From IMG/VR virus record IMGVR_UViG_3300027821_000008, positions 1-60,898 of that record: a stretch of 60,898 nucleotides of DNA; one strand, 5' to 3'. Both the position numbers and the translations under genes were made by a program. This DNA comes from a virus. This document shows positions 1-60,898 of this stretch, one piece after another. How positions within the stretch are numbered: position 1 is the stretch's first letter; the number at the start of each line of letters is the position of its first letter. Under the pieces are notes generated by a model. That model made no database searches and was not told the DNA's origin. It saw nothing but the letters and a program-made list of their open reading frames with translations.

Positions 1-25
1 CACCCCCAAACCCTCACCTCAACAC

Positions 26-51
26 AGACTCCTTATATGGGGTCTTTTTTT
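26..51 (+). terminator. intrinsic terminator at the left end
   Basis: A seven-pair stem (26-32 with 39-45, one T-G pair) closes a six-base loop and runs into a T tract at 45-51. It would stop plus-strand transcription entering from left of the window. No gene ends just before it here, so the gene it serves lies outside the window. Confidence 0.7.
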
Positions 52-157
52 GTGTACAAATTTGGCTTAATTTGGTTATGGTGAGATGAGATAATTTGTT
101 AATTTAGACTATTTTTGGGTTTGTTGCTCCGAAGAGACATATTTGGTAAATAAACGC

Positions 158-186
158 TTGACAGACATTTGCGATGAGAGTATAAT
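158..186 (+). promoter_or_regulatory. perfect sigma70 promoter, orphan
   Basis: TTGACA at 158-163 and TATAAT at 181-186 are separated by exactly 17 bases. A small inverted repeat (CTCAC/GTGAG, 194-207) lies at the expected transcription start. No convincing coding sequence follows for about 750 bases, so the transcript may be a non-coding RNA or a long leader. Confidence 0.75.
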
Positions 187-409
187 GTACTTACTCACGT
201 AAGTGAGGCTACCTGACATCCAAGCAATTACATCGGGTTTGATTGAGGGGTACCCGAGATCAATGCTCATGATTGCAATATGACCTATTGACCGAGTGTG
301 AGTGGATGATAATGATTGTTGACCAGATGAATGTGATGGGTTGAGACACACTTACGCTTCGTCGGTAAATGATTGTACTCAAGTTGATATGAGATGTGAT
401 TGAGTTGTC

Positions 410-487
410 AGCGACCGCAACTGGGCTGCAAGCGATACAGAAGAAAGTCAAAACACTGAATGCCTTGTTAGGCTCCCTGCGGTCGCT
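410..487. repeat. 10-bp inverted repeat with 58-base loop
   Basis: AGCGACCGCA at 410-419 is exactly complementary to TGCGGTCGCT at 478-487. As RNA this would close a 78-base domain downstream of the orphan promoter at 158-186. No T tract follows, so it is not a simple terminator. Confidence 0.45.
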
Positions 488-802
488 ATATAGTGTATGC
501 AAGTTTGCAAATGACATCAATTGTCAATTAAGCGTGAGTGGGTTTGTCAATGATCTGGGCGAGCGCGATCACCGAGCAACATGTTACCCAATCCCCAAAC
601 CCAACAGACTTATCCAAGGCTCGCTGCGCTCGCCCACATATACACAACAAAATCAAATAGGAGGCCTTCAGAGGCCCTACAGAGCGATATTAATTGCAGC
701 CCCATACTACCCCATACCCAATAATTTAAACCCCTCTATGACCCTGTGAGAGGCCATAGGGAGGGTGTATGGATTCCCTCAAGAACCCTGGAAGAATGCA
801 TA

Positions 803-825
803 GGAGGATGGGGGGGGGCACCTCC
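803..825. other. G9 run inside a GGAGG/CCTCC inverted repeat
   Basis: Nine consecutive G bases (810-818) sit between GGAGG (803-807) and CCTCC (821-825). The element lies about 70 bases before the promoter at 893-920. G runs of this length are rare in the window; the other long one is beside the 5535-5579 repeat. Confidence 0.4.
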
Positions 826-892
826 AATTAGCTCGAGATTATCTGCAGATTTTCCAATTCACGATTTTGGTCACAGCGCCATAAAATAGCAC

Positions 893-920
893 TTGACATT
901 TGATTTTGTCCTGCTACAAT
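893..920 (+). promoter_or_regulatory. sigma70 promoter for the left small-gene cluster
   Basis: TTGACA (893-898), a 16-base spacer and TACAAT (915-920) precede a CGGAG ribosome site and the start codon at 953. It probably drives the small genes from 953 to 1484. Confidence 0.75.
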
Positions 921-952
921 ACAGTTAAGAAATAAGCGAACCGGAGAATATC

Positions 953-1126
953 ATGACCATCCGCACAAACCTCAACGATTTCAAAGAATTGAAAATTGTC
1001 AATGTGTGGCCCACCAGCGATCGGCCTGAAATTGAAATGAGAATGACGGCATGGTTCGTTCCGGTCGTAGAGGTATATGTGAATGTCCATCCAGTGAATT
1101 GGGCGAAATCGATCCCCGTGATGTAA
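953..1126 (+). CDS. small hypothetical protein, 57 aa
   Basis: First gene after the promoter at 893-920, with a CGGAG ribosome site nine bases ahead of ATG. The product (MTIRTNLND to AKSIPVM) is soluble-looking, with no membrane segment or cysteine motif. It is followed after 12 bases by three tiny membrane-protein genes and is probably co-transcribed with them. I do not recognise the family. Confidence 0.6.
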   Translation: MTIRTNLNDFKELKIVNVWPTSDRPEIEMRMTAWFVPVVEVYVNVHPVNWAKSIPVM

Positions 1127-1138
1127 TAGGAGCGCAAA

Positions 1139-1234
1139 ATGACCGCAAGACTAGTTGAGATTGGGTTGGTAATGGGAGTAATTGTTATCCCCGTGATAGT
1201 GGGTGTTTTGGCACACAGAAAACTGGTAAAGTGA
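1139..1234 (+). CDS. tiny single-span membrane protein, 31 aa
   Basis: Starts at ATG 1139, a few bases after an AGGAGC ribosome site. Residues 7-25 are a continuous hydrophobic stretch, followed by a basic tail (HRKLVK). The stop overlaps the GTG start of the next gene, a coupling that supports translation. The function is unknown; size and topology would fit a lysis accessory or a host-membrane effector. Confidence 0.5.
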   Translation: MTARLVEIGLVMGVIVIPVIVGVLAHRKLVK

Positions 1235-1338
1235 ATAAGCTAAAGTTATTGTTGGTGATTGGGTTTGTCGTCCACACATTGTTCGATGTGGTGGCGTATG
1301 GGCATTTGTTGATTGATATTGTTAGGGGTTTGTTGTGA
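1231..1338 (+). CDS. tiny membrane protein, 35 aa
   Basis: Begins with GTG at 1231, overlapping the previous stop by four bases (GTGA). It is mostly hydrophobic (residues 5-20 and 23-35), and its end overlaps the next GTG start in the same way. The chain of GTGA overlaps from 1139 to 1484 suggests a translationally coupled trio. The family is not recognised. Confidence 0.45.
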   Translation: MNKLKLLLVIGFVVHTLFDVVAYGHLLIDIVRGLL

Positions 1339-1484
1339 GATTAATACAGAAGATTAGACGCCATCGTGTTGCCGTGGTTGGGGCGGGCGCTGCTTTGGTC
1401 GCTTCATTTGTGTTTCCGCAAGATACAGAGATTCGGGCTATCATTGTGGTTGTCCTTGTTGCGATTGCGATATATTGGGATTAA
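1335..1484 (+). CDS. small two-span membrane protein, 49 aa
   Basis: GTG start at 1335 overlaps the previous stop. The N-terminus is strongly basic (residues 1-12), with two hydrophobic segments at about 13-28 and 35-48. This shape resembles small holins or pinholins, but no family signature is visible. It ends five bases before the homing endonuclease gene at 1489. Confidence 0.45.
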   Translation: MRLIQKIRRHRVAVVGAGAALVASFVFPQDTEIRAIIVVVLVAIAIYWD

Positions 1485-1488
1485 TGAT

Positions 1489-2025
1489 ATGAAGGCTAAC
1501 TTCGAGACGGGACTCAAGATATGCTCCAAGTGTAGGGCAGAGAAGGGGATGGATGGGTTTTATAAGAATAAGTCGACTGCGGATGGGCTAAACTGGCATT
1601 GCAAGCAATGCACTAACGCGGAAAGCTCCATGTGGTATTATAAAAACAAATATAAAAGAGACGCATCAAAAAAAGCTTGGGTGCAAAATAACAAAGATAA
1701 GGTATCCGCAAACAGGCGGCGCAGCAATGAAAAATATGCTGGCGCGCCCTTCGTCGTGTATTGCCACGAAGACAAATTCGGCAGTGTTGTATATATAGGC
1801 AACGGATCGGCCGGCAGAGAAAGGGAAATGAGCGGGTCGCCCGGCAATAGAAGAAATAATTACGCAAATAGAAATTTATTGTGGCGCCTGTATTTTGCTG
1901 AATACAACCCCACTGTACATATCATCGGTCGCTACAACAACAAAAAAGACGCTGAGCTTATCGAATTATTGCTTTTGAGACATCTAGAACAACAGGGAAG
2001 ATACCCGCTATTAAATATAGCCTGA
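1489..2025 (+). CDS. GIY-YIG-like homing endonuclease with zinc finger, 178 aa
   Basis: The N-terminal 40 residues carry CSKC and CKQC pairs, the four-cysteine finger often fused to phage homing nucleases. From about residue 85 the sequence reads FVVYCHED...VVYIGNGSAGRERE, matching the spacing of a GIY-YIG core with its arginine. ATG 1489 was chosen because the upstream part of the frame overlaps the membrane gene ending at 1484. It probably makes a site-specific cut for its own spread. It lies outside the main operons, just before a new promoter. Confidence 0.65.
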   Translation: MKANFETGLKICSKCRAEKGMDGFYKNKSTADGLNWHCKQCTNAESSMWYYKNKYKRDASKKAWVQNNKDKVSANRRRSNEKYAGAPFVVYCHEDKFGSVVYIGNGSAGREREMSGSPGNRRNNYANRNLLWRLYFAEYNPTVHIIGRYNNKKDAELIELLLLRHLEQQGRYPLLNIA

Positions 2026-2052
2026 CGATAGTTTTATTTTCCAAAATATCTC

Positions 2053-2080
2053 TTGACCGGCCCATATTCTGTGCTATTAT
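2053..2080 (+). promoter_or_regulatory. sigma70 promoter for the ArdC-like gene
   Basis: TTGACC (2053-2058), a 16-base spacer and TATTAT (2075-2080). Transcription would start near 2087, which rules out ATG 2079 as a start codon and leaves a purine-rich leader of about 130 bases before ATG 2220. Confidence 0.6.
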
Positions 2081-2219
2081 GAAGGTAAGAAGAGAACAAA
2101 AAGAAGAAACCGAAGAAAAAGAAGCCGCCCCACCGCACAGTAGCGACGGAGAGAGTCTCAGGAAGACCGGGCCAGCAACAAAGAGAGCAGCAGAGGATAA
2201 CCGGACAGGAGCAGAGATC

Positions 2220-2693
2220 ATGGCAAAGAGATTAACTACCACAGCAAAGGTTGGCAAGCTGATTAGCCTAGCCCCATGCCCCGTCTACTCCAATACCGAA
2301 GATCATGGCAACTGGTATGCAGTGGATATGGACTTTGTGGCAATCGACGAAAGAGCAAGCTTCAGGGCGCCAATGACATTTCGCAAAATAGCTCACGAGC
2401 TGGTTCACTCCACTGGAGCAGAAAGCAGATTGAATAGGAAAATGAGCGCAGAATTCGCAGATGCAGAATATAGCCTGGAAGAGTGTGTGGCTGAGGTAGG
2501 CGCGATGATTTTGATGAATCGATTCGGCGTCGACGCACCCAGCGTCATCAAAGAAAGCGAAAGATATCTGGCAGGCTGGATGGCGCACGCAGCAAAAATA
2601 AACAACATGAAAGATGAAGATGTGGTTAGATTTGCGATGGACAAAGCCAAAGAAGCAGTGGAATACCTGTTTGATAACGTTAAAGGTGAATGA
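2220..2693 (+). CDS. ArdC-type zincin-like metallopeptidase, 157 aa
   Basis: Residues about 57-70 read KIAHELVHSTGAESR, with the HExxH zinc site. The later EECVAEVGAM segment supplies the third ligand typical of the peptidase domain of ArdC antirestriction proteins. ArdC family members usually have an N-terminal single-strand DNA-binding domain of about 130 residues, which is absent here. ATG 2220 follows an AGGAGC site. By family knowledge it may protect incoming phage DNA from restriction; a role for the peptidase domain alone is inference. Confidence 0.7.
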   Translation: MAKRLTTTAKVGKLISLAPCPVYSNTEDHGNWYAVDMDFVAIDERASFRAPMTFRKIAHELVHSTGAESRLNRKMSAEFADAEYSLEECVAEVGAMILMNRFGVDAPSVIKESERYLAGWMAHAAKINNMKDEDVVRFAMDKAKEAVEYLFDNVKGE

Positions 2694-2694
2694 A

Positions 2695-2841
2695 ATGTCT
2701 CTCGGAAAATTGTTGCTGACCATCCTATTGGTCGTCATGGCCCTGCCAATTATTGGCGCCGTAGCAGCCACCTTCTGGTTTATGTGGCCCGTCACCATAC
2801 CGCTTGCGGCCTTCTACCTGATTTATCGCAGCATAAAGTGA
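2695..2841 (+). CDS. small membrane protein, 48 aa
   Basis: Begins one base after the ArdC-like stop codon. Two hydrophobic segments (about residues 4-28 and 30-43) are separated by a short polar turn, and the protein ends RSIK. It is clearly co-transcribed with the metallopeptidase. The family is not recognised. Confidence 0.5.
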   Translation: MSLGKLLLTILLVVMALPIIGAVAATFWFMWPVTIPLAAFYLIYRSIK

Positions 2842-2910
2842 TAGCCCAATAAGCATGGCAGTATCAATTGAGTTGTTTGTCGCAGCAAGGACAATTTCCG
2901 TGGAGGTAAA

Positions 2911-3099
2911 ATGATAACAGAAGAAGAGCGATCAGTAATGACGCAGATCAAAGACCGGCTTATAGCAATACCGGAGGCGTCAAGAACGGTCTCCAGCGAG
3001 CTTGTTTTGCAAGCAATTTGCACAGCGCTTCACAACGCCGATATATTTTTCGATTCCGAGTTCGGCGACTTTATTGACGAAATAACTAAGGATAGATAA
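2911..3099 (+). CDS. hypothetical protein, 62 aa
   Basis: A good GGAGGT ribosome site lies seven bases before ATG 2911. The product is helical and acidic at the C-terminus (FGDFIDEITKDR) and has one cysteine. It is two bases from the next gene. No domain is recognised. Confidence 0.6.
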   Translation: MITEEERSVMTQIKDRLIAIPEASRTVSSELVLQAICTALHNADIFFDSEFGDFIDEITKDR

Positions 3100-3101
3100 T
3101 T

Positions 3102-3470
3102 ATGACTGCATTAACGGAACTTACAGAAGAGGTTATTGCGGGTTTGTCCGACATCGCTCTGCACACAGATGGCGCTCTTGGCATGCTTGCTACATCGCTT
3201 GCCGATGATTTATACGGGTTGCTTCTGCATGTCGAACAGAACTTTGACAGCACAGGATTTTTGTATTTTGACCCAATGGCAGGCGAGTCTTCCGCATTCC
3301 TGGCAATAGAAAATAACAGCGCGCTGTCCTTATTCGCCCACAAATTTGGCATTGCTACCAGGGTGGCAACTATGTATCAAAACGAGACTCTGTACTATCT
3401 GGCGCACGCAGCAAGGAAGGAAATTGCGCGCAGAGTTGATGAGGCATTCCAAAATCATGTTGGCGGATGA
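3102..3470 (+). CDS. hypothetical protein, 122 aa
   Basis: Starts two bases after the stop of the 62-residue gene. The product is predominantly helical, without cysteines or membrane segments, and ends EAFQNHVGG. The arrangement suggests an early accessory gene. I see no motif that points to a function. Confidence 0.6.
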   Translation: MTALTELTEEVIAGLSDIALHTDGALGMLATSLADDLYGLLLHVEQNFDSTGFLYFDPMAGESSAFLAIENNSALSLFAHKFGIATRVATMYQNETLYYLAHAARKEIARRVDEAFQNHVGG

Positions 3471-3474
3471 TATC

Positions 3475-3681
3475 ATGAATCACTATATCATATCAATGAA
3501 CAATGAATCTGGCGAGACTGTATTCAGCGTTACAACAAAAGCACAGGACCCACTTGTCGCCATGGATGTGGGGATACGCATGATGCGAGATGCGGGCGCG
3601 GACGCATCCCAAACCCACCTCATAAAAGTTCACAGAGTCAATCCAGTTAATGCATACGTTTTCCCTGACTGGTACGAGTGA
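3475..3681 (+). CDS. hypothetical protein, 68 aa
   Basis: ATG 3475 is four bases after the preceding stop, and the upstream part of the frame overlaps that gene. The product has a beta-hairpin-like start (YIISMNNESGETVFSV) followed by a helix and a second strand (HLIKVHRV). Unknown function. Confidence 0.5.
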   Translation: MNHYIISMNNESGETVFSVTTKAQDPLVAMDVGIRMMRDAGADASQTHLIKVHRVNPVNAYVFPDWYE

Positions 3682-3683
3682 CT

Positions 3684-3708
3684 GTTACAATATATTACAA
3701 TTTAATTG
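3684..3708. repeat. TTACAA/TTGTAA repeat, third site
   Basis: GTTACAATATATTACAATTT, followed by AATTG, resembles the repeat clusters at 54210-54295 and 60705-60758 but lacks the GGTAACATGTAACC part. It lies in the 90-base gap before the gene at 3773 and may be a weaker binding site of the same kind. Confidence 0.35.
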
Positions 3709-3772
3709 TGGAACTATGTGGGTTTGTGTGACATCATACACTCATGGACGCACAACTTAAGAGGCAAGCAAA

Positions 3773-3961
3773 ATGTTGATGACTTTGATATTCCTACTTG
3801 TAAATGGCACGGATGTATCGATTGCAGAGGTTAAGCGCTTCGAAAGTGCAGTCGCATGCACTGCGGCAGCAGACAAATATCAACAAGAGCTTGCTAAGAT
3901 TGGCAAACCCGGATCGTTTGAGTGTCAAATCAGCGAAGCACCAAAAACCACCACAAAGTAA
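3773..3961 (+). CDS. small putative exported protein, 62 aa
   Basis: A short hydrophobic N-terminus (MLMTLIFLLVNG) precedes a small domain with two cysteines (about residues 29 and 51), compatible with a periplasmic disulfide. The next gene has the same plan: hydrophobic start, then an F-x-x-A/D-x-x-C segment. They look like tandem paralogues. A GAGG-type ribosome site precedes it. Confidence 0.5.
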   Translation: MLMTLIFLLVNGTDVSIAEVKRFESAVACTAAADKYQQELAKIGKPGSFECQISEAPKTTTK

Positions 3962-3973
3962 TTGGAGAATATC

Positions 3974-4150
3974 ATGCTTGAGTTCATTGTTGTTCTGTTT
4001 CTTATGACAGGTAATGGAATTCAAACCACACAGACTGCATTTGTAGACGCTGGGTCGTGCCTTGAAAATGCAACGCTTCAAAATATCAACATGGGTCACG
4101 ATGGAGTTAAAGGCTCTGCAATTTGCATAGTAAGGTCTGCTTCCGCCTAA
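3974..4150 (+). CDS. small putative exported protein, 58 aa
   Basis: ATG 3974 follows a GGAGA site with good spacing. It has a hydrophobic N-terminus (MLEFIVVLFLM), then a short domain with two cysteines (about residues 32 and 52). The organisation parallels the preceding gene, suggesting a duplicated pair. Function unknown. Confidence 0.5.
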   Translation: MLEFIVVLFLMTGNGIQTTQTAFVDAGSCLENATLQNINMGHDGVKGSAICIVRSASA

Positions 4151-4161
4151 ATTACAAAGCC

Positions 4162-4413
4162 ATGACAATGTACAACTATACAGAATGGAGAGTTGCGCTT
4201 AGAGACAGAGGCGATAATATCGTGTTTGAAGGCCAATACAAGGCCTACAGCTCGTTTTACGCAATTCAGGCGGTGGTAGAGCGCGCCGTTAATAGCGGAG
4301 CCAATATGAGCGCCGTGCGCTCGATCACAACCCATTATAGCGGACCAATGAGCATTGAGCCAGAACAACAAACCCAAGTTTCACCACACATATTTGAAAA
4401 GCCATACTATTGA
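4162..4413 (+). CDS. hypothetical protein, 83 aa
   Basis: The start at ATG 4162 is chosen because the frame upstream overlaps the preceding gene; ATG 4168 is also possible. The product reads like a small alpha-beta domain (YTEWRVALRDRGDNIVF, then a helix with VVERAV). No recognised family. Confidence 0.45.
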   Translation: MTMYNYTEWRVALRDRGDNIVFEGQYKAYSSFYAIQAVVERAVNSGANMSAVRSITTHYSGPMSIEPEQQTQVSPHIFEKPYY

Positions 4414-4415
4414 TC

Positions 4416-4526
4416 ATGAAATTTCTTAATGATGTCAGGTTTATTGTGGGTTTATTCATATTCGCCATTACCGTGTCTACGGTAATCACATTTCCGTTAT
4501 TTTTATTGGCTGCAAATCATGTATAA
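4416..4526 (+). CDS. tiny single-span membrane protein, 36 aa
   Basis: Starts two bases after the preceding stop. Residues 8-33 are hydrophobic, giving a single membrane span. Its end overlaps the next start codon by eight bases. The function is not recognisable. Confidence 0.4.
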   Translation: MKFLNDVRFIVGLFIFAITVSTVITFPLFLLAANHV

Positions 4527-4695
4527 ATTATCTGATCGAGAAAAGGTGTTGGGTTTGTTGGAGAGATTGCAATTTGTCGACACTTATGTTGATGACATGT
4601 CGATTGGGTTTGCCATAGACGCCCTCATAAGCGCTGTAGTTTCTGCTGAGCTTGCATACAGGCTTGACAAAGAAAATGACAGGAGGGCGCCATGA
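4519..4695 (+). CDS. hypothetical protein, 58 aa
   Basis: ATG 4519 overlaps the membrane-peptide gene. The product (MYKLSDREK to DKENDRRAP) is an amphipathic helical protein. Its stop overlaps the next ATG by four bases (ATGA), and the AGGAGG site of that next gene is inside this one, so the two are translationally coupled. Confidence 0.5.
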   Translation: MYKLSDREKVLGLLERLQFVDTYVDDMSIGFAIDALISAVVSAELAYRLDKENDRRAP

Positions 4696-5084
4696 TGCTT
4701 GAGCATGAAGTATATTTTGCGTCTCTGCGGTCTCTGGCTGTAGAGTTCGCCTCAAATACCACAAACCCACGCGCAGCAACATCTGAAATTATCGAGAGGG
4801 TTGATCTTTGCCGCTCTGCATCTGACAGCCTTGTTGAGTTCCTTGATGGGCCAGTAGATCGCATTAGCCTGAACAGGCGTATGGACTTCATGGATGTGAT
4901 AAGCATACTGTCAGACCATCCGTCATACATGGCCGTCTATGATGAATTCTGTCAGCTTCTGCTTTGCATTGAGGATTATGATGGCGATGACTATGAGCTG
5001 ATTCAGGCCGCCAGCACGGCGTATAAGTTCGTTGCCGGCAAGGTTATTTTGAAGGTTCTGGATATGGGCTTCATTCAGGAGTAG
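4692..5084 (+). CDS. hypothetical helical protein, 130 aa
   Basis: A strong AGGAGG site precedes ATG 4692. The protein is helical and acidic, with the patch CIEDYDGDDYELIQ near residues 97-110. It resembles other small acidic phage early proteins only in composition. No function assigned. Confidence 0.6.
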   Translation: MMLEHEVYFASLRSLAVEFASNTTNPRAATSEIIERVDLCRSASDSLVEFLDGPVDRISLNRRMDFMDVISILSDHPSYMAVYDEFCQLLLCIEDYDGDDYELIQAASTAYKFVAGKVILKVLDMGFIQE

Positions 5085-5091
5085 CAAGCAA

Positions 5092-5448
5092 ATGCTTTAT
5101 TTATATTTAGCACTCAGCACGTTCGCAATCAATATTCTTGCCGTATTTCAGATATATATTATCAAGGGAAATAGGGTTTGGCTTGTTGCGATCAACTCCG
5201 CGATGCTGAACCTTGCATATCTCCTATCAATAAAAATATCGGTGTCTGGCGGGTATCTGGCTGGGGCATTTTATATTGCCGGAGGTGTTGCGGGCTGCAT
5301 TTTGTCAATGAAAATATCACAGGCCCTGTCGGCAAAAACCAATAAAAAAGACAGACAAACCCAAACAATAAATGACATAAAAAAACCCAATAAAACAATC
5401 ATACAAAATGATCACAAGGATTCATATTTGTCAACTGATACATGGTGA
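5092..5448 (+). CDS. three-span membrane protein, 118 aa
   Basis: Hydrophobic segments at about 2-22, 30-48 and 55-75 are followed by a long polar tail rich in Lys, Asn and Gln from residue 80. The coding sequence of the tail includes a CAAACCC word (5356). It is the last gene before the DnaB promoter region. The family is not recognised. Confidence 0.55.
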   Translation: MLYLYLALSTFAINILAVFQIYIIKGNRVWLVAINSAMLNLAYLLSIKISVSGGYLAGAFYIAGGVAGCILSMKISQALSAKTNKKDRQTQTINDIKKPNKTIIQNDHKDSYLSTDTW

Positions 5449-5503
5449 TATAATTGAGAATTATTGTTAATTGGCGATGGGTTTGATGTTTTGGGTTGTG
5501 TTA

Positions 5504-5533
5504 TTGACTGATGTTGTGAATATTCGATATAGT
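5504..5533 (+). promoter_or_regulatory. upstream promoter beside the 45-bp repeat
   Basis: TTGACT (5504-5509), an 18-base spacer and TATAGT (5528-5533). Transcription would begin inside the 45-bp repeat at 5535-5579. With the promoter at 5582-5611 it forms a tandem pair flanking the repeat. Confidence 0.5.
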
Positions 5534-5534
5534 G

Positions 5535-5579
5535 AACCTCCGCCCACCACTACACCCAAAATTTTATGGGTTTGGGGGG
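5535..5579 (+). repeat. 45-bp inverted-repeat element, left copy
   Basis: These 45 bases (AACCTCCGCCCACC... ending in a G run) are exactly the reverse complement of 60854-60898, the last bases of the window. The copy lies between the -10 box of one promoter and the -35 box of the next. It contains a near-palindrome around CCCAAAATTTTATGGG and a GGGTTTG word. It could be an operator or a recombination or packaging site, and it may also be why the sequence ends where it does. Confidence 0.85.
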
Positions 5580-5581
5580 GG

Positions 5582-5611
5582 TTGACAGAAGACAAAATGG
5601 TAGTGTATAAT
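5582..5611 (+). promoter_or_regulatory. strong promoter of the replication block
   Basis: TTGACA (5582-5587), an 18-base spacer and TATAAT (5606-5611) lie directly downstream of the 45-bp repeat and 33 bases before the helicase start. It probably drives dnaB and the genes that follow. Confidence 0.8.
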
Positions 5612-5643
5612 GCCATTACGCAAAATATTATGGAATTTTTAAT

Positions 5644-6984
5644 ATGACACAAGACCAATTTAATTCAGCTGGAACCGCCGAAAAAAGCGTGATTGCAGCA
5701 GTGCTTGCGGACAACGATAATATCGACAAGCTATCTCGCGTTCAACCCAAGCATTTTATCGACCCTATAAATCGCGCAGTGTACGCAGAAATTATTAGAC
5801 AGATAACGGTAAATGGTCAATGCGATCACGTATCCATAAAAGACCGCCTTGGCGCAACAATACCACCCGAATATTTGCCAGAAGTTCTTGCGCTATCGGA
5901 CAAGGCGCACGCAGTTAATCAATACGCTCGAATCGTGCTTGATCGATTTGTTAAATTCAACCTTGCAAATATATGCGACAAATCTCTCGATGTAATTAGG
6001 TCTGGTCGCGAAGATGGTCTTTCAATTGCTGACAGAATTGTAGGCGAGATAGAGTTCATTTCTGCCAATGACAATAATGCCGGGGCATCCAAGGTGTCGT
6101 CTGAGCTTGAGTCTCATATACACAATCTGAGAGAGGCTACGATAGACGACAAAGAGGCCGCGCAGACAACTGGCTTTTCTGAGCTTGATTCAAGATTGGC
6201 TGGTGGGTTTAGGCCGGGCCAGTTGATTATTCTTGCGGCAAGACCAAAGATGGGCAAATCTGCGCTTGCGTTGTCGCTTGCCCTGAATATAGCCAAAGAC
6301 AAGCCAGTAGCTATGTTTAGTCTAGAGATGACTAAACAAGAGATCATAAATAGGGCGCTATCATCTGTTGGCAGCGTAGAGCTAGCCAAAATTCTTCAGC
6401 CGAAGAAAATGAGCGAAACTGACTGGTCTGGACTAAGCGCTGCGCAGTCGTCGCTTTCTAAGTCCAATTTGTTTATTGATGATCACGCCGGCATCGGTAT
6501 TATGGATATCCGCGCAGAGGCAAGAAAGATCAAGCGAACGCAGGGCCTTGGCATGATTGTAATTGATTATTTGCAATTATGTAGGATGGGTGCAGGCGAT
6601 ACCGAGACAGAAAGAATTACTCAATTTACGATTGGGCTTAAGAACTTGGCAAAGGAGCTGCAAGTCCCGATTTTGTGTCTCAGCCAGTTGAATCGCGGAG
6701 TTGAGTCTCGTGCAGATAAGCGCCCAATGCCGTCAGACCTTCGCTCATCTGGATCAATTGAGCAGGATGCAGACATTGTTATGCTTATGTACAGGGATGT
6801 TGTGTATGACCAATACACCAATCACCCGGACCTTACAGAGCTTAACGTTGCCCTGAGCCGATCTGGCGAGCCTGGTGTTGTTGGGTTGAATTTCGTGTCA
6901 AAATATACAAGGTTTGAGGATTATATTGGTCTTATTCCAAAATCAACAAAGAAATCTGTTGACAATAATTCCAATTCATGGTAA
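5644..6984 (+). CDS. dnaB: DnaB-type replicative helicase, 446 aa
   Basis: Hexameric fork helicase. The N-terminal helical domain (about 1-150) is followed by a RecA-like motor. Walker A is AARPKMGKSAL near 198-208, the H1a-type SLEMT is at 226-230, Walker B MIVIDYLQL is near 304-312, and the SQLNRGVESR and arginine-finger regions lie at 347-390. The length matches bacterial DnaB (about 470). A lysine replaces the usual glycine of GxPGxGKT, but the invariant GKS remains. It is the first gene after the promoter at 5582-5611 and overlaps the next gene by seven bases. Confidence 0.95.
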   Translation: MTQDQFNSAGTAEKSVIAAVLADNDNIDKLSRVQPKHFIDPINRAVYAEIIRQITVNGQCDHVSIKDRLGATIPPEYLPEVLALSDKAHAVNQYARIVLDRFVKFNLANICDKSLDVIRSGREDGLSIADRIVGEIEFISANDNNAGASKVSSELESHIHNLREATIDDKEAAQTTGFSELDSRLAGGFRPGQLIILAARPKMGKSALALSLALNIAKDKPVAMFSLEMTKQEIINRALSSVGSVELAKILQPKKMSETDWSGLSAAQSSLSKSNLFIDDHAGIGIMDIRAEARKIKRTQGLGMIVIDYLQLCRMGAGDTETERITQFTIGLKNLAKELQVPILCLSQLNRGVESRADKRPMPSDLRSSGSIEQDADIVMLMYRDVVYDQYTNHPDLTELNVALSRSGEPGVVGLNFVSKYTRFEDYIGLIPKSTKKSVDNNSNSW

Positions 6985-7175
6985 AATTTGATATTGACGA
7001 TATTTTATGTGAGATTATCATGATACCAGAAGATGAGACCCTAGTTGTCATATCCAGAATGGCAGATGATGCCCTTTTGAATGTAAGGGTGAATATTCCA
7101 GACACAACAATGGCTCTTGAGTATTTAATTGGTGTCGTTCGTGATATATACGATGTTGCTCGAGACTGCCTATAA
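6978..7175 (+). CDS. hypothetical protein, 65 aa
   Basis: Overlaps the end of dnaB by seven bases, so it is probably coupled to the helicase. Small and acidic, with predicted strand-rich start and helical end (MALEYLIGVVRDIYDVARDCL). No family recognised. Confidence 0.55.
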   Translation: MVKFDIDDILCEIIMIPEDETLVVISRMADDALLNVRVNIPDTTMALEYLIGVVRDIYDVARDCL

Positions 7176-7208
7176 AGGGTAGGCGAGTATATATTATATG
7201 GCGTTTAT

Positions 7209-7703
7209 ATGAGAGTGTTCGATGAAAGTGAGGATGATTCAGTGAGCTATGCCGACTGGTATGTGCGGGCATGTAGAGGGTCATCGATGAGGGATGACGC
7301 CGACGGCATGTCTGGCGCAGATGCATTAAAGCTGATGGCCTGGACTCGAGGAATCGGCTCTACTTTATTCAGGGCAAAGTATTTGCTTGATGCGGCAGAG
7401 GTTCGCAAGCTAGAAGAGCATCTAGCGGAATTTCTGTCAAGACGAAGACCAAAGCTTAGCCACGCACAAGTTTCGTCAAGCGTACGCGAGGCAGTTATAG
7501 ATAATTTCGCAGACTTTTGCATGTCATGCAACGGTACGGGGTGGATTTACAAGGGTGACGGAGAAGAGAGAGACGCGTGCGGCAACTGCGGCGGTTACGG
7601 CGTTAGAGATGTGTCTGGAATGTCTGATCCGGCCAAGCTGGTATTTAACTACATGATGGAAATCGAGAGAGAAACATCCAAACAAGCAATGAGGAGGCTT
7701 TAA
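7209..7703 (+). CDS. Q-like zinc-finger protein, possible antiterminator, 164 aa
   Basis: A helical N-terminal half is followed by CMSCNGTGW and CGNCGGYG near residues 104-137, two CxxCxGxG knuckles as in DnaJ zinc fingers and in lambdoid antitermination protein Q. Size and layout (helical part, then finger, then short tail) fit the Q families better than DnaJ, because no J domain is present. If right, it would act on the late promoter region at 54.1-54.6 kb. No clear ribosome site is visible, so the start is uncertain. An alternative is an unrelated single-strand DNA-binding zinc protein. Confidence 0.45.
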   Translation: MRVFDESEDDSVSYADWYVRACRGSSMRDDADGMSGADALKLMAWTRGIGSTLFRAKYLLDAAEVRKLEEHLAEFLSRRRPKLSHAQVSSSVREAVIDNFADFCMSCNGTGWIYKGDGEERDACGNCGGYGVRDVSGMSDPAKLVFNYMMEIERETSKQAMRRL

Positions 7704-7704
7704 T

Positions 7705-8346
7705 ATGGCAGCAGTAACCTTTATCATCGGCGAGTCGGGCACAGGCAAATCCAGGTCCCTGAAGTCGCTTGATCCCAAAAACACGCTTCTGATCCAGGCC
7801 ATTCCAAAGCCGCTCCCGTTTCAGACCGGAGAATGGAAGAGGCTGAACAAGGATAATCCGACCGGCAATGTGCTTGTAAGTGACAATGCCCAACAAATCG
7901 TGAAATGGCTGAGCCAGACAAAGCGAGACATCATTGTTATTGATGATCTACAATTTGTCATGGCTAATGAGTTTATGAGGAGGAGCGGGGAGGTTGGGTT
8001 CCAGAAATTCAATGAGCTGGCACGCAACCTGTTCGATATTATGCAGGCCTGTGTCAATTTGCCAGAAAACAAGCGAGTGTATCTTTTATCCCACAGTGAA
8101 GTAGATGAGGATGGTCGGATTCGTGCCAAGACGCTTGGCAAGATGATCAATAATGTACTCACCTTAGAGGCGCTCGTCACAATCGTCCTCCGCACAGAAG
8201 TTGTAAATGGAAATTACCAATTTAGAACCCAAAATAATGGGCACGACACGGTCAAATCGCCCGAGGGACTCTTTTCAGGGGAGTCAGTAGACAATGACCT
8301 TTCAGCAGTAGATGCAGCAATCAAGGCTTACTATCAAATTACCTAA
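7705..8346 (+). CDS. Sak4-like RecA-fold ATPase (phage NTP-binding protein), 213 aa
   Basis: Walker A IIGESGTGKS lies at residues 7-16 and Walker B DIIVIDDLQF at about 74-83. The protein is a minimal RecA core of the kind called phage nucleotide-binding protein or Sak4, a single-strand annealing recombinase family. Members usually sit next to an SSB gene, and the next gene here is SSB-like. It starts two bases after the Q-like gene. Role: ATP-dependent pairing of single-stranded DNA in phage recombination (family inference). Confidence 0.75.
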   Translation: MAAVTFIIGESGTGKSRSLKSLDPKNTLLIQAIPKPLPFQTGEWKRLNKDNPTGNVLVSDNAQQIVKWLSQTKRDIIVIDDLQFVMANEFMRRSGEVGFQKFNELARNLFDIMQACVNLPENKRVYLLSHSEVDEDGRIRAKTLGKMINNVLTLEALVTIVLRTEVVNGNYQFRTQNNGHDTVKSPEGLFSGESVDNDLSAVDAAIKAYYQIT

Positions 8347-8359
8347 AGGAAACCACACC

Positions 8360-9007
8360 ATGTACTCCCTAAATACAGAATTGGCTCGCGCCGCATCTTC
8401 GCTGCCCAAGTTTAGCCGCTTCATCGACGCATCTGGCAAATACTTCGGTCAAATTCAATACGCCAGGCAGATCGTGTCAAGCTTGAAGAAGACAGAGGGC
8501 ATAGAAATTATGTTCGTCTCGGATTCCGGAGAGAAAGCACGTCACACTATTTGGACCCGCAAGGCAGATGGCACATCGTTGCAGGGTGAGGGCTTGATCA
8601 TGGCTCTGATGACCGTCCTGCGTGTGCGCAACATGAAGCCGGCCAAGGGCACCATCGTGACCTATGACTACGATGCCAAGCAAGAAGTGGAAAAAACTGT
8701 GGACCTGTTTCCGGAGCTGGCAAACAAGAAATTGCATGTTGGTATCCGTATGGCAGAATACGTCAAACAAAATGGAGGTATTGGGCAGAGTGCGGAACTC
8801 ACATTTTTTGCCGATGAGCATGGCTTCACCGCAGAAGAAATCCTGGACAAGGCCAAGGCTCCTGTCGCATTTGAGCAACAAGTAGCCCATCTGACCACAA
8901 AGAAATTGAAGGGTCATGCAGCTGAAACTCAGGTAGCAGAAGCATCGGTAACCTTTGCGCCAACAGTCGGCACATCGGATGTTGACCTGTCAGATATACC
9001 ATTTTGA
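8360..9007 (+). CDS. single-stranded DNA-binding-like protein, 215 aa
   Basis: The C-terminus ends DVDLSDIPF, matching the acidic hydrophobic tip of bacterial SSB (DDDIPF type) that recruits replication partners. The N-terminal 150 residues look strand-rich. Start ATG 8360 follows AAAGGA; the upstream part of the frame overlaps the ATPase gene. Placement after Sak4 and before a strong terminator fits a highly expressed SSB. The fold itself cannot be confirmed by eye. Confidence 0.65.
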   Translation: MYSLNTELARAASSLPKFSRFIDASGKYFGQIQYARQIVSSLKKTEGIEIMFVSDSGEKARHTIWTRKADGTSLQGEGLIMALMTVLRVRNMKPAKGTIVTYDYDAKQEVEKTVDLFPELANKKLHVGIRMAEYVKQNGGIGQSAELTFFADEHGFTAEEILDKAKAPVAFEQQVAHLTTKKLKGHAAETQVAEASVTFAPTVGTSDVDLSDIPF

Positions 9008-9029
9008 AGCTAAAATAAATTGAATGGAG

Positions 9030-9058
9030 ACCCATCGGACGCGGTGGGTTCTTTTTTT
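9030..9058 (+). terminator. intrinsic terminator after the SSB-like gene
   Basis: An eight-pair stem (9030-9037 with 9042-9049) with a GACG loop is followed by a T tract at 9052-9058. It lies 22 bases after the SSB-like stop, and its tail abuts the start codon of the homing endonuclease at 9059, suggesting the element inserted right behind the terminator. Confidence 0.8.
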
Positions 9059-9733
9059 ATGATAATTGTCCCCGGCAAATATTATGTTTATGCTCACTAT
9101 ACATTGGATGGCGAGCTATTTTACATTGGGAGTGGCAAGTCGCATCGGCCATCCACATCTGAGGGGCGCAATGATCTGTGGACCATTGTGGCAAAAAATG
9201 GCTTTATCGTTCGTGTGCTAAATGAATTTGATACCAAGGCGGAGGCTCTCTGGTGGGAAAACATTTTAATAAGAAAAAACCAAAAAGCGCTAGTAAATAA
9301 ACGAGAGGCAACAGGAGAAGATCACTTTAATTGGGCGACCAAGTGGTCAGAAGAGCATAAAGAAAAATTATCGAAAGCAAAGCTTGGAAAAAAACAATCC
9401 GAAGAACATAAAAGAGCGATAGCCAAGGCCTTAACCGGAAGAAAAAGGTCGGACGCAGAAAAGGCGGCGATATCTCGAGGGCACACCGGAAAAATTCTAA
9501 AAGAGGAAACAAAAAGATTGCTTAGCGAAATAAATTCTGGAGAGCGCAACCCAAGATATGGCGTTCCGATGTCTGATGACGCAAAAAGAAAATCGTCCGA
9601 ATCGCAGAGAGGCAAACCAAAATCAAAAGAAACCCGCCTCAAAATGTCCAATTCAGCCAAATTACGATGTGCCAAAAAGAAGTTGGAAATGGAACAAGCC
9701 CGCCCAAATATAGACGATCACAAGGATTCCTAA
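9059..9733 (+). CDS. GIY-YIG homing endonuclease with NUMOD3 repeats, 224 aa
   Basis: GKYYVYAHYTLDGELFYIGSGK near residues 6-27 is a GIY-YIG core, with the conserved downstream E and N. From about residue 95 there are several copies of the NUMOD3 DNA-binding module (SEEHKEKLSKAKLGKK and relatives), as in phage intron or free-standing endonucleases. ATG 9059 immediately follows the terminator tail. It is paralogous to the genes at 18094-18615 and 32305-32794. Its stop is directly followed by the TOPRIM gene. Confidence 0.85.
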   Translation: MIIVPGKYYVYAHYTLDGELFYIGSGKSHRPSTSEGRNDLWTIVAKNGFIVRVLNEFDTKAEALWWENILIRKNQKALVNKREATGEDHFNWATKWSEEHKEKLSKAKLGKKQSEEHKRAIAKALTGRKRSDAEKAAISRGHTGKILKEETKRLLSEINSGERNPRYGVPMSDDAKRKSSESQRGKPKSKETRLKMSNSAKLRCAKKKLEMEQARPNIDDHKDS

Positions 9734-10687
9734 ATGTCACATCCACTAAACTATGACTCGGCAATGAATGAACTCATTGAGGCCGGTTTGGACGTGTCTG
9801 ATGGATTGCGATTGAATGAGGTCAAGCCGCATCGAGTTCGTCAGGTTGGCGACCCATCAAAGAAATTCCGCGCGTGGACGGCATTGCGCACCTCGAAAGG
9901 CAATGGCGGCACATATATCGTTGGCACGTATGGCGTATTTAGCGGCGCAGAGACAAGCAGGCATATCTTGCACGCCCCCGTGGGCGCTGGCATCATGGTT
10001 GATCGCGATGTAATGGCTGATCTTGAGACGCTTCGCATTCTTGAATTGCAGGACCAGCAGATGGCCGCCAAGGATGCCGTAGATGCGTGGTCAGAGCTGG
10101 TAGAGCCGAAAGAGAGGCATCCATACGCAATCAAAAAGAAGATTGGCATGCCAGGGGCAATGGTGCCCGAGTCCGGAACCAGCATGATCATTGCGCTTAG
10201 GGATATTCGCGGCAATATCAAGGCGCTACAGGGCATATCTCCGGACGGAGAGAAGATGTTGTGGCCGCGCGGCGCAGCCAAGCGTGGGGCATTCCATATG
10301 ATTGGAGACCCGGCGGAACACTCGATAATACTGATTGCCGAAGGATATGCAACCGCCGCAACGGTCAGCATGTGTTGTAATTTACCAACAGCATTTGCCG
10401 TGGATGCTGGAAATTTGGCTCCGGTTGCAATTTCATTAAGACAAAAATATCCGTGGCATGAGATAATAATCTGCGCAGATGACGACTATCAGTCTCCAGG
10501 GTCTCCTGGAGAGAAGGCTGCCATCAAGGCTGCGCTTGCATGTTATGGCGAGTATGTTTTGCCAGACTTCTCAGGATTTGAGCGCAATGGAGAGACGGAC
10601 TTTAACGACCTTATGATTCTTGCAAACAGCAAGAAAATTGTTGAGCGGCAAATACTTGGGATACACAATGAAAATTCAAAGGCGTAA
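9734..10687 (+). CDS. TOPRIM-domain protein, primase-like, 317 aa
   Basis: The C-terminal half has the TOPRIM signature: SIILIAEGYATAATV (catalytic Glu) near 197-211 and EIIICADDDYQSPG (DxD) near 244-257. Proteins of this layout are annotated as phage or plasmid primases. The usual zinc-finger domain of DnaG is not visible; the N-terminal 120 residues are of unknown type. It overlaps the RecJ-like gene by 20 bases and lies in the replication block, so primer synthesis for the DnaB fork is the likely role. Confidence 0.7.
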   Translation: MSHPLNYDSAMNELIEAGLDVSDGLRLNEVKPHRVRQVGDPSKKFRAWTALRTSKGNGGTYIVGTYGVFSGAETSRHILHAPVGAGIMVDRDVMADLETLRILELQDQQMAAKDAVDAWSELVEPKERHPYAIKKKIGMPGAMVPESGTSMIIALRDIRGNIKALQGISPDGEKMLWPRGAAKRGAFHMIGDPAEHSIILIAEGYATAATVSMCCNLPTAFAVDAGNLAPVAISLRQKYPWHEIIICADDDYQSPGSPGEKAAIKAALACYGEYVLPDFSGFERNGETDFNDLMILANSKKIVERQILGIHNENSKA

Positions 10688-12356
10688 ATTTGATCAGTCT
10701 ATTGCCGACGCTCTGGTTGCTCAGGGCGCAACTCCGCTTGCCTCCAGAATATTGGCGGCTCGCGGCATACAGTCCATTGCAGATGTCTCGCCAAAAATGA
10801 ACGAGCTTCTGCCGGTGTCTTCGATGAGGCATTGCGTTGAGGCGGCCAGACATATTGCTCAGACAATTAAAGATGGCAAAAAGATATTGGTCGTGGGCGA
10901 CTACGACTGCGACGGGGCCACATCCACGGCAATCATGATGCGTGGCCTGAAGCTATTTGGCGCTCAGGTTGAATATTTCGTGCCGAACAGGTTCGTGGAT
11001 GGATATGGACTGCAACGCAAAATGATCTACAAGGCCGTAGAGAGGCTTGGCTACACTCCTGCATTGATTATCACTGTAGATAACGGAATTCTCTCATTTG
11101 ATGGCATAGATTGTGCCAACGAAATGGGCATTGACGTAATTGTAACGGACCACCATTTGGGTGGCGACACTCTTCCGGACGCCAAATTTATCGTCAATCC
11201 AAATTCCGGAGTCTGTAATTTCCAATCCAAGAATATTGCCGGCTGTGGTGTGGCGTACTACGTCATATCTGCGCTGTTCCATGTATCGAAAGATTTCGAT
11301 ATTCAGCGCCCACAAGCGTCTGACGTCACCAGGCTTCTGTCGATCGCTGCCATAGGCACCGTGGCTGACGTTGTGAAGTTGGATAAAAACAACAGGACAA
11401 TCGTCTCTGCCGGCATTAATTTCATCAAGCAAAACAAATCATTCGTTGGTGTGTATGCGTTGCTGGGTGTGTGTGAAGTCTTTACAAAGAATGTCGTCAG
11501 CACAGTATTTGGCTTCCAGATGGCCCCGCGGATCAATGCTGCTGGCCGGATGGATGACGCCGGAATTGGCATTGAGCTACTGACAACAGACAAGCCCGAC
11601 CTAGCTGACTGGCTCTCTATCAAATTACAAAATAAGAATCTTGAAAGACGCGCCAAAGAGGCAGAAATGAGGGAGGCGTTCGATGTAGCCTACCCACAAG
11701 ACTCATTTAATGATCGCTCATCCATCACATTGTGTGACAAGTCATTTCACGGTGGCGTAATTGGCATTCTGGCTGGACGCGTGAAGGAGCAATTCCACAA
11801 GCCCACCATTATTCTTGCTCAATCATCTGACGGGTCATACAAGGGGTCGGGAAGGTCAATTCAGTCACTCCACATGAAGCACGCGTTGGATGCAGTTGCG
11901 GCCAAAGCACCAGGTGTTCTTCAAAAGTTTGGCGGACATGCGATGGCCGTTGGCATGTCTATTGCCCCGGGAATGCTTGAGAGATTCACCGAGGTATTCG
12001 AGGAAATTTGCGCCAAGTTCGTCCCAAAGGATAGCGAAAAGACAATAGAGCATGATGGTGGAGTTGGGTCTGTTGCCGAAATCATACAGGCAGCCAACAT
12101 GAAATTTGATGTCCCGTTCGGACAGGGAGTTCCGGAGCCGCTGTTCCTGCAAAATGTAAAAATCAAAGACCAAAAAATACTCAAAGAAAAACACTCAAAG
12201 TTCATTGTAGAGATTGCTGGCACAGAGATCAATGCAATTCAATTTGGCAGCGTTACGCCAAGGTCAGGCGAGCTTGAGGCATACTTTACATGCTCTATGA
12301 ATGAATGGAATGGCAATATTACGCCGCAGATTATGATAGGTGGGTTTGTGGAGTGA
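10668..12356 (+). CDS. recJ: RecJ-like single-strand DNA exonuclease (DHH family), 562 aa
   Basis: The DHH phosphoesterase motifs are complete: VVGDYDCDGATS near 75-86, ITVDNGI near 130, VTDHHLGG near 158-165, and the DHHA1 part with GRSIQ and KFGGHAMAVGMS near 410-430. Length equals bacterial RecJ (about 570). It degrades single-stranded DNA 5' to 3' and would work with Sak4 and SSB in recombination or mismatch processing. ATG 10668 overlaps the TOPRIM gene. Confidence 0.9.
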   Translation: MKIQRRKFDQSIADALVAQGATPLASRILAARGIQSIADVSPKMNELLPVSSMRHCVEAARHIAQTIKDGKKILVVGDYDCDGATSTAIMMRGLKLFGAQVEYFVPNRFVDGYGLQRKMIYKAVERLGYTPALIITVDNGILSFDGIDCANEMGIDVIVTDHHLGGDTLPDAKFIVNPNSGVCNFQSKNIAGCGVAYYVISALFHVSKDFDIQRPQASDVTRLLSIAAIGTVADVVKLDKNNRTIVSAGINFIKQNKSFVGVYALLGVCEVFTKNVVSTVFGFQMAPRINAAGRMDDAGIGIELLTTDKPDLADWLSIKLQNKNLERRAKEAEMREAFDVAYPQDSFNDRSSITLCDKSFHGGVIGILAGRVKEQFHKPTIILAQSSDGSYKGSGRSIQSLHMKHALDAVAAKAPGVLQKFGGHAMAVGMSIAPGMLERFTEVFEEICAKFVPKDSEKTIEHDGGVGSVAEIIQAANMKFDVPFGQGVPEPLFLQNVKIKDQKILKEKHSKFIVEIAGTEINAIQFGSVTPRSGELEAYFTCSMNEWNGNITPQIMIGGFVE

Positions 12357-12364
12357 ATATTTTG

Positions 12365-12393
12365 TTGACATCGGGTTCGTCTTTTGATATAAT
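12365..12393 (+). promoter_or_regulatory. perfect sigma70 promoter
   Basis: TTGACA (12365-12370), 17 bases, TATAAT (12388-12393). Transcription would start at about 12400, exactly at the ATG of the small gene that follows, so that gene would be leaderless. It also feeds the clpA gene. Confidence 0.8.
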
Positions 12394-12399
12394 ACACAC

Positions 12400-12600
12400 A
12401 TGACCACACACAAAGACAATCGAGCGACATACAGCCTTGCCTACTCGCAGGGCAGGGGCGCTGCTTTGATGGATTATCAGGACGGAGTAGTTGATTATGC
12501 GCTACTAAATCACGTTCCAACGAATGTGTTTGAACTTGGATTAAGAGATGGAGTGTTGGATTTTCTTCGATCAATGAAAATTTGCCTGCATCTTTTTTAA
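12400..12600 (+). CDS. hypothetical protein, possibly leaderless, 66 aa
   Basis: The ATG lies seven bases after the -10 box of a perfect promoter, so either the message is leaderless or this frame is only a leader for clpA. The product (MTTHKDNRATYSLAYSQGRG...) is soluble and ends oddly in KICLHLF. No ribosome site is possible in the predicted transcript. Unknown function and moderate doubt that it is a gene. Confidence 0.35.
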   Translation: MTTHKDNRATYSLAYSQGRGAALMDYQDGVVDYALLNHVPTNVFELGLRDGVLDFLRSMKICLHLF

Positions 12601-12666
12601 AAAATCCTTGCGCCGAATGCGCCCATCATGTAAGATGTACCCAATATCATTTGAATTGGACAAATA

Positions 12667-14964
12667 ATGACTCACGCTAAACTGACCAAAAACGCTAACG
12701 ACGCACTTGATCGTGCAGAGGTTCACGCTAAGCAACTTGGTCATTACTTTGTTGGGGCAGACGTTCTAGCCAGAACTCTGATAGATGACGAAGACGTTAA
12801 GGCCGCCATAGAGGGCGCCGGGGCGTCGTTTCAATTAATTGAAATTGGCCTGACAAAAATCGTTGACAGCATGCCAGAAAGCACAAACATCGTTGGGCGC
12901 CCTGCGCTGTCCGCGGTTGTAAAGAATATTGTAATGAATGCAACCATGCATTCCAGTCTTAATCCACGTCAGGCGCTTGCCACGTCCGTTGACATGCTGT
13001 ACCTCGTCATAAGGGCGTCCAATACGGCATCGTCCTCATTCCTTGTTCAAAACGGAGTTACTCTAGACTCACTGCGCCCAAAATGCAGCGTTATGGGCGA
13101 TATCGAGTCCATGCATTCCGAGCCAAAGTCTGGCCCAACTATGGTTAGTGGCGGATTTGACCCATTCTCCGGTCTCGGCAACTCGTCGCAAAGTGCAACA
13201 CGCAGAGCAATTGACGACCCTCTCGCAGGATGCCCGTCGCTCCGCAGGCACGGCATCAATTTGAATGCTCTTGCCCTGGACGGAAAGCTTGATGCATTGG
13301 TTGGCCGCGCAGACGAGATGGATGAGATTATCATGACATTGTCGCGCCGCCGCAAAAACAACCCAATCCTTGTTGGCGATGCAGGAACTGGTAAAACAGC
13401 GATTGTTGAGGGATTGGCGCAACTCCTGACAAGCGAAAATTGCCCGCCAAAGCTGGCCGGACATACCATTGTGAGTGTATCGATCAGCGGACTTGTCGCA
13501 GGAACAAGCACGGTTGGCGTGTTCGAGGACAAGGTAAAAGACATTGTTGAAGAGGCAAAAAGAAGCGGAAAGATTATCCTGTTTTTTGATGAGATTCATA
13601 CGATGAAGGGCGCCGGAACTCATAGTAAGTCGAGTACGGATATGGCTGATATGATCAAGCCAGCACTTGCACGCGGCGAGATCAAAGTCATCGGCGCAAC
13701 CACATACGCAGAATACAAGTCCACATTCGAAAAGGACAAGGCAATCGCTCGTCGATTCCAACTGATCACCATCAATCCTCCTGGAGAGTCCGACTCTGTC
13801 AAGATTCTGGCATCCAATGCACTTGACCTGGAAAAATTCCACGGAGTTTCGTTCGAGGATGGCGCAATTGAGGCAGCAGTATCGTTGGCAAAACGCTACA
13901 TCCTGTTCAAGAATCTGCCTGACAGTGCCCTGGACGCACTGGATGAAGCGGCAACCCGCGCTGCAACCAAGGATGGCATTGTAACAAAGAGTATCATTGA
14001 GGACGTAATCAGCAAGATGGGTAACGTTCCAGTGGATAGCGTTCGCTCGTCCGAGCTGGACAAGCTTGCGTCCCTCGAGGCGTCTATTAAGAAGCGCGTC
14101 TTTGAGCAAGATCATGCGGTTGAGACCGTCTCCAGGGCAATTATTGCCAACAGGGCAGGACTGACCAGAGATAACAAGCCAATTTTGTCGGCCCTCTTCG
14201 GCGGCCCGACTGGCGTTGGTAAGACTGAACTCGCCAAGCAAATCGCCGAACATATGGGCATCAAGTTGATTCGCTTCGACATGTCCGAATACAGCGGAGA
14301 GCATTCTGCCAGCAAATTGGTAGGCTCCCCGGCAGGATATGTGGGATATGAGGATGGCGGCCTGCTCACAAGCGCAGTCATCAAGAATCCGCACTCTGTG
14401 ATCCTGCTTGATGAAATTGAAAAGGCCAGCGACTCCGTATTCAACACATTGCTGCAAGTGCTTGATGATGGTACGCTAACCGACAACCAAGGCAACAAGG
14501 CTGACTTCAGAAGTGTAATTCTGATCATGACAACTAACGCCGGAGCCAAGCATGACGAGAAGGTTCGGTCCATTGGATTCGGATCGCAAAAAAGGGGAAC
14601 AGGCAAAGCAGAGGAGCGGGCGCACTTGGTGGACACGTTCAGCCCTGAATTCCTGAACCGCATTGACAGTATTGTAAAGTTCAACAAGCTTACGGACACT
14701 TCGATCCGCAAAGTGGCAGAGAAGATGTTGGGCGACCTGGTCAAGAAGGCGGCAGAGCGCGGATTCAAGGTAACGCACGGCGATGACGTAACAGACTTGA
14801 TCGCAAAGGATGGACATGATATTGAAATGGGGGCTCGTCCGATTGCACGATCGATCCAAACATTGATCCTCCCTGCCCTTAGCCAAGCGATGATCTTCAA
14901 CGCAGATGCGAAAGAGATCAATCTGGTTGTGGTGGATGGCAAGATTGTGGTTGAAGGGGTATAG
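12667..14964 (+). CDS. clpA: ClpA-type AAA+ unfoldase, 765 aa
   Basis: It has an N-terminal Clp repeat domain (about 1-145), a linker, then two AAA+ modules: Walker A GDAGTGKTAI near 238-246 with Walker B ILFFDEIHT near 303-311, and GGPTGVGKTEL near 510-520 with VILLDEIEK near 580. Length and order equal E. coli ClpA (758). At the ClpP-docking loop, residues 636-638 read IGF, equivalent to IGL in ClpA and identical to the IGF tripeptide of ClpX. A ClpP gene is at 52818-53429. Likely role: a phage-encoded ClpAP protease remodelling host or phage proteins. Confidence 0.95.
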   Translation: MTHAKLTKNANDALDRAEVHAKQLGHYFVGADVLARTLIDDEDVKAAIEGAGASFQLIEIGLTKIVDSMPESTNIVGRPALSAVVKNIVMNATMHSSLNPRQALATSVDMLYLVIRASNTASSSFLVQNGVTLDSLRPKCSVMGDIESMHSEPKSGPTMVSGGFDPFSGLGNSSQSATRRAIDDPLAGCPSLRRHGINLNALALDGKLDALVGRADEMDEIIMTLSRRRKNNPILVGDAGTGKTAIVEGLAQLLTSENCPPKLAGHTIVSVSISGLVAGTSTVGVFEDKVKDIVEEAKRSGKIILFFDEIHTMKGAGTHSKSSTDMADMIKPALARGEIKVIGATTYAEYKSTFEKDKAIARRFQLITINPPGESDSVKILASNALDLEKFHGVSFEDGAIEAAVSLAKRYILFKNLPDSALDALDEAATRAATKDGIVTKSIIEDVISKMGNVPVDSVRSSELDKLASLEASIKKRVFEQDHAVETVSRAIIANRAGLTRDNKPILSALFGGPTGVGKTELAKQIAEHMGIKLIRFDMSEYSGEHSASKLVGSPAGYVGYEDGGLLTSAVIKNPHSVILLDEIEKASDSVFNTLLQVLDDGTLTDNQGNKADFRSVILIMTTNAGAKHDEKVRSIGFGSQKRGTGKAEERAHLVDTFSPEFLNRIDSIVKFNKLTDTSIRKVAEKMLGDLVKKAAERGFKVTHGDDVTDLIAKDGHDIEMGARPIARSIQTLILPALSQAMIFNADAKEINLVVVDGKIVVEGV

Positions 14965-14966
14965 TC

Positions 14967-15224
14967 ATGGAATTCTTGGCCTCAATGTATAGGCGGTGGA
15001 TTGTCTGGTTCAATTATGGTGGCAAGACAGTTAGCAAGTATCCGTATTACGAGGGGGCCAAGATGATCGTTGTGGTCAATGATGGAGTGTTCACGGCATA
15101 CCTGGACAAGTTTCCAGAGATAGTCGGGCATGGAGAGACAGAGTTTGATGCGAGCCTAGAGATGCAGTATGCATACAATGGCAAGCTGATGAGGGAGATT
15201 AGGCGTGGCAAAGAAAACTCTTGA
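14967..15224 (+). CDS. HicB-like small protein, 85 aa
   Basis: The segment MIVVVNDGVFTAYLDKFPEIVGHGETEFDASLEMQ has the strand-strand-helix rhythm of HicB antitoxin cores (dG-x-Y-xA-x-FPe-x-x-x-GeT-x-x-x-A). No HicA toxin partner and no added DNA-binding domain are seen. It starts two bases after clpA and overlaps the HNH gene by 20 bases. The HicB resemblance is weak and could reflect only the fold. Confidence 0.4.
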   Translation: MEFLASMYRRWIVWFNYGGKTVSKYPYYEGAKMIVVVNDGVFTAYLDKFPEIVGHGETEFDASLEMQYAYNGKLMREIRRGKENS

Positions 15225-15690
15225 AGAGCGCTTCTGGGAGAAGGTGGATGTGCGTGGTCCGGGTGATTGCTGGGAGTGGCTTTGCTGTAAAAGTGAAAAT
15301 GGTTATGGGCAAATTGCGATTAATGGAAAAACTATTAGGGCGCACAGAGTGTCTTTTGAAATAAATTTTGAAAAAAAGATTGATGTCGGACTTTATATTT
15401 TGCATTCCTGCGATAACCGCTCTTGCGTGAACCCATACCATCTCAGACAGGGAACTCATAAAGAAAATATGGGGGACCGACTGATGGGCGGCCCGTGGGC
15501 GAACGGTAGCAAAAAAAAGGCCGTCACTTATGCTGGCGCAGAGAAAATATGGGTAGGCGCCGAAGATGCCCATAGAGAAACGGGCGTTGGGCCTGAAAGC
15601 ATTTCTCGGTGCTGCAACGGTAAGCGCAAGTCAGCAGGAGGATTCAAATGGTACTTTGTAGACGAACAGAAAAAGGACAAACCCACATGA
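15205..15690 (+). CDS. HNH homing endonuclease, 161 aa
   Basis: The HNH_3-type core runs from about residue 47: RAHRVSFEINFEKK, then LHSCDNRSCVNPYHLRQGTHKENMGDR near 70-100, with the conserved H, N and second H. The last 30 residues (CCNGKRKSAGGFKWYFVD) are nearly identical to the C-terminus of the GIY-YIG protein at 18094-18615, so this DNA-contact module has moved between nuclease classes. The 3' end contains CAAACCC (15678). Confidence 0.85.
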   Translation: MAKKTLEERFWEKVDVRGPGDCWEWLCCKSENGYGQIAINGKTIRAHRVSFEINFEKKIDVGLYILHSCDNRSCVNPYHLRQGTHKENMGDRLMGGPWANGSKKKAVTYAGAEKIWVGAEDAHRETGVGPESISRCCNGKRKSAGGFKWYFVDEQKKDKPT

Positions 15691-15908
15691 CTAAATCTTC
15701 TAAGTCAAACGACATTAAATACTACAAGTATCAGGCCGTATTTGAATTTGGGGATGACTTCCAAATAATTGAATATGGCAGCGTATATTTTTTAAATGAA
15801 AAAAGCGTCCGAAAATATGTTGAAAATACATACTCGGAACTAATTGACGAGGCATCTTCATACTATGTTGTTGTTGAGGAAATTTATGATGGCGATCTGC
15901 CATTCTGA
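15687..15908 (+). CDS. hypothetical protein, 73 aa
   Basis: ATG 15687 overlaps the end of the HNH gene by four bases. Acidic, aromatic-rich alpha-beta protein (YKYQAVFEFGDDFQIIEYGSV...EIYDGDLPF). No motif is recognised. It is followed after eight bases by the next small gene. Confidence 0.5.
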   Translation: MTKSSKSNDIKYYKYQAVFEFGDDFQIIEYGSVYFLNEKSVRKYVENTYSELIDEASSYYVVVEEIYDGDLPF

Positions 15909-15916
15909 GAGAGAAT

Positions 15917-16150
15917 ATGGCAACCCCATACATTAAGGTCACCCCACTAAATAGAATATCAAGTGCCCAATTTTATATCTCTAATATGAATGAATTAGAG
16001 ATTAGGAAATCTGCCGATAAGTGCCTGAGCTTATTTGGGTTTGGTGATTACTTGATACTTCATTCTGGGGATGGAAGAATTGAGGCTGAGCGGTGCATTG
16101 CCGTGGCAAGCCATACGACTGATGGCGTTTTGTACAGAAAGCCAATATGA
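15917..16150 (+). CDS. hypothetical protein, 77 aa
   Basis: Begins eight bases after the previous gene, and its stop overlaps the exonuclease start by four bases (ATGA), so it is likely translated together with it. The family is not recognised. Confidence 0.5.
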   Translation: MATPYIKVTPLNRISSAQFYISNMNELEIRKSADKCLSLFGFGDYLILHSGDGRIEAERCIAVASHTTDGVLYRKPI

Positions 16151-16788
16151 CAAAGAAAAGGCAAATAGTATTTGATACAGAAACTACAGGACTGTCCCCA
16201 AAATTCGGGCACCGTGTCGTTGATCTTGGCGCGGTTGAATTGATCGATGGAAAAAGGACCGGCAGGACTCTGCAATTCTATCTTAATCCACGTCGCGATT
16301 CCGACCCGAAGGCATTTGAGGTTCATGGATTAACCCGCGAGTTTCTGAGTGATAAGCCCGACTTCTCGCAGATTGCAGATGAGTTCATTCAATTTGTGAG
16401 TGGCGCAGAGGTGATTGCCCACAATGCCAAATTTGACGTGAGCTTTCTGGATGCAGAGCTAGAGAGCTGTCACAAAGAGCCGCTATGGAAACACGTTGAA
16501 AAGATTACAGACACGGTTGCCATGGCCCGCACAATAATTAAAGGGTCAGTCAGTCTTGATGTGCTGTGCGAAAGATATGGAATTGTTGTTGACCGAGAGA
16601 AGCACGGAGCGCTACTGGACAGCGAGATACTTGTTGATGTGCTTGGAAAATTAATTGAAGAGGCCGACAATGGCAAGGTGACGGCGGACGAACCCAAGAT
16701 TGAGTGGACCGCAAAAACGAAGGTTGTTTATGCCACAGATAGTGACAAGGATGAACATCTTAGGATATTGAAGAGCATTAGGGAGTGA
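16147..16788 (+). CDS. dnaQ: DnaQ-type 3'-5' proofreading exonuclease, 213 aa
   Basis: All three exonuclease motifs are present: ExoI FDTETTGLS at 9-17, ExoII IAHNAKFDVSFLD near 94-106, ExoIII KHGALLDSE near 156-164 with the catalytic His. It resembles the epsilon subunit of DNA polymerase III, which edits for DnaE-type polymerases that lack their own exonuclease; the phage DnaE is at 56054-59062. The E. coli-type clamp-binding QTSMAF motif is not seen. It is the last gene of the replication block, before a strong bidirectional terminator. Confidence 0.9.
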   Translation: MTKKRQIVFDTETTGLSPKFGHRVVDLGAVELIDGKRTGRTLQFYLNPRRDSDPKAFEVHGLTREFLSDKPDFSQIADEFIQFVSGAEVIAHNAKFDVSFLDAELESCHKEPLWKHVEKITDTVAMARTIIKGSVSLDVLCERYGIVVDREKHGALLDSEILVDVLGKLIEEADNGKVTADEPKIEWTAKTKVVYATDSDKDEHLRILKSIRE

Positions 16789-16812
16789 GACGAAAGCAGT
16801 AGGCAAAAAAAT

Positions 16813-16841
16813 AGACCCGCCACCGAATGGTGAGCGGGTCT
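16813..16841. terminator. bidirectional terminator between the two gene blocks
   Basis: A twelve-pair hairpin (16813-16824 with 16829-16841, one bulged A, GAAT loop) is flanked by A7 on the left and a T-rich tail on the right. It ends the plus-strand replication block after 16788 and the minus-strand structural and lysis block after 16851. Confidence 0.9.
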
Positions 16842-16850
16842 TTGTGCTTT

Positions 16851-17225
16851 TTACGGCTTGAAATGTGATGATCCAAATGCTCGGACCGCCAGGTACATCG
16901 CCTGAGCCTTCCACTCCTCAACGCCACAAGTAATCAGGGCTTCTTTGAGTATTGAGTCGCAATGCAGGCGATCAAACATTTGTCTTGAGTACAAAAAGTC
17001 ATGCACTGTGCCGGCCCTGTTTCCAAGATCGCCAACAGCATCAAACACTATAGGAATCCTTGGGACGGAGCAGAAATCAGTCTTAAATCCAGCAGGAACA
17101 CTAATTACCATATTTACAATGTCGCTTGAGTAAATCAGCGGAGATTGAAGTTCCCACACTTGAGGCCCTGACCAGCTGTCGTCTTTTACTTCTTTGACAA
17201 CTAGGTCGCTTAGAAATGCCGACAT
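16851..17225 (-). CDS. DUF1353 family protein, 124 aa
   Basis: The family signature VPAGFKTDFCSVPR lies near residues 44-57, with a following VHDFLYS segment near 74-80. DUF1353 proteins are common near phage lysis genes and have no proven role. A good GGAGG site precedes ATG. It is the last gene of the minus-strand block, seven bases from the bidirectional terminator region. Confidence 0.8.
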   Translation of the reverse strand: MSAFLSDLVVKEVKDDSWSGPQVWELQSPLIYSSDIVNMVISVPAGFKTDFCSVPRIPIVFDAVGDLGNRAGTVHDFLYSRQMFDRLHCDSILKEALITCGVEEWKAQAMYLAVRAFGSSHFKP

Positions 17226-17244
17226 ATCGACCTCCAGTTTTTTA

Positions 17245-17694
17245 TTATTGTGCTACCGGGGCGACTGCGCCAGGTATGGTTGCAGGGGCGCCAGATTGGG
17301 CAGCTTGAACCGCGCCAAGCAATGCCATGCCCAAAGTGAACTGAGCCTTAACTTCCGGTGATATAACCGTGGTGGCTGCCAGGATATTCTTCACGAGCGG
17401 CAACAGGGCTGCTGCATCGGCCGGGGTTGCTGTACCGGCTTCGGCTGCCACTTTGGCATACAGGGCGTTTGCCTTGTCCAGATCAGCTTGTTGATCGTGG
17501 GTCAGAAGGTCGCGTTGTGCGGTCAATGCGGTCAGAACAGGGGCGATTGCTGCCAGACCCTTGTTAACCTGAGTCTTGATGTCGGAAGTTTGACCAAGAA
17601 CGGTGTTGGCTGCGGTGTTAAGTGGAGCTACAGCGGCGCATCCGCTAAGGCCAGCGATGGAGGCGATTAGAGCGATTATGAGCAGTTTTTTCAT
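17245..17694 (-). CDS. outer-membrane-type lipoprotein, 149 aa
   Basis: MKKLLIIALIASIAGLSGC is a lipoprotein signal with an LSGC lipobox, Cys at position 19. The mature part is Ala-rich and helical, ending in a Pro-Ala tail. Its place next to small membrane proteins and downstream of the endolysin suggests a lysis (spanin-like) or superinfection-exclusion role; neither is shown by sequence. A terminator lies just upstream at 17727-17747. Confidence 0.75.
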   Translation of the reverse strand: MKKLLIIALIASIAGLSGCAAVAPLNTAANTVLGQTSDIKTQVNKGLAAIAPVLTALTAQRDLLTHDQQADLDKANALYAKVAAEAGTATPADAAALLPLVKNILAATTVISPEVKAQFTLGMALLGAVQAAQSGAPATIPGAVAPVAQ

Positions 17695-17726
17695 GTTGTT
17701 GTGCCTTGGGTATTAGTACAAATAGA

Positions 17727-17747
17727 AAACGCCCCAGAGGGGCGTTT
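17727..17747 (-). terminator. intrinsic terminator
   Basis: A nine-pair stem AACGCCCC/GGGGCGTT with a three-base loop is followed on the minus strand by TTTTC. It separates the membrane-protein gene at 17882-18097 from the lipoprotein gene. On the plus strand the same stem is followed only by TTTAAA. Confidence 0.85.
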
Positions 17748-17765
17748 AAATGCGTTCAAATTGAT

Positions 17766-17881
17766 TTAGAAGCGGGACCGAGCATCCCATCCAATATGGG
17801 GATCAGGATCATTGACTTCCGGGGTGACATCCGGGGCACTTCCCGGGTCTACTTCCGGGGTAGCCACGACATCACCCTCAA
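17766..17881 (-). other. out-of-frame coding extension of the membrane protein
   Basis: Directly after the stop of the gene at 17882-18097 another frame stays open to a stop at 17766. It encodes a Pro/Glu/Asp-rich tail (ATPEVDPGSAPDVTPEV..., ending GWDARSRF). One extra C in the C5 run at the end of the upstream gene, or a -1 slip there, would join the two frames into a protein of about 105 residues. A separate GTG start at 17867 (33 aa) is also possible. Confidence 0.35.
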
Positions 17882-18097
17882 TTACTGGGGGAGTGTATCA
17901 TCCTTTTGTGTGGTGGTGTCGGTGGGGGCCGATGGTGCATTGACGTGTGATATTACGCCAACTGCACCCAAACAAACTAAAATTTCTTTCAGTACGTCAA
18001 CAAATGCAGCCACGGGAGTTAGATTAGCCAGGGCCAATCCAAGCCAGATCAGAACAACAAGTCCTGCCGCCCACATCTTGATGGGTATCGATTTCAT
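17882..18097 (-). CDS. two-span membrane protein, holin candidate, 71 aa
   Basis: Hydrophobic segments at about 8-26 and 33-52 are followed by a Ser/Thr/Asp-rich tail. Size, topology and position in the lysis region fit a holin, but the XhlA-like gene at 20155 is an alternative. The start overlaps the end of the GIY-YIG gene by four bases. The C-terminus may be extended by frameshift (see 17766-17881). Confidence 0.5.
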   Translation of the reverse strand: MKSIPIKMWAAGLVVLIWLGLALANLTPVAAFVDVLKEILVCLGAVGVISHVNAPSAPTDTTTQKDDTLPQ

Positions 18098-18615
18098 TCA
18101 ATTTCTCCTGATGAGTTAGGTTGGGTTTGTGTATCTACGAAATACCATTTAAATCCGCCTGCTGATTTGCGTTTACCGTTGCAGCACATGTGTATGCCGT
18201 TACGATTAACCCCGGTGTCTTGGGACGCCTGGTAAATTGAGTTAAAAATAATCTCTGAGCCAACATATGTAACTCTAATTGCCCTGGTTCCGCACGGGTG
18301 CGTCCTGTGCGACCCAATTCCGCTAAAAAAGCCTTTGTAGTTGCTTGGGTTTTTTGAAATATTAACTAACTGAGATTGATTTTCAACAATAACCCTTCTT
18401 TCTAGATCAAGTGCGTGTGATTTTTTATCAAATGAATCAAGCATTCTAACCGTATAGCCATGCGATGCCATCTGCCACCACTCATTGCTGCGCTCTTTTT
18501 CTGAGCAAATGCGAGATGAATTGCCCATGCCCACATAGAACAATACGCCATCTAACGTGTAATGCCCATACACGTAGTATTTGCCTGGAATGATCAGAAT
18601 GCCGTCACTCACCAT
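18094..18615 (-). CDS. GIY-YIG homing endonuclease, 173 aa
   Basis: The core IIPGKYYVYGHYTLDGVLFYVGMGN lies near residues 8-32, with the downstream Arg and Glu. It is paralogous over the catalytic domain to 9059-9733 but lacks NUMOD3 repeats. Instead it ends in the CCNGKRKSAGGFKWYFVD module shared with the HNH gene at 15205-15690. ATG 18615 overlaps the upstream gene by 11 bases; GTG 18612 is an alternative. The 3' end carries GGGTTTG at 18123. Confidence 0.85.
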   Translation of the reverse strand: MVSDGILIIPGKYYVYGHYTLDGVLFYVGMGNSSRICSEKERSNEWWQMASHGYTVRMLDSFDKKSHALDLERRVIVENQSQLVNISKNPSNYKGFFSGIGSHRTHPCGTRAIRVTYVGSEIIFNSIYQASQDTGVNRNGIHMCCNGKRKSAGGFKWYFVDTQTQPNSSGEIE

Positions 18616-18775
18616 ATATCCTTTTGCGGGCCTTCTCGGCTACAGCCAATGCTTTCTTCCATGCGGCGGCGTCGTTAAGCTCCCACGCTGCATCAAGATA
18701 CATCTCAATGTCACGCTCGGTAACGAGGTACTTCCAGCCCTCAAATAATGTCTGATCAGTCGCCGCATTCATCAT
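18605..18775 (-). CDS. hypothetical protein, 56 aa
   Basis: Overlaps the preceding gene (18756-18932) by 20 bases and the GIY-YIG gene by 11. The product (MMNAATDQTLFEGWKYLVTERD... EKARKRIYGE) is one or two helices with a basic end. No family recognised; the interlocking overlaps argue that it is translated. Confidence 0.45.
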   Translation of the reverse strand: MMNAATDQTLFEGWKYLVTERDIEMYLDAAWELNDAAAWKKALAVAEKARKRIYGE

Positions 18776-18932
18776 CGAATATATCCCTCACCCTTCCACG
18801 TATCCCATGCATTGCCATTTCCATAGCAACGGATCGGTAATACAGCATTGGGAATTCTTTGCACATCCCAATATAATGCCCGTGCTCGTCATCCCTTACT
18901 ACGGAAAAAGTATATAGGCTCAAATCAATCAT
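18756..18932 (-). CDS. small protein with HicB-like core, 58 aa
   Basis: An AGGAGGAAG ribosome site lies just before ATG 18932. The segment FSVVRDDEHGHYIGMCKEFPML followed by a helix resembles a HicB-type strand-strand-helix core, somewhat like the gene at 14967-15224. There is no toxin partner. Function unknown. Confidence 0.45.
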   Translation of the reverse strand: MIDLSLYTFSVVRDDEHGHYIGMCKEFPMLYYRSVAMEMAMHGIRGRVRDIFDDECGD

Positions 18933-19041
18933 ACTTCCTCCTAAAATTGGTGTCAGTTTTTTGGTTGTGCGGAAACTAACTAAAACCGCACCGGCTCATG
19001 TTGTTGAGGCCAAGGAGCCGGAAGAACTCAGCCGTGATTCA
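18933..19041 (-). other. structured intergenic stretch with two adjacent hairpins
   Basis: GTGCGG (18967-18972) pairs with CCGCAC (18986-18991), and CCGGCTC (18991-18997) pairs with GAGCCGG (19015-19021). The two inverted repeats share a base. Neither has a T tract, so they are not plain terminators; an RNA-stability or processing element between FmdB and the next gene is possible. Confidence 0.4.
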
Positions 19042-19266
19042 TTATGAGTCAGGATTCTTTTTCCACTTTGATTGTGGCGTCCCTGCATTCTTATGGTCAG
19101 TCACATACCAGCCATTGCCTTTTAGCGCAAACCCACTGGATGTTAATTGTTTCTGAAGCTCTGGCTTGGCGCATGTGGGGCAGATTACCAGCGCATCTTC
19201 TGACATTTTCTGCAACTTTTCAATCACATCACCGCAAGCTGCGCACTTGTAGACATAGATGGGCAT
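19042..19266 (-). CDS. FmdB-type zinc-ribbon protein, 74 aa
   Basis: It starts MPIYVYKCAACGDVIE and has a second knuckle CPTCAKPE: CxxC at 8-11 and CPTC near 29-32, the zinc-ribbon of FmdB regulatory proteins. A typical C-terminus (GWYVTDHK) follows. Family members are short and of uncertain role, often transcription-related. It follows the tRNA-Trp gene in the minus-strand direction. Confidence 0.75.
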   Translation of the reverse strand: MPIYVYKCAACGDVIEKLQKMSEDALVICPTCAKPELQKQLTSSGFALKGNGWYVTDHKNAGTPQSKWKKNPDS

Positions 19267-19285
19267 AATTGCATCCTAAAAGTAT

Positions 19286-19362
19286 TGGCGGTCACCTACG
19301 GCATCGAACCGCAATCCTGACAGCTTTGGAGGCTGGCGCTTTTCCGATTAAGCTAAATGACC
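19286..19362 (-). tRNA. tRNA-Trp (anticodon CCA)
   Basis: The minus-strand sequence folds into a full cloverleaf. The acceptor stem GGTCATT/GGTGACC is followed by G73 and an encoded CCA. The D stem is GCTT/AAGC, the anticodon loop is CTCCAAA with CCA at 34-36, and the T arm is TGCGG-TTCGATG-CCGTA. The top anticodon-stem pair is mismatched (C-T). G73 and the CCA anticodon are tryptophan identity elements. It has its own near-consensus promoter at 19372-19400. Confidence 0.85.
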
Positions 19363-19371
19363 TATGAGGCG

Positions 19372-19400
19372 ATTATGCCATAACAAAATGCTCGTGTCAA
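19372..19400 (-). promoter_or_regulatory. promoter of the tRNA-Trp gene
   Basis: On the minus strand TTGACA (19400-19395), 17 bases, CATAAT (19377-19372), ten bases before the tRNA 5' end. It may also feed FmdB and the lysis genes. Confidence 0.65.
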
Positions 19401-19413
19401 GCGATTTGTTGCA

Positions 19414-19890
19414 TTATAGTGAGTCGAATTGCTGGAAGTTGTTACTGCGAATGATTGCCATTAGGAGATCGGCGTAGCCAGGATTCGTGCTATAACCTGC
19501 CGCTTGGATGGCTGCCGCGAATTGGGCCGCATCGCCCTTGACTGCAAGAGCCTTGGCGTAGCGCGGATTGACGACGAAGAAATTGGCGTGATCAGCAAGC
19601 GAGGCAGCATACGAATCATAGCATCTCCAGTTGGCGTCCACCGTAACAATGTGACCATTCACGTACTCTTTGGTTGGCATTGCAAGAATCTTGCCGGTCC
19701 ATGACGACGTAGCCTTGATTCCGAACACGTTCTTAGCCTGTATTGCCAATTGACTTGTGAGCCATGAGCTTTCAACGGCTGCCTGGGCCAGGGTAATTGA
19801 TGCCTTGATTCCGCTGTCATGCATTGACTGGATTGCACCATCCTTCAGCGCATTCATGAAATTAAGTTTCTTTGTGTCGACGATTGACAT
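19414..19890 (-). CDS. endolysin, GH73-type glucosaminidase, 158 aa
   Basis: Residues about 22-60 read DSGIKASITLAQAAVESSWLTSQLAIQAKNVFGIKA, the FlgJ/LytD-type glucosaminidase core with catalytic Glu in AVESSW. The tail segment with SYAASLADHANFF and GYSTNPGYA is typical of the family. No signal peptide, so release would need a holin. A GGGG site precedes ATG 19890. It cleaves peptidoglycan glycan strands at lysis. Confidence 0.85.
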   Translation of the reverse strand: MSIVDTKKLNFMNALKDGAIQSMHDSGIKASITLAQAAVESSWLTSQLAIQAKNVFGIKATSSWTGKILAMPTKEYVNGHIVTVDANWRCYDSYAASLADHANFFVVNPRYAKALAVKGDAAQFAAAIQAAGYSTNPGYADLLMAIIRSNNFQQFDSL

Positions 19891-19941
19891 ATATTCCCCA
19901 GATATGATACGATTGACAGATGACTAAACAAGGAGCCACAA

Positions 19942-20154
19942 ATGAGCACAGTAATTGCAGTTAATGTTGCAGGCGAGCCACAAAAGCGCACAAAAATTAG
20001 CTTCGAGCACCCGCTATCCAAATCGGAAGTTGCGGAGATTCTTGGCGTTCTTGCTAAAAACTATGGATCGGATCAGGCAATTGCAACAGTATCAATTGAT
20101 GACGGCACGAGCCACTCAACAAAATACTATGGGCTAAATGGAGCTTCCAGGTAA
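19942..20154 (+). CDS. hypothetical protein on the opposite strand, 70 aa
   Basis: A good AGGAG site lies before ATG 19942. The product has a plausible beta-alpha-beta pattern (IAVNVAGEPQKRTKISF..., ATVSIDDGTSHSTKYYGL). It is the only credible plus-strand gene between 16.8 and 53.8 kb, lying head-to-head with the endolysin and tail-to-tail with the XhlA-like gene. No consensus promoter is visible, so expression timing is unknown. Confidence 0.55.
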   Translation: MSTVIAVNVAGEPQKRTKISFEHPLSKSEVAEILGVLAKNYGSDQAIATVSIDDGTSHSTKYYGLNGASR

Positions 20155-20439
20155 TTATTTGTGCGAGAAGTAGCCGATTACGAAGTGATTGATTGCTATG
20201 GCAACACCAACCACTGGGGCTATGTATTTTACGATGACGTTGATTGTCTTCGCCATTACGTGCAATGTCTGTACCCCAACCTTATACTGATCAACAATTA
20301 ACTCGATCTCGGTAAAGTTTTTCTCGATTTTCTCAAGCACAATCATCTGATGAGCAGCCCTGTCCTCAAGCGACTTGATTCGCTCATCTCTTTCTTGCGA
20401 CCGCGTTGTGCGGCGTTGCTTATTTTCTTGGGTTGACAT
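20155..20439 (-). CDS. XhlA-like lysis-associated membrane protein, 94 aa
   Basis: A charged coiled-coil-type N-terminal two thirds (RSQERDERIKSLEDRAAHQ...) is followed by one hydrophobic segment at about 68-90 and a short tail. This is the plan of XhlA-type hemolysin/holin-accessory proteins. It lies between the tail fibre and the endolysin, the usual place of a holin. The assignment is by layout, not by a diagnostic motif. Confidence 0.5.
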   Translation of the reverse strand: MSTQENKQRRTTRSQERDERIKSLEDRAAHQMIVLEKIEKNFTEIELIVDQYKVGVQTLHVMAKTINVIVKYIAPVVGVAIAINHFVIGYFSHK

Positions 20440-20494
20440 GGTGGGTGAGTGGGTTTGGTGGCGCGCATTTCTGCGCGCCGTAACTCATTGATTA

Positions 20495-22615
20495 TCAGGT
20501 ATATTCAGTGATCGTGTTAAGCGACATGGTACCGGCTGTGACCTGGATATAGTATGCGCCGCCTGGCATAACTGGGAATGTCGGGTAGAATGTCATGCCA
20601 GCCGCAACAGTGATGCGGCTTGCAACCGCTACGTATCCAGACGTGGTGTTGCCTGTAGACAAAAATACAGAGAATGTTGTGTTGGCTGCCGCAGCGCTCA
20701 TTTCAATCTGAACAATTATTGGCGCGCCAGTCGTGTTATAGTACCACGTATTTACGGCCCTCGATCCTGTCACTGTATTTGGATTTGCTCCAGCCATACC
20801 CACCACAGCGAGATTGCTTGCCCCAAACCCAGCACTAGAAACGCTTGTTGGGGAGTCAAATGTTCCTGCTGTTGTTTGAGTAACTGCAATCGCGCCAACA
20901 ACGGCAACCGGAGTGTTTGCTGCACTCGATGACCCGTAAATTGAGTTATTGCTGTTAGATGATCCAGAGACGGCCGTGACAGTCTGTGTGTTTATTTCTG
21001 CAACACCGGTAAGCGAATTCATTACGCAAAGAATTGGCGAGCCAGCATTATACGCCACCAAAACCGATATATTTGAAGTTCTGCCCGATCCGGACTGCAT
21101 CCCAAGCGTTGCTCCAGATGGAACAGTTATGGTTAGATTGCTTGGAATATAAACAGGAACAATTGCGCCAGACGTCTGCGTTGCGCTTCTGAAATTGATC
21201 GTGCATCCTGCCAATAAAGTTACAACAAGCGATCCAGAGGATGCAACTGCTGTAATTTGCGCGCCAGAATATCCAGCAAACGATGGAGAGTTAATCGCAG
21301 ACTGACTTGAGTTCTGCAAAATAAATGCAGCATAATTCGACGAGTACACGGCAGAACACATTGAGTTTGCGGATATCATACCGGCAGCCAATGCCTGGCC
21401 GTTTTCCTGAATAATGTTTGTTGCCGTCAATCCATTTACAGAAAGTGTTGCTGCGCCAGTATTGGCATTTGCTGCCCTGAAATTAACTGTAATTCCATCG
21501 GTGTATGCAGTAATTGCCGGGGCAAGCGTAGCGGTTATTGCATTTGCCGTGCCTGCTGCAACAACGTAGTTTGCCGCTCCGCGCTGAATTTGACCGACGG
21601 TTGCCACGTGAGACGACTGCGTGCCGTCTGTGGTCTGAACCCTGCCGCCAAATGCAAGCAAAAGCACGACTTTGTCAATGGATTGAACATATTGAAGTAT
21701 ACAAAAGCAACCGGCGGTGATGCTGCCGGCCTTGAGCGCAAGCGTGTCTGATCCAACAAGTGCCTTTGCGCCGAGGCCGGCCATATTGATGGTTGATGCG
21801 CCAGTATTGGCGTTGGTGGCAATCATGTTGTAGCGAGCGCCATCCACGTATGCAGTTGGCGCGATTGCCTGCGTAAATACATACGCGTTAGCAGTGCCGG
21901 TATCAGTTGCAAAGCCGCCACCCAAAGACTGAACTTGGCCGAATGTAACAGCCTGTGTCTGTGACGTTGCCGCAGCAATATTCAGCGGTCCGCCGGCACA
22001 ATTCACAACGATAAACTTATTGATTGATGCTGCGTAAATAGCCTCAACGTAACCATTGACCGCGATAATTTGACCTGCAACAGATGGCGTTGATAGGTCA
22101 TTGCCAACCAGTGGCGTGGCCGCAGTTGTGCCAACAGTCAATGTTGGCGATGCAGCGCTGGTGTGCGCAGCCTTAAAGAATACGCGGAAACCATCCAGAA
22201 GGGACGTGATCTGTGGGAGCGGGTTAATTACGTATGAGGCTCCGCTTGCGCCGGTATCCAAGGCGTAATTCAATTGACCCTGTTGCGCTGCCGGAGTCTG
22301 AATGAGCGAGTTAAGATACCCTGCGGTTGCAGCGTTAAACGCATTATCTCCGACAAGCCATGCGACTGCTGTTGTGCCTTCTTGGCCGCGAATAATTGTT
22401 ATAACATCTCCAGCGACTGCCGTTACCTGAACTTGCTCAACGACAAGCCCGGTAGCCGCGTCTGTAAGCGTTAGCGGAAACATGTATCCTGATGGAATTG
22501 CAGGGATTGCCGCACCGGTGCCAGCGCTGATGGTGGCAGTGGTAGCCACTGCGCTTAGCGGGGCAGCCAGCTTGGTTGTATAACGGTTGTTATATAGTGC
22601 GATTAGTGCGGCCAT
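20495..22615 (-). CDS. tail fibre protein 1, 706 aa
   Basis: The N-terminal ~110 residues (TTKLAAPLSAVATTATISAG..., GDVITIIRGQEGTTAVAWLVGD) match those of fibre 2 (23001-24593) and would attach to the baseplate. The middle has repeated modules of the form NYVVAAGTANAITATLAPA...G...F.AANTNTGA, low in charge and rich in Ala, Thr and Gly. The end likely holds the receptor-binding part. It is the last structural gene, just before lysis genes. Confidence 0.8.
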   Translation of the reverse strand: MAALIALYNNRYTTKLAAPLSAVATTATISAGTGAAIPAIPSGYMFPLTLTDAATGLVVEQVQVTAVAGDVITIIRGQEGTTAVAWLVGDNAFNAATAGYLNSLIQTPAAQQGQLNYALDTGASGASYVINPLPQITSLLDGFRVFFKAAHTSAASPTLTVGTTAATPLVGNDLSTPSVAGQIIAVNGYVEAIYAASINKFIVVNCAGGPLNIAAATSQTQAVTFGQVQSLGGGFATDTGTANAYVFTQAIAPTAYVDGARYNMIATNANTGASTINMAGLGAKALVGSDTLALKAGSITAGCFCILQYVQSIDKVVLLLAFGGRVQTTDGTQSSHVATVGQIQRGAANYVVAAGTANAITATLAPAITAYTDGITVNFRAANANTGAATLSVNGLTATNIIQENGQALAAGMISANSMCSAVYSSNYAAFILQNSSQSAINSPSFAGYSGAQITAVASSGSLVVTLLAGCTINFRSATQTSGAIVPVYIPSNLTITVPSGATLGMQSGSGRTSNISVLVAYNAGSPILCVMNSLTGVAEINTQTVTAVSGSSNSNNSIYGSSSAANTPVAVVGAIAVTQTTAGTFDSPTSVSSAGFGASNLAVVGMAGANPNTVTGSRAVNTWYYNTTGAPIIVQIEMSAAAANTTFSVFLSTGNTTSGYVAVASRITVAAGMTFYPTFPVMPGGAYYIQVTAGTMSLNTITEYT

Positions 22616-22629
22616 GTTGTTTTCCTAAA

Positions 22630-22983
22630 TTAACTTTTGACTGGCTTTGCCGGGAGGGCAAGCGCATCTGTCCATACCATGGTATTTACAATAACTCTAA
22701 GGGCAGCCCTGTATTCTTTGATTGCAGGATCAAGTGCAGCGCCATCTTCCATGGCTTTGACAACGTGAAAGTCGGTGTCAGACAGGGCCAGCCTGGCTTT
22801 TGCTATAAGATCAGCGAGCCTAAGCTCTGATGGCACAGGCGGATTCTGATGTGCGGCAACCTCTTCATCAGTCATCTCCACTACGCCATCAGGCAAAAAC
22901 CTCTTCCCGCCATCGTCGATTTGCTTTTGGCTTAGCGCATATACATTGCCACCAACACCTTTAAAGTGAATCATAGTTTCCAT
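22630..22983 (-). CDS. tail fibre assembly chaperone-like protein, 117 aa
   Basis: It starts METMIHFKGVGGNVYALS and contains VVEMTDEEVAAHQNPP near residues 33-48, a pattern common in tail-assembly-chaperone or fibre-assembly proteins. It sits between the two fibre genes. A GAGG ribosome site precedes ATG 22983. Probable role: folding of the fibre tips. Confidence 0.6.
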   Translation of the reverse strand: METMIHFKGVGGNVYALSQKQIDDGGKRFLPDGVVEMTDEEVAAHQNPPVPSELRLADLIAKARLALSDTDFHVVKAMEDGAALDPAIKEYRAALRVIVNTMVWTDALALPAKPVKS

Positions 22984-23000
22984 TTTTTACCTCAAAAAAG

Positions 23001-24593
23001 TTAATAGCACTCGAGCCAGCCAGTCAAACCGCTAACGACTACCTTGTAAAAGTTTCTAGCCGGAACGGTGAATAGGTAAGACGGGCCTGGAATGGTAACG
23101 CTAACAGCCGTCGGCGGAGTATTCAAATCCATGTTGATTTGGGCGTTTCCAGAGCCGGATATTGCAACCTGAATTGCTCTGTGGTTTGAGTTGTAGTAGA
23201 CCGTTCCAGACGAGCGAGAGACCGTTGTCCACACTCCGCCAGCAGATGCCTCTCCGCCGGAAGACTCTATTACCCAATATGTCGCGCTTGCTGCTGTGGT
23301 TTTTACTAGCGTATATGTGCAATACTGAATAAGTTGATATGACTGAACAAACGTACCATCGTAGTTTGCAATTGGAAGCGCAGCTCCGCCATTAACTGAT
23401 ACCGTTGCCCCAGCATTAACGTTTGTTGATGCAACAAATGTGACACGCATCCCATTTGGCTGAGATGTTGGCGCAGGCGATAGAGTTAGAGTTACTGCGC
23501 CAGCAGTTCCGCCACACACAGCGTAGTTAGGTGCGCCAGACTGCATGCTCGCTATATCAAGCACGCTTTGAGCGTTAATCTGCGCAAGCGTTGCATTTTG
23601 CGTGCTTAGCGTTGCTGGTATGCCATAGGATGGCATGCCAGTAGCAGACTGTAAAATAAATTTATTAATTGCGGCAGAATAAATCACAGTTACATAGCTG
23701 CCAACCGCGATCGCTTGACCAGATGCAAGCGCAACTCCATCCGTTGATACGATTGGCAGCGCGGCAGCAGACCCAACTTGCAATGTTGGCGATGCGCCGT
23801 TTGCATTAACAGACTTAAATCTGAAGACTGCGCCATCGGCGTATGACGTCACCGCCGGCACAGGGCTAAGAGTGTACGCGGTTGACGAGCCAGATGCCAC
23901 TGCATAGTTTGTGGCGCCGCCCTGAACCGCACCAAGAGATGCCGCATACGTTGCAGACGTGCCGCTCGGGGCTATGATTGGCGAATTCTCTGCCCACAAA
24001 ACAACAAACCTAGAGAATGATTGGCTATATGCCACGCGAACGCGAGACCCGGCAACTATCATGCCAGCAACAAGCGGATTTCCGCCAAGATCATAGACTG
24101 GCTTCGACGCGGCAGACCCGACCGTAATTGTTGGCGATGCCGCGTTTGTATTTGCAGCTATAAAGTCAAACGACATCCCATTGGATATCGCGGTAATTGT
24201 TGGTTGCGGATTGATAATGTAGTTCGACGCAGTGCCAGTGTCAACGGCATAACTGAATTGCATTGACTGAATTTGACTTCCTTGGGCGACGCCAGCAGCC
24301 ATTGCCGCGGTCCACGACTGGTAAATTTTGTCGCCAGCCAGCCATGACTTGCCAGTGCTGCCCTCTTGTGCGCGAATTACCGTCAGGTTGTCGCCAGAAA
24401 CGGCAGTAACGACAACCTCTTCGAATAGGGTTTGCGACGCAGCATCGGTGATAATTACCGTAAATACGGCTCCGCCGGTAAGCGCAGGTATCAACGACCC
24501 GGTGCCAGCGGCAACAGGTATTGTTGTGGCAGACGAGGATACGCCAGATGCCAATGTTGTACTGAACTGATTTTTAAATGTCTGAATGCTCAT
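23001..24593 (-). CDS. tail fibre protein 2, 530 aa
   Basis: The N-terminus (STTLASGVSSSATTIPVAAG..., VIRAQEGSTGKSWLAGD) is paralogous to fibre 1. Repeats of the form NYIINPQPTITAISNGMSFDF.AANTN.ASPT.TVGSAA continue through the shaft. The C-terminal ~90 residues differ from fibre 1. It has its own perfect promoter (24620-24648), embedded in the end of the upstream gene. Confidence 0.8.
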   Translation of the reverse strand: MSIQTFKNQFSTTLASGVSSSATTIPVAAGTGSLIPALTGGAVFTVIITDAASQTLFEEVVVTAVSGDNLTVIRAQEGSTGKSWLAGDKIYQSWTAAMAAGVAQGSQIQSMQFSYAVDTGTASNYIINPQPTITAISNGMSFDFIAANTNAASPTITVGSAASKPVYDLGGNPLVAGMIVAGSRVRVAYSQSFSRFVVLWAENSPIIAPSGTSATYAASLGAVQGGATNYAVASGSSTAYTLSPVPAVTSYADGAVFRFKSVNANGASPTLQVGSAAALPIVSTDGVALASGQAIAVGSYVTVIYSAAINKFILQSATGMPSYGIPATLSTQNATLAQINAQSVLDIASMQSGAPNYAVCGGTAGAVTLTLSPAPTSQPNGMRVTFVASTNVNAGATVSVNGGAALPIANYDGTFVQSYQLIQYCTYTLVKTTAASATYWVIESSGGEASAGGVWTTVSRSSGTVYYNSNHRAIQVAISGSGNAQINMDLNTPPTAVSVTIPGPSYLFTVPARNFYKVVVSGLTGWLECY

Positions 24594-24604
24594 GTTTTAC
24601 CCAG

Positions 24605-25327
24605 TTATCTAATCACAACATTATACACAAACCCGCTCGGCATGTCAAGTATTCCCTGATCAATTGCAGCTTTTAATGCAACGCCGAATGTGGTTAGCAA
24701 ATTACCCGACCCACCAACGCTTTGTCCCATCACAAGGTTTGTATTGACAGGCTGATACCCAAGTAGCATTGGATTGAATGTTTGGTGTGGAGATGTTACA
24801 TTTAATACAATTTGAACTGTTGTTGAATTAACAAACCCAACAGACACCACATATCCAGCCCAAGAATTCAGCGCAACGCCATTTTGTCCAAATAAAAATT
24901 GCAGACATTTTCTTTTTAGATTGGCAATTGTATAGACTGGGCCATCTTGTCTGAGGGTTTGCCATGTCAGTACGCGCTTATACTCGTCATCCGTGAATGC
25001 ACGAGAAAATGCAGGCTGTGATATTGGCGAGCCGATACCAGATGTTATGCCGAGTGGGGAGTTGCCGCCTATGCCCTGCGTCTGAAATCCGCCATCAACT
25101 GATCCAGCCAAAAACAAATTTGGCCTTGCTATATTATACAGTCCATTTCCGACTAAGTCAAGCAGAGACCCGGAGATAATTGTGCCGGGATGATATGGAA
25201 GATTTATTGCATTAAAGAAATCCAAGTAATCCTGCTGCGTCAGATTTATTGACGCGAACAGGGCTTGAATATCGGCATCATCTGCATACTGATTATATGC
25301 CCTAGAGGGTATAACTTTGGAAAGCAT
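24605..25327 (-). CDS. baseplate protein, DUF2612-like, 240 aa
   Basis: It begins MLSKVIPSRAYNQYADDADIQALFASIN and continues with LPYHPGTIISGSLLDLVGNGLYNIARP, the layout of DUF2612 baseplate proteins found right after baseplate J. It lies between J and the fibres, so it probably links fibres to the baseplate edge. Its last codons contain a perfect minus-strand promoter. Confidence 0.7.
   Translation of the reverse strand: MLSKVIPSRAYNQYADDADIQALFASINLTQQDYLDFFNAINLPYHPGTIISGSLLDLVGNGLYNIARPNLFLAGSVDGGFQTQGIGGNSPLGITSGIGSPISQPAFSRAFTDDEYKRVLTWQTLRQDGPVYTIANLKRKCLQFLFGQNGVALNSWAGYVVSVGFVNSTTVQIVLNVTSPHQTFNPMLLGYQPVNTNLVMGQSVGGSGNLLTTFGVALKAAIDQGILDMPSGFVYNVVIR
24620..24648 (-). promoter_or_regulatory. 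perfect promoter inside the end of the baseplate gene
   Basis: Minus strand TTGACA (24648-24643), 17 bases, TATAAT (24625-24620). The spacer is the coding sequence for the C-terminus of the gene at 24605-25327 and contains a GGGTTTG word. It lies 27 bases before the fibre 2 start codon and would raise fibre expression. Confidence 0.7.
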
Positions 25328-25328
25328 A

Positions 25329-26771
25329 TTAGCCTCTCAGAACAGTTATGTTCGAGCCTGTTGTCGATGTGTACAAATAGCCCTGACTATCTGCCAGATA
25401 GGTTATTGGCGCGGACGGATTAAATGGCGCCGTGATGCCATCAAAGCTAACCGCAATGCTCATGTTCGAGAACTGCGTTGGGCTAAGCAAGCTTGGGCTT
25501 GCGTTCAGCGCCGCATTGGCTATATCGTTTGTTGTGAACGAATTGCCGGCAGGTATTGAATTTATAAAGCTTGCGATTGCAGTTTGAATATTTTGTTGCA
25601 ATTGGCTGGCGCTGGCGAATGCAGGAACCAGCGTATTCCATGTCACGGTTGCAGACACAAGCTGCGGGATCGGCTGAATATAATTAACAGAATATGTATC
25701 TGGGTAGTCAACAACGCCAACCGTTGTATTGCGCGGATTGCTCTGTAAAAATGCGTTGCCCGATACGTTGCCAGAATAAGATGAAAGCGTTGCGTTTGTA
25801 ATAACGGTAAATTGATCAACAACTGACAGAACAGTGTATGTAACGCCGTCAAGAGATGTGAATGGCGACAGGGTCTCTCCGGTCACCACCAGAGTCGATC
25901 CGGGCGAGAAGTGATGCGCCAGGGAAAACTTCATTTGAACGTTTGTGGTGCCAGTAACCTGAACAAGATTATTTACGCTAATACCGAGCAGTGGCGCAAA
26001 GAATCCAGAGTTGTATATTGCGCCAGCAATCAGTGCCGGATCGCCACCGGCCACCATTATTCCTGCGCCGGCAGGCAATTGCAATACGCGAATTGTTCTA
26101 TTTACAACGCCAGGAATTGACGCTATTTGCGACCTTATGACAGATGGGGCGCTTCCAACAGGAGCTGCATTTGCAGTTACGATGCGATTGCGATAGTCGT
26201 TTGGCAACTCTGTGCCAGTGCCAGCTGCGCCGGGCAGCGGATTGTTGACCGTGATAGTATATAGCGGGGGCTGTGCGCTTACAACCGTGGTGACGGTATT
26301 GGCCGCAACCGTTATTCCCGTGGCAGACGATGCTATGCAATAAACGGGCGTCGTGACACCGCCAGACGATGTGACGGAAGCGTGCTGCGTAACGAATTGA
26401 TTTGTGCCATCAGACACAATAAATCCAGCCGGTATTACCGAGTTAGCTGGAGCAGAAAAAACAACGTTGACAGATGAGTTTGCCGCCGCGCCCACGACGC
26501 CAAGCGGCCCAAGCACAACCTGGCCTATTTGATTAAGAACGGCCATGTTTGCAGTTCTTGGGCTAATTGAGTTAATTAGCTCAGTTGCAGCAGAATCAGA
26601 TACCAGGCATTGCGCAACGCCAGTTTCAACCACGTCGGCAATCAGAGAGCCGGGAAGGTTTGTTGTCAGGCCAGGCGATAGCGCTGTCGCATTTGTGATA
26701 ACCGTGTTGTACATATCTGACGGCTGAGCGCTAACCCTGCCTTGATTCGAGATAACGACGGAGACTGTCAT
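25329..26771 (-). CDS. baseplate J-like protein, 480 aa
   Basis: The baseplate J pattern is seen in PSDMYNTVITNATALSPGLTTNLPGSLIADVVET near 18-50, in GRQ/LPNDYRNRIVTANA-type sequence near 190, and in the C-terminal helix ASQLQQNIQTAIASFINSIPAG. Residues ~260-345 look like an inserted beta domain (VTGTTNVQMKFSLAHHFSPGSTLVVTG...) also found in the sheath and decoration proteins. It forms the outer wedge of the baseplate. Confidence 0.85.
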   Translation of the reverse strand: MTVSVVISNQGRVSAQPSDMYNTVITNATALSPGLTTNLPGSLIADVVETGVAQCLVSDSAATELINSISPRTANMAVLNQIGQVVLGPLGVVGAAANSSVNVVFSAPANSVIPAGFIVSDGTNQFVTQHASVTSSGGVTTPVYCIASSATGITVAANTVTTVVSAQPPLYTITVNNPLPGAAGTGTELPNDYRNRIVTANAAPVGSAPSVIRSQIASIPGVVNRTIRVLQLPAGAGIMVAGGDPALIAGAIYNSGFFAPLLGISVNNLVQVTGTTNVQMKFSLAHHFSPGSTLVVTGETLSPFTSLDGVTYTVLSVVDQFTVITNATLSSYSGNVSGNAFLQSNPRNTTVGVVDYPDTYSVNYIQPIPQLVSATVTWNTLVPAFASASQLQQNIQTAIASFINSIPAGNSFTTNDIANAALNASPSLLSPTQFSNMSIAVSFDGITAPFNPSAPITYLADSQGYLYTSTTGSNITVLRG

Positions 26772-26792
26772 GTTATATGTCCTGTGCGATTA

Positions 26793-27137
26793 TTAGGCAG
26801 CGATACTCAATACTATGGTCGATCCATTATTCTTTACAATGGAGACAGAGTACACTGGATTGTTAGGATCGGTGCGCTGAATTGAAAGCGCCGCGAATTT
26901 TCCTGCAAATTGCTTCTGTAGCTGCGCAACGTAGAAGTCGGGGAAGAACTGATGAACCAGCGCGGCCCTGGCCGGGATGCCGGTTTTTGCAAAAAATGGA
27001 GACTCGCCAAGCTCCAACTTAAGGCACTGTATGAGGGTCGTTACCCACACGTTACTGTTGTCCCCGTTGACGTCAGTGTCAACCTCAATCCACTTTACGG
27101 AGCCATCTGGCTGAATTGCTCTGCCGTATGTTCTCAT
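26793..27137 (-). CDS. baseplate wedge protein (Mu gp46/gp25-like), 114 aa
   Basis: Small protein with VWVTTLIQCLKLELGESPFFAKTGIPA near residues 30-56, the core pattern of gp25-like wedge proteins. It lies just before baseplate J and after the spike in the gene order usual for myoviruses. Probable inner wedge subunit. Confidence 0.7.
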   Translation of the reverse strand: MRTYGRAIQPDGSVKWIEVDTDVNGDNSNVWVTTLIQCLKLELGESPFFAKTGIPARAALVHQFFPDFYVAQLQKQFAGKFAALSIQRTDPNNPVYSVSIVKNNGSTIVLSIAA

Positions 27138-27147
27138 TTAAAATTCC

Positions 27148-27861
27148 TTATGGGGCAATATTCGAGCCAGAGAAGGGAGATGTCGGTGCGCCAGTATTGC
27201 CGCCCTGCGGGTCCACGTGAACGTGAGTATTTAGCCATGTCACAAGTGCGCTCCAGGCCGCGTTCATTCCAGAAACAGACGTGCTATGAGCGCCATCAGA
27301 GAATGAGCTGTTTGCCCCTGATATTGACCACCCAGAAGGGGTCAATGACATTGTTGTTCCGCCGCAAGTTGCCTGTATTGTAGACGGGCCTGTCATGACG
27401 ATTGAAGTTGGCGTAAGCGTAAACACGGAACCGCTTCCGCTGTCTCGAAGCACAACGCCACCAGGGCCATACACAGTAACAGATGTTGGGTCAACCGCAC
27501 TCCATGCCGTGTTTGCTATTGGCAAGAATACAAGAGATGATAGGTTGGTGATGCCAGAGTCGGTTGGCACATCGGTGCCAAGTCCGGACTGCTTTGCAAT
27601 GCTTACATCCATTGGAACGACCACGCCCAAATCACCATGTTTGATTGGGTAGCGAATATATTCTGGGCCGAATAGGGGGATTGTTACGTTGGGCAAATTG
27701 TAACTTGTTGTTACATCGAATGCAACGGTAATTATTGCGCCAGAAACGGACACTACGTGACATGGAAGGGCGCGTGACTGCTTTGCAATTGCGTCGGTCG
27801 CCCTTGCGATTGCCACGTCATTTAGGCTGGTGCCCAAATTCCTTTTTAATGCAGTTGACAT
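27148..27861 (-). CDS. baseplate spike protein (gpV/Mu gp45-like), 237 aa
   Basis: An OB-like N-terminal part (CHVVSVSGAIITVAFDVTTSYNLPNVTIPLFGPEY) is followed by a Gly/Ser/Thr-rich beta-helix region and NTHVHVDPQGG near 212-222, an HxH metal-binding pattern as in phage spike tips. A GGAG site precedes ATG 27861. It pierces the outer membrane at the centre of the baseplate. Confidence 0.8.
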   Translation of the reverse strand: MSTALKRNLGTSLNDVAIARATDAIAKQSRALPCHVVSVSGAIITVAFDVTTSYNLPNVTIPLFGPEYIRYPIKHGDLGVVVPMDVSIAKQSGLGTDVPTDSGITNLSSLVFLPIANTAWSAVDPTSVTVYGPGGVVLRDSGSGSVFTLTPTSIVMTGPSTIQATCGGTTMSLTPSGWSISGANSSFSDGAHSTSVSGMNAAWSALVTWLNTHVHVDPQGGNTGAPTSPFSGSNIAP

Positions 27862-27877
27862 GCCTTCTCCGGGATTA

Positions 27878-28912
27878 TTATGCTGGAATGCAATTAATTA
27901 TGGTGACCCACGCGCTTCCGTCTGGCGACTTTGAGTTGCCAACGTGGCGCACGGAAATTACCCTATAATTTCCTGTAAATGTCAGCGCGCTTGACTTGCC
28001 AATAAAGCCAGACTGATCGCCAGATCGGGTTAGTGAGTTTTGCGTTACCTGCGTTGATGGGAGGGACACTATGTCGCCAACACCTATATCACTACGCATT
28101 ATCAATTGTAATTGAGCCTCAGAGTTATTAACCCAAGTTGGCTGACCAACAAGGTCGACAAATGATATCGCCTTTGGCGCGGTTGCAGTTAGCGCATCAA
28201 AAACGCTAAAGCCACCACTTGGCGTTCTTATAATCTTAACTCCGTCGTAAATTGGCGCGGCCTGGCTGGCTGGGGCATTTGCAGACTTCGGTATAATAAC
28301 CTTTCCTGCGGTTAATTGAGTGATTGTTAGCGCCAGCTGGTCTAGCGACTTATATATGCCGTAGTGATCCTCTGTTGCTGTGATGCTCTGAATGCTGATG
28401 TTTATTATTTTTTTCGGATATGATAAAGACAGGCAGGATTTAATTGCGTCAGAAATCAAAGTGCCCTTTTTCCAAGAGAATACTATGCCGCCAGTTGGGT
28501 TGGCCGACAGGTCTACTGGAATTGACGATGCCAAAAGAATATCAAGAAATTGATTTGTTCCCTGCCAGTTGCCGAATGATTGCGCAACAATTCCGAATGT
28601 AATTGGCCCGTACTGCGATGCGCTCGCAAGCGGAAGGCCTGACGCCATTCCAGCGCTTACGGAAATATTGGCCGAGGGGCTTGCGTTTGGTTTTGGGAAT
28701 AGCTGTCTCGCGTACGATATATCCTGAATTGGGATTCCCCAAATCCTGATAAAATCATTGCCCGCGCCGGCATCGCCATACTGATTAACTGTGATGTCAA
28801 ATTCCACAAGTGGCGCGCCAGGGTTAAATATGCCGGCATCGCTATGGCTATTCCATCTGCGCAGAACATTGCCGCTTGTTGCGTCGGTCAATACAATATC
28901 AAATCTGCGCAT
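27878..28912 (-). CDS. baseplate hub protein, 344 aa
   Basis: It starts MRRFDIVLTDATSGNVLRRW and continues with a strand-rich domain; position between the plug-like gene and the spike matches the hub (gp27/gpD-type) of small myoviruses. No enzymatic motif is seen. Assignment is mainly from gene order. Confidence 0.6.
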   Translation of the reverse strand: MRRFDIVLTDATSGNVLRRWNSHSDAGIFNPGAPLVEFDITVNQYGDAGAGNDFIRIWGIPIQDISYARQLFPKPNASPSANISVSAGMASGLPLASASQYGPITFGIVAQSFGNWQGTNQFLDILLASSIPVDLSANPTGGIVFSWKKGTLISDAIKSCLSLSYPKKIINISIQSITATEDHYGIYKSLDQLALTITQLTAGKVIIPKSANAPASQAAPIYDGVKIIRTPSGGFSVFDALTATAPKAISFVDLVGQPTWVNNSEAQLQLIMRSDIGVGDIVSLPSTQVTQNSLTRSGDQSGFIGKSSALTFTGNYRVISVRHVGNSKSPDGSAWVTIINCIPA

Positions 28913-28923
28913 CTGTCGGCCTT

Positions 28924-29196
28924 TTAATTGGTAACCTCAAAGGATTGTGACGACCCACGAAATACCATGGGCGTTTTAAAATATCCTGCATTTAGATTAA
29001 TGTCGGCAGAGTCAGAAGACTCCACAAGCGGCATAGTATATATGATATTTTGTCCGCTGTCAACAACCTGAACATAAAATCTTTGACCAAACAACGACCA
29101 CTTTGTTGTGATCGTGTATGTGGCCCCATCAAAAGAGGCCTGAAAACCAAAATTCCCAGCCGACTGTGATGTGAATGGTGTAATGGTTTTTGTCAT
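28924..29196 (-). CDS. small baseplate (plug-like) protein, 90 aa
   Basis: ATG 29196 begins MTKTITPFTSQSAGNFGF; the longer upstream frame overlaps the previous gene. The product is an all-beta small protein (QASFDGATYTITTKWSLFGQRFYVQVVDSGQ) typical of the plug-type baseplate proteins found next to hub genes. Identification is by context. Confidence 0.5.
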   Translation of the reverse strand: MTKTITPFTSQSAGNFGFQASFDGATYTITTKWSLFGQRFYVQVVDSGQNIIYTMPLVESSDSADINLNAGYFKTPMVFRGSSQSFEVTN

Positions 29197-29204
29197 AATG
29201 TCTA

Positions 29205-29891
29205 TTAAAATAGGCCAGAAATATCTTGGATTGCGCCAGATGCGAAGTTGGATATTGATGCACCAATACCAGACCATGTTGGCTGAGTCAGAAATTGACC
29301 GCCAGCACTGATTTTTGACATTAGATTGTCTTGGGCCTGCTGAGCATCTTCAAGAGTGAGGAGGGGGCGCAAAAAGTCAAACTGGTATGCTGTTTGGACT
29401 TGCAGGTCATCAGGCACTGTAACGTCACGTATCGACGTCAATATGCAATTATCATAAATGCATGCTGGAGTCATTACCGTGTATGTGCCACCAAGATCGC
29501 GATGCTTATCAAGAGTCGCCTTCAGCAGAGTCATGGTTGCCGTCTTCAGAAAGAAGCCACCATCGCCACTTGCCGGGCAAAACATGATCATTGATATTGC
29601 GTTCGGATGAGTGATTACAGCGTTTGCAGCAACTGACTGATTGGCGAATGGATACAATCCAATCTGATTGTTTTGAAGCGTGGAGCCTGGCATCGGCTTG
29701 AACTTGGCGAAATAATCATCAAGATCAAGAATTCCGTCCAGGCTGCCATTAAGCAGGGACTCAACCGCGCCACCTGCCTGCAATAACGCAGCGATTGGCA
29801 TCGCCCCAAGGGTGAGGGATGCCACGCCGCCAGTAAGTACTATCGGGCTAATCTCATAGCCAAGCGAATATGCAGTTCTTAATACGCTCAT
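29205..29891 (-). CDS. tail/baseplate protein after the tape measure, 228 aa
   Basis: Lies between tape measure and hub genes and ends in a helical region (LEDAQQAQDNLMSKISAGGQ...). The central part (HPNAISMIMFCPASGDGGFF, HRDLGGTYTVMTPACIYDNC) is alpha-beta. It probably helps assemble the hub or tail tip. No named motif recognised. Confidence 0.55.
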   Translation of the reverse strand: MSVLRTAYSLGYEISPIVLTGGVASLTLGAMPIAALLQAGGAVESLLNGSLDGILDLDDYFAKFKPMPGSTLQNNQIGLYPFANQSVAANAVITHPNAISMIMFCPASGDGGFFLKTATMTLLKATLDKHRDLGGTYTVMTPACIYDNCILTSIRDVTVPDDLQVQTAYQFDFLRPLLTLEDAQQAQDNLMSKISAGGQFLTQPTWSGIGASISNFASGAIQDISGLF

Positions 29892-29894
29892 CGA

Positions 29895-31607
29895 TTAACT
29901 CCCAGATGCCTTTTGTGAGACGACTGATATATTGCCGCCGGTTTGGTCATTTATTGTTACGTTGCTATTTACGGACACATTGACATTCTGCGTTCTGGCT
30001 GCGTGCTTCATAATTGAGCCGTAGTATCCCTGGCCCTCTTTAGTTAGTCCGCTGCGCCAATTATTTCCAAGCTGCTTGATATCTTTGTCAACTGCGCCTT
30101 CGCCATCATGATATGCGGCAAATGCCTTCTCTTGATCTCCACCGTATCTCTTCATGAGATACTTCATGTACATGGCCTGAGCTTTGGCCGCCTTCTTTGG
30201 GTCAAGCATATCTTTTTGAGAATAGCCGAACCTATTTGCTGTGCCCTTGATAAACTGCGTAAGCCCGGTTGCAGACGAAGTCTTTGCCATGGCATTAGGG
30301 TCGCCGCCAGACTCTGTCAGCATTTGTGCTGCAAGCATTTGCGGAGACACGCCAGAAGATATTCCAGTGGATGCCGCCAGATCAACTAATTGCTGCGGGG
30401 ACAGCCTCCCGTTTTTTCCGAGAGACATTGCCTTGCCAGCCCCTGCGGTATTCGCGCCGCCAGAGTATTTCCATCCGGCATTTGGATTTTTCATCCATGT
30501 TGCGTTGGCGTTTTGATCTCCGCCCTCAACTGTCTTTTGCGCCTCTATTGTGGCTGCATTTTCTCCGTTTTGGTCGCTTTCGTTTGCGCCGAAGAAGTTA
30601 GTTCTAGACCAGAAAGACACCATCTTTTCTATGCCACCAGCCATTGTTAAAATCAGCGGGGTAAGCGTAGAGAATGCCTTCTGAATGCCAACGAAGGCCT
30701 CTGCCTTGATATTGGCAAATTGACGCATCACATCTTGAAACTTTTCCTGATCCTTGTCGGAGATTGCAAGCTTCTTGGCTTGCGCCTCTGTTGCCGAAAC
30801 AAGCTTGTCAACCTCTGCTGCCTTCATCTTGCTTAGACGCTGTAACTCGTCGGCAGACATAAACTGGTCATAGCCATACGTGCGTGCATTTTGGGCGCTA
30901 TATCCGCCCTGAGCGTCCATATCCTTTTTGATTTTTCTGATTACCTCAGCTGACAACTGAAAATTGTCTTTTTTGTCGTAATCATTTATGCCGAGTCTTG
31001 CAAAATTTATGTGCTTGTTGATATCGGTTTTGTTGGCCTGAATATTGCCAAGAAATGATTCAGCGTCAACAATTGGCGACAGGTTATTCTTTGCTGCGTT
31101 GAGCTGCGCAGATGTAACGCCAAGACCCTGTGATGCGCGGCGATCAGCGCCAGCGCCAGCAGCAGTGCCAGTATATATGCCGATTGCGCCGCCGATTACC
31201 GACTTGATGTCTCTTAGGGCAAATCCAGCAACAGCAACGTTCTTTGCGAAGTTAAACAGGCCAGAGTTTGCTTCATTCTCAGCAGCCTTGCGCTTCTTCA
31301 TGAATTCTTTGTCTTGGTCAAACTTATCCTTGCCAAGCTTGATTTCGTCTTTCGTGCTCTTGGCCCTGGCCTTGGCCGTATTGAGCGCATCAAGCGACGC
31401 AGAGCCACCGCCAGACGATCCGGACGATCCGCCAATACCTGAGCCGCCACCGCCAATCTTAACGCCACCAAGAGCGTCTACGAGTCTTTTGGCAGCCTCT
31501 GGGGACGTCTCTAATTGTTGGCGAAACTTATCAAAGCGGGAAATGAATGCGTCAAATTTGGAGGTCTCGACGTCGATCTGAACGACAACCTTTTTGTTAT
31601 CAGCCAT
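29895..31607 (-). CDS. tail tape measure protein with lytic transglycosylase domain, 570 aa
   Basis: The N-terminal half is helical, with a Gly/Ser linker near 60-75 and a hydrophobic stretch near 125-150. Residues ~395-520 form an SLT domain: AAQMLTESGGDPNAMAKTSS (catalytic Glu), ATGLTQFIKGTANRFGY, AFAAYHDGEGAV. It sets tail length, which at 570 residues would be short, and locally opens peptidoglycan on entry. ATG 31607 lies just after a strong terminator. Confidence 0.85.
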   Translation of the reverse strand: MADNKKVVVQIDVETSKFDAFISRFDKFRQQLETSPEAAKRLVDALGGVKIGGGGSGIGGSSGSSGGGSASLDALNTAKARAKSTKDEIKLGKDKFDQDKEFMKKRKAAENEANSGLFNFAKNVAVAGFALRDIKSVIGGAIGIYTGTAAGAGADRRASQGLGVTSAQLNAAKNNLSPIVDAESFLGNIQANKTDINKHINFARLGINDYDKKDNFQLSAEVIRKIKKDMDAQGGYSAQNARTYGYDQFMSADELQRLSKMKAAEVDKLVSATEAQAKKLAISDKDQEKFQDVMRQFANIKAEAFVGIQKAFSTLTPLILTMAGGIEKMVSFWSRTNFFGANESDQNGENAATIEAQKTVEGGDQNANATWMKNPNAGWKYSGGANTAGAGKAMSLGKNGRLSPQQLVDLAASTGISSGVSPQMLAAQMLTESGGDPNAMAKTSSATGLTQFIKGTANRFGYSQKDMLDPKKAAKAQAMYMKYLMKRYGGDQEKAFAAYHDGEGAVDKDIKQLGNNWRSGLTKEGQGYYGSIMKHAARTQNVNVSVNSNVTINDQTGGNISVVSQKASGS

Positions 31608-31613
31608 GTACGC

Positions 31614-31655
31614 CCCAAAAAAATAACGCCCAGAGCAATTACTTTGCTCTGAGCG
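31614..31655 (-). terminator. intrinsic terminator between tail chaperones and tape measure
   Basis: An eleven-pair stem (31645-31655 with 31627-31637, one G-T pair, seven-base loop) is followed on the minus strand by TTATTTTTTT. The stem overlaps the last codons of the chaperone extension. Partial read-through or antitermination would be needed to express the tape measure from upstream. Confidence 0.85.
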
Positions 31656-31938
31656 CCTGTGTTAAATATCTATCTCGAAACTCTTGCGCATCCTTGAATG
31701 CAAACTTGTGCTTCTTCACGAAGAATTCTTCCCATCCCCTGCCAGATAGCCATTGAAGGTAATCTGCAATTAAGTGGTCGGCGTCTCGGAAGAACTCTCG
31801 TCTGTGGTCGATGTCGGCAAGGAATTCTTGTAATCCGTAATGCTCAAGTAGGTTCCCGCAAATGCCCACATTGTACCCATTTGTGACAGAACTATCTCCC
31901 TGTCCACTTTGCGGTTGAGCAAGGCTAAGGTAAAAAAA
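31639..31938 (-). CDS. tail assembly chaperone, -1 frameshift extension
   Basis: This frame is in the -1 register of the chaperone gene at 31770-32315 and stays open from before the T7 slip site to a stop at 31639. After the slip it reads YLSLAQPQSGQGDSS...LRAK, adding about 100 residues. The longer product corresponds to the gpGT-type chaperone that binds the tape measure. The open frame reaches up to 31998, but there is no ribosome site for separate translation. Confidence 0.75.
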   Translation of the reverse strand, partial: FFYLSLAQPQSGQGDSSVTNGYNVGICGNLLEHYGLQEFLADIDHRREFFRDADHLIADYLQWLSGRGWEEFFVKKHKFAFKDAQEFRDRYLTQALRAK

Positions 31939-32315
31939 GCAAGGACGTTTTCCACCTCCTCCGCCTCGTCCTCCGATAGGAGTCCTTTTTGAACACAATC
32001 AAAGAATGGGCGGGTTTGCCATCCAGCATCAGTCAGTGTCATGACATTTGCTGAGCGCTTGATTTCATTCAAGAGTCCCTGCTCCACGTCATCGATAGTT
32101 CCAAGCTCTGTTGCCAGGCTGCGAATCAACTTTGCCGCGATGCGCGGACCGACGATGACTTGACCGTTTGTGTAGATGTCAGAGAATACACGCGACAATA
32201 CGATGATGTAACGATCAAATACTGTCTTGTGGATTGGTGTGGCGTGGATGTGAATCTCAGACCCATCATCAGCCGTGACCTTCATGACCAAATTCAGCTT
32301 CTTGTCAATCTTCAT
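31770..32315 (-). CDS. tail assembly chaperone, 181 aa
   Basis: It lies between tube and tape measure genes, as gpG-type chaperones do. It begins MKIDKKLNLVMKVTADDGSEIHIHATPI, followed by a helical body. About 55 residues before its stop is a T7 run in phase for a -1 slip (T TTT TTT), giving a longer form. ATG 32315 overlaps the end of the GIY-YIG gene. Confidence 0.8.
   Translation of the reverse strand: MKIDKKLNLVMKVTADDGSEIHIHATPIHKTVFDRYIIVLSRVFSDIYTNGQVIVGPRIAAKLIRSLATELGTIDDVEQGLLNEIKRSANVMTLTDAGWQTRPFFDCVQKGLLSEDEAEEVENVLAFFTLALLNRKVDREIVLSQMGTMWAFAGTYLSITDYKNSLPTSTTDESSSETPTT
31932..31938 (-). promoter_or_regulatory. probable -1 ribosomal frameshift site (T7)
   Basis: On the minus strand GC-TTTTTTT-ACC is read GCT TTT TTT ACC in the chaperone frame, a U UUU UUU slippery heptamer. 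After a -1 slip the frame continues 31639-31938. No other canonical heptamer was found in the overlap. Confidence 0.7.
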
Positions 32316-32794
32316 TGGATGGCTCCGTGGGAGTGGGTTTGGATTGTTCTAGTTTGCGTCGGGCGTGGAGGGCCTTTCCAGCATCAGACATTTTTTTTCT
32401 TGTTTCTTCTGAGGCTCTTTTTCCTATTTTTGCGTCAGACAGTTTCTTTCTATGCTCTGTCGATAGCGCCCTGCCGACCTTAATGGATCGCATTTTTTTC
32501 TTTATGCTCTTCTGTGTGAAAAGCCCTTCCGGTTCCAGTAACATTACATGTCGGGCGATAAAGACGAAGAAGCTCAAGCTCCGCGTCCCGAGCCTGTCTG
32601 TCTTGCGCTTCTGTGAAAAATCCCAAAATCTCAATGGAATACCCGCGAACTGCCTCAAGCTTCCAGTCATCTGTCCTTGCCCTTTGGTCGAACGCACGCT
32701 CGAACCACCCATATCCAATATAGAATATCTCGCCAGTATCTTTCCGGCGATGGGCATACACGACAATTTTGTTGTATGGCACTTCAATTAACAT
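32305..32794 (-). pseudogene. GIY-YIG homing endonuclease split by a frameshift
   Basis: Frame 1 (32794-32480) encodes IVVYAHRRKDTGEIFYIGYGWFERAF, a GIY-YIG core, and breaks off after the first NUMOD3-like residues (FHTEEHKEKN). Another frame continues from the same A7 run with MRSIKVGRALSTEHRKKLSDAKIGKR... to 32305. Removing one A would restore a single protein of about 160 residues. Either the gene is broken, or the run is slippery, or one base is a sequencing error. It lies between a promoter and the tail chaperone. The tail has GGGTTTG (32336). Confidence 0.75.
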
Positions 32795-32838
32795 ATTGTA
32801 ACTCCCTGCATGTAAGAAATAGTAACGCTATCTCAAAC

Positions 32839-32867
32839 ATTATAACACAAGGAGTTACGTTTGTCAA
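32839..32867 (-). promoter_or_regulatory. perfect promoter after the tube gene
   Basis: Minus strand TTGACA (32867-32862), 17 bases, TATAAT (32844-32839). It would transcribe the GIY-YIG gene and the tail chaperones, up to the terminator at 31614-31655. Confidence 0.8.
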
Positions 32868-32876
32868 CTGTTATTT

Positions 32877-33317
32877 TTACACATTCCAAAGCGATTCATT
32901 GATAACGTCGTAACCGCGGATAGTCACGTCGAAGGATACGTTGCCGCCATCCATCGAGATCGAACCAAGGTTAGTGATGACGCAATTATGAAGTACTTTC
33001 TCAGGAACCGTTGCCGAATCAAATGTCAGGATAACTTGACCAATCCGGGTATCGCTACGATATTGTTGCGACCAGATGGTGGACAGGGCCTGCGCCCTGT
33101 TGATATGCAATGTCAAGTTGACGATTTGATAAGGGGAGGGGCTGTTCACCGTGGAAGTCATGGCGGGGATAATCTTTGCCATTTCGCCTTCGAATGTTGC
33201 GGTGATGCCGCCTTCTGCCAGGTTGTAGTTCAGAACGTTGAGTGCCGGATTGTTGGTAACGATAACGTTGGCACGCAGACGATTCAGGTTGCCTAACTGG
33301 ATCAGAGGTGTAGTCAT
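32877..33317 (-). CDS. tail tube protein, 146 aa
   Basis: A compact beta-rich protein (LIQLGNLNRLRANVIVTNNPALNV..., IGQVILTFDSATVPEKVLHNCVITNLG) directly after the sheath gene, the position and size of DUF3277-type tube proteins. It would form the inner tube through which DNA passes. A GGAG site precedes ATG 33317. Confidence 0.8.
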   Translation of the reverse strand: MTTPLIQLGNLNRLRANVIVTNNPALNVLNYNLAEGGITATFEGEMAKIIPAMTSTVNSPSPYQIVNLTLHINRAQALSTIWSQQYRSDTRIGQVILTFDSATVPEKVLHNCVITNLGSISMDGGNVSFDVTIRGYDVINESLWNV

Positions 33318-33338
33318 TTTTAATTATCTCCAGATGGA

Positions 33339-34712
33339 TTAGGCGAACGACGAAACGTTCAGGTTAAACACGATCGACAGGAAGCCACGTTGCGGCGTAT
33401 AAACAGCACTCAGGCCAGCGTACTTGCCGGCTGCGTAGTCACTCGGGGACAGCGTGGTGTAGGTTGCAAACGGGACTGCGTTCATAACGCTGAAGCCCTT
33501 GTAGACGCCTTGCGACAGATTCGTCGAGAAGGTTGTCGGGTCCAGTTGAGTCTTTTGAACGGCGCCAGTTGCCAGGCCGAATGTGGATGCAGATTGCAGA
33601 ACCTGAGCCGCCTTAGCTGCCAAAACGTTGATGCCGTTCTGGTTGTAAAGCAAAGGAGCCAGCGGGTTGTTCGAGCCATTGATAACTGCATTTGCGAGTG
33701 CAAGATGCAAATTACTTTGAACCCAATCCACGGAGTACCAATATGTGAACGGTTGCGTGTCACCCATCGTGCCCCAGAATATAGCAACGTTTGTCAGGCC
33801 ACCTTCAGCAGTGTTGCCGATATAGTTGACGTTTGCAGCTTTGATTGCGGAGATGGTTGCTTGCGGAACGTTCAGGGCTGTGACGCCATATACGTATGCA
33901 AATGACAGCGGTGTAACTTGTGCGCTTGGGCTAGGATTGTAGCTCAGCGAAACGGCGAACGGTGCAGCGCAGGAGAATTCAGTCGTCGGGGCAGTTACAT
34001 CTTCAACCAGAGTGAACATCGATTTTGCCAGTTTGGCGGAGATCGAAGCATAGGTTGCCAGAGTTGCGGTAACGAAGAAGTACTGCATTGCGTTCGTTGC
34101 GGTGAACGTCGATGCCAGATTCAGGAAGGCTGCATTCGCGCCAAACACCTTCGGAACCAACAGCGAGTATGCAACGTTGACGTTTGCTGTCAGCCATGTA
34201 CCAAGATTGGTAACTGCGGTCGGGGTGTCGCTTGCGCCGAGTTCCAGAACGGTTACGGTATTTTGTGTGCCTTGTGCGAAGAACGTGCTAACTGCGGCAG
34301 CAACTTCGGCCACAGATTGCAGAATCCACGTGCCGGCAACAGTTTGTGCGCCAGGGTTGGATGCCAGCGCGTATGTGAATGTGCTTGCGCCGGTGATGGT
34401 AGCAAGATACGTGCCGTTATAGCCAGCAGGAGTAACGCCAGCGATAGTGATCAGGATTTGTGCGCCGTTGGTCAGTCCGTGAGCAACTGCCGTGGTTACT
34501 GTAACAACCGAGCCAGCCCAAGCTAATGATGCGTTAGACAGCGCGACCGGCTGTGAGCCAGTCAGATCGGCTACTTGAGTCAGCAGTTTTGTGCCGTTTG
34601 CGGCCAGCGTAGTTCCGCCGACAGAAACGATATAACCTGTGCGTTGCAGTGTCAGCAGCGCAGGTGCCAATGTTTGCGATACATTGACAGTTACGATTTG
34701 ATTAGCCGCCAT
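33339..34712 (-). CDS. contractile tail sheath protein, 457 aa
   Basis: An N-terminal handshake-type strand (IVTVNVSQTLAPALLTLQRTGYIVSVGG) and a C-terminal part (LDPTTFSTNLSQGVYKGF..., RGFLSIVFNLNVSSFA) fit sheath proteins of the small-myovirus group. Residues ~60-135 hold an inserted beta domain (VVTVTTAVAHGLTNGAQILITIAGV) shared with other virion proteins here. It defines the phage as contractile-tailed. Confidence 0.85.
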   Translation of the reverse strand: MAANQIVTVNVSQTLAPALLTLQRTGYIVSVGGTTLAANGTKLLTQVADLTGSQPVALSNASLAWAGSVVTVTTAVAHGLTNGAQILITIAGVTPAGYNGTYLATITGASTFTYALASNPGAQTVAGTWILQSVAEVAAAVSTFFAQGTQNTVTVLELGASDTPTAVTNLGTWLTANVNVAYSLLVPKVFGANAAFLNLASTFTATNAMQYFFVTATLATYASISAKLAKSMFTLVEDVTAPTTEFSCAAPFAVSLSYNPSPSAQVTPLSFAYVYGVTALNVPQATISAIKAANVNYIGNTAEGGLTNVAIFWGTMGDTQPFTYWYSVDWVQSNLHLALANAVINGSNNPLAPLLYNQNGINVLAAKAAQVLQSASTFGLATGAVQKTQLDPTTFSTNLSQGVYKGFSVMNAVPFATYTTLSPSDYAAGKYAGLSAVYTPQRGFLSIVFNLNVSSFA

Positions 34713-34724
34713 GGTATTCCTATG

Positions 34725-35657
34725 TTATTGAATGTAGAAGGATGAAAGTGCAGATGTGATGTAGCGTATTGCTTGCGCTCTCACCGCAGCTTGGTAATAA
34801 TTGATTGTAATACTGATGCTTTTCTTATTGGCAAGCGAATCAAACTCTGTGCTTGCCTTCTTGATATCTTTAATTACAGGCGAATTCATCAGGCCAATGT
34901 AATTTGATTCATTGCGTATGTAATCCGTGATGGACTTGTAGAAGTCCATTATCTGAGCATTGCGCAGTCCGTATGTTATGAATTCAACAGTCTCGCTAAC
35001 AAGCTGGTATTGCGATCCAGTTGCCGGGTCTATAATTGGCTCCGCCTGAAGCGCCTTCTGCGTGTTATCAAGAACATTTGCAGTGATGAACGGCAGCGGC
35101 CTGTTCTCTGGAGAAAGGAAGGCGGGATATACGGGCGCTACGCTTGTCATCGTCAGCCAGGCTGGTAGGCTGTTTGAAACAACAACAGACGATGCGTCAA
35201 ACGATCCAGGAGTGCTGACAACCTGGGCGGCGAATGCCGGAGAGAGCGATTTTCCTATGTAGTGAAATAGATTGGCTTGCTTGTATAAGCTATCTCTTCC
35301 GCCAAATGCGAATTGAAATCCGTCGATTGTGCCAATCCATAACTGAGAGCTGTCAATCGCCTCAAAGTCATCAATCTGAGACTCTGCTGTAAATACACAA
35401 TATCTACTCGTGTACACCTCGTCAGCGGCTCTTTCTTGCGAGTCAGAATAGTGAACCGAACCGCGAATTGTTTTTGTAACTGGATTGTTATTTATGTCCA
35501 GCGTGGCAACCCAATAAACATATCCGTCAATTGGAATTATATGCCTGTCGTAATGCGTAAATGTTACAGTCTGTCCGCCGCTAAGTGTCTCAACGCCAGC
35601 AGCCAAAGCAGATGCTAGCGCGCTATTTGCGCCTGACAGCTCAGACAGTTGAGCCAT
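34725..35657 (-). CDS. tail terminator/neck structural protein, 310 aa
   Basis: Lies between RuvC and sheath genes, where terminator or joining proteins occur. The sequence combines a beta-rich N-terminal domain with a helical C-terminus (FYKSITDYIRNESNYIG..., QAIRYITSALSSFYIQ). No enzymatic motif. The role is inferred from order. Confidence 0.5.
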   Translation of the reverse strand: MAQLSELSGANSALASALAAGVETLSGGQTVTFTHYDRHIIPIDGYVYWVATLDINNNPVTKTIRGSVHYSDSQERAADEVYTSRYCVFTAESQIDDFEAIDSSQLWIGTIDGFQFAFGGRDSLYKQANLFHYIGKSLSPAFAAQVVSTPGSFDASSVVVSNSLPAWLTMTSVAPVYPAFLSPENRPLPFITANVLDNTQKALQAEPIIDPATGSQYQLVSETVEFITYGLRNAQIMDFYKSITDYIRNESNYIGLMNSPVIKDIKKASTEFDSLANKKSISITINYYQAAVRAQAIRYITSALSSFYIQ

Positions 35658-35658
35658 A

Positions 35659-36117
35659 TCAGTCTTCCTTAAATAGAGCGAGCCTTAAAATTGCCAGCGC
35701 ATCGGCCTCGTTATCGTCGGCAGGATCAAATCCCAAATCCCGCGCAACCTGAATTATTTCTTCTTTCTTTGCATTTCCCTTGCCAGTCATTGCGCGCTTT
35801 ATTTCTGTAACGCCAAGCCCGACGCATATTATTCCGCTATGCGAACACACCATCTGAGTAATTCCAAGGTATGCTCCGTATGCGTGTGCTGCCATATATC
35901 CGGCATGACGACACACCTGCTCAAAATAAACCACAGATGGTTTAAGTTGTGATATTTTTTCTTGGTAGAAGTTGGCGAATGCGATGTACTTCTGCCCGTG
36001 ATTGACGGATGATGATGGCTTGCAGTTATATGATCCGCTGGATATAGCCCCAGTCTTGTCTCTGGCTGCCCATCCGGATTTTGTTCCAAGGTCAATTGCC
36101 AGAACAGACTTCTTCAT
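35659..36117 (-). CDS. RuvC-like Holliday junction resolvase, 152 aa
   Basis: The RuvC/RNase H-fold motifs are VLAIDLGTKSGWA (Asp 9), VVYFEQV near 66-72 and the C-terminal DDNEADALAI near 136-145. It resembles phage RuvC-type resolvases. ATG 36117 was chosen because upstream sequence overlaps the neighbouring gene. Its place among neck genes suggests late expression to debranch DNA for packaging. Confidence 0.8.
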   Translation of the reverse strand: MKKSVLAIDLGTKSGWAARDKTGAISSGSYNCKPSSSVNHGQKYIAFANFYQEKISQLKPSVVYFEQVCRHAGYMAAHAYGAYLGITQMVCSHSGIICVGLGVTEIKRAMTGKGNAKKEEIIQVARDLGFDPADDNEADALAILRLALFKED

Positions 36118-36119
36118 AA

Positions 36120-36554
36120 TTATTCTCCGTCTTCGGAGACCCACGCATCAAAGCTTGATCTGTATAGCCCAGTATCAATAAATGATGGTCGACGCGGGCC
36201 GAATCCCTTTTTTAGTCTTGAGTTTGATCCAGAAAGTGCGGCTCTTGTTGGGACTCCAGGAACTCCCATCGACTCTATTTCTGAGTTAGAAAGAAATTCT
36301 TTGAACGCAGAAGATATTATTGATGTTGCAGCGCCGAGATTTATATTGCGTGACGATCCGGAGATAATTGCATCCATGGAGTCCTCAACGCCAATGGCTA
36401 TTGCATCTGCTATTGTCTCTTCGTGCTTTTGAATAAACGCGCCGACGATGCCGTAATCAAGCTCTAGCTGCCCTGCAACCTGTCCCGTTGTTTTAGTTTC
36501 TCCATCCTCAGACGGATACGGAACATCGTTCACACCGAGATTGATGGTTGTCAT
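36120..36554 (-). CDS. head-tail joining/neck protein, 144 aa
   Basis: A helical middle (QKHEETIADAIAIGVEDSMDAII) and a C-terminus with RRPSFIDTGLYRSSFDAWVS, the pattern of small neck or tail-completion proteins (gp10-like). It sits two bases from RuvC and nine from the adaptor gene. Confidence 0.55.
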   Translation of the reverse strand: MTTINLGVNDVPYPSEDGETKTTGQVAGQLELDYGIVGAFIQKHEETIADAIAIGVEDSMDAIISGSSRNINLGAATSIISSAFKEFLSNSEIESMGVPGVPTRAALSGSNSRLKKGFGPRRPSFIDTGLYRSSFDAWVSEDGE

Positions 36555-36563
36555 AATTTGCTA

Positions 36564-37004
36564 TCAGGAAATGTCCCAGAATGTACCGATTCTCTGACAT
36601 GCGGCCAAGAATGCCCTTCCGAATGGGTCTTTAAGAAGCTGCAATGAACCCATGTTTAGATTTTTAATAAAATCCGCCATGTCCATGTGCATGTTTGTCC
36701 CCTGATCTCCAGAAGAGTCAACGACGCCACCAGTAAAGCTATTTATGCCAAGAGTCTGGCGCAGATTCGTAAAGTACGTCTGGCCCGTCTGGTCATTTTG
36801 CCAGTTAATCAAATACGACACGCCGTAGTTATATACAGCAGTTGTGTATTGTAAATCACTAATATCCAGAAGCACGTCAGGCGTCAAATCTATCGCCATG
36901 TTATATGCAGCAAGAATGCCCGGATCATTCGCGGGCAAAACAGTGGTATTCATGCCAGCTACGTTGCGAACGTATGTGGTGAAATCCGTGATATTTACCG
37001 TCAT
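36564..37004 (-). CDS. head-tail adaptor protein (DUF4054-like), 146 aa
   Basis: Start ATG 37004 gives MTVNITDFTTYVRNVAGMNTTV; the frame further upstream runs through a terminator hairpin and is not used. The body (LAAYNMAIDLTPDVLL..., YNYGVSYLINWQ) is the helical bundle style of connector adaptors. It follows capsid genes and precedes the joining proteins. Confidence 0.6.
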   Translation of the reverse strand: MTVNITDFTTYVRNVAGMNTTVLPANDPGILAAYNMAIDLTPDVLLDISDLQYTTAVYNYGVSYLINWQNDQTGQTYFTNLRQTLGINSFTGGVVDSSGDQGTNMHMDMADFIKNLNMGSLQLLKDPFGRAFLAACQRIGTFWDIS

Positions 37005-37016
37005 TGGAATGTCCAG

Positions 37017-37053
37017 AAAGAAAAATCCCAGAACCACTTCTGGCCTGGGATTT
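37017..37053 (-). terminator. intrinsic terminator before the adaptor gene
   Basis: The stem AATCCCAG/CTGGGATT (eight pairs, nine with the flanking A-T, 13-base loop) is followed on the minus strand by TTTTTCTTT. It is only about 13 bases ahead of ATG 37004, so the genes downstream need read-through or antitermination. Confidence 0.75.
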
Positions 37054-37240
37054 GTGTTGGCACGGGAAAGTGTGCATGCAAGCAGAGGCGTCCCGCATCT
37101 TTGAATAAGTAGCCCGGCGTTGCACACGGGCGAGCTGTCATCGTTTAATTTTTATTATAGGGCGGATAACTTCCACAGGAGGGTACTCTTTTTAACTATT
37201 ATTGGTCGTCCCGGTGGTGGTCATTATTATTATTGGCAAA
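37054..37240 (-). other. intergenic gap between capsid and neck genes
   Basis: A 187-base stretch without a gene, containing a TATAAT-like box (around 37153-37158) with no good -35 partner. Together with the terminator at 37017-37053 it marks a boundary between head and neck transcription units. Confidence 0.4.
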
Positions 37241-37711
37241 TCAGTCAACAGAGATGCGTTCCTTAATTTTAACTTCCTTGCCTGGCTTAGAGTCTTCAAC
37301 GATCTCAACTGCCAGGTTGCCGACGCCAACGCCTGCCTCTTGACCAAATTTCTTCAAATTCAAATCCATTGCTGCCGCTGCCGCTTTGCGCAACTCAAGA
37401 GCGCCTGCATTCAGGGCGTCGTCATTACCAACCATGACGTTGTCCATTGCATCGCGAGTGAATGGTACATCAAATTTTGCGACCAGACCGATGTAGTCTT
37501 TGTTGCCCTTGATTTCATCGCTCATTCGAAGTCCGTATGCCTTAAGCTGACCAATGATGATCAGGTGATCTTCTCGCGAGCCAACCTTGTAGATTTCAGC
37601 CTGCGAGCCAGCGCGGATTGTTTCAACAAAGTGGCGAGTTGCTTCCGGAAGGCGGTATGCAATTTCAACGTTTTGCTTGGTGGTATTTGCAATAAACAAA
37701 CTCATAATCAA
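37241..37711 (-). CDS. structural or head-associated protein, 156 aa
   Basis: MSLFIANTTKQNVEIAYRLPE (second ATG, 37705) is the more likely start. The middle is alpha-beta and the C-terminus is VGVGNLAVEIVEDSKPGKEVKIKE. It has its own promoter (37820-37848) just after the major capsid gene, which suggests high expression, perhaps as a second decoration or a neck protein. Not otherwise recognised. Confidence 0.55.
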   Translation of the reverse strand: MIMSLFIANTTKQNVEIAYRLPEATRHFVETIRAGSQAEIYKVGSREDHLIIIGQLKAYGLRMSDEIKGNKDYIGLVAKFDVPFTRDAMDNVMVGNDDALNAGALELRKAAAAAMDLNLKKFGQEAGVGVGNLAVEIVEDSKPGKEVKIKERISVD

Positions 37712-37819
37712 ACTCCGATGGATATTAAATATCGTGTAACGTGGATTATCCGAAGATAATGTGGGTTTGGGTGTTTCAATTCACAAAACAACATAATGCA
37801 TTAATCACCGCAATGCACA

Positions 37820-37848
37820 AGTATATCACCTTGCGTCTTACGTGTCAA
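37820..37848 (-). promoter_or_regulatory. promoter after the major capsid gene
   Basis: Minus strand TTGACA (37848-37843), 17 bases, TATACT (37825-37820). Drives the gene at 37241-37711. Confidence 0.75.
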
Positions 37849-37862
37849 GAGATTAATTATGA

Positions 37863-37885
37863 ATGGGGCCACGCTGTGGCCCCAT
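37863..37885 (-). terminator. hairpin after the major capsid gene
   Basis: A perfect ten-pair stem ATGGGGCCAC/GTGGCCCCAT with a three-base loop begins 23 bases after the capsid stop. The following minus-strand bases are AT-rich but not a clean T run, so it may act as a weak terminator or as a message-stabilising end for the capsid mRNA. Confidence 0.6.
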
Positions 37886-37907
37886 ACAAACAACATTTCA
37901 ACTAAGA

Positions 37908-38924
37908 TCAGAAACCAGCCGAGATCAAAGTCAGAGCCTCAGGACGCAGAACCCAACCAGCGGTCGCGCGCAATTCGCTCAGAACGTGAGTAGCACCACC
38001 CGGAACCGGAGTCGGGAATTCAACAGGCGCAGCAGCGTTCATCAACATGGCGATGTTAGCCGACATACCAGGAGTCAGTTTTGCAAACTCGTTGGTCGAC
38101 AGGGTTGCCATTGGCTTCTTAACTTCAGGCATAGCGATGATGATCAGATCAGTTGCGCCAGCGCCCTTGCCGATCAGCGTATCATCAACGGTAAACGTGA
38201 TGGTGTCGCCATTCATGCCAAGGATGTTTTGCAATTGACCGGTAACAGTCGCAGTACCGCCACCAGGAATCTGGTACGATGCCAACTGAACGATGTTTTG
38301 GTACGACAGAGCACCCAAAATGCGTTGAGTCGTCAGAACGCGGATACCGGCAGGCATGCCGATTTGCATGGTGCGCGTTTTGATTGCATTGATTTGCGAC
38401 AGCAGGTACACGGCCAACTGATCCGACGCGTAGGTCGAAATCGTGGTGTGCGAATTGCTATCAGGCGGCAGAACAGTAGCGGTTGCGCCAGCAACGTTCA
38501 ACAGACCTTCGCCGTTGGCGGGATTGACGCCGTACAGCAGGTTGTTGCGCAGTTGTTGGTGGATCGATTGACGCATTGCCAGACGTTGGGCTTCAACGAT
38601 ATTGATGCCCCATGCGCCCATATTTGCGGCGTCATGATGGTCGTAACGGCATTCCGTGCGGATCAGGTAGGTTGCGGCGCTGATTTGACGCGGAACGATC
38701 GACGATGTAGGCAGAGCGTTGAATGCAGATTGACCCAGAGCGGCTTCGGTGTCGATTTGCAGTGCGTTGATATAGACGGCTTTGTCGATGTCGCTCAGGC
38801 GAACGCTAGGAGCGCCTTCCGGCAACAGGGAAAAAGCGCCAGAAGCTTGCGTGTACGGCAGCAGAACTTCAGGCAGTACGAGCGAAGGATTAACGCGTAC
38901 TTGAGTAGGTGCGAAACTTGCCAT
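37908..38924 (-). CDS. major capsid protein (DUF2184-like), 338 aa
   Basis: HK97-fold type capsid protein judged by place and pattern: an N-terminal arm (SFAPTQVRVNPSLVLPEVLLPYTQ), a central E-loop and P-domain region (MGAWGINIVEAQRLAMRQSIHQQLRNNLLYG), then TDLIIIAMPEVKKPMATLSTN and a C-terminal hydrophobic end. A good AGGAG site precedes ATG 38924. Forms the icosahedral shell. Confidence 0.8.
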   Translation of the reverse strand: MASFAPTQVRVNPSLVLPEVLLPYTQASGAFSLLPEGAPSVRLSDIDKAVYINALQIDTEAALGQSAFNALPTSSIVPRQISAATYLIRTECRYDHHDAANMGAWGINIVEAQRLAMRQSIHQQLRNNLLYGVNPANGEGLLNVAGATATVLPPDSNSHTTISTYASDQLAVYLLSQINAIKTRTMQIGMPAGIRVLTTQRILGALSYQNIVQLASYQIPGGGTATVTGQLQNILGMNGDTITFTVDDTLIGKGAGATDLIIIAMPEVKKPMATLSTNEFAKLTPGMSANIAMLMNAAAPVEFPTPVPGGATHVLSELRATAGWVLRPEALTLISAGF

Positions 38925-38940
38925 ATTATATAGCTCCTAA

Positions 38941-39819
38941 TTAGATCAAGATTACGGCAGCGGAGCCGTTCGGATTGAACGTGCTGAAGCCAGTAACCGG
39001 ATCGGTCACGACTACGCGGCTGTTGCCAACGTTAGTTTGCAGAACGCGAACATTCAGCAGGCCAACCGAGTTCACCAGGGTGATCGTGCCAGCCAGAGCG
39101 CCGGTAGCGATTGCGCCAGAAGCGGCGGTGATTTGGAAGCTGAAATGCGATGCGTCGGTGAACGAAGTGATAACTTGCGTGCCATTAACCAGCGAAGCGC
39201 CAGTGCCAGTAACGCCAGCAACTGTGATTGCATCGCCAACTGCGCCAACCAGCGACGGGACAGTGGTAACAACAGCGAAAGTGTAAACACCGTTCGAGAA
39301 CGACGAAGTGATGCTGGTAACAGCGGTAGTTGCTGTCGATGCATCATAAGCGATCAAACGTTGAGCAGCGAAATCCCAAGACAATTGTTGGGTGATCAAG
39401 CCACCGTCAGTCGAAACCAGCGACGGGTTCATTGCAACGGCCAGGCGGACGTTGGAGCCAAGACGCACGAAATGAACGCCACCACCCGAACCAACGCTAG
39501 GAGCGGTCGATTGGGGAGTAGAAATCATGTGGTGAGCTTGATTGAACACCGAGAAGCCAGTGATGTTAGCAACTGCGGTTGCGCGAGCGATATTGCCGCC
39601 AGCAGCTTTTGCCAGAGCAACGGAAGGTGTGTACTCGGAAATTGCAACGCCGCCAGTCATCGGCAGGGTTTCTGTAGCAGCCAGAACACCACCAGCAAGG
39701 CGCGGAGCCAGATCAAAGTCATCCATCGTAGTACCAGCCAGGAAGCCTTCGGTTGTTGCGCGGAAGGAACCAGCAAACGTGGTTTGTACGAACGGATTGA
39801 AAGGTACGGAAGCAGCCAT
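38941..39819 (-). CDS. head decoration/structural protein, 292 aa
   Basis: Beta-rich, low-charge protein between protease-scaffold and major capsid genes. Residues ~165-250 form the beta domain (FAVVTTVPSLVGAVGDAITVAGVTGTGASLVNGTQVI...) that also appears in sheath and baseplate J. A GGAA site precedes ATG 39819. Likely binds the outside of the capsid. Confidence 0.65.
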   Translation of the reverse strand: MAASVPFNPFVQTTFAGSFRATTEGFLAGTTMDDFDLAPRLAGGVLAATETLPMTGGVAISEYTPSVALAKAAGGNIARATAVANITGFSVFNQAHHMISTPQSTAPSVGSGGGVHFVRLGSNVRLAVAMNPSLVSTDGGLITQQLSWDFAAQRLIAYDASTATTAVTSITSSFSNGVYTFAVVTTVPSLVGAVGDAITVAGVTGTGASLVNGTQVITSFTDASHFSFQITAASGAIATGALAGTITLVNSVGLLNVRVLQTNVGNSRVVVTDPVTGFSTFNPNGSAAVILI

Positions 39820-39847
39820 TATATATTCCTTTTATATGACGCTAAGA

Positions 39848-41389
39848 TTAACGTTGTGTGTTGAAGGCCGTAACAACTTGCGGTTCCAGCGAGAATGCCG
39901 ACATCCATGCCTTCGGGCTACCAACGAACGAATTGCAACGACGACCCGACGAGTCAGTAGTAACAACGGTGCGCAGGCCAGCTTCGACGCCAACAGGAGC
40001 AGTCTTTGCAGCAACAACAGCATCAGCATAGATGATTTCTTCTGCGATTGCGAACATATCGCTGTCAAGCTTCGACATTTCGATAGCAGCAAATTTTTCG
40101 CTGTAACGCTTCAGTTTTGCGGCAACGCGTTGACGGTATTGCAGAACGGTTTCACCAGCCATTGCGCGGGGAGCGGACTCACCATGCATCGACAGAGCAG
40201 CAGCAGCCTTTTCTTGTGCGTCGGCCATTGCAGCGTATTCTTCGTCAGACAGGGCCTTCGGCATTGCAGCTTCCAGAGCGGCGATCTTAGCGGCAAAGGC
40301 TTCGGCGATTGCTTTGGACTCGTCTTTCTTAGCTTCTTCTTCTTTGGCTTCGATTTCGAGTTCGGCGTCTTCTTTTGCCTTAGCTTCGATTTCGAGTTCT
40401 TCTTCAGCGTCTTTCTTATCTTCTTCTTTTTTGGCTTCTTCAACTGCGTCCAGACGTGCAGTCAAACGGGCCAGAGCATCGGCGATGGAGGCAAGCATTT
40501 CTACTTGAGCATCGTTTTTGACTTCTGTAGTCATTGGTTCATCCTCAATGGGTTGATTATCATTAAATGCAGACACGCCTTGTGGAGCGGCGTACTTGTC
40601 CCAAACTCCCTGAGCACATATTGCTAGGTGATCAAGAAAGGTGGGCTTTCCTTCTACTAGAATAGGCGTGCCGCCTATTTCGATCATCCGATTTTCGTCG
40701 GAATCTGTGAAGACAACTGCGGGGGAGGTGGACAATTGCGTTTCCGCCATCATCTCAACCGTCGCTTCGTCATAAATCTTTGCTACCGACCATACTTCAT
40801 TTGAGTCGGGTTTGAGGTATGTGTAGAACAGAGAGCCTACGTTCCTCAACTTGTATTCTTCGTCTGCCAGGAATCCGCCTTCAGTGTGATCAAGAAGCAC
40901 CGGCAAGCCAGCACAACGATCCACAAACTCCTGATTCATATACAGGGCGGGGTCTCTAAAGCAGTATTCGTCTATTGCAGACCTGTAAGCAACTCCAGTG
41001 CCAGTGACGCGCATATTCACCAGGGTCATTCCGCCAAACTTCTGGGGGGAAGAGATGGTGCCATCTGCTATTTGCTTTGCAACGGAAAGCTCAGTGATTT
41101 GCTCTGATGCGTCCGCAGCAACATGAACAACCTCCGCCGTTTCTGGATCATCTTCGCTAGCCAGCTCTGGTTGGTCAGATTCAATCTGCGTTTCAGGTTC
41201 TGGGGTTACTGTGTAGTTGGATATTGCCGAGACAGAGTCCAGTGGAGACGCAAGCCCCTCTTGCGGGAACTCTTCGCGAGTCAATTGGGTTTCTTTTTCC
41301 GGAAGCTGCTCTGTTGGGGCAGCTTCTCTCATCTCGTGCAACTTGGCAAACGCCTCGGCCAACTCTTTAAACAAATTGCGTTGGTCCAT
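39848..41389 (-). CDS. prohead protease fused to scaffold (DUF2213-type), 513 aa
   Basis: Residues ~115-270 contain MTLVNMRVTGTGVAYRSAIDEYCFRD, VLLDHTEG near 172-179 and LSTSPAVVF, the pattern of DUF2213 phage maturation proteases, with the His of LDHTEG a likely catalytic residue. From ~290 to 400 it becomes a long Lys/Glu coiled coil, typical of an internal scaffold. Cleavage would release scaffold during capsid maturation. A separate ClpP exists at 52818, but this is the likelier head protease. Confidence 0.75.
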   Translation of the reverse strand: MDQRNLFKELAEAFAKLHEMREAAPTEQLPEKETQLTREEFPQEGLASPLDSVSAISNYTVTPEPETQIESDQPELASEDDPETAEVVHVAADASEQITELSVAKQIADGTISSPQKFGGMTLVNMRVTGTGVAYRSAIDEYCFRDPALYMNQEFVDRCAGLPVLLDHTEGGFLADEEYKLRNVGSLFYTYLKPDSNEVWSVAKIYDEATVEMMAETQLSTSPAVVFTDSDENRMIEIGGTPILVEGKPTFLDHLAICAQGVWDKYAAPQGVSAFNDNQPIEDEPMTTEVKNDAQVEMLASIADALARLTARLDAVEEAKKEEDKKDAEEELEIEAKAKEDAELEIEAKEEEAKKDESKAIAEAFAAKIAALEAAMPKALSDEEYAAMADAQEKAAAALSMHGESAPRAMAGETVLQYRQRVAAKLKRYSEKFAAIEMSKLDSDMFAIAEEIIYADAVVAAKTAPVGVEAGLRTVVTTDSSGRRCNSFVGSPKAWMSAFSLEPQVVTAFNTQR

Positions 41390-41727
41390 AGAAAACCTTT
41401 AAAATCAATGGTTTGGCGGGCGGATACCGTGATTAGGTGGTATTTGCGGTGGAGTGCGGTCCAGTGGGTGGGTTTGGTTGACAGGCTGGCCCTGACCCGG
41501 AGGGAACGATTGACCGACTCCGCGATTTTGATTGGATGCTGGCATTGTGCTCAGTCTCTTTCTTGGGAGGATAAAACGGAAAAGAGCAGCTATCGCCGCC
41601 CTTTTTATGGTATATGGGATGCATGAGCAAACGCATATTACTCGATGCATATATACATTATATCATGGCAAATCACCAATACCGTGGTGGACAATTATTG
41701 TCATTGCAATAATTAAAACTATCAATT
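41390..41727. other. intergenic stretch upstream of the protease-scaffold gene
   Basis: Some 340 bases without a credible gene, between the GIY-YIG gene and the protease-scaffold gene. It contains a GGGTTTG word at 41470 and an AT-rich minus-strand TATAAT-like box near 41655 without a matching -35. Confidence 0.4.
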
Positions 41728-42240
41728 TCAATTAATCAATAGCTTTATTATTTCTTCAGTTATGCCATAATCCTCAGCCAATTCTTTAATTGTTGACTTT
41801 TTGGAATAATATCTTGCGTAGATTTCGCAAATCTGAGCCTGCTTTAGATTGCCTAATTTTTGTGCAGATAAGAGCCTCTTTGTCTCTGTTGTGTCACAGC
41901 TTGCCGAAGTTCTTTTTTTTGCTAATTTTCTATCGGCATAGCTTTTGCTGCGACCAACATTGGCATTAACCAGGTGCTGCCAGTGCGTTGCGATCAAAGA
42001 TGCCTCAAGCTCAAATGCCTCTTTTTCTTGTGAATCCGAGAAAACCGCAATAATTGACACCATGTATCCATCAGCAGCCGCGGCCTTCCATGAGTTTAGG
42101 CGACCTATGTTGGAATATGCCCTAGATAGCCTCCCTTTACCAATATAGAATGGCACGTCTTCGTTGTGTTTAAAATGAGCGTAAACACAAAAAGAATCGC
42201 TATCAGCCGTAAAGCAAAAATCATTAATTTTATTTTCCAT
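41728..42240 (-). CDS. GIY-YIG homing endonuclease, 170 aa
   Basis: The core FCVYAHFKHNEDVPFYIGKGRLSRAY lies near residues 12-37, followed by W and E positions of the family. The C-terminus has a helix-turn-helix-like end (STIKELAEDYGITEEIIKLLI). ATG 42240 was preferred to an upstream TTG. It is directly joined to the HNH gene, so two homing genes sit in tandem between head genes. Confidence 0.8.
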   Translation of the reverse strand: MENKINDFCFTADSDSFCVYAHFKHNEDVPFYIGKGRLSRAYSNIGRLNSWKAAAADGYMVSIIAVFSDSQEKEAFELEASLIATHWQHLVNANVGRSKSYADRKLAKKRTSASCDTTETKRLLSAQKLGNLKQAQICEIYARYYSKKSTIKELAEDYGITEEIIKLLIN

Positions 42241-42244
42241 GATT

Positions 42245-42739
42245 TCAACTATTTGCAAATGGAATGATTGACTTGAGGGCTTGTTTGAATTCTTCGTCAG
42301 ACATGGACAGCTTGGCCGAATTTACCCAATGGCATACCCATCTGCAATTATTCTTTGTATATCCTTTTGACGGATCAATTCGATCGATTGATGGGGAGAG
42401 TGGGTTTGGACCAGTCCACGATCTGATTGATGGTCCGGACACAAGCTCTGCGCCAGTTATTGCGCATACGCCGGAATATGTCATCTCTGCCCAGTCGTCG
42501 TCTAAATTAAACTGTTGAGATGATTTATCGGACCTAGTCTTTGCGCCTCTGATTATGTGCGACCACGGCCTGGCCGAGTATGATTTTTTGTGTCTTTCTG
42601 AGTCGCAAATAACGCAGCAACCATTACTTGTATAGCGGCTATTTCCGTGCCCGAATTTACATTCCATTCCGTCGTAAAATTTCAGACCCTGAGCAATTGC
42701 CTCTTTGCGACTAATGATTTTTTTATCACTCACCGCCAA
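42245..42739 (-). CDS. HNH endonuclease with zinc finger, 164 aa
   Basis: N-terminal CKFGHGN...CCVICDSERHKKS is a four-ligand finger. The nuclease core is YSGVCAITGAELVSGP...PSIDRIDPSKGYTKNNCRWVCHWVN near 88-138, with D-R-I-D and N-C-R-W as in HNH enzymes of this subgroup. ATG 42739 overlaps the head morphogenesis stop by 14 bases. Confidence 0.8.
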   Translation of the reverse strand: MAVSDKKIISRKEAIAQGLKFYDGMECKFGHGNSRYTSNGCCVICDSERHKKSYSARPWSHIIRGAKTRSDKSSQQFNLDDDWAEMTYSGVCAITGAELVSGPSIRSWTGPNPLSPSIDRIDPSKGYTKNNCRWVCHWVNSAKLSMSDEEFKQALKSIIPFANS

Positions 42740-43538
42740 CCACCCTCTTTCCAGCAGAGGTCAACATATCCTCTGGCAGTCTCTTGATGTTATAAATAAA
42801 AATAACGTGACACTGACAGTTTGGCTCTTCTGCTGCTTCTGTAATATCCTTGCCATATACGCCATTCGCACCAGGCTTAACCAGTCCCTCTTTCACTGCC
42901 CATGTATTGGGGAGCATATAGACCTTGCGATCACGAGCCTTGTGGGACGGCCTGTAGTTGTACCCGGCCCTTTGCCAGTCAGAGTGCCATTCAACTGCTA
43001 TGGCGCCACCGTCGTCCGCCACAACACGATTAATTGCTGCGGTTAGCTTGGTTGACTGGTCAATCTGCACATTGCGAACGGACATGCCATACTGTTTTAC
43101 TGGTGCCTTGATTGTAAGCTCGATGTCACGCCTTTCTGCGGCTGAGATCACAGACTCATTCGGGATGGAGCTAATCCAGCCAGAGAATGATGCCAGCATC
43201 TTGGCCTTGAGTTCCAGGCGACGATTAGAGATTACTTCGTTAGCAACAAAAATTCGCTTGTTCAGCTCAAGCCTTGCTCGGCCAGACAGACGCTCAACTG
43301 TACCCTTTTTGATGCCCTCGTGATATTTGATTGCACCGCCACGCGTAACCATCTTTTCATACACGCCAGATAGGGCAATGCGCATCTTTTGATTTGCAAC
43401 GTGAGTTGGCTCAAGAGCCTCATCCATTGCAGATGTTAGCCTTGCTATCCAAATCTTAAGGTCAGAGTCAGACGTATATCCCTTATCAGAGAAATGCGCC
43501 ACAGCCTCTTTCAGTACTTCATCGAATTTATTTGGCAT
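42726..43538 (-). CDS. phage head morphogenesis protein (Mu gpF-like), 270 aa
   Basis: C-terminal half pattern: VEWHSDWQRAGYNYRPSHKARDRKVYMLPNTWA then YGKDITEAAEEPNCQCHVIFIYNIKRLPEDML, which is the conserved head-morphogenesis domain of Mu F-like minor head proteins. The N-terminus is helical. It follows the portal gene with a small hairpin in between. Confidence 0.85.
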   Translation of the reverse strand: MPNKFDEVLKEAVAHFSDKGYTSDSDLKIWIARLTSAMDEALEPTHVANQKMRIALSGVYEKMVTRGGAIKYHEGIKKGTVERLSGRARLELNKRIFVANEVISNRRLELKAKMLASFSGWISSIPNESVISAAERRDIELTIKAPVKQYGMSVRNVQIDQSTKLTAAINRVVADDGGAIAVEWHSDWQRAGYNYRPSHKARDRKVYMLPNTWAVKEGLVKPGANGVYGKDITEAAEEPNCQCHVIFIYNIKRLPEDMLTSAGKRVVGGE

Positions 43539-43544
43539 GTAAAT

Positions 43545-43562
43545 ACCCCCAGCTACGGGGGT
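43545..43562 (-). other. GC-rich hairpin between portal and head morphogenesis genes
   Basis: A stem of six pairs (ACCCCC/GGGGGT) with a six-base loop, ending seven bases before ATG 43538. No T tract follows. It could modulate translation of the head morphogenesis gene or be an RNA-processing site. Confidence 0.4.
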
Positions 43563-43574
43563 CCAGGTTACTTG

Positions 43575-44999
43575 TTACACGTATGATGGGGCAGGGCCTT
43601 CAAGCGGCTTGTTATCTTCGACTGGAGGTTCATATGCTGCGATGGCATCAAAGTCAAGATCAAGCGGATACTTGAACAGGTGAGCGGACTCGTTGATATT
43701 GCTTGTTGCCCACTCCAGCAGCTTTGCATACTCTTCCTGTGGCATCTTGTTTTGCATGACCGTAATTGCAGACATAACCGAGCGAAGCTTCAACTCTTGT
43801 GTCTCAATTTTCTTCGAATCTGGTTCAACAATCAGGTTAGGCCAGCGAGCATCAAACGAATCCCTCCACTGGAAGAATGCTTGCTCAAACGTCATATCGG
43901 CATACTCTGGGTTGGTAACCTGAACAGACTTGAAGAACTCAGGAGTCCATGCAACGTACTGAACAATGTTGGTCATGAAGTCATAAAGCAGATTCAGGCG
44001 ACTTCTTTCCAGCTCGATGAACAGTGCGATTGCCTTGCTGTCCTCTGAGCCATCACTGAACCCTTGAGCGAATGCCTGGGAGGTCAGCAGTCGGCCTGGC
44101 ATGCTTGCTGCGGCCGCGATTGTTTCCAGAATGTTCATGCGAGCAACCTCAAGGGCCGTGGACATGTTAGCCAGATCAACGGATTCGATTGACTCATCCA
44201 CGTCGATTGAGATTACATTGCCGGATTTAGCCTCTTTGACGACTTCGCGCTTGCGGGCGAACATTGCCATAATTCCGCGGTCAACATTGGAGCCAGATGT
44301 CTGTTTTGTCTTCGCAACCAGGACACCAGCTTTGACGGTGGCAATTTGGTCGGCAACCATGCTATACAGGAACGACTTCAGGGGATACAATGCGCGCTGA
44401 TAGACCGAGCGACCAGAGTAACCGAAAGATGAAGTGCTCCAATTTATAAAGAGCGGATCTTCGTTCATGAGCGAAAATGCCCTGCTTGGATGGAATTGTC
44501 GACCAGCAGCCACAATAACTGTCGGTTTCTGGAAGTTTTCATCCAATGGGTCTTGGCTTGTGGTATAGCTGCCAGACGTATTCATCGGGTCCAAGACGCT
44601 GAAATAGATTTCGTCAGCCCTAACCTTGCGAAGATCAACCGGCGCATTTGTTTCTTTTGCTCCACGAGCACCATACACCAGAGTGGATGTTCCGTAGATT
44701 CTGGATATACGCCACAGATTGGCAATCTGACGGTCAATGGACATTTCCTTCCACACCGAACAGAACTGCTCACGAACTCGCTCTTCAGCGGAGCACTGAA
44801 CGTGAATTTCCCTATTTTGCGACATTGCGATCTGGATTGGAGCTTCAACAAGCTTTGCGCCAAGCGGATGCAACGTGTAAATATCTTTGCACAACTGATA
44901 AGAGACCGGGTCGCCAGGGTTGATGTCCCTGGCGCCGATCATCATATTAAAGAAATCAGATGTGTTCCCAACCGAAAAGCTGGAGAAGTCATCACTCAT
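43575..44999 (-). CDS. portal protein (DUF1073-type), 474 aa
   Basis: It starts with a disordered end and then YQLCKDIYTLHPLGAKLVEAPIQIAM, followed by LWRISRIYGTSTLVYGARGAK near 113-133, and a C-terminal acidic, Pro-rich tail. The AASMPGRLLTSQAFAQGFSDGSEDSK segment is characteristic of this portal family. A GGAG site precedes ATG 44999. It forms the dodecameric DNA gate of the capsid. Confidence 0.85.
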   Translation of the reverse strand: MSDDFSSFSVGNTSDFFNMMIGARDINPGDPVSYQLCKDIYTLHPLGAKLVEAPIQIAMSQNREIHVQCSAEERVREQFCSVWKEMSIDRQIANLWRISRIYGTSTLVYGARGAKETNAPVDLRKVRADEIYFSVLDPMNTSGSYTTSQDPLDENFQKPTVIVAAGRQFHPSRAFSLMNEDPLFINWSTSSFGYSGRSVYQRALYPLKSFLYSMVADQIATVKAGVLVAKTKQTSGSNVDRGIMAMFARKREVVKEAKSGNVISIDVDESIESVDLANMSTALEVARMNILETIAAAASMPGRLLTSQAFAQGFSDGSEDSKAIALFIELERSRLNLLYDFMTNIVQYVAWTPEFFKSVQVTNPEYADMTFEQAFFQWRDSFDARWPNLIVEPDSKKIETQELKLRSVMSAITVMQNKMPQEEYAKLLEWATSNINESAHLFKYPLDLDFDAIAAYEPPVEDNKPLEGPAPSYV

Positions 45000-45028
45000 T
45001 ATTTACTCCGATTTAAGTTACAGTGCGA

Positions 45029-45820
45029 TTACTTCGCCCTGGTTAATCCCTTGATTCCGGCCGAACTCCATGAATGACAGTCATTGCACTGGAATCTTGC
45101 AAATGACTGACTCAATGTATGTCGCTCTCCACGACGCTGCAAATTCTTAGAGCCGCATGATGGGCAAGAATGATGCAGGTCTCTTTCCGCTTTGTGCAGA
45201 TTAATATTCGGGTGATTCTTGTACCACGGCCTAAACAACAAGTAAAGCTCCTCTGTTGATAGAACGTCAAATTCATTGTATACGCGCATCTCTCTTTGAG
45301 CCTCCGGATTGCGCGCCAGAAACTCAGTCCAAAGCGACATGCCAGGAAACTTTTTGTGCGAGTATTTCTTGTACTTTGTGCAAAGCTTATCGCTCATATA
45401 TTCAAGTTTATTGCTTGTGAATCTGAACGCACTCTTTGCCATCTTCTTTGTGTCGATGGTAATATATGGCCTTGGTGGCGGCAATCCATGCTGAAGAAAT
45501 CTTGCGTTGGCAATCTTAATATCGAAAGAGTCGGAATTCTGCCCAAGAATAATATCTGCCTCGTCAAACAATTTCCAAAGCTTTTGAATTATAGCCTTGT
45601 CGTCTCTTTGGTTTTTTTGAAGGAATGTGTCTGCATACACCATCTCAGACTTTTTATCTCCAACCCATTTTGCAGCAAATGAAAGAACAGAGGAGTCAAC
45701 CTTTATCTGATTGAGTCCAATGTTCTGATCCCACAGAGACCATACATACGCCTCAATAGGGCATAATTCGATATCAAAGCACAGAATCTTGATGCCGCTG
45801 GAGTTTTTTGCTATTGCCAT
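45029..45820 (-). CDS. DEDD 3'-5' exonuclease (RNase H fold) with zinc ribbon, 263 aa
   Basis: The motifs are LCFDIELCPIEAYVW (DxE) near 13-27, ILGQNSDSFDIKIANAR near 91-107 and VYNEFDVLSTEELYL near 181-195. The C-terminus has CPSCGSKN...CNDCHSW, a zinc ribbon. Predicted nuclease acting on DNA or RNA ends. It lies in the packaging cluster behind IbrB and has its own perfect promoter. Confidence 0.8.
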   Translation of the reverse strand: MAIAKNSSGIKILCFDIELCPIEAYVWSLWDQNIGLNQIKVDSSVLSFAAKWVGDKKSEMVYADTFLQKNQRDDKAIIQKLWKLFDEADIILGQNSDSFDIKIANARFLQHGLPPPRPYITIDTKKMAKSAFRFTSNKLEYMSDKLCTKYKKYSHKKFPGMSLWTEFLARNPEAQREMRVYNEFDVLSTEELYLLFRPWYKNHPNINLHKAERDLHHSCPSCGSKNLQRRGERHTLSQSFARFQCNDCHSWSSAGIKGLTRAK

Positions 45821-45861
45821 TTGATATTCCTGTTAGTTTGCGATAGCCGCGTGATAATAAC

Positions 45862-45890
45862 ATTATACCACACGACTATCGATTTGTCAA
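45862..45890 (-). promoter_or_regulatory. perfect promoter before the DEDD exonuclease
   Basis: Minus strand TTGACA (45890-45885), 17 bases, TATAAT (45867-45862). It begins just behind the IbrB stop codon and would drive exonuclease, portal and head genes. Confidence 0.8.
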
Positions 45891-45893
45891 GCC

Positions 45894-46394
45894 TTATTGG
45901 TCTGCTTCAGAAAATTCTCTGTCAATAAACAAAGAGGCCAGCCCGCTAAGTTGCTTTAATCGCAATAACTCATCCTTATCCATACCAATATTCTTGCGAA
46001 TCCATCCGTCTGACGCCCCGGACGCAACAAGCTCAGCAACGATATTGGTCATAAGGTCGATCGAGTGACTTCCGCGTGCGCGATTGTGGCGAATCGTAGA
46101 TGCCATGCGACCCTCAATCGGCTTATCAATAACAACCACCGGCAATAGACCACCTTCTCGCTCAAATATACGCTTGCTGGTCTTCAGCGTTGTGTACCTG
46201 TGAAATCCGTCAACAATTTCGTACATATCCTCGTCAGGATAGTAATAGCACACAACTGGCATCGTATAGCCGTCTTCCCATATGCTGGTTTCCAGAAGTT
46301 TCATTTCTGGCGCAGCAACCGAGTTTGGGTTATACGCGTTTGCCCTAATTTTTGCCAGGGGGACTGCGCGAACATTATAAACTGGAGACGTCAT
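45894..46394 (-). CDS. ibrB: IbrB-like ParB/sulfiredoxin-domain protein, 166 aa
   Basis: ParB-type core: AVPLAKIRANAYNPNSVAAPEMKLLETSI, then YEIVDGFHRYTTLKTSKR near 58-75 and ASTIRHNRARGSHS near 98-111, matching IbrB proteins that pair with IbrA. The start overlaps the IbrA stop by four bases (ATGA), so the two are coupled. Its fold relates to ParB and DndB-like proteins; the biochemical role of IbrAB is not established. Confidence 0.8.
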   Translation of the reverse strand: MTSPVYNVRAVPLAKIRANAYNPNSVAAPEMKLLETSIWEDGYTMPVVCYYYPDEDMYEIVDGFHRYTTLKTSKRIFEREGGLLPVVVIDKPIEGRMASTIRHNRARGSHSIDLMTNIVAELVASGASDGWIRKNIGMDKDELLRLKQLSGLASLFIDREFSEADQ

Positions 46395-47695
46395 TTCGAT
46401 ATTTCCTTTTTGCGAGCGTATTTCTTTAGGGCCTCTTTGCGAAGATCGCGTTGATGCTTGGTAATTGCGAATCCCAATCTCTTACAGGTGATGTCGTTTG
46501 CAAGAATCACGGAGCAGAATTTCTTCCACGTAGGAACATCGCACTTTGTGTAAATTGCAGGAAGGTCGTCAAGAATCTTGTTGAACTTCACTACGTGCTT
46601 TTCTCCGCGACCTCTCTTGCTAAACTTCTCTGTATTTACAGCGGCTCCAGCAGGTATTTCTTTGATGTGCTGCGGCAGCATTGGAGAGCCGGTGTAATGC
46701 CAATACTTAATGTACTTTACGAACCGAGACATATAATTGTCTCTTGTGGCGGTCGGAAGCGTCTTCATCAAGAACTTGCAGTACGACTTCCACGTGTGTC
46801 CAGCAGGTAGCGTCATGTCGGCCGAACCAATTGCCTTGGTTCCACAGTAGATATTGCCGAAATTAACGCCACTAACCCTGTCAAGAAGCCTGCCCCAAGT
46901 CTCTGGTTCAATGATTCTGAACATATTCAGGCCGGCTTTTTGTTCATCTCCGAACGGCTCGCAGATGCGCATCTTTCCAAGCGCAACGCCAGCCTTGTAA
47001 AACTGATCGTATGTCTCGTTGTATGGCGCCGCAGTTTTTGCGTGATATGTCCAAATATCCTCTACAGTCCAATCGTAAATTGGGTAGAAGTTGACAGTCA
47101 GATCGGTTTTTACTACCGAATACTTTACATTCTCGAAGCGAGAAACGTCATCCCTATTCAGGGCGCGCCAACGATTCAAGCTCTCCTGCGTTCTGATGCC
47201 AACCAGTCCGGCGCACTTGCCGCCATTTTCTTTTGCGAACCAGTCGCCGAATTCAGTAATGAAGTCCTCGAATGTGATTCCTTCGTGCCAGAATCTGCCG
47301 AATGGGTTGTTATCGCTGTTGATAACATATTCAGACTCAGGCATTGGGCGAACCCATTTATCCTTCTTTTCTGGGTCCCAGAACTTCCACCAGGTTTCAT
47401 GCATGCTAACCGTATTCCAGGAGCGCATAGGAAGGCATATCCACATCGGCGTCGCAAGATGTGCATTATCCATCATAAGCTTCCAGGAGAAGTCATGAGT
47501 GCGCTTGTAGTGACCCTCAAGATCAATGAACAACGTTGTGCATTTTTTGCCAGCGCCGGCCGGGCTGCGTAGAAAGTCGTACACCAGATTAACAAGTGTT
47601 CCGCTATCCTTGCCGCCACTAAATGCAATATAGACATTGTCAAATTTAGAGAATATATACTCTATTCTCTGTTTGGCCGCGTCATAAACATTCAT
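46391..47695 (-). CDS. ibrA: IbrA-like PAPS-reductase family protein (DUF3440), 434 aa
   Basis: The PP-loop ATP-binding motif YIAFSGGKDSGTLVNL lies at 22-37. Conserved family features follow: LFIDLEGHYKRTHDF, the long W-rich block TPMWICLPMRSWNTVSMHETWW, GLVGIRTQESLNRWRA near 165-180 and PIYDWTVEDIWTYHA. Related to PAPS reductases and DndC, which handle sulfur on DNA. Overlaps the terminase stop by one base (TAATG). IbrA/IbrB pairs occur in phages and islands; a DNA or RNA sulfur chemistry role is a hypothesis. Confidence 0.85.
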   Translation of the reverse strand: MNVYDAAKQRIEYIFSKFDNVYIAFSGGKDSGTLVNLVYDFLRSPAGAGKKCTTLFIDLEGHYKRTHDFSWKLMMDNAHLATPMWICLPMRSWNTVSMHETWWKFWDPEKKDKWVRPMPESEYVINSDNNPFGRFWHEGITFEDFITEFGDWFAKENGGKCAGLVGIRTQESLNRWRALNRDDVSRFENVKYSVVKTDLTVNFYPIYDWTVEDIWTYHAKTAAPYNETYDQFYKAGVALGKMRICEPFGDEQKAGLNMFRIIEPETWGRLLDRVSGVNFGNIYCGTKAIGSADMTLPAGHTWKSYCKFLMKTLPTATRDNYMSRFVKYIKYWHYTGSPMLPQHIKEIPAGAAVNTEKFSKRGRGEKHVVKFNKILDDLPAIYTKCDVPTWKKFCSVILANDITCKRLGFAITKHQRDLRKEALKKYARKKEISK

Positions 47696-49206
47696 TACAT
47701 GCCCTCCATATTTCCGAGTCCAATTGACACTCCATATGCAAATGCATCCACAAGATCATCAACTTGATTGTTTCTGCCAAGCTGATATTGAAATACCTGA
47801 GACATGAAATGATTTCTTGTTGAGTTCTTGAATTTCACTTGCTTGTTGTATGCGTGATCTGACAGCATTACATTTCGCAGACCCATATATCCTGTGATGG
47901 ATATTGCCCTGGTGTCCTTGCCAAGCGATGTGAACTTGGAAGAGATTGCGTTTAGCTGCCAGCCCTTCTTGGCGGCAAAAGACAGCATGGCGGTGCCAGC
48001 GGCCTTATCCTCAACCCAAATCCCAGCGCTCCCATATCTCGCCCTGCACGCAACGCTTAACTCCTCTAGGCGTGTAAGCTGCTGCGGAATCCAGTCCGTC
48101 ATCATCTCAGAGTCAAGCTGAACAACATCCCAGTCTAGAACGATCAGCGGTGTGCCGAAGTGCATTGATCTGGCAAAGAACACGATTGCGGTTCCGTCAT
48201 TCTTGTCTCCGGCCTTAAATGCTGTATCAAGGCATGCATAAACCGTATCACATGTAACTGGATATTGGCACGGAAGACCCTCGTAGCTAAGAACATCTGC
48301 TGAATTAAATAGAACGCCACCCTCTATCTCTGGTCTCTGCTGATACAGCGATGCCCATGTCCGTTTGTCGCCAAGTCTATATTGATCCCAGTGCTGAGAG
48401 TCGAACCACTCAGGCCAAAGAGATTCGCCAATCTCGCGACCCATTGGATCATTTGGCTTTTCGCAGATAGCAGGAACGCACAAAACGTCCCACATTGTGC
48501 CATCTCGACACAAAATCTCTCCAGACTCGCCCTTCCAGTCTTCTGGAAGCAGTCTGCCGGCGATATCATTTATCGACCATCTCGTCATAATCAGAACCTG
48601 AGACCCGCCAGGAATCAGACGAGACTTAATGGAGTCTGAATATTCTGCCCAAACAGAATCTTGTACAGACATAGAGTCTGCCTCTTCGCGATTCTTGACC
48701 GGGTCATCAATTATAACCATATCGGCGCGCTTACCGGTAATGCCGGTCTTGATACCTGCCGGTGTAAAGCTGCTTCCATTTTCAAGCTCAAGTCCGAGAT
48801 CAGACGAGAATGAACCCATCTGCGGCTTTGTCCCGGTCAATGTCTGATATCTCGGCGATTCAAAGATTTTCATCAGCTTCTTGGCATTATAGTCCGCATG
48901 ATCCTTGTTATAGGTTGCGAAGATAACGCGATAGCCAGGATTCATCCCCATAAAGTATGCCGGGGCAACCCATGACGCATAAGTTGATTTGGCAGAACCT
49001 GGGGGGAAGAAGATCATCAAGCGCCCGTACGGCTTTTCCATCGCATCTTTAAGCTTGTTCAGTATAAGCTCGTGGTGCGTGGCAACGCCTGCGCCATCCG
49101 GCCTGCCTGGCACGTATATCTGTCTTGCGAACTCGCAGATATCCTGTCTCGCCTTGCGACGAGAAAGAACCTCTTGAGCTGCCTTTTGTTTTGCGCTTAA
49201 AGTCAT
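47695..49206 (-). CDS. terL: terminase large subunit, 503 aa
   Basis: ATPase domain with MIFFPPGSAKSTYASW near 63-78 and Walker B ADMVIIDDPVKNREEA near 160-175. The nuclease domain shows VYACLDTAFKAGDKNDGTAIVF and the C-terminal NNQVDDLVDAFAYGVSIG with catalytic Asp residues. ATG 49206 overlaps the decarboxylase stop by four bases. It cuts and pumps DNA into the prohead. Confidence 0.9.
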   Translation of the reverse strand: MTLSAKQKAAQEVLSRRKARQDICEFARQIYVPGRPDGAGVATHHELILNKLKDAMEKPYGRLMIFFPPGSAKSTYASWVAPAYFMGMNPGYRVIFATYNKDHADYNAKKLMKIFESPRYQTLTGTKPQMGSFSSDLGLELENGSSFTPAGIKTGITGKRADMVIIDDPVKNREEADSMSVQDSVWAEYSDSIKSRLIPGGSQVLIMTRWSINDIAGRLLPEDWKGESGEILCRDGTMWDVLCVPAICEKPNDPMGREIGESLWPEWFDSQHWDQYRLGDKRTWASLYQQRPEIEGGVLFNSADVLSYEGLPCQYPVTCDTVYACLDTAFKAGDKNDGTAIVFFARSMHFGTPLIVLDWDVVQLDSEMMTDWIPQQLTRLEELSVACRARYGSAGIWVEDKAAGTAMLSFAAKKGWQLNAISSKFTSLGKDTRAISITGYMGLRNVMLSDHAYNKQVKFKNSTRNHFMSQVFQYQLGRNNQVDDLVDAFAYGVSIGLGNMEGM

Positions 49207-50801
49207 TCGCAGCAATCTATAAAATATTTGCCATCAATTTTTCGGACGCCATGCACTGGCAATATATCTCTTCCGAGTTTATCATTTAGAGCCAAACAGG
49301 CAGAAATGTATTTAATTACAACCTCTGAGAATACTTCTCCTGGCATGATAACAGGAATTCCCGGTGGGTATGGCGCGACAATTACGCACGATATTTGTCC
49401 GTGTAATTCAGCCAAAGGCACGGGGATGCTTTTGCCAGATATCAGCGCATTATGCGCCCTGCGAGGAATCATCTCTTGGTCCGGCAAAATCGTATACGCC
49501 CAATTGCAGATGTTGATTATATCATACTCTGCAAGAGTCGTGTTAATTTCTTTTGCCGCTTGTTGCATTCCGCCAACATCACGATTGTATACAGAACAAA
49601 ACTCTGACAATGAATTAATCAACATGTCAACATAAGGACGAGGCGTTCCGACGGTAATTAATGCCAAAAACGAGTATAGGCCAACCTTTTCAACGTTAAT
49701 TCCTCGAAACACAAGGTGATCGCTAACGATGGCAGCTGGAACATTTCCGCATGTTATTGTGACCTTGGTAACGTCGTGAATTTGGAGTCCCCTCTCAAAT
49801 TGCGGAAAAGACACTCTAAAAAAGAAGTCGCTATCTTTTTCTGCGAGAAAGCCAATCTTATCTCGAATCATCATGGCAACCTTCCTTGCCTCTGCCACCA
49901 GATCACGACCAGACTCTTCCATTGCCCTGGCATTCATATCACATGAGGCGATCAGCGGATAGCTTGGTGAGGTGGTCGAGTGCATAAGATATGACTGATC
50001 AAGCGAAGGCCCATTATGTTTTCTTACGCCATCCTTAACTAAAATTTGCGATGACTGAGTGAGCGCCAACGATGTTTTATGTATTGACTGCGAAGAAAAG
50101 ATGGGGCACACATTATCAACGACATCCATTGCCCTGTATCCCCTATACCATCCAGAGAAATACGTATGAGAAGACCACGCCTCATCAAAATGAATCGCGT
50201 GCATCATAGAAGATAGCTCGTCAGATATTCTTTGGCAATTATACATAATTCCGTCGTATGTTGCCTGTGTTAATACCAAGACGGTCCGCCTATCTCCGCC
50301 CCATCCGATAAGTCGCGATTTTCCGATAGCGCTACATATATTTTCTTTTGTGAGCTGACTAGAGTCGACGCCAAGAATCTCTCCATTATTCCCGCGAGAT
50401 GGAACTAGGTACACCGGGATTGCGCCAGACTCTATTATGGCGTGCATAACAGACTTGTGACAATTTCTGTCAACAATAGCAATATCACCTTCAGACAAAA
50501 CTGAAGACACGATTATTCTGTTTGACGCAGAGGTGCCACCAACAGAGAAGTATAGCTTATCTGCTCCATACACAGAAGCGGCATAACCCTCTGATTCGGC
50601 AATGCCTCCTGAGTGTGTAAGAAGCTGCCCAAGCTGATCTACGGAATTGCATGCATCGGCAAGAAATAGATTCTTTCCAAAGAAGGACAAAAAATCAGCT
50701 GAGGCCTGACTATGAGAAAGCGCATTGCCAGAGTTATGACCAGGGCAATGAAGTGATGTTGGCGATCCGTCAGCGTATTTTTTAAGCTCTTTGAAAAACA
50801 T
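49203..50801 (-). CDS. Lys/Arg/Orn-type PLP decarboxylase, 532 aa
   Basis: Fold-type I decarboxylase of the LdcI/AdiA/SpeF group: DRNCHKSVMHAI at 111-122, HFDEAW at 204-209 (Asp for the PLP ring nitrogen), SQSIHKTSLALTQS at 237-250 with the Schiff-base Lys 242, and the C-terminal APYPPGIPVIMPGE motif. The N-terminal wing domain of the enterobacterial enzymes (about 130 residues) is missing; the protein begins near the PLP domain. Product would be cadaverine, agmatine or putrescine; the substrate cannot be told by eye. It lies between HD hydrolase and terminase, overlapping both. Confidence 0.85.
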   Translation of the reverse strand: MFFKELKKYADGSPTSLHCPGHNSGNALSHSQASADFLSFFGKNLFLADACNSVDQLGQLLTHSGGIAESEGYAASVYGADKLYFSVGGTSASNRIIVSSVLSEGDIAIVDRNCHKSVMHAIIESGAIPVYLVPSRGNNGEILGVDSSQLTKENICSAIGKSRLIGWGGDRRTVLVLTQATYDGIMYNCQRISDELSSMMHAIHFDEAWSSHTYFSGWYRGYRAMDVVDNVCPIFSSQSIHKTSLALTQSSQILVKDGVRKHNGPSLDQSYLMHSTTSPSYPLIASCDMNARAMEESGRDLVAEARKVAMMIRDKIGFLAEKDSDFFFRVSFPQFERGLQIHDVTKVTITCGNVPAAIVSDHLVFRGINVEKVGLYSFLALITVGTPRPYVDMLINSLSEFCSVYNRDVGGMQQAAKEINTTLAEYDIINICNWAYTILPDQEMIPRRAHNALISGKSIPVPLAELHGQISCVIVAPYPPGIPVIMPGEVFSEVVIKYISACLALNDKLGRDILPVHGVRKIDGKYFIDCCE

Positions 50802-51358
50802 TAGATTGCTCCGGTGATTTCCTGAAACCTTTTCATGAACATGTATGCTGCCTCTCTTCTAGAAATAGGTTCTATCGTATCACGGAATGGCTCAAAATTA
50901 CCATACTTGTCAAAATATTTTTTCTGGCCCTCAGAGAGAACGTCTCGCACTTCCGTAACAAGCGCACGCATATCCGAAGTCACTATTTCGCTATGGTTTG
51001 CGGCAATGCCTATTCCATATTTTGCGAATATTGCATCAGTTACACTGCCCTCAATATCAGAATACTGAGAAAGGCGTCTTTTTAGCGGAGATGGCACATC
51101 GCAAATAAAGGCTTCTGAGGAATCATGCATTAATGCGGCAAGAGCAAATTCGCGTGGCACGTTCTGCGAAACAATAACAGAGTGCTGGGCCACGGAATAA
51201 TGCATGTAGTTTTTAACGTGACCATTAAATCTACATACGCCAGACAATCCATAGGCAATATCCTCTATTGAGAAATTGTTTGCCGATATATCGGATAGAC
51301 TAAAAAAGTCACCTGAGTGTAGACTCATTCCGTCATATGTAAGCGTTTTGTCGGTCAT
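50801..51358 (-). CDS. HD-domain phosphohydrolase (YfbR-like), 185 aa
   Basis: HD motifs: HYSVAQHSVIVSQ near 54-66 (His), ALMHDSSEAFICDVPSPLKRRL near 76-97 (HD pair) and a later Asp in TSDMRALVTEV. It resembles YfbR-type deoxynucleotidases and the phage DatZ family that remove dNMP or dATP. Overlaps the decarboxylase start by one base and ends one base after the terminase small subunit region. Probable role in nucleotide pool control. Confidence 0.8.
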   Translation of the reverse strand: MTDKTLTYDGMSLHSGDFFSLSDISANNFSIEDIAYGLSGVCRFNGHVKNYMHYSVAQHSVIVSQNVPREFALAALMHDSSEAFICDVPSPLKRRLSQYSDIEGSVTDAIFAKYGIGIAANHSEIVTSDMRALVTEVRDVLSEGQKKYFDKYGNFEPFRDTIEPISRREAAYMFMKRFQEITGAI

Positions 51359-51359
51359 T

Positions 51360-52223
51360 TTACTCTCCGCTGGGCGATGGCCCTAAAATCCTCATAAGTT
51401 CTTCGTCACTCATTTCATCAACATTGGATATTGCAATTGACTCACCAACAAGTCTCTCTTCGTTTTTATCGAACACTCCGTAGGCATTCCTTTCCAAGGA
51501 AATCATGGTTTTGAGCGTGTCTGATAATTGTCTAAACGAATTAACTCTGCTTGGAGTATCAATTACCTTTTTGAAAATCTGAGACATCTTATCTCTTGCA
51601 TCTTCTGAATTTTCTTCCATCAGCTCAGCAAGTTGTTGAAGCTCTTCTTTCATTACCGTCTGTCCTTCAAGCTCCTCCAGAAGCTGATCAGACAATGCAC
51701 GATACCTTGAAATTGTTTGTCTGTGAGACAGCTTCATTGCCGCAACCGCCCTTGCAGAAAACTCAAGCATTTCATCGTCAATCAGAATTCCGCCTGGCGT
51801 TGCCCTGGACTGATCTCTTAGCGCAATTGCCTCAGATTTTGCAGACTCCGTTTGCTCTGCCCTATCTCTTGCAGCCTGCTCCCTTTCACGTATAATCTGA
51901 TCGGCTCGTTCGTCAACTCTTTTTTTCAGGTCTCTTTTCCATCCAAGAGTCTTGGCTTTTTTGTTTATCGAAGTTTCGCTTACCCCGTGCTTTTTTGCAA
52001 TCTCTCTTACCGTAAGAGTAGCCATTCTGTAGTCTGACTCAACTGCATGCCAGAACTCTGGCCCCCTACCAACCCCTTCACGATATCCCCCGCGACCAGA
52101 TGATCCCACTTTTTTAACTATCTTTCCGCGTATGTCAGACGCATCAACCGCCTTCTTGAGGCGGTCTGTATCTGCATCATCAAATACAACGTCTGTTATG
52201 TCGTCATTATTTTTGTTTGGCAT
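51360..52223 (-). CDS. terS: terminase small subunit, 287 aa
   Basis: Helix-turn-helix region LTVREIAKKHGVSETSINKKAKTLGWKRDL near 70-100, then a long coiled coil (RADQIIREREQAARDRAEQT...) and a C-terminal part with MISLERNAYGVFDKNEE, typical of DNA-recognition subunits of terminases. Directly precedes the HD hydrolase in the operon; the large subunit is three genes on. It selects viral DNA for packaging. Confidence 0.8.
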   Translation of the reverse strand: MPNKNNDDITDVVFDDADTDRLKKAVDASDIRGKIVKKVGSSGRGGYREGVGRGPEFWHAVESDYRMATLTVREIAKKHGVSETSINKKAKTLGWKRDLKKRVDERADQIIREREQAARDRAEQTESAKSEAIALRDQSRATPGGILIDDEMLEFSARAVAAMKLSHRQTISRYRALSDQLLEELEGQTVMKEELQQLAELMEENSEDARDKMSQIFKKVIDTPSRVNSFRQLSDTLKTMISLERNAYGVFDKNEERLVGESIAISNVDEMSDEELMRILGPSPSGE

Positions 52224-52449
52224 TTATCTCACCATGAAACAGGATTTTTCCAGACTTCTCAACAAGGATTGTGCGCGGCAAATAGTCTGCGAAATAATAC
52301 GCACCGAAATCAATAATGTCGTCTAAATTAGAAAACATATGATCCTCTCTCTCGACAATGCCAATTGTATCGCCGTTGCGATCAAATGTGGTTATTGTAA
52401 CTTCCACCTCTTTGTGGCGTTGTTTAAAAAACGGGTCGAGAAATTTCAT
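52207..52449 (-). CDS. hypothetical protein, 80 aa
   Basis: Overlaps the terminase small subunit start by 17 bases. Beta-rich start (EVTITTFDRNGDTIGIVERE) followed by a helix and strand. A GGAC site precedes ATG 52449. No known family. Confidence 0.55.
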   Translation of the reverse strand: MKFLDPFFKQRHKEVEVTITTFDRNGDTIGIVEREDHMFSNLDDIIDFGAYYFADYLPRTILVEKSGKILFHGEINAKQK

Positions 52450-52467
52450 ATTGTCCTCTGGATAGAT

Positions 52468-52818
52468 TTATTGAGACTTCAGTTTCGCAATATATTCGTC
52501 GTATGTCAAGTTATTTTTTTCGGCCTCGATCTCAGTTTGCAACAAAGCAAGAATTCTCCATGCTGCTTTTGCTGTGTGCCTTAATCCGTCAGAGTCCAGC
52601 TTTCCGTGATCCATGAAGTGACGTATTGCGCTATCTGCGTGCTGAGTGCTTTTTCCCTTTGACCAATGAAGTGGCTGTCCGGGATTATGCTGATCGTTGC
52701 CTACCTGGGAAACTCTAGACACAGCCGCTAAAGCGTCAGGAAAATATGCAAGAACTCCAGTTGCAATCGGAGTCGCTTTTCTTTCTGAGTCATCGCTGGA
52801 AATTGTCAAATTAGACAT
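52468..52818 (-). CDS. dATP/dGTP diphosphohydrolase-like protein (DUF5664), 116 aa
   Basis: Matches the family pattern KATPIATGVLAYFPDALAAVSRVSQVGNDQHNPGQPLHWSKGKSTQHADSAIRHFMDHG through to DGLRHTAKAAWRILALLQTE. This group is annotated as dATP/dGTP diphosphohydrolase in phages and would adjust dNTP levels. ATG 52818 overlaps the ClpP stop by one base. Confidence 0.8.
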   Translation of the reverse strand: MSNLTISSDDSERKATPIATGVLAYFPDALAAVSRVSQVGNDQHNPGQPLHWSKGKSTQHADSAIRHFMDHGKLDSDGLRHTAKAAWRILALLQTEIEAEKNNLTYDEYIAKLKSQ

Positions 52819-53429
52819 TATTCATCCTCGCCATTGTTAATGTCTGACAGATTGTAAATAACCCTATCAAGGAATCCATATTCAACGGCCTCTTGCGGAG
52901 ATAAGAATAGGTCCCTGTCGCAGTCCTTCACTATTTGTTTGAGCGTCTTACCTGTGTTTGCAGACATAATTTCAAACAATCTCTTGTTCAGGTATTCTGT
53001 TTCCTTTAGATCAACTCTCATGTCAACAATTGTTCCACGCGTTCCACTGCTAACTTGGTGAGCCATAATCCTGCTGTTTGGCAATGAGAAGCGCTTTCCT
53101 TTGGCTCCACCTGATGCCAAGAAGCAACCCATACTCATGGCGATTCCAGAGACAACCGTTACAACGTCATTGCTGATCGCTTGCATCATGTCGTATATTG
53201 CAAGACCAGAATAAACGCTGCCACCTGGGCTATTGATAATGAGCGTGATATCCTCTTCCGGGTCTGATGCATTCAGGTACATGAGCTGCATGATAATTGC
53301 GTGCGCGCTATCGTCGTCAACGTCTCCGTTAAGAAAAACTATCCTCTCCTTAAGCATTCGAGAGTGCATGTCATAACTTTTCTCTCCGCGACCAGATTTT
53401 TCAATAACTACAGGAACGATAGTTGACAT
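52818..53429 (-). CDS. clpP: ClpP serine protease, 203 aa
   Basis: Full-length match in layout to bacterial ClpP: PVVIEKSGRGEKSYDMHSR at the N-terminus, INSPGGSVYSG near 65-75, and the triad Ser 99 (GIAMSMGCF), His 124 (NSRIMAHQ) and Asp 173 (CDRDLFLS), offset by two from mature E. coli ClpP. ATG 53429 follows AAGGA; a start at 53459 lacks a site. It probably assembles with the phage ClpA (12667-14964). Alternative role: capsid maturation, less likely because a DUF2213 protease is present. Confidence 0.9.
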   Translation of the reverse strand: MSTIVPVVIEKSGRGEKSYDMHSRMLKERIVFLNGDVDDDSAHAIIMQLMYLNASDPEEDITLIINSPGGSVYSGLAIYDMMQAISNDVVTVVSGIAMSMGCFLASGGAKGKRFSLPNSRIMAHQVSSGTRGTIVDMRVDLKETEYLNKRLFEIMSANTGKTLKQIVKDCDRDLFLSPQEAVEYGFLDRVIYNLSDINNGEDE

Positions 53430-53485
53430 GCTTATTTCCTTTTTGGTGGGCTTGTTCATTTCAAATATGCCTAGAACGCATCAGA

Positions 53486-53767
53486 TCAACGCACAGGGCG
53501 TTTAAATTGTGGGGGTAGTACCTGTACATACCCAGATAATACAAACGCCTCTATGGCCGTTTTAACGTCTTCTTCGCTGAATTGTGCAATTACCTCTGGC
53601 TTGCACCTTGACACTGGGCCAATATGGATATCAAGCATTTCGCCCCTAATTGCCGCGTGTACATCTTCAATATCTACAGAGAATTGATCGGCTATATCCC
53701 TTACAGATAGGTGAGATGTTCTGTAGAGTTCCCTGATTGAAGTGTATTTGTCAAAGAATGATGTCAT
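53486..53767 (-). CDS. small HTH-like protein, first gene of the late operon, 93 aa
   Basis: Residues about 10-45 (IRELYRTSHLSVRDIADQFSVDIEDVHAAIRGE) read as a helix-turn-helix. The rest is alpha-beta. It is the first gene downstream of the tandem late promoters and could be a small regulator. A function is not proven. Confidence 0.55.
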   Translation of the reverse strand: MTSFFDKYTSIRELYRTSHLSVRDIADQFSVDIEDVHAAIRGEMLDIHIGPVSRCKPEVIAQFSEEDVKTAIEAFVLSGYVQVLPPQFKRPVR

Positions 53768-54110
53768 GGCATGTACGTGTGGGTTTTATATATAAAAATG
53801 CGCTCTTTGCATTTTTCATTATAGTCCTTGCATTTACTTTAATATAAGCTGCTTAGCCGGCGAATGAACAAGTTCATTCAAAAGCGTAAGTTAATTTACT
53901 TTTACAAAATTTCATTAAATTGAATCATATATGAATTCATTAAAAATTACAAGTTATTTTTTTTATTATACTTATGTCTATAAAACCTTTTGTGATTCAT
54001 TCGGCCTTCGCCTCATTCATCACCAGCTTCGCTGATCGTTAAAAACATTGTGCTTTGCACTTAAAGTCAAAAACAAAACACAAACTACCTAATCAGCCAG
54101 AACCTTTATA

Positions 54111-54146
54111 TAGGGAAATAATGCCAACCTTCCCGCCCATCTTCAA
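54111..54146 (-). repeat. 36-bp leader repeat, proximal copy
   Basis: Identical over 36 bases to 54510-54545. On the minus strand it begins about seven bases after a perfect -10 box, so it is the first transcribed sequence. It can fold GGGAA...TTCCC. Possible antitermination or stability element. Confidence 0.85.
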
Positions 54147-54152
54147 ACTATA

Positions 54153-54181
54153 ATTATATCATGCGTTTATCGATTTGTCAA
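54153..54181 (-). promoter_or_regulatory. late promoter, proximal copy
   Basis: Minus strand TTGACA (54181-54176), 17 bases, TATAAT (54158-54153), followed directly by the 36-bp repeat. Reads into the packaging and structural block. Confidence 0.85.
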
Positions 54182-54209
54182 TAGATAAACACACAAAATA
54201 CAATAAATA

Positions 54210-54295
54210 TTACAATTTGTTACAATTTAATTGCATTTTACTCATTAAGATGATATCTATTCTTATTTGCCAGGGTGATTGGGTAACATGTAACC
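54210..54295. repeat. TTACAA/GTAAC repeat cluster
   Basis: TTACAATTTGTTACAATT (54210-54227) and GGTAACATGTAACC (54282-54295). The same two elements, in inverted orientation and closer together, occur at 60705-60758 near the right end. They look like protein-binding iterons between the two late promoters. Confidence 0.5.
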
Positions 54296-54509
54296 CACTT
54301 GTGATTCAGTGCAGCTTCGCAGCCCTTCATCACCGTCTTCGACGCTCGCAAGACTAATTTTGTATGACCTGATGACCTTCTCGGCCCATGTTTGCTTTAT
54401 GATGCAAATTGAATATAATTGGATTAAAGTGGAATTCACATTGATACTCGGCTGCGCCTCAATCAACCAAATTGTAAAATCCTGGAAGAGTGAACCCAAA
54501 CTTCGTTTG

Positions 54510-54545
54510 TAGGGAAATAATGCCAACCTTCCCGCCCATCTTCAA
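54510..54545 (-). repeat. 36-bp leader repeat, distal copy
   Basis: Second identical copy of the 36-bp leader, 399 bases from the first, again starting right after a perfect -10 box on the minus strand. Confidence 0.85.
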
Positions 54546-54548
54546 CAC

Positions 54549-54577
54549 ATTATATACGAAAAAAACAACTCTGTCAA
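54549..54577 (-). promoter_or_regulatory. late promoter, distal copy
   Basis: Minus strand TTGACA (54577-54572), 17 bases, TATAAT (54554-54549). The spacer differs from that of the proximal copy while boxes and leader are identical, which points to selection on these parts. Confidence 0.85.
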
Positions 54578-54647
54578 GTTTTATTTTTTAAAAGTGTGGT
54601 ATGAGCGCAACAAAACAACAAAAATACGAAATATTTTGAAGAAAGTA

Positions 54648-54675
54648 TTGACTTTGGGGAAAAGTGTGGTACAAT
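54648..54675 (+). promoter_or_regulatory. promoter of the right-hand plus-strand operon
   Basis: TTGACT (54648-54653), a 16-base spacer and TACAAT (54670-54675), 47 bases before the start at 54723. Diverges from the late promoters. Confidence 0.7.
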
Positions 54676-54722
54676 GGGTGTATGTGGCGGATACACCTGG
54701 CAATATTACGAGGAATATACAA

Positions 54723-54884
54723 ATGGACAAAAATGAGCTTATCGAAGCAATCTATGCAGAGCTTGACCATATCATTGATGCAGCTGAATGTCTGGATGGA
54801 TTCTACTCCGAATCGCGCGAATTCATACTTGATAGGTCGACAACAATAGCGCTATTGCTGCAAAGCCTCGCACACGCAGACTAA
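54723..54884 (+). CDS. hypothetical protein, 53 aa
   Basis: ATG 54723 follows a GAGG site; upstream in-frame starts lie before or within the promoter. The product (MDKNELIEAIYAELDHII... QSLAHAD) is an acidic two-helix protein. First gene of the plus-strand polymerase region. Unknown function. Confidence 0.55.
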   Translation: MDKNELIEAIYAELDHIIDAAECLDGFYSESREFILDRSTTIALLLQSLAHAD

Positions 54885-54891
54885 ATAATGC

Positions 54892-54921
54892 TTGACATGG
54901 ATTAACTGTCTGTGCTATATT
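54892..54921 (+). promoter_or_regulatory. promoter
   Basis: TTGACA (54892-54897), 18 bases, TATATT (54916-54921), 30 bases before the start at 54952. Confidence 0.7.
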
Positions 54922-54951
54922 CTCTTATCTGAATTATCTTTGGAGTATTAA

Positions 54952-55152
54952 ATGGATCACAAAGTAGAAAAGAAGTCAACCCTTGAAGTTGTTGCCATAG
55001 TACTGACCACTGCAATCCTGGCGACAATACTTGCTGCCGTTGTTGCCCCTACGCCTGCGCACGCAGTTGCTCGCGTTAAGAGTCACAGCAACCAAAACAA
55101 CAATCGCACCGAGGCCGTAACGCCGAAAAAGGCAGCCACGCCAACAAAATAA
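54952..55152 (+). CDS. small membrane or exported protein, 66 aa
   Basis: A basic start, then a hydrophobic segment at 11-32 and PAHAVA, a possible signal-peptidase site, then a polar Asn/Thr/Lys tail. A GGAG site precedes it. It could be an envelope protein acting early in infection. No family recognised. Confidence 0.55.
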   Translation: MDHKVEKKSTLEVVAIVLTTAILATILAAVVAPTPAHAVARVKSHSNQNNNRTEAVTPKKAATPTK

Positions 55153-55231
55153 TTCAATGAGATCGATTCTCATCGACAAATTCTTAACTTGGCCGGAATG
55201 TTTTCGCGGCACCAACCAAACGGAGCTTAAA

Positions 55232-55318
55232 ATGTGTAATTCACTCAAAGTATTGTTGATTGGCCTGGCACCCTTGGCCGTCTTGCTGGTTCTGTTTCAG
55301 CTGACCACATTGCTGTAA
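55232..55318 (+). CDS. tiny single-span membrane protein, 28 aa
   Basis: CGGAG precedes ATG 55232. The peptide MCNSLKVLLIGLAPLAVLLV and a short tail are almost entirely hydrophobic. The stop is ten bases before a terminator-like hairpin, consistent with a small transcription unit. Confidence 0.4.
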   Translation: MCNSLKVLLIGLAPLAVLLVLFQLTTLL

Positions 55319-55327
55319 TTGGTGAGG

Positions 55328-55357
55328 GCGGCAAGGCAGTACCGCCTAGCCGCTTTT
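55328..55357 (+). terminator. terminator-like hairpin
   Basis: A ten-pair stem with one mismatch (55328-55337 with 55344-55353, six-base loop) is followed by TTTT. It lies just before the ribosome site of the next gene, so it may act as a terminator or as an attenuator. Confidence 0.65.
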
Positions 55358-55371
55358 ACTGGAGAAAAAAC

Positions 55372-55683
55372 ATGGACGCAATAAATAACGGTAAGCAGAT
55401 GGATGAGGCATATAGGCTTTATGCCGGCTCGCTGCATACCAAATTGGATTCTCTGGTTGACTTCAGAGAAAAAAATCCGAACTATGATCTGTTTGATGCG
55501 CACGACTTCTCGAATGTTCTTCGCACAAAGCACAGAGGGCAGCACGACATTCCGGCAATTCTTGAACGCATTTCAAAAAGCGTTAATTCGTATGGCGCAA
55601 GCCGCCCGATTACGGACTTGGAATTGCATTTCATTTATTATATTGATCTCGATCTAATCACGCTCATGGAGCTTTCAAAATGA
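55372..55683 (+). CDS. hypothetical protein, 103 aa
   Basis: GGAG site before ATG 55372. Helical, polar protein with a hydrophobic end (LHFIYYIDLDLITLMELSK). Its stop overlaps the next start by four bases (ATGA). No motif recognised. Confidence 0.6.
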   Translation: MDAINNGKQMDEAYRLYAGSLHTKLDSLVDFREKNPNYDLFDAHDFSNVLRTKHRGQHDIPAILERISKSVNSYGASRPITDLELHFIYYIDLDLITLMELSK

Positions 55684-56042
55684 CGACTAAGCAACAGTTG
55701 GTTTTTTCCGATCAATTAATCCTTGCCAAGATTACCGCTCAGGAGATTATGGTAAATCGGCTAATTGCGATGCTTGAGCTTTTGCCGGATGTAATGACAG
55801 GCCCCGATAGACGCTTCCGTCGATCCCTTGCAACAGAGGCGATTGACTATCTGGAAATCGTTGCCATGTCAAATCCAGGGTCGTATGCAAGCGAAAGATT
55901 CCTCGGTCTTGCTGCATGCGTAATTCTTGATTATTCATTTCAGACTGAGCACTCTAGCGAAGCTGAGATAGAAGTTGTTAGGCAGATCATCAATGGAATC
56001 AAAACAACAATCAACATTCCTCACGTATCCGGGGTTGAGTAA
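55680..56042 (+). CDS. hypothetical helical protein, 120 aa
   Basis: Coupled by ATGA overlap to the preceding gene and 11 bases before the polymerase gene. Predominantly helical (LAKITAQEIMVNRLIAMLELLPDVM...). It may accompany the polymerase. The family is not known to me. Confidence 0.6.
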   Translation: MTTKQQLVFSDQLILAKITAQEIMVNRLIAMLELLPDVMTGPDRRFRRSLATEAIDYLEIVAMSNPGSYASERFLGLAACVILDYSFQTEHSSEAEIEVVRQIINGIKTTINIPHVSGVE

Positions 56043-56053
56043 CAGGGGGCAAA

Positions 56054-59000
56054 ATGTCGTTCGTTAATCTTGCTGTATTCTCTAACTTATCTGCCCCTAT
56101 CGGCGGGGTGGATATTTTGCGCGCTATCGCATTCGCAAAGAATGACGGACAGGAGTCGATTGCGATCATAGAAAATATGTCAATGTTCGGCCTGCTACAG
56201 TTCCACAAATTGGCACTGCGCGAAGGTGTCAAGCCAATTACCGGAGCAAGATTGACATTTGGCGATCACCGAGCAATCTTCATTGCCAAGAATCATAGCG
56301 GATTCCAATACATATCTCAGGCAATATCAGCCGGCAGGCTGTCAGAGTCAGGCCATTGCTATTTGGCAGACATGAGTCAGTCAAATGACGTTGTCGTTAT
56401 TGCAGAGGCCGCTGACGCAGACTTCATCGCTGCTCTCGCAGGAAAATTCCATCACACATACCTGTCATCTGAATTCGTAACATCTTCTGGTCACGCATCG
56501 CTGGCGCCAGTTGCTGCTGTTCGTTCGGCATACTTTGTGCAGGCAGGGGAGCACGAAATGTCCGTGGCGCTTGCAAGCATACGCACGGCACAAGACATCC
56601 TAAAGCCAAACGATTCTATCTCTGTATCTGCGGCAATGACGAGTTCATCTTTCGCGCATAGCTCGCTTAAGCACATCGACGGAGCAATTGAAAACGCCAG
56701 GCAAATCGAACTGATGAGCAATTTCGTCCTGGAGCAAAGAAAGCCAGAGCTTCCGGAGTTTGGAGGACTTGACGAGAAATCCCAATTTGCACTTCTGGCA
56801 AACAATGTAAAAGAAGGATTGCAGTCTATCGGCAAGATAGATGACGAAGAATACAAGTCGAGGGCAAGATTTGAACTCAAAGTAATTCGCGAGATGGGGT
56901 TTGTTGGCTATCACTTAATCGTCGCAGATTATATCAAGTTTGCAAGAGACTGCGGAATTGGCGTTGGGCCTGCGCGTGGATCGTCTGCTGGTTCGCTCGT
57001 TTGTTACTTGATCGGTATCACACAAGTTGACCCAATAAAACACAGCCTCCTGTTCGAGCGCTATCTCAATCCTGATCGCGTCAGCTATCCTGATATCGAC
57101 ACCGACTTCGCATCTGCTGGCCGTGATCGCGTAATCGACTATCTTCTGGAAGAATATGGCGATGGTCACGTTTCCAAAATATCAACGATCGGCACATTCG
57201 GCGCAAAGTCTGCAATCAGGGCCGCATGCAGGTATCTTGGCATTGATTTTGCTCAGTCTGGCAAGATTGCTGACCTGGTGCCAAATTCACCGAACAAGAC
57301 AGTGTTGCTTGGTCGCAAAGACACAACCGAGAAATTTTGGAATGAAGTTTCTGTTGTCCCAGCACTGAGGCCAGTTGCCGAAATCGCATCTTTCATCGAA
57401 GGGCAGTGCGCCTCCATCGGTACACACGCCGCAGGCATAATTATCTCTGGCTCTCACATCAGCTCAATCGCCCCGCTAATCCCTGTCGAAGGCAGTATAG
57501 TCCCAGCAGTCGGACTGGATAAAGACGATGCGGAGAAGCTTGGTCTGGTTAAGATGGACTTGCTTGGCCTGTCAACACTTGACCTTCTTGCTCAGGCAGA
57601 AAGCGATATCAAGGCAAAGGTTGACGAAGAATTCTCTCTGAGAGAGATTGACATCAATGATGATCTTGCGCTGAGCATGTTGCGCCGCGGAATTACGAAG
57701 AGTATATTTCAGTTTGAAAGCCAAGGGATCACCAACCTGATCGCACGCGTAGAGCCAAAGCAATTTGAGGACATCGTTGCTGTGACATCCCTGTACCGCC
57801 CAGGGCCAATGGAACTATCCGAAGACTTCGTGGCAAATACGGGCGTCGCCCCACATCCACTATTACAAAATATTACAAGTGAGACGAGGGGGATTATCAT
57901 CTATCAGGAGCAGGTCATGAAGGCCGCACAGATTGTTGGCGGATTCACACTGGCAGAAGCAGACTTGATGCGTCGCGCTATGGGCAAGAAGGATGTCGAG
58001 CAGATGGGGGCCATGCGGTCTAAATTTGTTAGCGGGGCAAAGAAAAATAACGTATCGGAAGAAGATGCAAATCACGTATTCGATTTGTTGGATCGATTCA
58101 GTGGATACGGCTTTAACAAAAGTCACGCTGTTGCGTATTCGATTATCACAATGCAAACCGCCTACGTCAAGGCGCATTACCCTGAAATATTCTACGCGGC
58201 TGCAATGCAGACCAATATCGGCGACGGAGAGAAGATCGCTGCGCTTGCAAAAGAGGCCAGGGACAGCTTCGGCATCGAGGTGCTTTCGCCATGCATCAAC
58301 TCATCTGACTATCTATTCACGGCATCAAAGGGAAAAATTAGATATGGATTGAGTGGTGTATTCGGTATCGGCTCAGAGGTCATTGAGAATATATGCTTTG
58401 ATCGTGAGATTCGCGGCGAGTACAGAGACCTCAAGGAATTCATTGATAGGCTTCCAAAGATCGCCGTTCTGAAGAAGGTTGCTACCGGCCTGGCTATGAG
58501 CGGAGCATTGGATGCGTTCGGTGTGTCGCGGTCTGCAATTATCGCAACGCTGGATGAAATCGGCAAGCCAAAAAAGAAAAAGGCGAAGAAGGATTTGTTT
58601 GGGGCTGACGAAGAGGAATCATTCTCATATGTCGAGGCGGAGCAGCTGACACCAAAAGAGATATACGCTGGAGAGGTGAAGTACACTGGGATCGCATTCA
58701 GCGCGTCACCGCTTGGTATGCTCACGCGCAAGTTCAGGAAATTCGCTCCACTGACCATAGATAAGGTTGTCCCATCGGATAGGGCCATCCAGTCGGTATG
58801 CGGCGAGATCAAATCGGTGCGCAAGATCAAGACGAAGAATGGTGATGATATGTGCTTTCTGACCATTGAAGACGAAAGTGGCAGCCTGGATGCTGTTGTT
58901 TTTCCTCGCACATACGCAACAATGCCGCAAGTGAAGAAGGGCGACTTCGTGCTTGCTAAGGGCAAGGTAGATCGCGGACAAAACAAGGATGGCGCGAAAC

Positions 59001-59062
59001 AATTGATCATAGATAAATTACTTGATCAAAAGGGTGCGTTGCAGCTGATTGGAGGAGCGTGA
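56054..59062 (+). CDS. dnaE: DNA polymerase III alpha subunit (DnaE type), 1002 aa
   Basis: C-family polymerase. An N-terminal PHP-like domain (1-~200) has lost its metal-binding HxH (NLAVFS). The palm carries PARGSSAGSLVCYL near 305-318 and the catalytic Asp residues D349 and D351 in PDIDTDF, with D502 in VKMDLLGL. Helix-hairpin-helix near 765-775; KKDLF near 845-849 fits a beta-clamp motif; an OB fold follows at ~915-990. Bacterial alpha is ~1160 residues, and here the tau-binding C-terminal domain is absent. GGGGG site before ATG. Confidence 0.95.
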   Translation: MSFVNLAVFSNLSAPIGGVDILRAIAFAKNDGQESIAIIENMSMFGLLQFHKLALREGVKPITGARLTFGDHRAIFIAKNHSGFQYISQAISAGRLSESGHCYLADMSQSNDVVVIAEAADADFIAALAGKFHHTYLSSEFVTSSGHASLAPVAAVRSAYFVQAGEHEMSVALASIRTAQDILKPNDSISVSAAMTSSSFAHSSLKHIDGAIENARQIELMSNFVLEQRKPELPEFGGLDEKSQFALLANNVKEGLQSIGKIDDEEYKSRARFELKVIREMGFVGYHLIVADYIKFARDCGIGVGPARGSSAGSLVCYLIGITQVDPIKHSLLFERYLNPDRVSYPDIDTDFASAGRDRVIDYLLEEYGDGHVSKISTIGTFGAKSAIRAACRYLGIDFAQSGKIADLVPNSPNKTVLLGRKDTTEKFWNEVSVVPALRPVAEIASFIEGQCASIGTHAAGIIISGSHISSIAPLIPVEGSIVPAVGLDKDDAEKLGLVKMDLLGLSTLDLLAQAESDIKAKVDEEFSLREIDINDDLALSMLRRGITKSIFQFESQGITNLIARVEPKQFEDIVAVTSLYRPGPMELSEDFVANTGVAPHPLLQNITSETRGIIIYQEQVMKAAQIVGGFTLAEADLMRRAMGKKDVEQMGAMRSKFVSGAKKNNVSEEDANHVFDLLDRFSGYGFNKSHAVAYSIITMQTAYVKAHYPEIFYAAAMQTNIGDGEKIAALAKEARDSFGIEVLSPCINSSDYLFTASKGKIRYGLSGVFGIGSEVIENICFDREIRGEYRDLKEFIDRLPKIAVLKKVATGLAMSGALDAFGVSRSAIIATLDEIGKPKKKKAKKDLFGADEEESFSYVEAEQLTPKEIYAGEVKYTGIAFSASPLGMLTRKFRKFAPLTIDKVVPSDRAIQSVCGEIKSVRKIKTKNGDDMCFLTIEDESGSLDAVVFPRTYATMPQVKKGDFVLAKGKVDRGQNKDGAKQLIIDKLLDQKGALQLIGGA

Positions 59063-59571
59063 TGGCTAAGCCTAACAATGACAAATATCTAGACTTTATT
59101 TCAAGATATAAAGTGAGTGAAGATGGGACGTGTGTGAGTCCTAGTGGGAAAATTCTATCTTATGGCGATAGAGGGCACGGGTATATCAGTGTCGGACATT
59201 ATAGCCCCAACGACAAAAAGGCCACGCAAGTCTTGCTTCATAGGGTGCTTGCCACTAAATTCCTGTCAAACCCACTCAGCCTTCCATTTGTAAATCATAT
59301 TGATGGAAACAAACTAAATAATTCGCTAGATAATTTGGAGTGGTGTACAAGCTCGCAAAACCAAAAACATGCGTATAGCTCCGGTCTAAAGACCCCGGCA
59401 AAGAATTGTGGAGGATACGGGAAAAAATGCATCAGGGAAACTGTATCTGGGTTTGTATATGAGTCTATCGCGTCAGCGTCCAGAAGTCTTGGCATCGATG
59501 TATCCTCTATCTCAAAATACATGAGATGCAAAGGATACCGCTTCGAATTTGTCAACGAGTCTGACAAATAA
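59062..59571 (+). CDS. HNH homing endonuclease with NUMOD modules, 169 aa
   Basis: ATG 59062 overlaps the polymerase stop (TGATG). Nuclease core: LHRVLATKFLSNP, then VNHIDGNKLNNSLDNLEWCTSSQNQKHA near 75-105, with H-x-D-G-N and N-L-E-W typical of phage HNH enzymes. The last ~45 residues are a NUMOD1-type DNA-binding module (VSGFVYESIASASRSLGIDVSSISKYM). Inserted directly behind the polymerase gene. Confidence 0.85.
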   Translation: MAKPNNDKYLDFISRYKVSEDGTCVSPSGKILSYGDRGHGYISVGHYSPNDKKATQVLLHRVLATKFLSNPLSLPFVNHIDGNKLNNSLDNLEWCTSSQNQKHAYSSGLKTPAKNCGGYGKKCIRETVSGFVYESIASASRSLGIDVSSISKYMRCKGYRFEFVNESDK

Positions 59572-59574
59572 CAC

Positions 59575-59603
59575 TTGACACTCAACTTATCCTCTGGCAT
59601 ACT
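59575..59603 (+). promoter_or_regulatory. promoter before the NUMOD1 mini-gene
   Basis: TTGACA (59575-59580), 17 bases, CATACT (59598-59603), then AGGAGA before ATG 59630. Confidence 0.55.
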
Positions 59604-59629
59604 CACTAGATCGAATTAGGAGAAATATC

Positions 59630-59767
59630 ATGGCTGTGCGAGAAATCATGTCTGGCAAGGTGTATGCCTCTATGGCCGAAGCAAGGATTGCGATTGGCAT
59701 CAAATCAACTGGCCCAATCACCGGCCTTCATTTTCGCGGATACTTTTTTGAGCGAGTTGCATCATGA
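59630..59767 (+). CDS. free-standing NUMOD1-like mini-protein, 45 aa
   Basis: The product reads MAVREIMSGKVYASMAEARI, then AIGIKSTGPITGLHFRGYFF and ERVAS. This matches a whole NUMOD1 module (SGxVYxSxxEAxxxxGI...I...GYxFExV) as seen at the end of the HNH gene just upstream, but with no nuclease attached. It has its own promoter and AGGAGA site, and its stop overlaps the next gene's start. It may be a remnant of a homing gene or a domesticated DNA-binding peptide. Confidence 0.65.
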   Translation: MAVREIMSGKVYASMAEARIAIGIKSTGPITGLHFRGYFFERVAS

Positions 59768-59946
59768 CATCCAAAGAACTCACTTCCCCGCTCTCGTCAA
59801 GAGAGAAGCTTGATTTTCTTGTTGTTTGGGCACATGATGCACACGGCGCAAGAGTTGAGTTTTCCTCAATTCATCCAGACAAGCGAATAGCCAACGCAAT
59901 CCCACACAAACCCGGGACATGGCTGGTTCTATTCTATTCCAATTAA
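59764..59946 (+). CDS. hypothetical protein, 60 aa
   Basis: Starts in the stop of the NUMOD1 mini-gene (ATGA), so it is coupled. Short alpha-beta protein (LDFLVVWAHDAHGARVEFSSIHP...). The coding region contains CAAACCC at 59907. Unknown function. Confidence 0.5.
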   Translation: MTSKELTSPLSSREKLDFLVVWAHDAHGARVEFSSIHPDKRIANAIPHKPGTWLVLFYSN

Positions 59947-59963
59947 TAACTATTGTCATTTAA
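59945..59963 (+). promoter_or_regulatory. Fur-box-like element, first copy
   Basis: AATAACTATTGTCATTTAA lies just before the gene at 59975 and differs by one base over its last 18 from the element before 60343. The pattern resembles proteobacterial Fur boxes (GATAAT-GAT-ATCATTATC type), with partial agreement only. Confidence 0.35.
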
Positions 59964-59974
59964 GAAAGATTGTC

Positions 59975-60307
59975 ATGGACACCCTAACTCTCGATCAAAC
60001 CCTTGAGCTGGCAATGCAGGAGTTTTCCATTCTTTGCGAAGAGGTTCATGAGGTTTCTGAATCCGACACTGTTCAGGAGATTCTTGACAGACTTGGCGAG
60101 GTCGGCGACGATATGGCTCAAGAAAGCGACGCATTCGAAATTCACGAACTGCTGGTTCGGTTCGAGGACGGTCTTTTTGAACTCCAAGATGCCCTGAGAG
60201 ATGAGAATAATTATCATCTTGACGTAGATGCAACGATTGACATTATGGGAATCTTCGCCGAGTGCCAGGCTCTGTTTTTTATGCCAGCACATCCAGCAGT
60301 CCATTAA
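59975..60307 (+). CDS. acidic hypothetical protein, 110 aa
   Basis: Very acidic helical protein (EFSILCEEVHEVSESDTVQEILDRLGEVGDDMAQESDAFE...), with two cysteines. Acidic small phage proteins sometimes act as DNA mimics, but no specific signature is present. Near its end the coding DNA has another GAGAATAATTATCATC stretch that looks Fur-like. Confidence 0.55.
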   Translation: MDTLTLDQTLELAMQEFSILCEEVHEVSESDTVQEILDRLGEVGDDMAQESDAFEIHELLVRFEDGLFELQDALRDENNYHLDVDATIDIMGIFAECQALFFMPAHPAVH

Positions 60308-60309
60308 TT

Positions 60310-60328
60310 GATAACTATTCTCATTTAA
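60310..60328 (+). promoter_or_regulatory. Fur-box-like element, second copy
   Basis: GATAACTATTCTCATTTAA lies directly before the TAGGAGA ribosome site of the gene at 60343. Together with 59945-59963 it shows a duplicated leader. Its agreement with the classical 19-base Fur box is 12 of 19 by my count. Confidence 0.35.
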
Positions 60329-60342
60329 ATTAGGAGAAGATC

Positions 60343-60567
60343 ATGATGGCGGAAATCAAGCAATTTGACAAGAAAAACGCAATTCTTGCTACAACTTTGA
60401 TAAACATTGAAGATGAGAATGATTTGCATCTTAAGGTAATTGTCATGCAGATGGAGATGAGAACAAAAACCATTCGCACGCAAATAGACCGACCTGGCCT
60501 TGGCATCAAAACCAAGATTTACTCAGCAAACAATGGTCGCGTAATCGTCGATAAGCCACTCGGCTAA
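60343..60567 (+). CDS. hypothetical protein, 74 aa
   Basis: TAGGAGA site before ATG 60343 (ATG 60346 also possible). Strand-rich small protein (ILATTLINIEDENDLHLKVIVMQMEM..., GLGIKTKIYSANNGRVIVDKPLG). Last gene before the right end. No family recognised. Confidence 0.55.
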   Translation: MMAEIKQFDKKNAILATTLINIEDENDLHLKVIVMQMEMRTKTIRTQIDRPGLGIKTKIYSANNGRVIVDKPLG

Positions 60568-60704
60568 TCACCAAAAAGTCACTGTCCGCGGCCAATGAAT
60601 TTTATTATAATAAAGGCCACATTCAACATAACAAATCAATATAACATTTGATAAATAATTATCAGATTATCAATTGAGCATTGTATAAAAATTAATCAAT
60701 TGAT

Positions 60705-60758
60705 GGTTACATGTTACCACTCATGTTTGCTATTTGTAACAAATTGTAACAATTGTAA
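60705..60758. repeat. GTAAC/TTGTAA repeat cluster, right end
   Basis: GGTTACATGTTACC (60705-60718) is followed by TTGTAACAAATTGTAACAAT and TGTAA (60734-60758). It is the inverted counterpart of the cluster at 54210-54295. Regular spacing of about 11 bases between TTGTAA units suggests a protein binding one face of the helix. Confidence 0.5.
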
Positions 60759-60853
60759 ATATTTGTTGCAAAAAATACCAAACAATATCAATGACTTAGC
60801 TCACACAACCCCTATAACCCGCACAGTTATAACGTTATTACAAATTATCATCA

Positions 60854-60898
60854 CCCCCCAAACCCATAAAATTTTGGGTGTAGTGGTGGGCGGAGGTT
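60854..60898 (-). repeat. 45-bp inverted-repeat element, right copy
   Basis: Exact reverse complement of 5535-5579, ending at the last base of the window. Next to it on the inside the sequences differ, so the identity stops at the G run. Whether more identity lies beyond the window end cannot be seen. Confidence 0.85.

Follow-up and report, generated by a model that had tools for sequence, protein, structure and literature searches.

A wing-less ornithine/lysine/arginine decarboxylase gene between the two terminase genes of an uncultured tailed phage

The genome of an uncultured tailed phage, IMG/VR virus record IMGVR_UViG_3300027821_000008, carries a divergent gene of the Orn/Lys/Arg decarboxylase family between the genes for the small and large terminase subunits (terS and terL). 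Such a gene belongs to a known class, that of phage auxiliary metabolic genes; what is new is a phage-borne, wing-less, extended-form decarboxylase inside the terminase pair. The window analysed here is the entire record of 60,898 bases, in which no exact terminal repeat was found.

The decarboxylase gene is part of a cassette of six ORFs, all on the minus strand and at the coordinates proposed in a first-pass annotation of this DNA. From upstream to downstream they encode the small terminase subunit (51360–52223; phrog_1206, E 6e-41), an HD-domain nucleotidase/phosphohydrolase of the YfbR/YfdR kind (50801–51358; phrog_318, E 1e-54; PDB 2gz4, E 1.5e-9), the wing-less AAT-fold decarboxylase of 532 aa (49203–50801; PF01276, E 6.5e-93; PF03711, E 5e-19), the large terminase subunit (47695–49206; phrog_38, E 1e-75), IbrA, a PAPS-reductase-fold PP-loop protein with a DUF3440 domain (46391–47695; PF01507; PF11922, E 4e-55), and IbrB, its ParB/sulfiredoxin-fold partner (45894–46394; phrog_2159, E 8e-76). 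The annotation had described these genes as consecutive, with short overlaps and a single one-base gap, and this is seen directly in the sequence, the identities being borne out by profile search. The last base of the terS stop is 51360 and the HD ATG lies at 51358, leaving one base between them; the HD/decarboxylase and terL/IbrA junctions are TAATG at 50801 and 47695, respectively, and the decarboxylase/terL and IbrA/IbrB junctions are ATGA at 49203–49206 and 46391–46394. The GC3 values of the decarboxylase (0.41), HD (0.39) and terS (0.40) genes differ from those of terL (0.51) and IbrA (0.55), a contrast too small for dating insertions.

The tight packing reaches upstream beyond the cassette, where, also on the minus strand, the gene for the 80-aa protein g80 (52207–52449) overlaps terS by 17 nt, and a ClpP-type protease gene (52818–53459; PF00574, E 5e-67), placed upstream in the predicted transcription unit of the cassette, overlaps g116 (52468–52818) by 1 nt. 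The 116-aa product of g116 has its best match in phrog_27780, of unknown function, and matches weakly the dATP/dGTP pyrophosphohydrolase family. ClpP was not seen near terS in the terminase/portal relatives examined. A ClpA/B-type ATPase (phrog_4871) is encoded far from it on the plus strand (12667–14964), and the two are possibly parts of a phage-owned Clp protease.

Two minus-strand sites, at 54181 and 45890, match the sigma-70 consensus at 12 of 12 positions, are 83% identical to each other over 29 nt, and flank ten genes (g93, ClpP, g116, g80, terS, HD, decarboxylase, terL, IbrA and IbrB). The upstream site (54153–54181) is a candidate promoter by consensus match only, reading TTGACA-17-TATAAT with a TG before the second hexamer, and a further consensus site lies at 54577. 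The ten genes from g93 to IbrB are probably on one predicted transcript that would start at about 54,150; since the downstream site (45862–45890), before the polB-type exonuclease and portal genes, is a perfect consensus starting 4 nt past the IbrB stop, those genes probably constitute a separate transcription unit. The region shows no enrichment of consensus sites as a class (27 sigma-70-like sites found against 21.4 ± 5.2 expected), and the shared transcript therefore stays a prediction. The consensus promoters at 54181 and 54577 are each followed closely by one copy of a 36-nt direct repeat whose copies are identical (54111–54146 and 54510–54545), so that both predicted transcripts would have the same leader; the repeat had no match in Rfam, where only the tRNA was matched. 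An imperfect 16-nt inverted repeat (45841–45856/45866–45881) overlaps the −10 region of the promoter that precedes the polB exonuclease gene and is possibly an operator. The exonuclease gene it precedes (45029–45820, minus strand), placed between IbrB and the portal, is one of two separate DNA-polymerase exonuclease-subunit genes in the record, the other lying at 16147–16788 on the plus strand, besides a replicative polymerase at 56054–59062.

The relatives of this phage point to a conserved packaging backbone. A TerL alignment that included a Microcystis phage TerL retrieved 80 IMG/VR loci and a portal alignment 77 more, and 98 of these loci, corresponding to 94 distinct contigs by name, contain both terL and the portal gene. 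The first-pass annotation stated that terminase subunits normally adjoin each other or the portal, and the relatives agree: terS overlaps terL in 31 of the 33 loci with a recognisable terS, and terL and the portal are separated by no more than 57 nt in 74 of 98. In the window, terS and terL are not adjacent, about 2.15 kb of HD and decarboxylase sequence lying between them. The better relatives show the order terS, terL, portal, head morphogenesis, g39848 and putative capsid, and the window, with the cargo genes removed, has this same order. No match to the decarboxylase, HD, IbrA, IbrB or ClpP was found in the 98 loci, and PF01276, phrog_318 and IbrA were absent from 14 whole relative records, 12 of them of 45–70 kb, the IbrA search having had no positive control. 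Conserved co-occurrence of the enzymes with the terminases, the check that the annotation had proposed, was thus found neither near the terL of the relatives nor, for the three enzymes searched, in the whole records. Since the relatives have the terminases without the decarboxylase, HD, IbrA and IbrB, the genomic half of the outcome that the annotation had named as speaking for an accidental link is what was found.

In those relatives that have an insertion at the junction between terL and the portal, it is frequently an HNH or GIY-YIG endonuclease gene (L013, L019, L023, L114) or a structural-looking ORF, the endonucleases being consistent with a published finding that homing endonuclease genes are enriched close to terminase genes (PMC10448857). 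Many ORFs that by eye resemble free-standing HNH or GIY-YIG endonucleases are also present in the window (1366–2025, 9020–9733, 15205–15690, 18094–18615, 41728–42258, 42245–42739 and 59059–59571), two of them in the interval from the head-morphogenesis gene to g39848, which is usually free of such ORFs in the relatives. In another relative, L033, the terL ORF (8537–10885) encodes 782 aa, with about 240 residues separating two TerL-matching parts, possibly an intein or inserted domain.

The IbrA–IbrB genes of the window, a PAPS-reductase-plus-DUF3440 gene beside a ParB-like gene, have the composition of the pair of this name in prophages and phages, where the two genes likewise adjoin or overlap. 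The pair, which annotators label a co-activator of prophage gene expression, is an independent, mobile unit common in unrelated phages. The phage collection contained IbrA-like genes in 215 records, and IMG/VR had them at 61 loci; in 59 of the 61 loci IbrB adjoins IbrA, and in only 3 was a TerL of the window's kind detected in the fetched flanks. Streptococcus, Mycobacterium, Pseudoalteromonas, Microcystis and E. coli phages have the pair in early, replication or unrelated regions, whereas in the window it lies between terL and the portal. The window IbrB is 76–80% identical to that of two otherwise different phages (L172 and L173), which suggests recent horizontal movement of the pair; in L173 (10001–11766; IbrB 80% identical) the other genes look, by eye, very different and Bacteroidetes-like, which makes the conservation of the pair striking. 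The HD gene is ordinary phage cargo: no fewer than 256 phage records contain this phrog_318/YfdR-type hydrolase, for which Atu1052 is a solved relative.

Domains, catalytic residues and fold identify the product of the gene between HD and terL as an AAT-fold Orn/Lys/Arg decarboxylase, its activity being predicted. Both PF01276 (OKR_DC_1, 312 bits) and PF03711 (OKR_DC_1_C, 69 bits) score above cut-off, and T90, S91, H115, D206, W209, S239, H241, K242 (the Schiff-base lysine), T277, S278 and E371 are kept, as are PYPPG and GE. Relative to LdcC, K242, H241, S239, D206 and W209 align with K367, H366, S364, D330 and W333, and H115, T90, S91 and E371 with H245, T220, S221 and E526. Lysine is hinted at as the substrate, because E371 aligns with E526 of LdcI and the stretch EKVGLYS is closer to that of LdcA (EKTGLYS) than to AdiA. 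The AlphaFold2 model (pLDDT 86.7, pTM 0.89; low confidence at residues 1–25 and 46–53, including parts expected at the dimer interface) superposed in Foldseek on solved LDC, ADC and ODC structures with TM 0.82–0.87, the closest being LdcI, AdiA, LdcF, Adc and LdcA, with 0.84–0.87 for LdcI, AdiA and LdcA. The sequence is very divergent, its branch measuring 4.09 changes per column, and the best cellular matches among those listed, from a Methanomicrobiales archaeon and two Actinoplanes, are 34–35% identical. An intact enzyme of this family releases a diamine or agmatine.

In the family literature the ancestral form is short (about 480–490 aa), and the extended form carries a REC/wing domain at its N-terminus as well as eight or more insertions in the core (PMC8503589); the phage enzyme fits neither. 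It lacks the REC/wing domain, beginning where the wing ends in LdcI, whereas 83 of 85 cellular matches, among the matches listed, have an additional 100–290 aa upstream, the two exceptions being an ORF cut at an edge and one that is broken. Its core of 531 aa lies between the 434–481 aa of nine sampled ancestral enzymes and the 579–645 aa of sampled extended ones; most extended-specific blocks are kept, and parts of those near residues 331, 353, 410 and 494 are missing. With the extended forms the enzyme thus shares the catalytic core, the C-terminal domain, the PLP and catalytic residues and several of the insertions, but it is wing-less, shorter in the core, at most 35% identical to them among the matches listed, and phage-borne. 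The ancestral AAT-fold decarboxylases of the Bacillus SpeA type are wing-less too (PMC8503589), but the phage core is longer, keeps most of the extended blocks and is only 22–28% identical to theirs. A tree of the core places the phage sequence with the extended clade (SH-aLRT 100), and a position nested within this clade compared with one sister to all winged enzymes gave an AU p of 0.51. Secondary loss of the wing is favoured over ancestral lack, because losing a domain is a simple step and genes in phages tend to become shorter; the phage enzyme may also be a relic of a lineage between the short and winged forms, with the insertions and without the REC domain, as the same AU value would allow.

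Two peptide-pattern scans of 2.9 million viral contigs matched only L008 and L009, both rejected as phage-borne relatives since the matching sequence is host flank, namely an adiA beside a Mu-like prophage and a decarboxylase–antiporter pair beside a Gram-positive phage. The matches inspected in the phage collection were on host contigs or on unannotated wastewater or faecal contigs, and we infer host contamination. No PHROG match was obtained, and a library of predicted viral structures gave no specific match, the best being generic PLP-fold proteins at TM ≤0.50. As no close relative was found and the gene is known from one metagenomic record, there is a small chance that the locus is an assembly-specific oddity. 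A 2023 survey of viral polyamine enzymes detected no AAT-fold ADC in any virus and, among phages, no homologue of the AR-fold ODC (PMC9992855). Its functional enzymes are AR-fold PLP ODCs of eukaryotic viruses and small pyruvoyl-dependent SpeD homologues of phages; these polyamine enzymes likewise include virus-carried basic amino-acid decarboxylases, but they are AR-fold or pyruvoyl-dependent, unlike the AAT-fold enzyme of the window. No earlier report of such a phage decarboxylase was found in the literature searched, mostly outside subscription journals. The word 'undescribed', which the annotation applied to the cassette as a system, is thus right for the decarboxylase.

The account that we consider moderately probable as a whole, comprising two cargo junctions, a shared transcript and a free, diamine-making decarboxylase dimer, is that cargo genes have been spliced with near-zero spacing into the conserved backbone in which terS and terL are followed by the portal gene. 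One cargo would be the HD nucleotidase and decarboxylase between terS and terL; the other, between terL and the portal, would consist of the mobile IbrA–IbrB pair followed by the polB-type exonuclease with its own promoter. Co-transcription from ClpP to IbrB, starting at about 54,150, would cause the decarboxylase to be made together with the terminase, and most likely the enzyme makes a diamine late in infection. In LdcI the wing builds the ring that holds the decamer, ppGpp binds between neighbouring subunits, and a dimer suffices for the active site (PMC4832331), for which reason the wing-less enzyme should be active as a dimer and less regulated. In the infected cell this free PLP dimer would produce cadaverine from lysine, agmatine from arginine or putrescine from ornithine, outside the decamer- and ppGpp-based control known for the host LdcI, and the diamine would probably serve as a counter-ion for phage nucleic acid and in translation. 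Phages can benefit from putrescine (PMC11898732); no spermidine synthase or downstream polyamine gene was found in the record.

A stronger version, in which the decarboxylase is a dedicated packaging enzyme, coupled to terL, freed from host control by the missing wing and supplying diamine as the genome condenses, seems rather unlikely. The terL ATG lies within the ATGA that holds the decarboxylase stop and has no evident Shine–Dalgarno sequence, so that terL translation probably depends on that of the decarboxylase; this overlap gives co-expression and is not proof of a packaging role. The same arrangement fits hitchhiking, in which decarboxylase and HD would have no present role and be kept since their loss would disturb terL translation, and the extreme divergence and uniqueness of the decarboxylase agree with it; but the active-site residues, which should be the first to disappear from an enzyme not under selection, are all intact and the fold is complete, and this reading is judged unlikely. 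Protection of the infected cell, or weakening of host defence, through pH or a drain on lysine, arginine or ornithine rather than polyamine supply is suggested by the acid-stress enzymes LdcI and AdiA among the cellular relatives. Acid-resistance systems use an amino-acid/diamine antiporter, however, and no such gene was seen beside the decarboxylase, while the wing, on which the regulated decamer depends, is absent, making this role quite unlikely.

The first-pass annotation had gone further and read the four enzymes as one packaging-linked DNA-modification system, in which IbrA, IbrB, the HD hydrolase and the decarboxylase would put sulfur or amine groups on virion DNA. IbrA does have the PP-loop of PAPS reductases and DndC-like sulfurtransferases, with an intact SGGKDS motif, its fold suggesting ATP-pyrophosphatase chemistry, and all the genes are probably on one transcript. 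Phage phiW-14 carries putrescinyl-thymine, which would likewise tie diamine or ornithine chemistry to phage DNA, and literature cited in the same article discusses bound putrescine as an aid to packing in the phiW-14 head (PMC5977210). The phiW-14 route, through hydroxymethyluracil, needs a thymidylate-synthase-like enzyme, however, and neither PF00303 (thymidylate synthase) nor PF02511 (Thy1) was found in the record, which may be incomplete, although controls matched. IbrA resembles DndC weakly (E 2e-9 across some 70 residues), scoring 33 bits against a cut-off of 290 for the DndC equivalog profile; the DndE profile PF08870 gave no match in a search whose controls also gave none. Moreover, unrelated phages have IbrA–IbrB at sites away from the terminase and with no decarboxylase, and the terminase relatives lack all four enzymes. 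DNA modification by the cassette is accordingly very improbable, and the idea of one biochemical system is not supported; the polyamine supply also proposed for the cassette is possible for the decarboxylase alone.

These results caution against taking the tight overlap of genes in an operon as proof of a shared pathway. If the favoured account holds, a phage with a large PLP diamine-forming decarboxylase would have a new route to its own counter-ion supply, all the more as the gene lies between terS and terL, and would offer a direct test of whether packaging is affected by a diamine made in infection. The wing-less extended form is a natural version of an LdcI/AdiA-type enzyme without the ring-building domain and may inform the origin of the winged enzymes; if it is a relic, it would bear on which form came first, the question raised in PMC8503589.

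Follow-up and report, generated by a model that had tools for sequence, protein, structure and literature searches.

A known IbrA–IbrB pair in an unusual phage setting, and a tentative case for amine-type DNA hypermodification

The stretch of DNA analysed here, referred to as the window, is the 60,898-base viral contig IMGVR_UViG_3300027821_000008, which is possibly a fragment. On its minus strand, genes for a ClpP-type head protease, TerS, an HD phosphohydrolase (by PHROG an HD-type deoxynucleotide phosphatase), an Orn/Lys/Arg decarboxylase, TerL, IbrA, IbrB, an exonuclease and the portal follow one another in that order. The following features form the core of the locus:

49203–50801, minus strand: Orn/Lys/Arg decarboxylase (PF01276, 312 bits), in a common operon with ibrAB
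47695–49215, minus strand: terL, immediately upstream of ibrA (PHROG 38)
46391–47695, minus strand: ibrA, PP-loop ATPase with PAPS_reduct and DUF3440, 434 residues (Pfam and PHROG)
45894–46394, minus strand: ibrB, ParB/KorB-like nucleotide-binding domain and helix-turn-helix, 166 residues (PHROG 2159)
45862–45890, minus strand: consensus sigma-70 promoter between ibrB and the exonuclease gene

The stop codon of terL and the start codon of ibrA overlap in TAATG, which places the ibrAB pair in the late terminase operon, and the ibrA stop and ibrB start overlap in ATGA. A first-pass annotation had reported the IbrA–IbrB pair, its four-base overlap and its location in a packaging module; both minus-strand reading frames lie exactly where it had put them, the junction reads ATGA, and the order from TerS to TerL, IbrA, IbrB, exonuclease and portal is borne out by Pfam and PHROG. 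In Shewanella phage QDWS, which has a related portal, terL and the portal gene are adjacent with nothing between them. Single-protein pattern scans of IMG/VR returned no close relatives of TerL or of the decarboxylase. As a general rule, a partnership with TerL was discarded: terminase genes do not figure in the recurring neighbourhood of IbrAB, and most relatives adjoin replication or recombination genes. The window copy is a known and named pair in an unusual place.

The HK motif of the decarboxylase aligns with the decarboxylase active site, and the protein is without the AdiA-type N-terminal wing domain. It falls into no PHROG family, and what matches it among isolated phages looks like host or metagenome sequence rather than a close relative. 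No homologue occurs in 53 non-redundant IbrA loci, and the decarboxylase was therefore dismissed as a standard partner of IbrAB; because of this absence, the idea that it could supply an amine for the pair is speculative. Elsewhere in the window, a ClpP-family head protease (52818–53459) and a ClpB-like AAA protein (12667–14964; PHROG 4871, E = 7e-218) are encoded by the same phage. Homing-type endonuclease-like genes lie at 1366–2025, 9020–9733, 41728–42258, 18094–18615 and 59059–59571, with endonuclease VII/HNH and NUMOD3 members recognised by profile, and GIY-YIG-like and HNH-like members by sequence reading. A 1002-residue reading frame on the plus strand (56054–59062) resembles the DNA polymerase III alpha subunit by sequence reading alone.

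The promoter behind ibrB is one of eight exact TTGACA-N15..19-TATAAT promoters in the window, where 0.04 would be expected (158+, 5582+, 12365+, 24620−, 32839−, 45862−, 54153− and 54549−), and the copies at 45862–45890 and 54153–54181 share TTGACAAATCGATA. It is overlapped by an imperfect inverted repeat (45841–45881; 16-nt arms, 81%). As a repeated operator this element was rejected, its half site not recurring beyond chance in the window. No sites resembling parS, KorB or Noc operators and no shared palindromes were found near the pair beyond chance, and no palindromic operator common to the loci stood out among the 132 compared.

IbrA contains PAPS_reduct (PF01507; 46.2 bits, cut-off 22.5) followed by DUF3440 (PF11922; 186.9 bits, cut-off 25), and with both domains above cut-off and in this order it belongs to the IbrA proteins of the DUF3440, COG3969 type; it also matches PHROG 2302 (E = 1.3e-91). 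IbrB matches PHROG 2159 (E = 8.1e-76); its gene is adjacent to and co-directional with ibrA, and it carries the DGxHR and RHNRARGxH motifs of the pair. The first-pass annotation had noted that family motifs are present, and this holds when they are followed through 137 non-redundant pairs (n = 137 below):

47603–47620, minus strand: PP-loop SGGKDS, IbrA residues 26–31; Ser26, Gly28, Lys29, Asp30 and Ser31 invariant (n = 60) and at least 97% conserved (n = 137)
47435–47437, minus strand: IbrA Cys87, the sole well conserved cysteine (96%)
47171–47200, minus strand: GIRTQESLNR, IbrA residues 166–175 (G-x-R-x-x-E-S-x-x-R); Arg168, Glu171, Ser172 and Arg175 invariant (n = 60), at least 97% (n = 137)
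47069–47092, minus strand: NFYPIYDW, IbrA residues 202–209; Tyr204, Pro205, Ile206, Tyr207 and Asp208 invariant (n = 60), Pro205 and Asp208 at least 97% (n = 137)
46197–46211, minus strand: DGFHR, IbrB residues 62–66; Asp62, Gly63, His65 and Arg66 invariant (n = 56), at least 97% (n = 137)
46065–46091, minus strand: RHNRARGSH, IbrB residues 102–110; Asn104, Ala106, Arg107, Gly108 and His110 invariant (n = 56), at least 97% (n = 137)
45930–46061, minus strand: IbrB helix-turn-helix, residues 112–155, with a conserved recognition helix; Gly137, Glu142 and Arg145 about 100%, Gln148 99%

In the same 137 pairs, the G166-x-R-x-x-E-S-x-x-R stretch as well as Asp213 and Arg243 of IbrA are at least 97% conserved, and IbrB also keeps N19-x-Y-N-P-N, Glu30, Arg96 and R102-H-N-x-A-R-G-x-H.

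The AlphaFold model of IbrA has a mean pLDDT of 89. For residues 1–269, the predicted fold is nearest to PP-loop enzymes that transfer AMP, namely the PAPS domain of human FAD synthase (Z 16.3 over 167 residues, rmsd 2.7) and CysD (Z 15.9), with APS and PAPS reductases at Z 14–16 and TilS at about 11–13. Matches no more than one Z unit apart were treated as ties, so that the fold by itself does not discriminate between an adenylyltransferase and a reductase. The top sequence match in the PDB is likewise CysD (E = 1.3e-7). A reductase is disfavoured by the cysteine pattern: none of the cysteines is invariant among 137 non-redundant sequences, and Cys394 and Cys404 are conserved to only 78% and 77%, unlike a C-terminal catalytic cysteine of the CysH type. 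In line with this, the CysH model TIGR00434 gives 25.5 bits against a cut-off of 165.1, and IbrA is not classed as a CysH PAPS reductase.

For IbrB (mean pLDDT 85), Pfam ParB_N reaches 20.7 of the 26.3 bits set as cut-off, and the protein does not classify as a ParB partition protein. Its model nevertheless has the ParB-type fold with helix-turn-helix characteristic of the ParB/KorB CTPases: the match to KorB spans 152 of the 166 residues (Z 14.5, rmsd 4.1), and residues 112–156 resemble helix-turn-helix domains, including the DNA-binding domain of KorB (Z 5.6). A reading of IbrB as a SerK-like kinase was also considered: DGxHR is common to both, but the alignment covers no more than 42 residues at E = 0.04. 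The helix-turn-helix residues Glu142, Arg145 and Gln148 are fixed across phyla; phage-specific operator readers behave differently, which favours a DNA target for IbrB that is common to its hosts.

The pairing of the two proteins is close to obligate and far beyond chance. Both genes are present in 77 of 80 viral and 78 of 80 bacterial loci seeded with IbrA, and in all 75 newly fetched viral loci seeded with IbrB, IbrA is encoded on the same strand. A collection of 50,697 phage records includes 215 with IbrA and 218 with IbrB, with near-identical tallies of the main host genera when counted family by family. The distances within the two families are correlated (r 0.57, permutation p 0.001), for which shared ancestry could suffice. 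IbrB is the more conserved partner, with a mean pairwise identity of 58% against 43% for IbrA.

In relatives, the pair usually lies amid replication and recombination genes rather than packaging genes, and in a set of 207 non-redundant IbrAB pairs a number of further enzymes recur beside the two genes. An SNF2-type helicase gene accompanies 68 pairs and in most cases overlaps ibrA or lies immediately upstream of it. An ectoine-synthase-like cupin is found with 32 pairs, encoded between ibrA and ibrB in 19, fused to the N-terminus of IbrB in 12 and elsewhere in the locus in one; these cupins score 123–158 bits with Pfam Ectoine_synth (cut-off 27). GNAT-like genes occur with 37 pairs, 25 directly upstream of ibrA and 13 between the two genes (two copies in one locus counted). 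Three of them (loci L073, L088 and L093) exceed the Pfam cut-off, while many are weak or without a match in Pfam and several rest on a profile built here. Methyltransferase-like genes (6 of 207) and PD-(D/E)XK genes (9 of 207) are less frequent. A frame beside ibrA in another locus (L089, 22–636) matches both the SNF2 and the GNAT-like profiles, suggesting a fusion of the two, and has no match in Pfam. A family with WE..Y near the N-terminus and NLTN..NR.SWIGQA is present in 73 of the 207 loci, among them 31 of the 32 with ectoine synthase, often directly behind ibrB (L193, 715–1116; L224, 3545–3988; and others). In Fusobacterium phage phiFN37 (L170, 9748–11033), a second ParB-like protein and a DpdA-like queuine tRNA-ribosyltransferase are encoded some 3–4 kb from IbrAB, so that two candidate DNA-modification modules adjoin. 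The control of a PF08775 search found nothing.

Five of the 50,697 phage records encode an ectoine-synthase-like protein. Four of these have it in an IbrAB module (Gaia twice, Nebkiss and XCL1123), and the fifth has no IbrAB within the 9.6 kb read. Phage records contain proteins annotated as "ectoine synthase/ParB multidomain protein", and the open-access papers searched yielded none that link IbrAB with ectoine synthase or test IbrAB chemistry. In an IbrA tree built from 138 representatives, ectoine synthase requires a single state change (shuffled mean 14.5), GNAT-like genes 15 (27.5) and SNF2 20 (44.3); ectoine synthase is one lasting acquisition, and the other two were gained or lost several times. 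Ectoine-synthase and GNAT-like genes never co-occur (hypergeometric p 0.001), an exclusion that is not phylogenetically independent because the former represents one event on the tree. The window IbrA groups with three loci (L086, L087 and L088) in which the operon reads SNF2, GNAT-like, IbrA, IbrB. In the window itself, the profiles for the third genes have no match, SNF2 is likewise absent, and neither a methyltransferase of PF01555 nor a thymidylate synthase of PF00303 was found.

Taken together, the pairing across phyla, the PP-loop enzyme, the unvarying recognition helix and the tailoring enzymes are best fitted by chemistry on DNA. We tentatively favour, with somewhat less than even confidence, an ATP-dependent DNA hypermodification system of amine rather than sulfur type. 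IbrA and IbrB would act on DNA as one two-part enzyme system, in which IbrB, through its KorB-like nucleotide-binding domain and helix-turn-helix, would bind a DNA target common to all hosts. IbrA, as an AMP-forming PP-loop enzyme, would spend ATP on activating an atom of the nucleic acid, either a base carbonyl or a phosphate, and a small nucleophile would then replace this atom or become attached to it. The product may be elaborated in many relatives by a tailoring enzyme, be it an ectoine-synthase-like cyclase, an acetyltransferase or a methyltransferase, and in phages the modification may serve to protect the genome. It is the position of such enzymes beside or between ibrA and ibrB that argues for an amine-type hypermodification over sulfur. 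Ectoine synthase closes the ring in an N-acetylated diamino acid, which makes an amine-type side chain a natural guess. A precedent is offered by CmoY, a phage ligase of the asparagine-synthetase-like kind, for which adenylation of 5-carboxymethylcytosine in DNA has been proposed and which attaches glycine to that base, with ParBc proteins in many of the CmoY-type contigs (PMC12783734); an AMP-forming ligase would thus act on phage DNA with ParBc nearby. Several observations count against hypermodification: the window is without tailoring genes, PF01555 and PF00303; the ectoine-synthase link is a single tree event, and the Pfam scores of the GNAT-like genes are weak; and YbdN/YbdM is chromosomal in E. 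coli, without a phage context. A more far-reaching version, in which an IbrAB core that can exchange its tailoring enzymes (a cyclase of the ectoine-synthase type, an acetyltransferase or a methyltransferase) constitutes an unrecognised and very widespread DNA hypermodification family that includes YbdN/YbdM in nearly every E. coli, and in which the amine is here provided by the operon decarboxylase, is in our judgement unlikely as a whole.

The main alternative is that IbrAB is a transcription co-activator, with IbrB as a nucleotide-switched, KorB-like DNA binder whose state is set by IbrA, and with late or host promoters as the site of action in the window phage. The family is reportedly named for the activation of prophage eib genes (Sandt 2002), and prophage gene activation is to our knowledge the sole published activity of IbrAB. 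KorB, which IbrB matches over its full length, is a transcriptional repressor, and ibrB is followed by a consensus promoter that an inverted repeat overlaps. A co-activator would, however, leave unexplained the catalytically conserved partner enzyme, the adjacent or fused tailoring enzymes and a recognition helix that is invariant between phyla; moreover, no shared palindromic operator stood out in the 132 loci, and the half site in the window is not repeated beyond chance. We regard this alternative as rather unlikely. Modification of tRNA or a free nucleotide in aid of phage replication, by TilS-like or nucleotide-pool chemistry, would agree with the presence of TilS and other nucleotide-acting PP-loop enzymes in the fold list, and with the HD-type deoxynucleotide phosphatase in the operon. 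The KorB-like helix-turn-helix of IbrB, together with the SNF2 helicase that accompanies 68 of the 207 pairs, is a better fit to DNA, which makes such a role decidedly improbable.

A further alternative is the transfer of sulfur to DNA or nucleotides by IbrA, in a reduced DndC-like thiolation that uses a host cysteine desulfurase. The resemblance of phage PAPS-reductase-like proteins to DndC is already in print (PMC8092301), and DndB is also a member of the ParB superfamily (PMC10853773). The kinship of IbrA with DndC, asserted by the first-pass annotation, stands at the level of the PP-loop superfamily and fails for DndC proper: TIGR03183 matches residues 164–231 only and scores 33.4 bits where 290.4 are required. 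With the DndC and CysH models, the scores are roughly one tenth and one sixth of the respective cut-offs. A cysteine dyad and a [4Fe-4S] cluster are indispensable to DndC chemistry (PMC10853773; C280 in PMC11662687), and the lack of an invariant cysteine in IbrA leaves no counterpart for the dyad or the cluster ligands. Cys87, which in the model comes directly after a core strand of the PP-loop domain, keeps thiol chemistry conceivable, but several members whose PP-loop is intact have Ala, Ser or a different residue at this position, and E. coli IbrA and YbdN are among those with Ala. That DndD and a cysteine desulfurase are missing from the 60,898-base window had been remarked on before and is correct. 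The accompanying suggestion that sulfur chemistry would rely on the host finds no visible need, with DndD above cut-off in only 2 of 50 IbrA-bearing genomes, and dependence on a host Dnd system is not supported on this count; nor is a sulfur-handling gene among the commonest neighbour families of IbrAB relatives. Overall, the DndC-like reading is weakly supported, and we consider sulfur transfer by IbrA a slim prospect. Slimmer still is a direct counter-defence against DNA-sulfur or other restriction of the host, with the phage DNA itself unmodified. The pair is phage-borne and variable in position, and such cassettes are frequent in phages, but it is chromosomal in E. coli and, by published annotation, in Listeria, where there is no obvious need for counter-defence, and DndD is rare in IbrA-bearing genomes.

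Although the IbrAB pair itself is known and named, the pattern of tailoring genes around it is the part worth following. Phages from many phyla carry the pair, and nearly all E. coli have it as YbdN/YbdM, some match to it being present in 5373 of 5426 genomes. It is routine for phage copies to be listed among sulfur-metabolism genes, as PAPS reductase, a reading against which the present evidence argues. Should the reading of the neighbours as tailoring genes be true, there may be a modification in phage and bacterial DNA that has so far been overlooked, and hypermodification by IbrAB is directly testable in a standard laboratory strain.

Compared with known systems, the E. coli pairs IbrA/IbrB and YbdN/YbdM agree with the window in families, gene order, IbrB motifs, PP-loop and R-x-x-E-S motif, and differ in being chromosomal, in an extra N-terminal stretch of IbrB, in having Ala in place of Cys87, and in the absence of a terminase neighbour. 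Listeria lmo1309–1311 (IbrB, IbrA and SNF2; annotated in PMC5736727) contains the same pair, together with the SNF2 helicase that the window lacks. Mycobacterium phage Gaia (genes 102–104) and Pseudoalteromonas phage XCL1123 have IbrA followed by IbrB as in the window, but with an ectoine-synthase domain that is fused to IbrB in Gaia and encoded between the two genes in XCL1123; the window has neither arrangement. As for IbrAB, DndC/DndB combines a PP-loop enzyme with a ParB-superfamily protein, whereas IbrAB lacks the Cys dyad, the Fe-S ligands and DndD, and its model score is far below cut-off. With the KorB, ParB and Noc CTPases, IbrB appears from its model to share the fold of the nucleotide-binding domain and the helix-turn-helix, while DGxHR replaces the GERR box and the protein is shorter, with 166 residues. 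The CmoX/CmoY system for 5-carboxymethylcytosine may be analogous to the activity proposed here for IbrAB, with an AMP-forming ligase acting on phage DNA and ParBc in the same contigs (PMC12783734). Unlike IbrA, CmoY is asparagine-synthetase-like and needs CmoX and CmoA, and the likeness would lie in chemistry and gene context.
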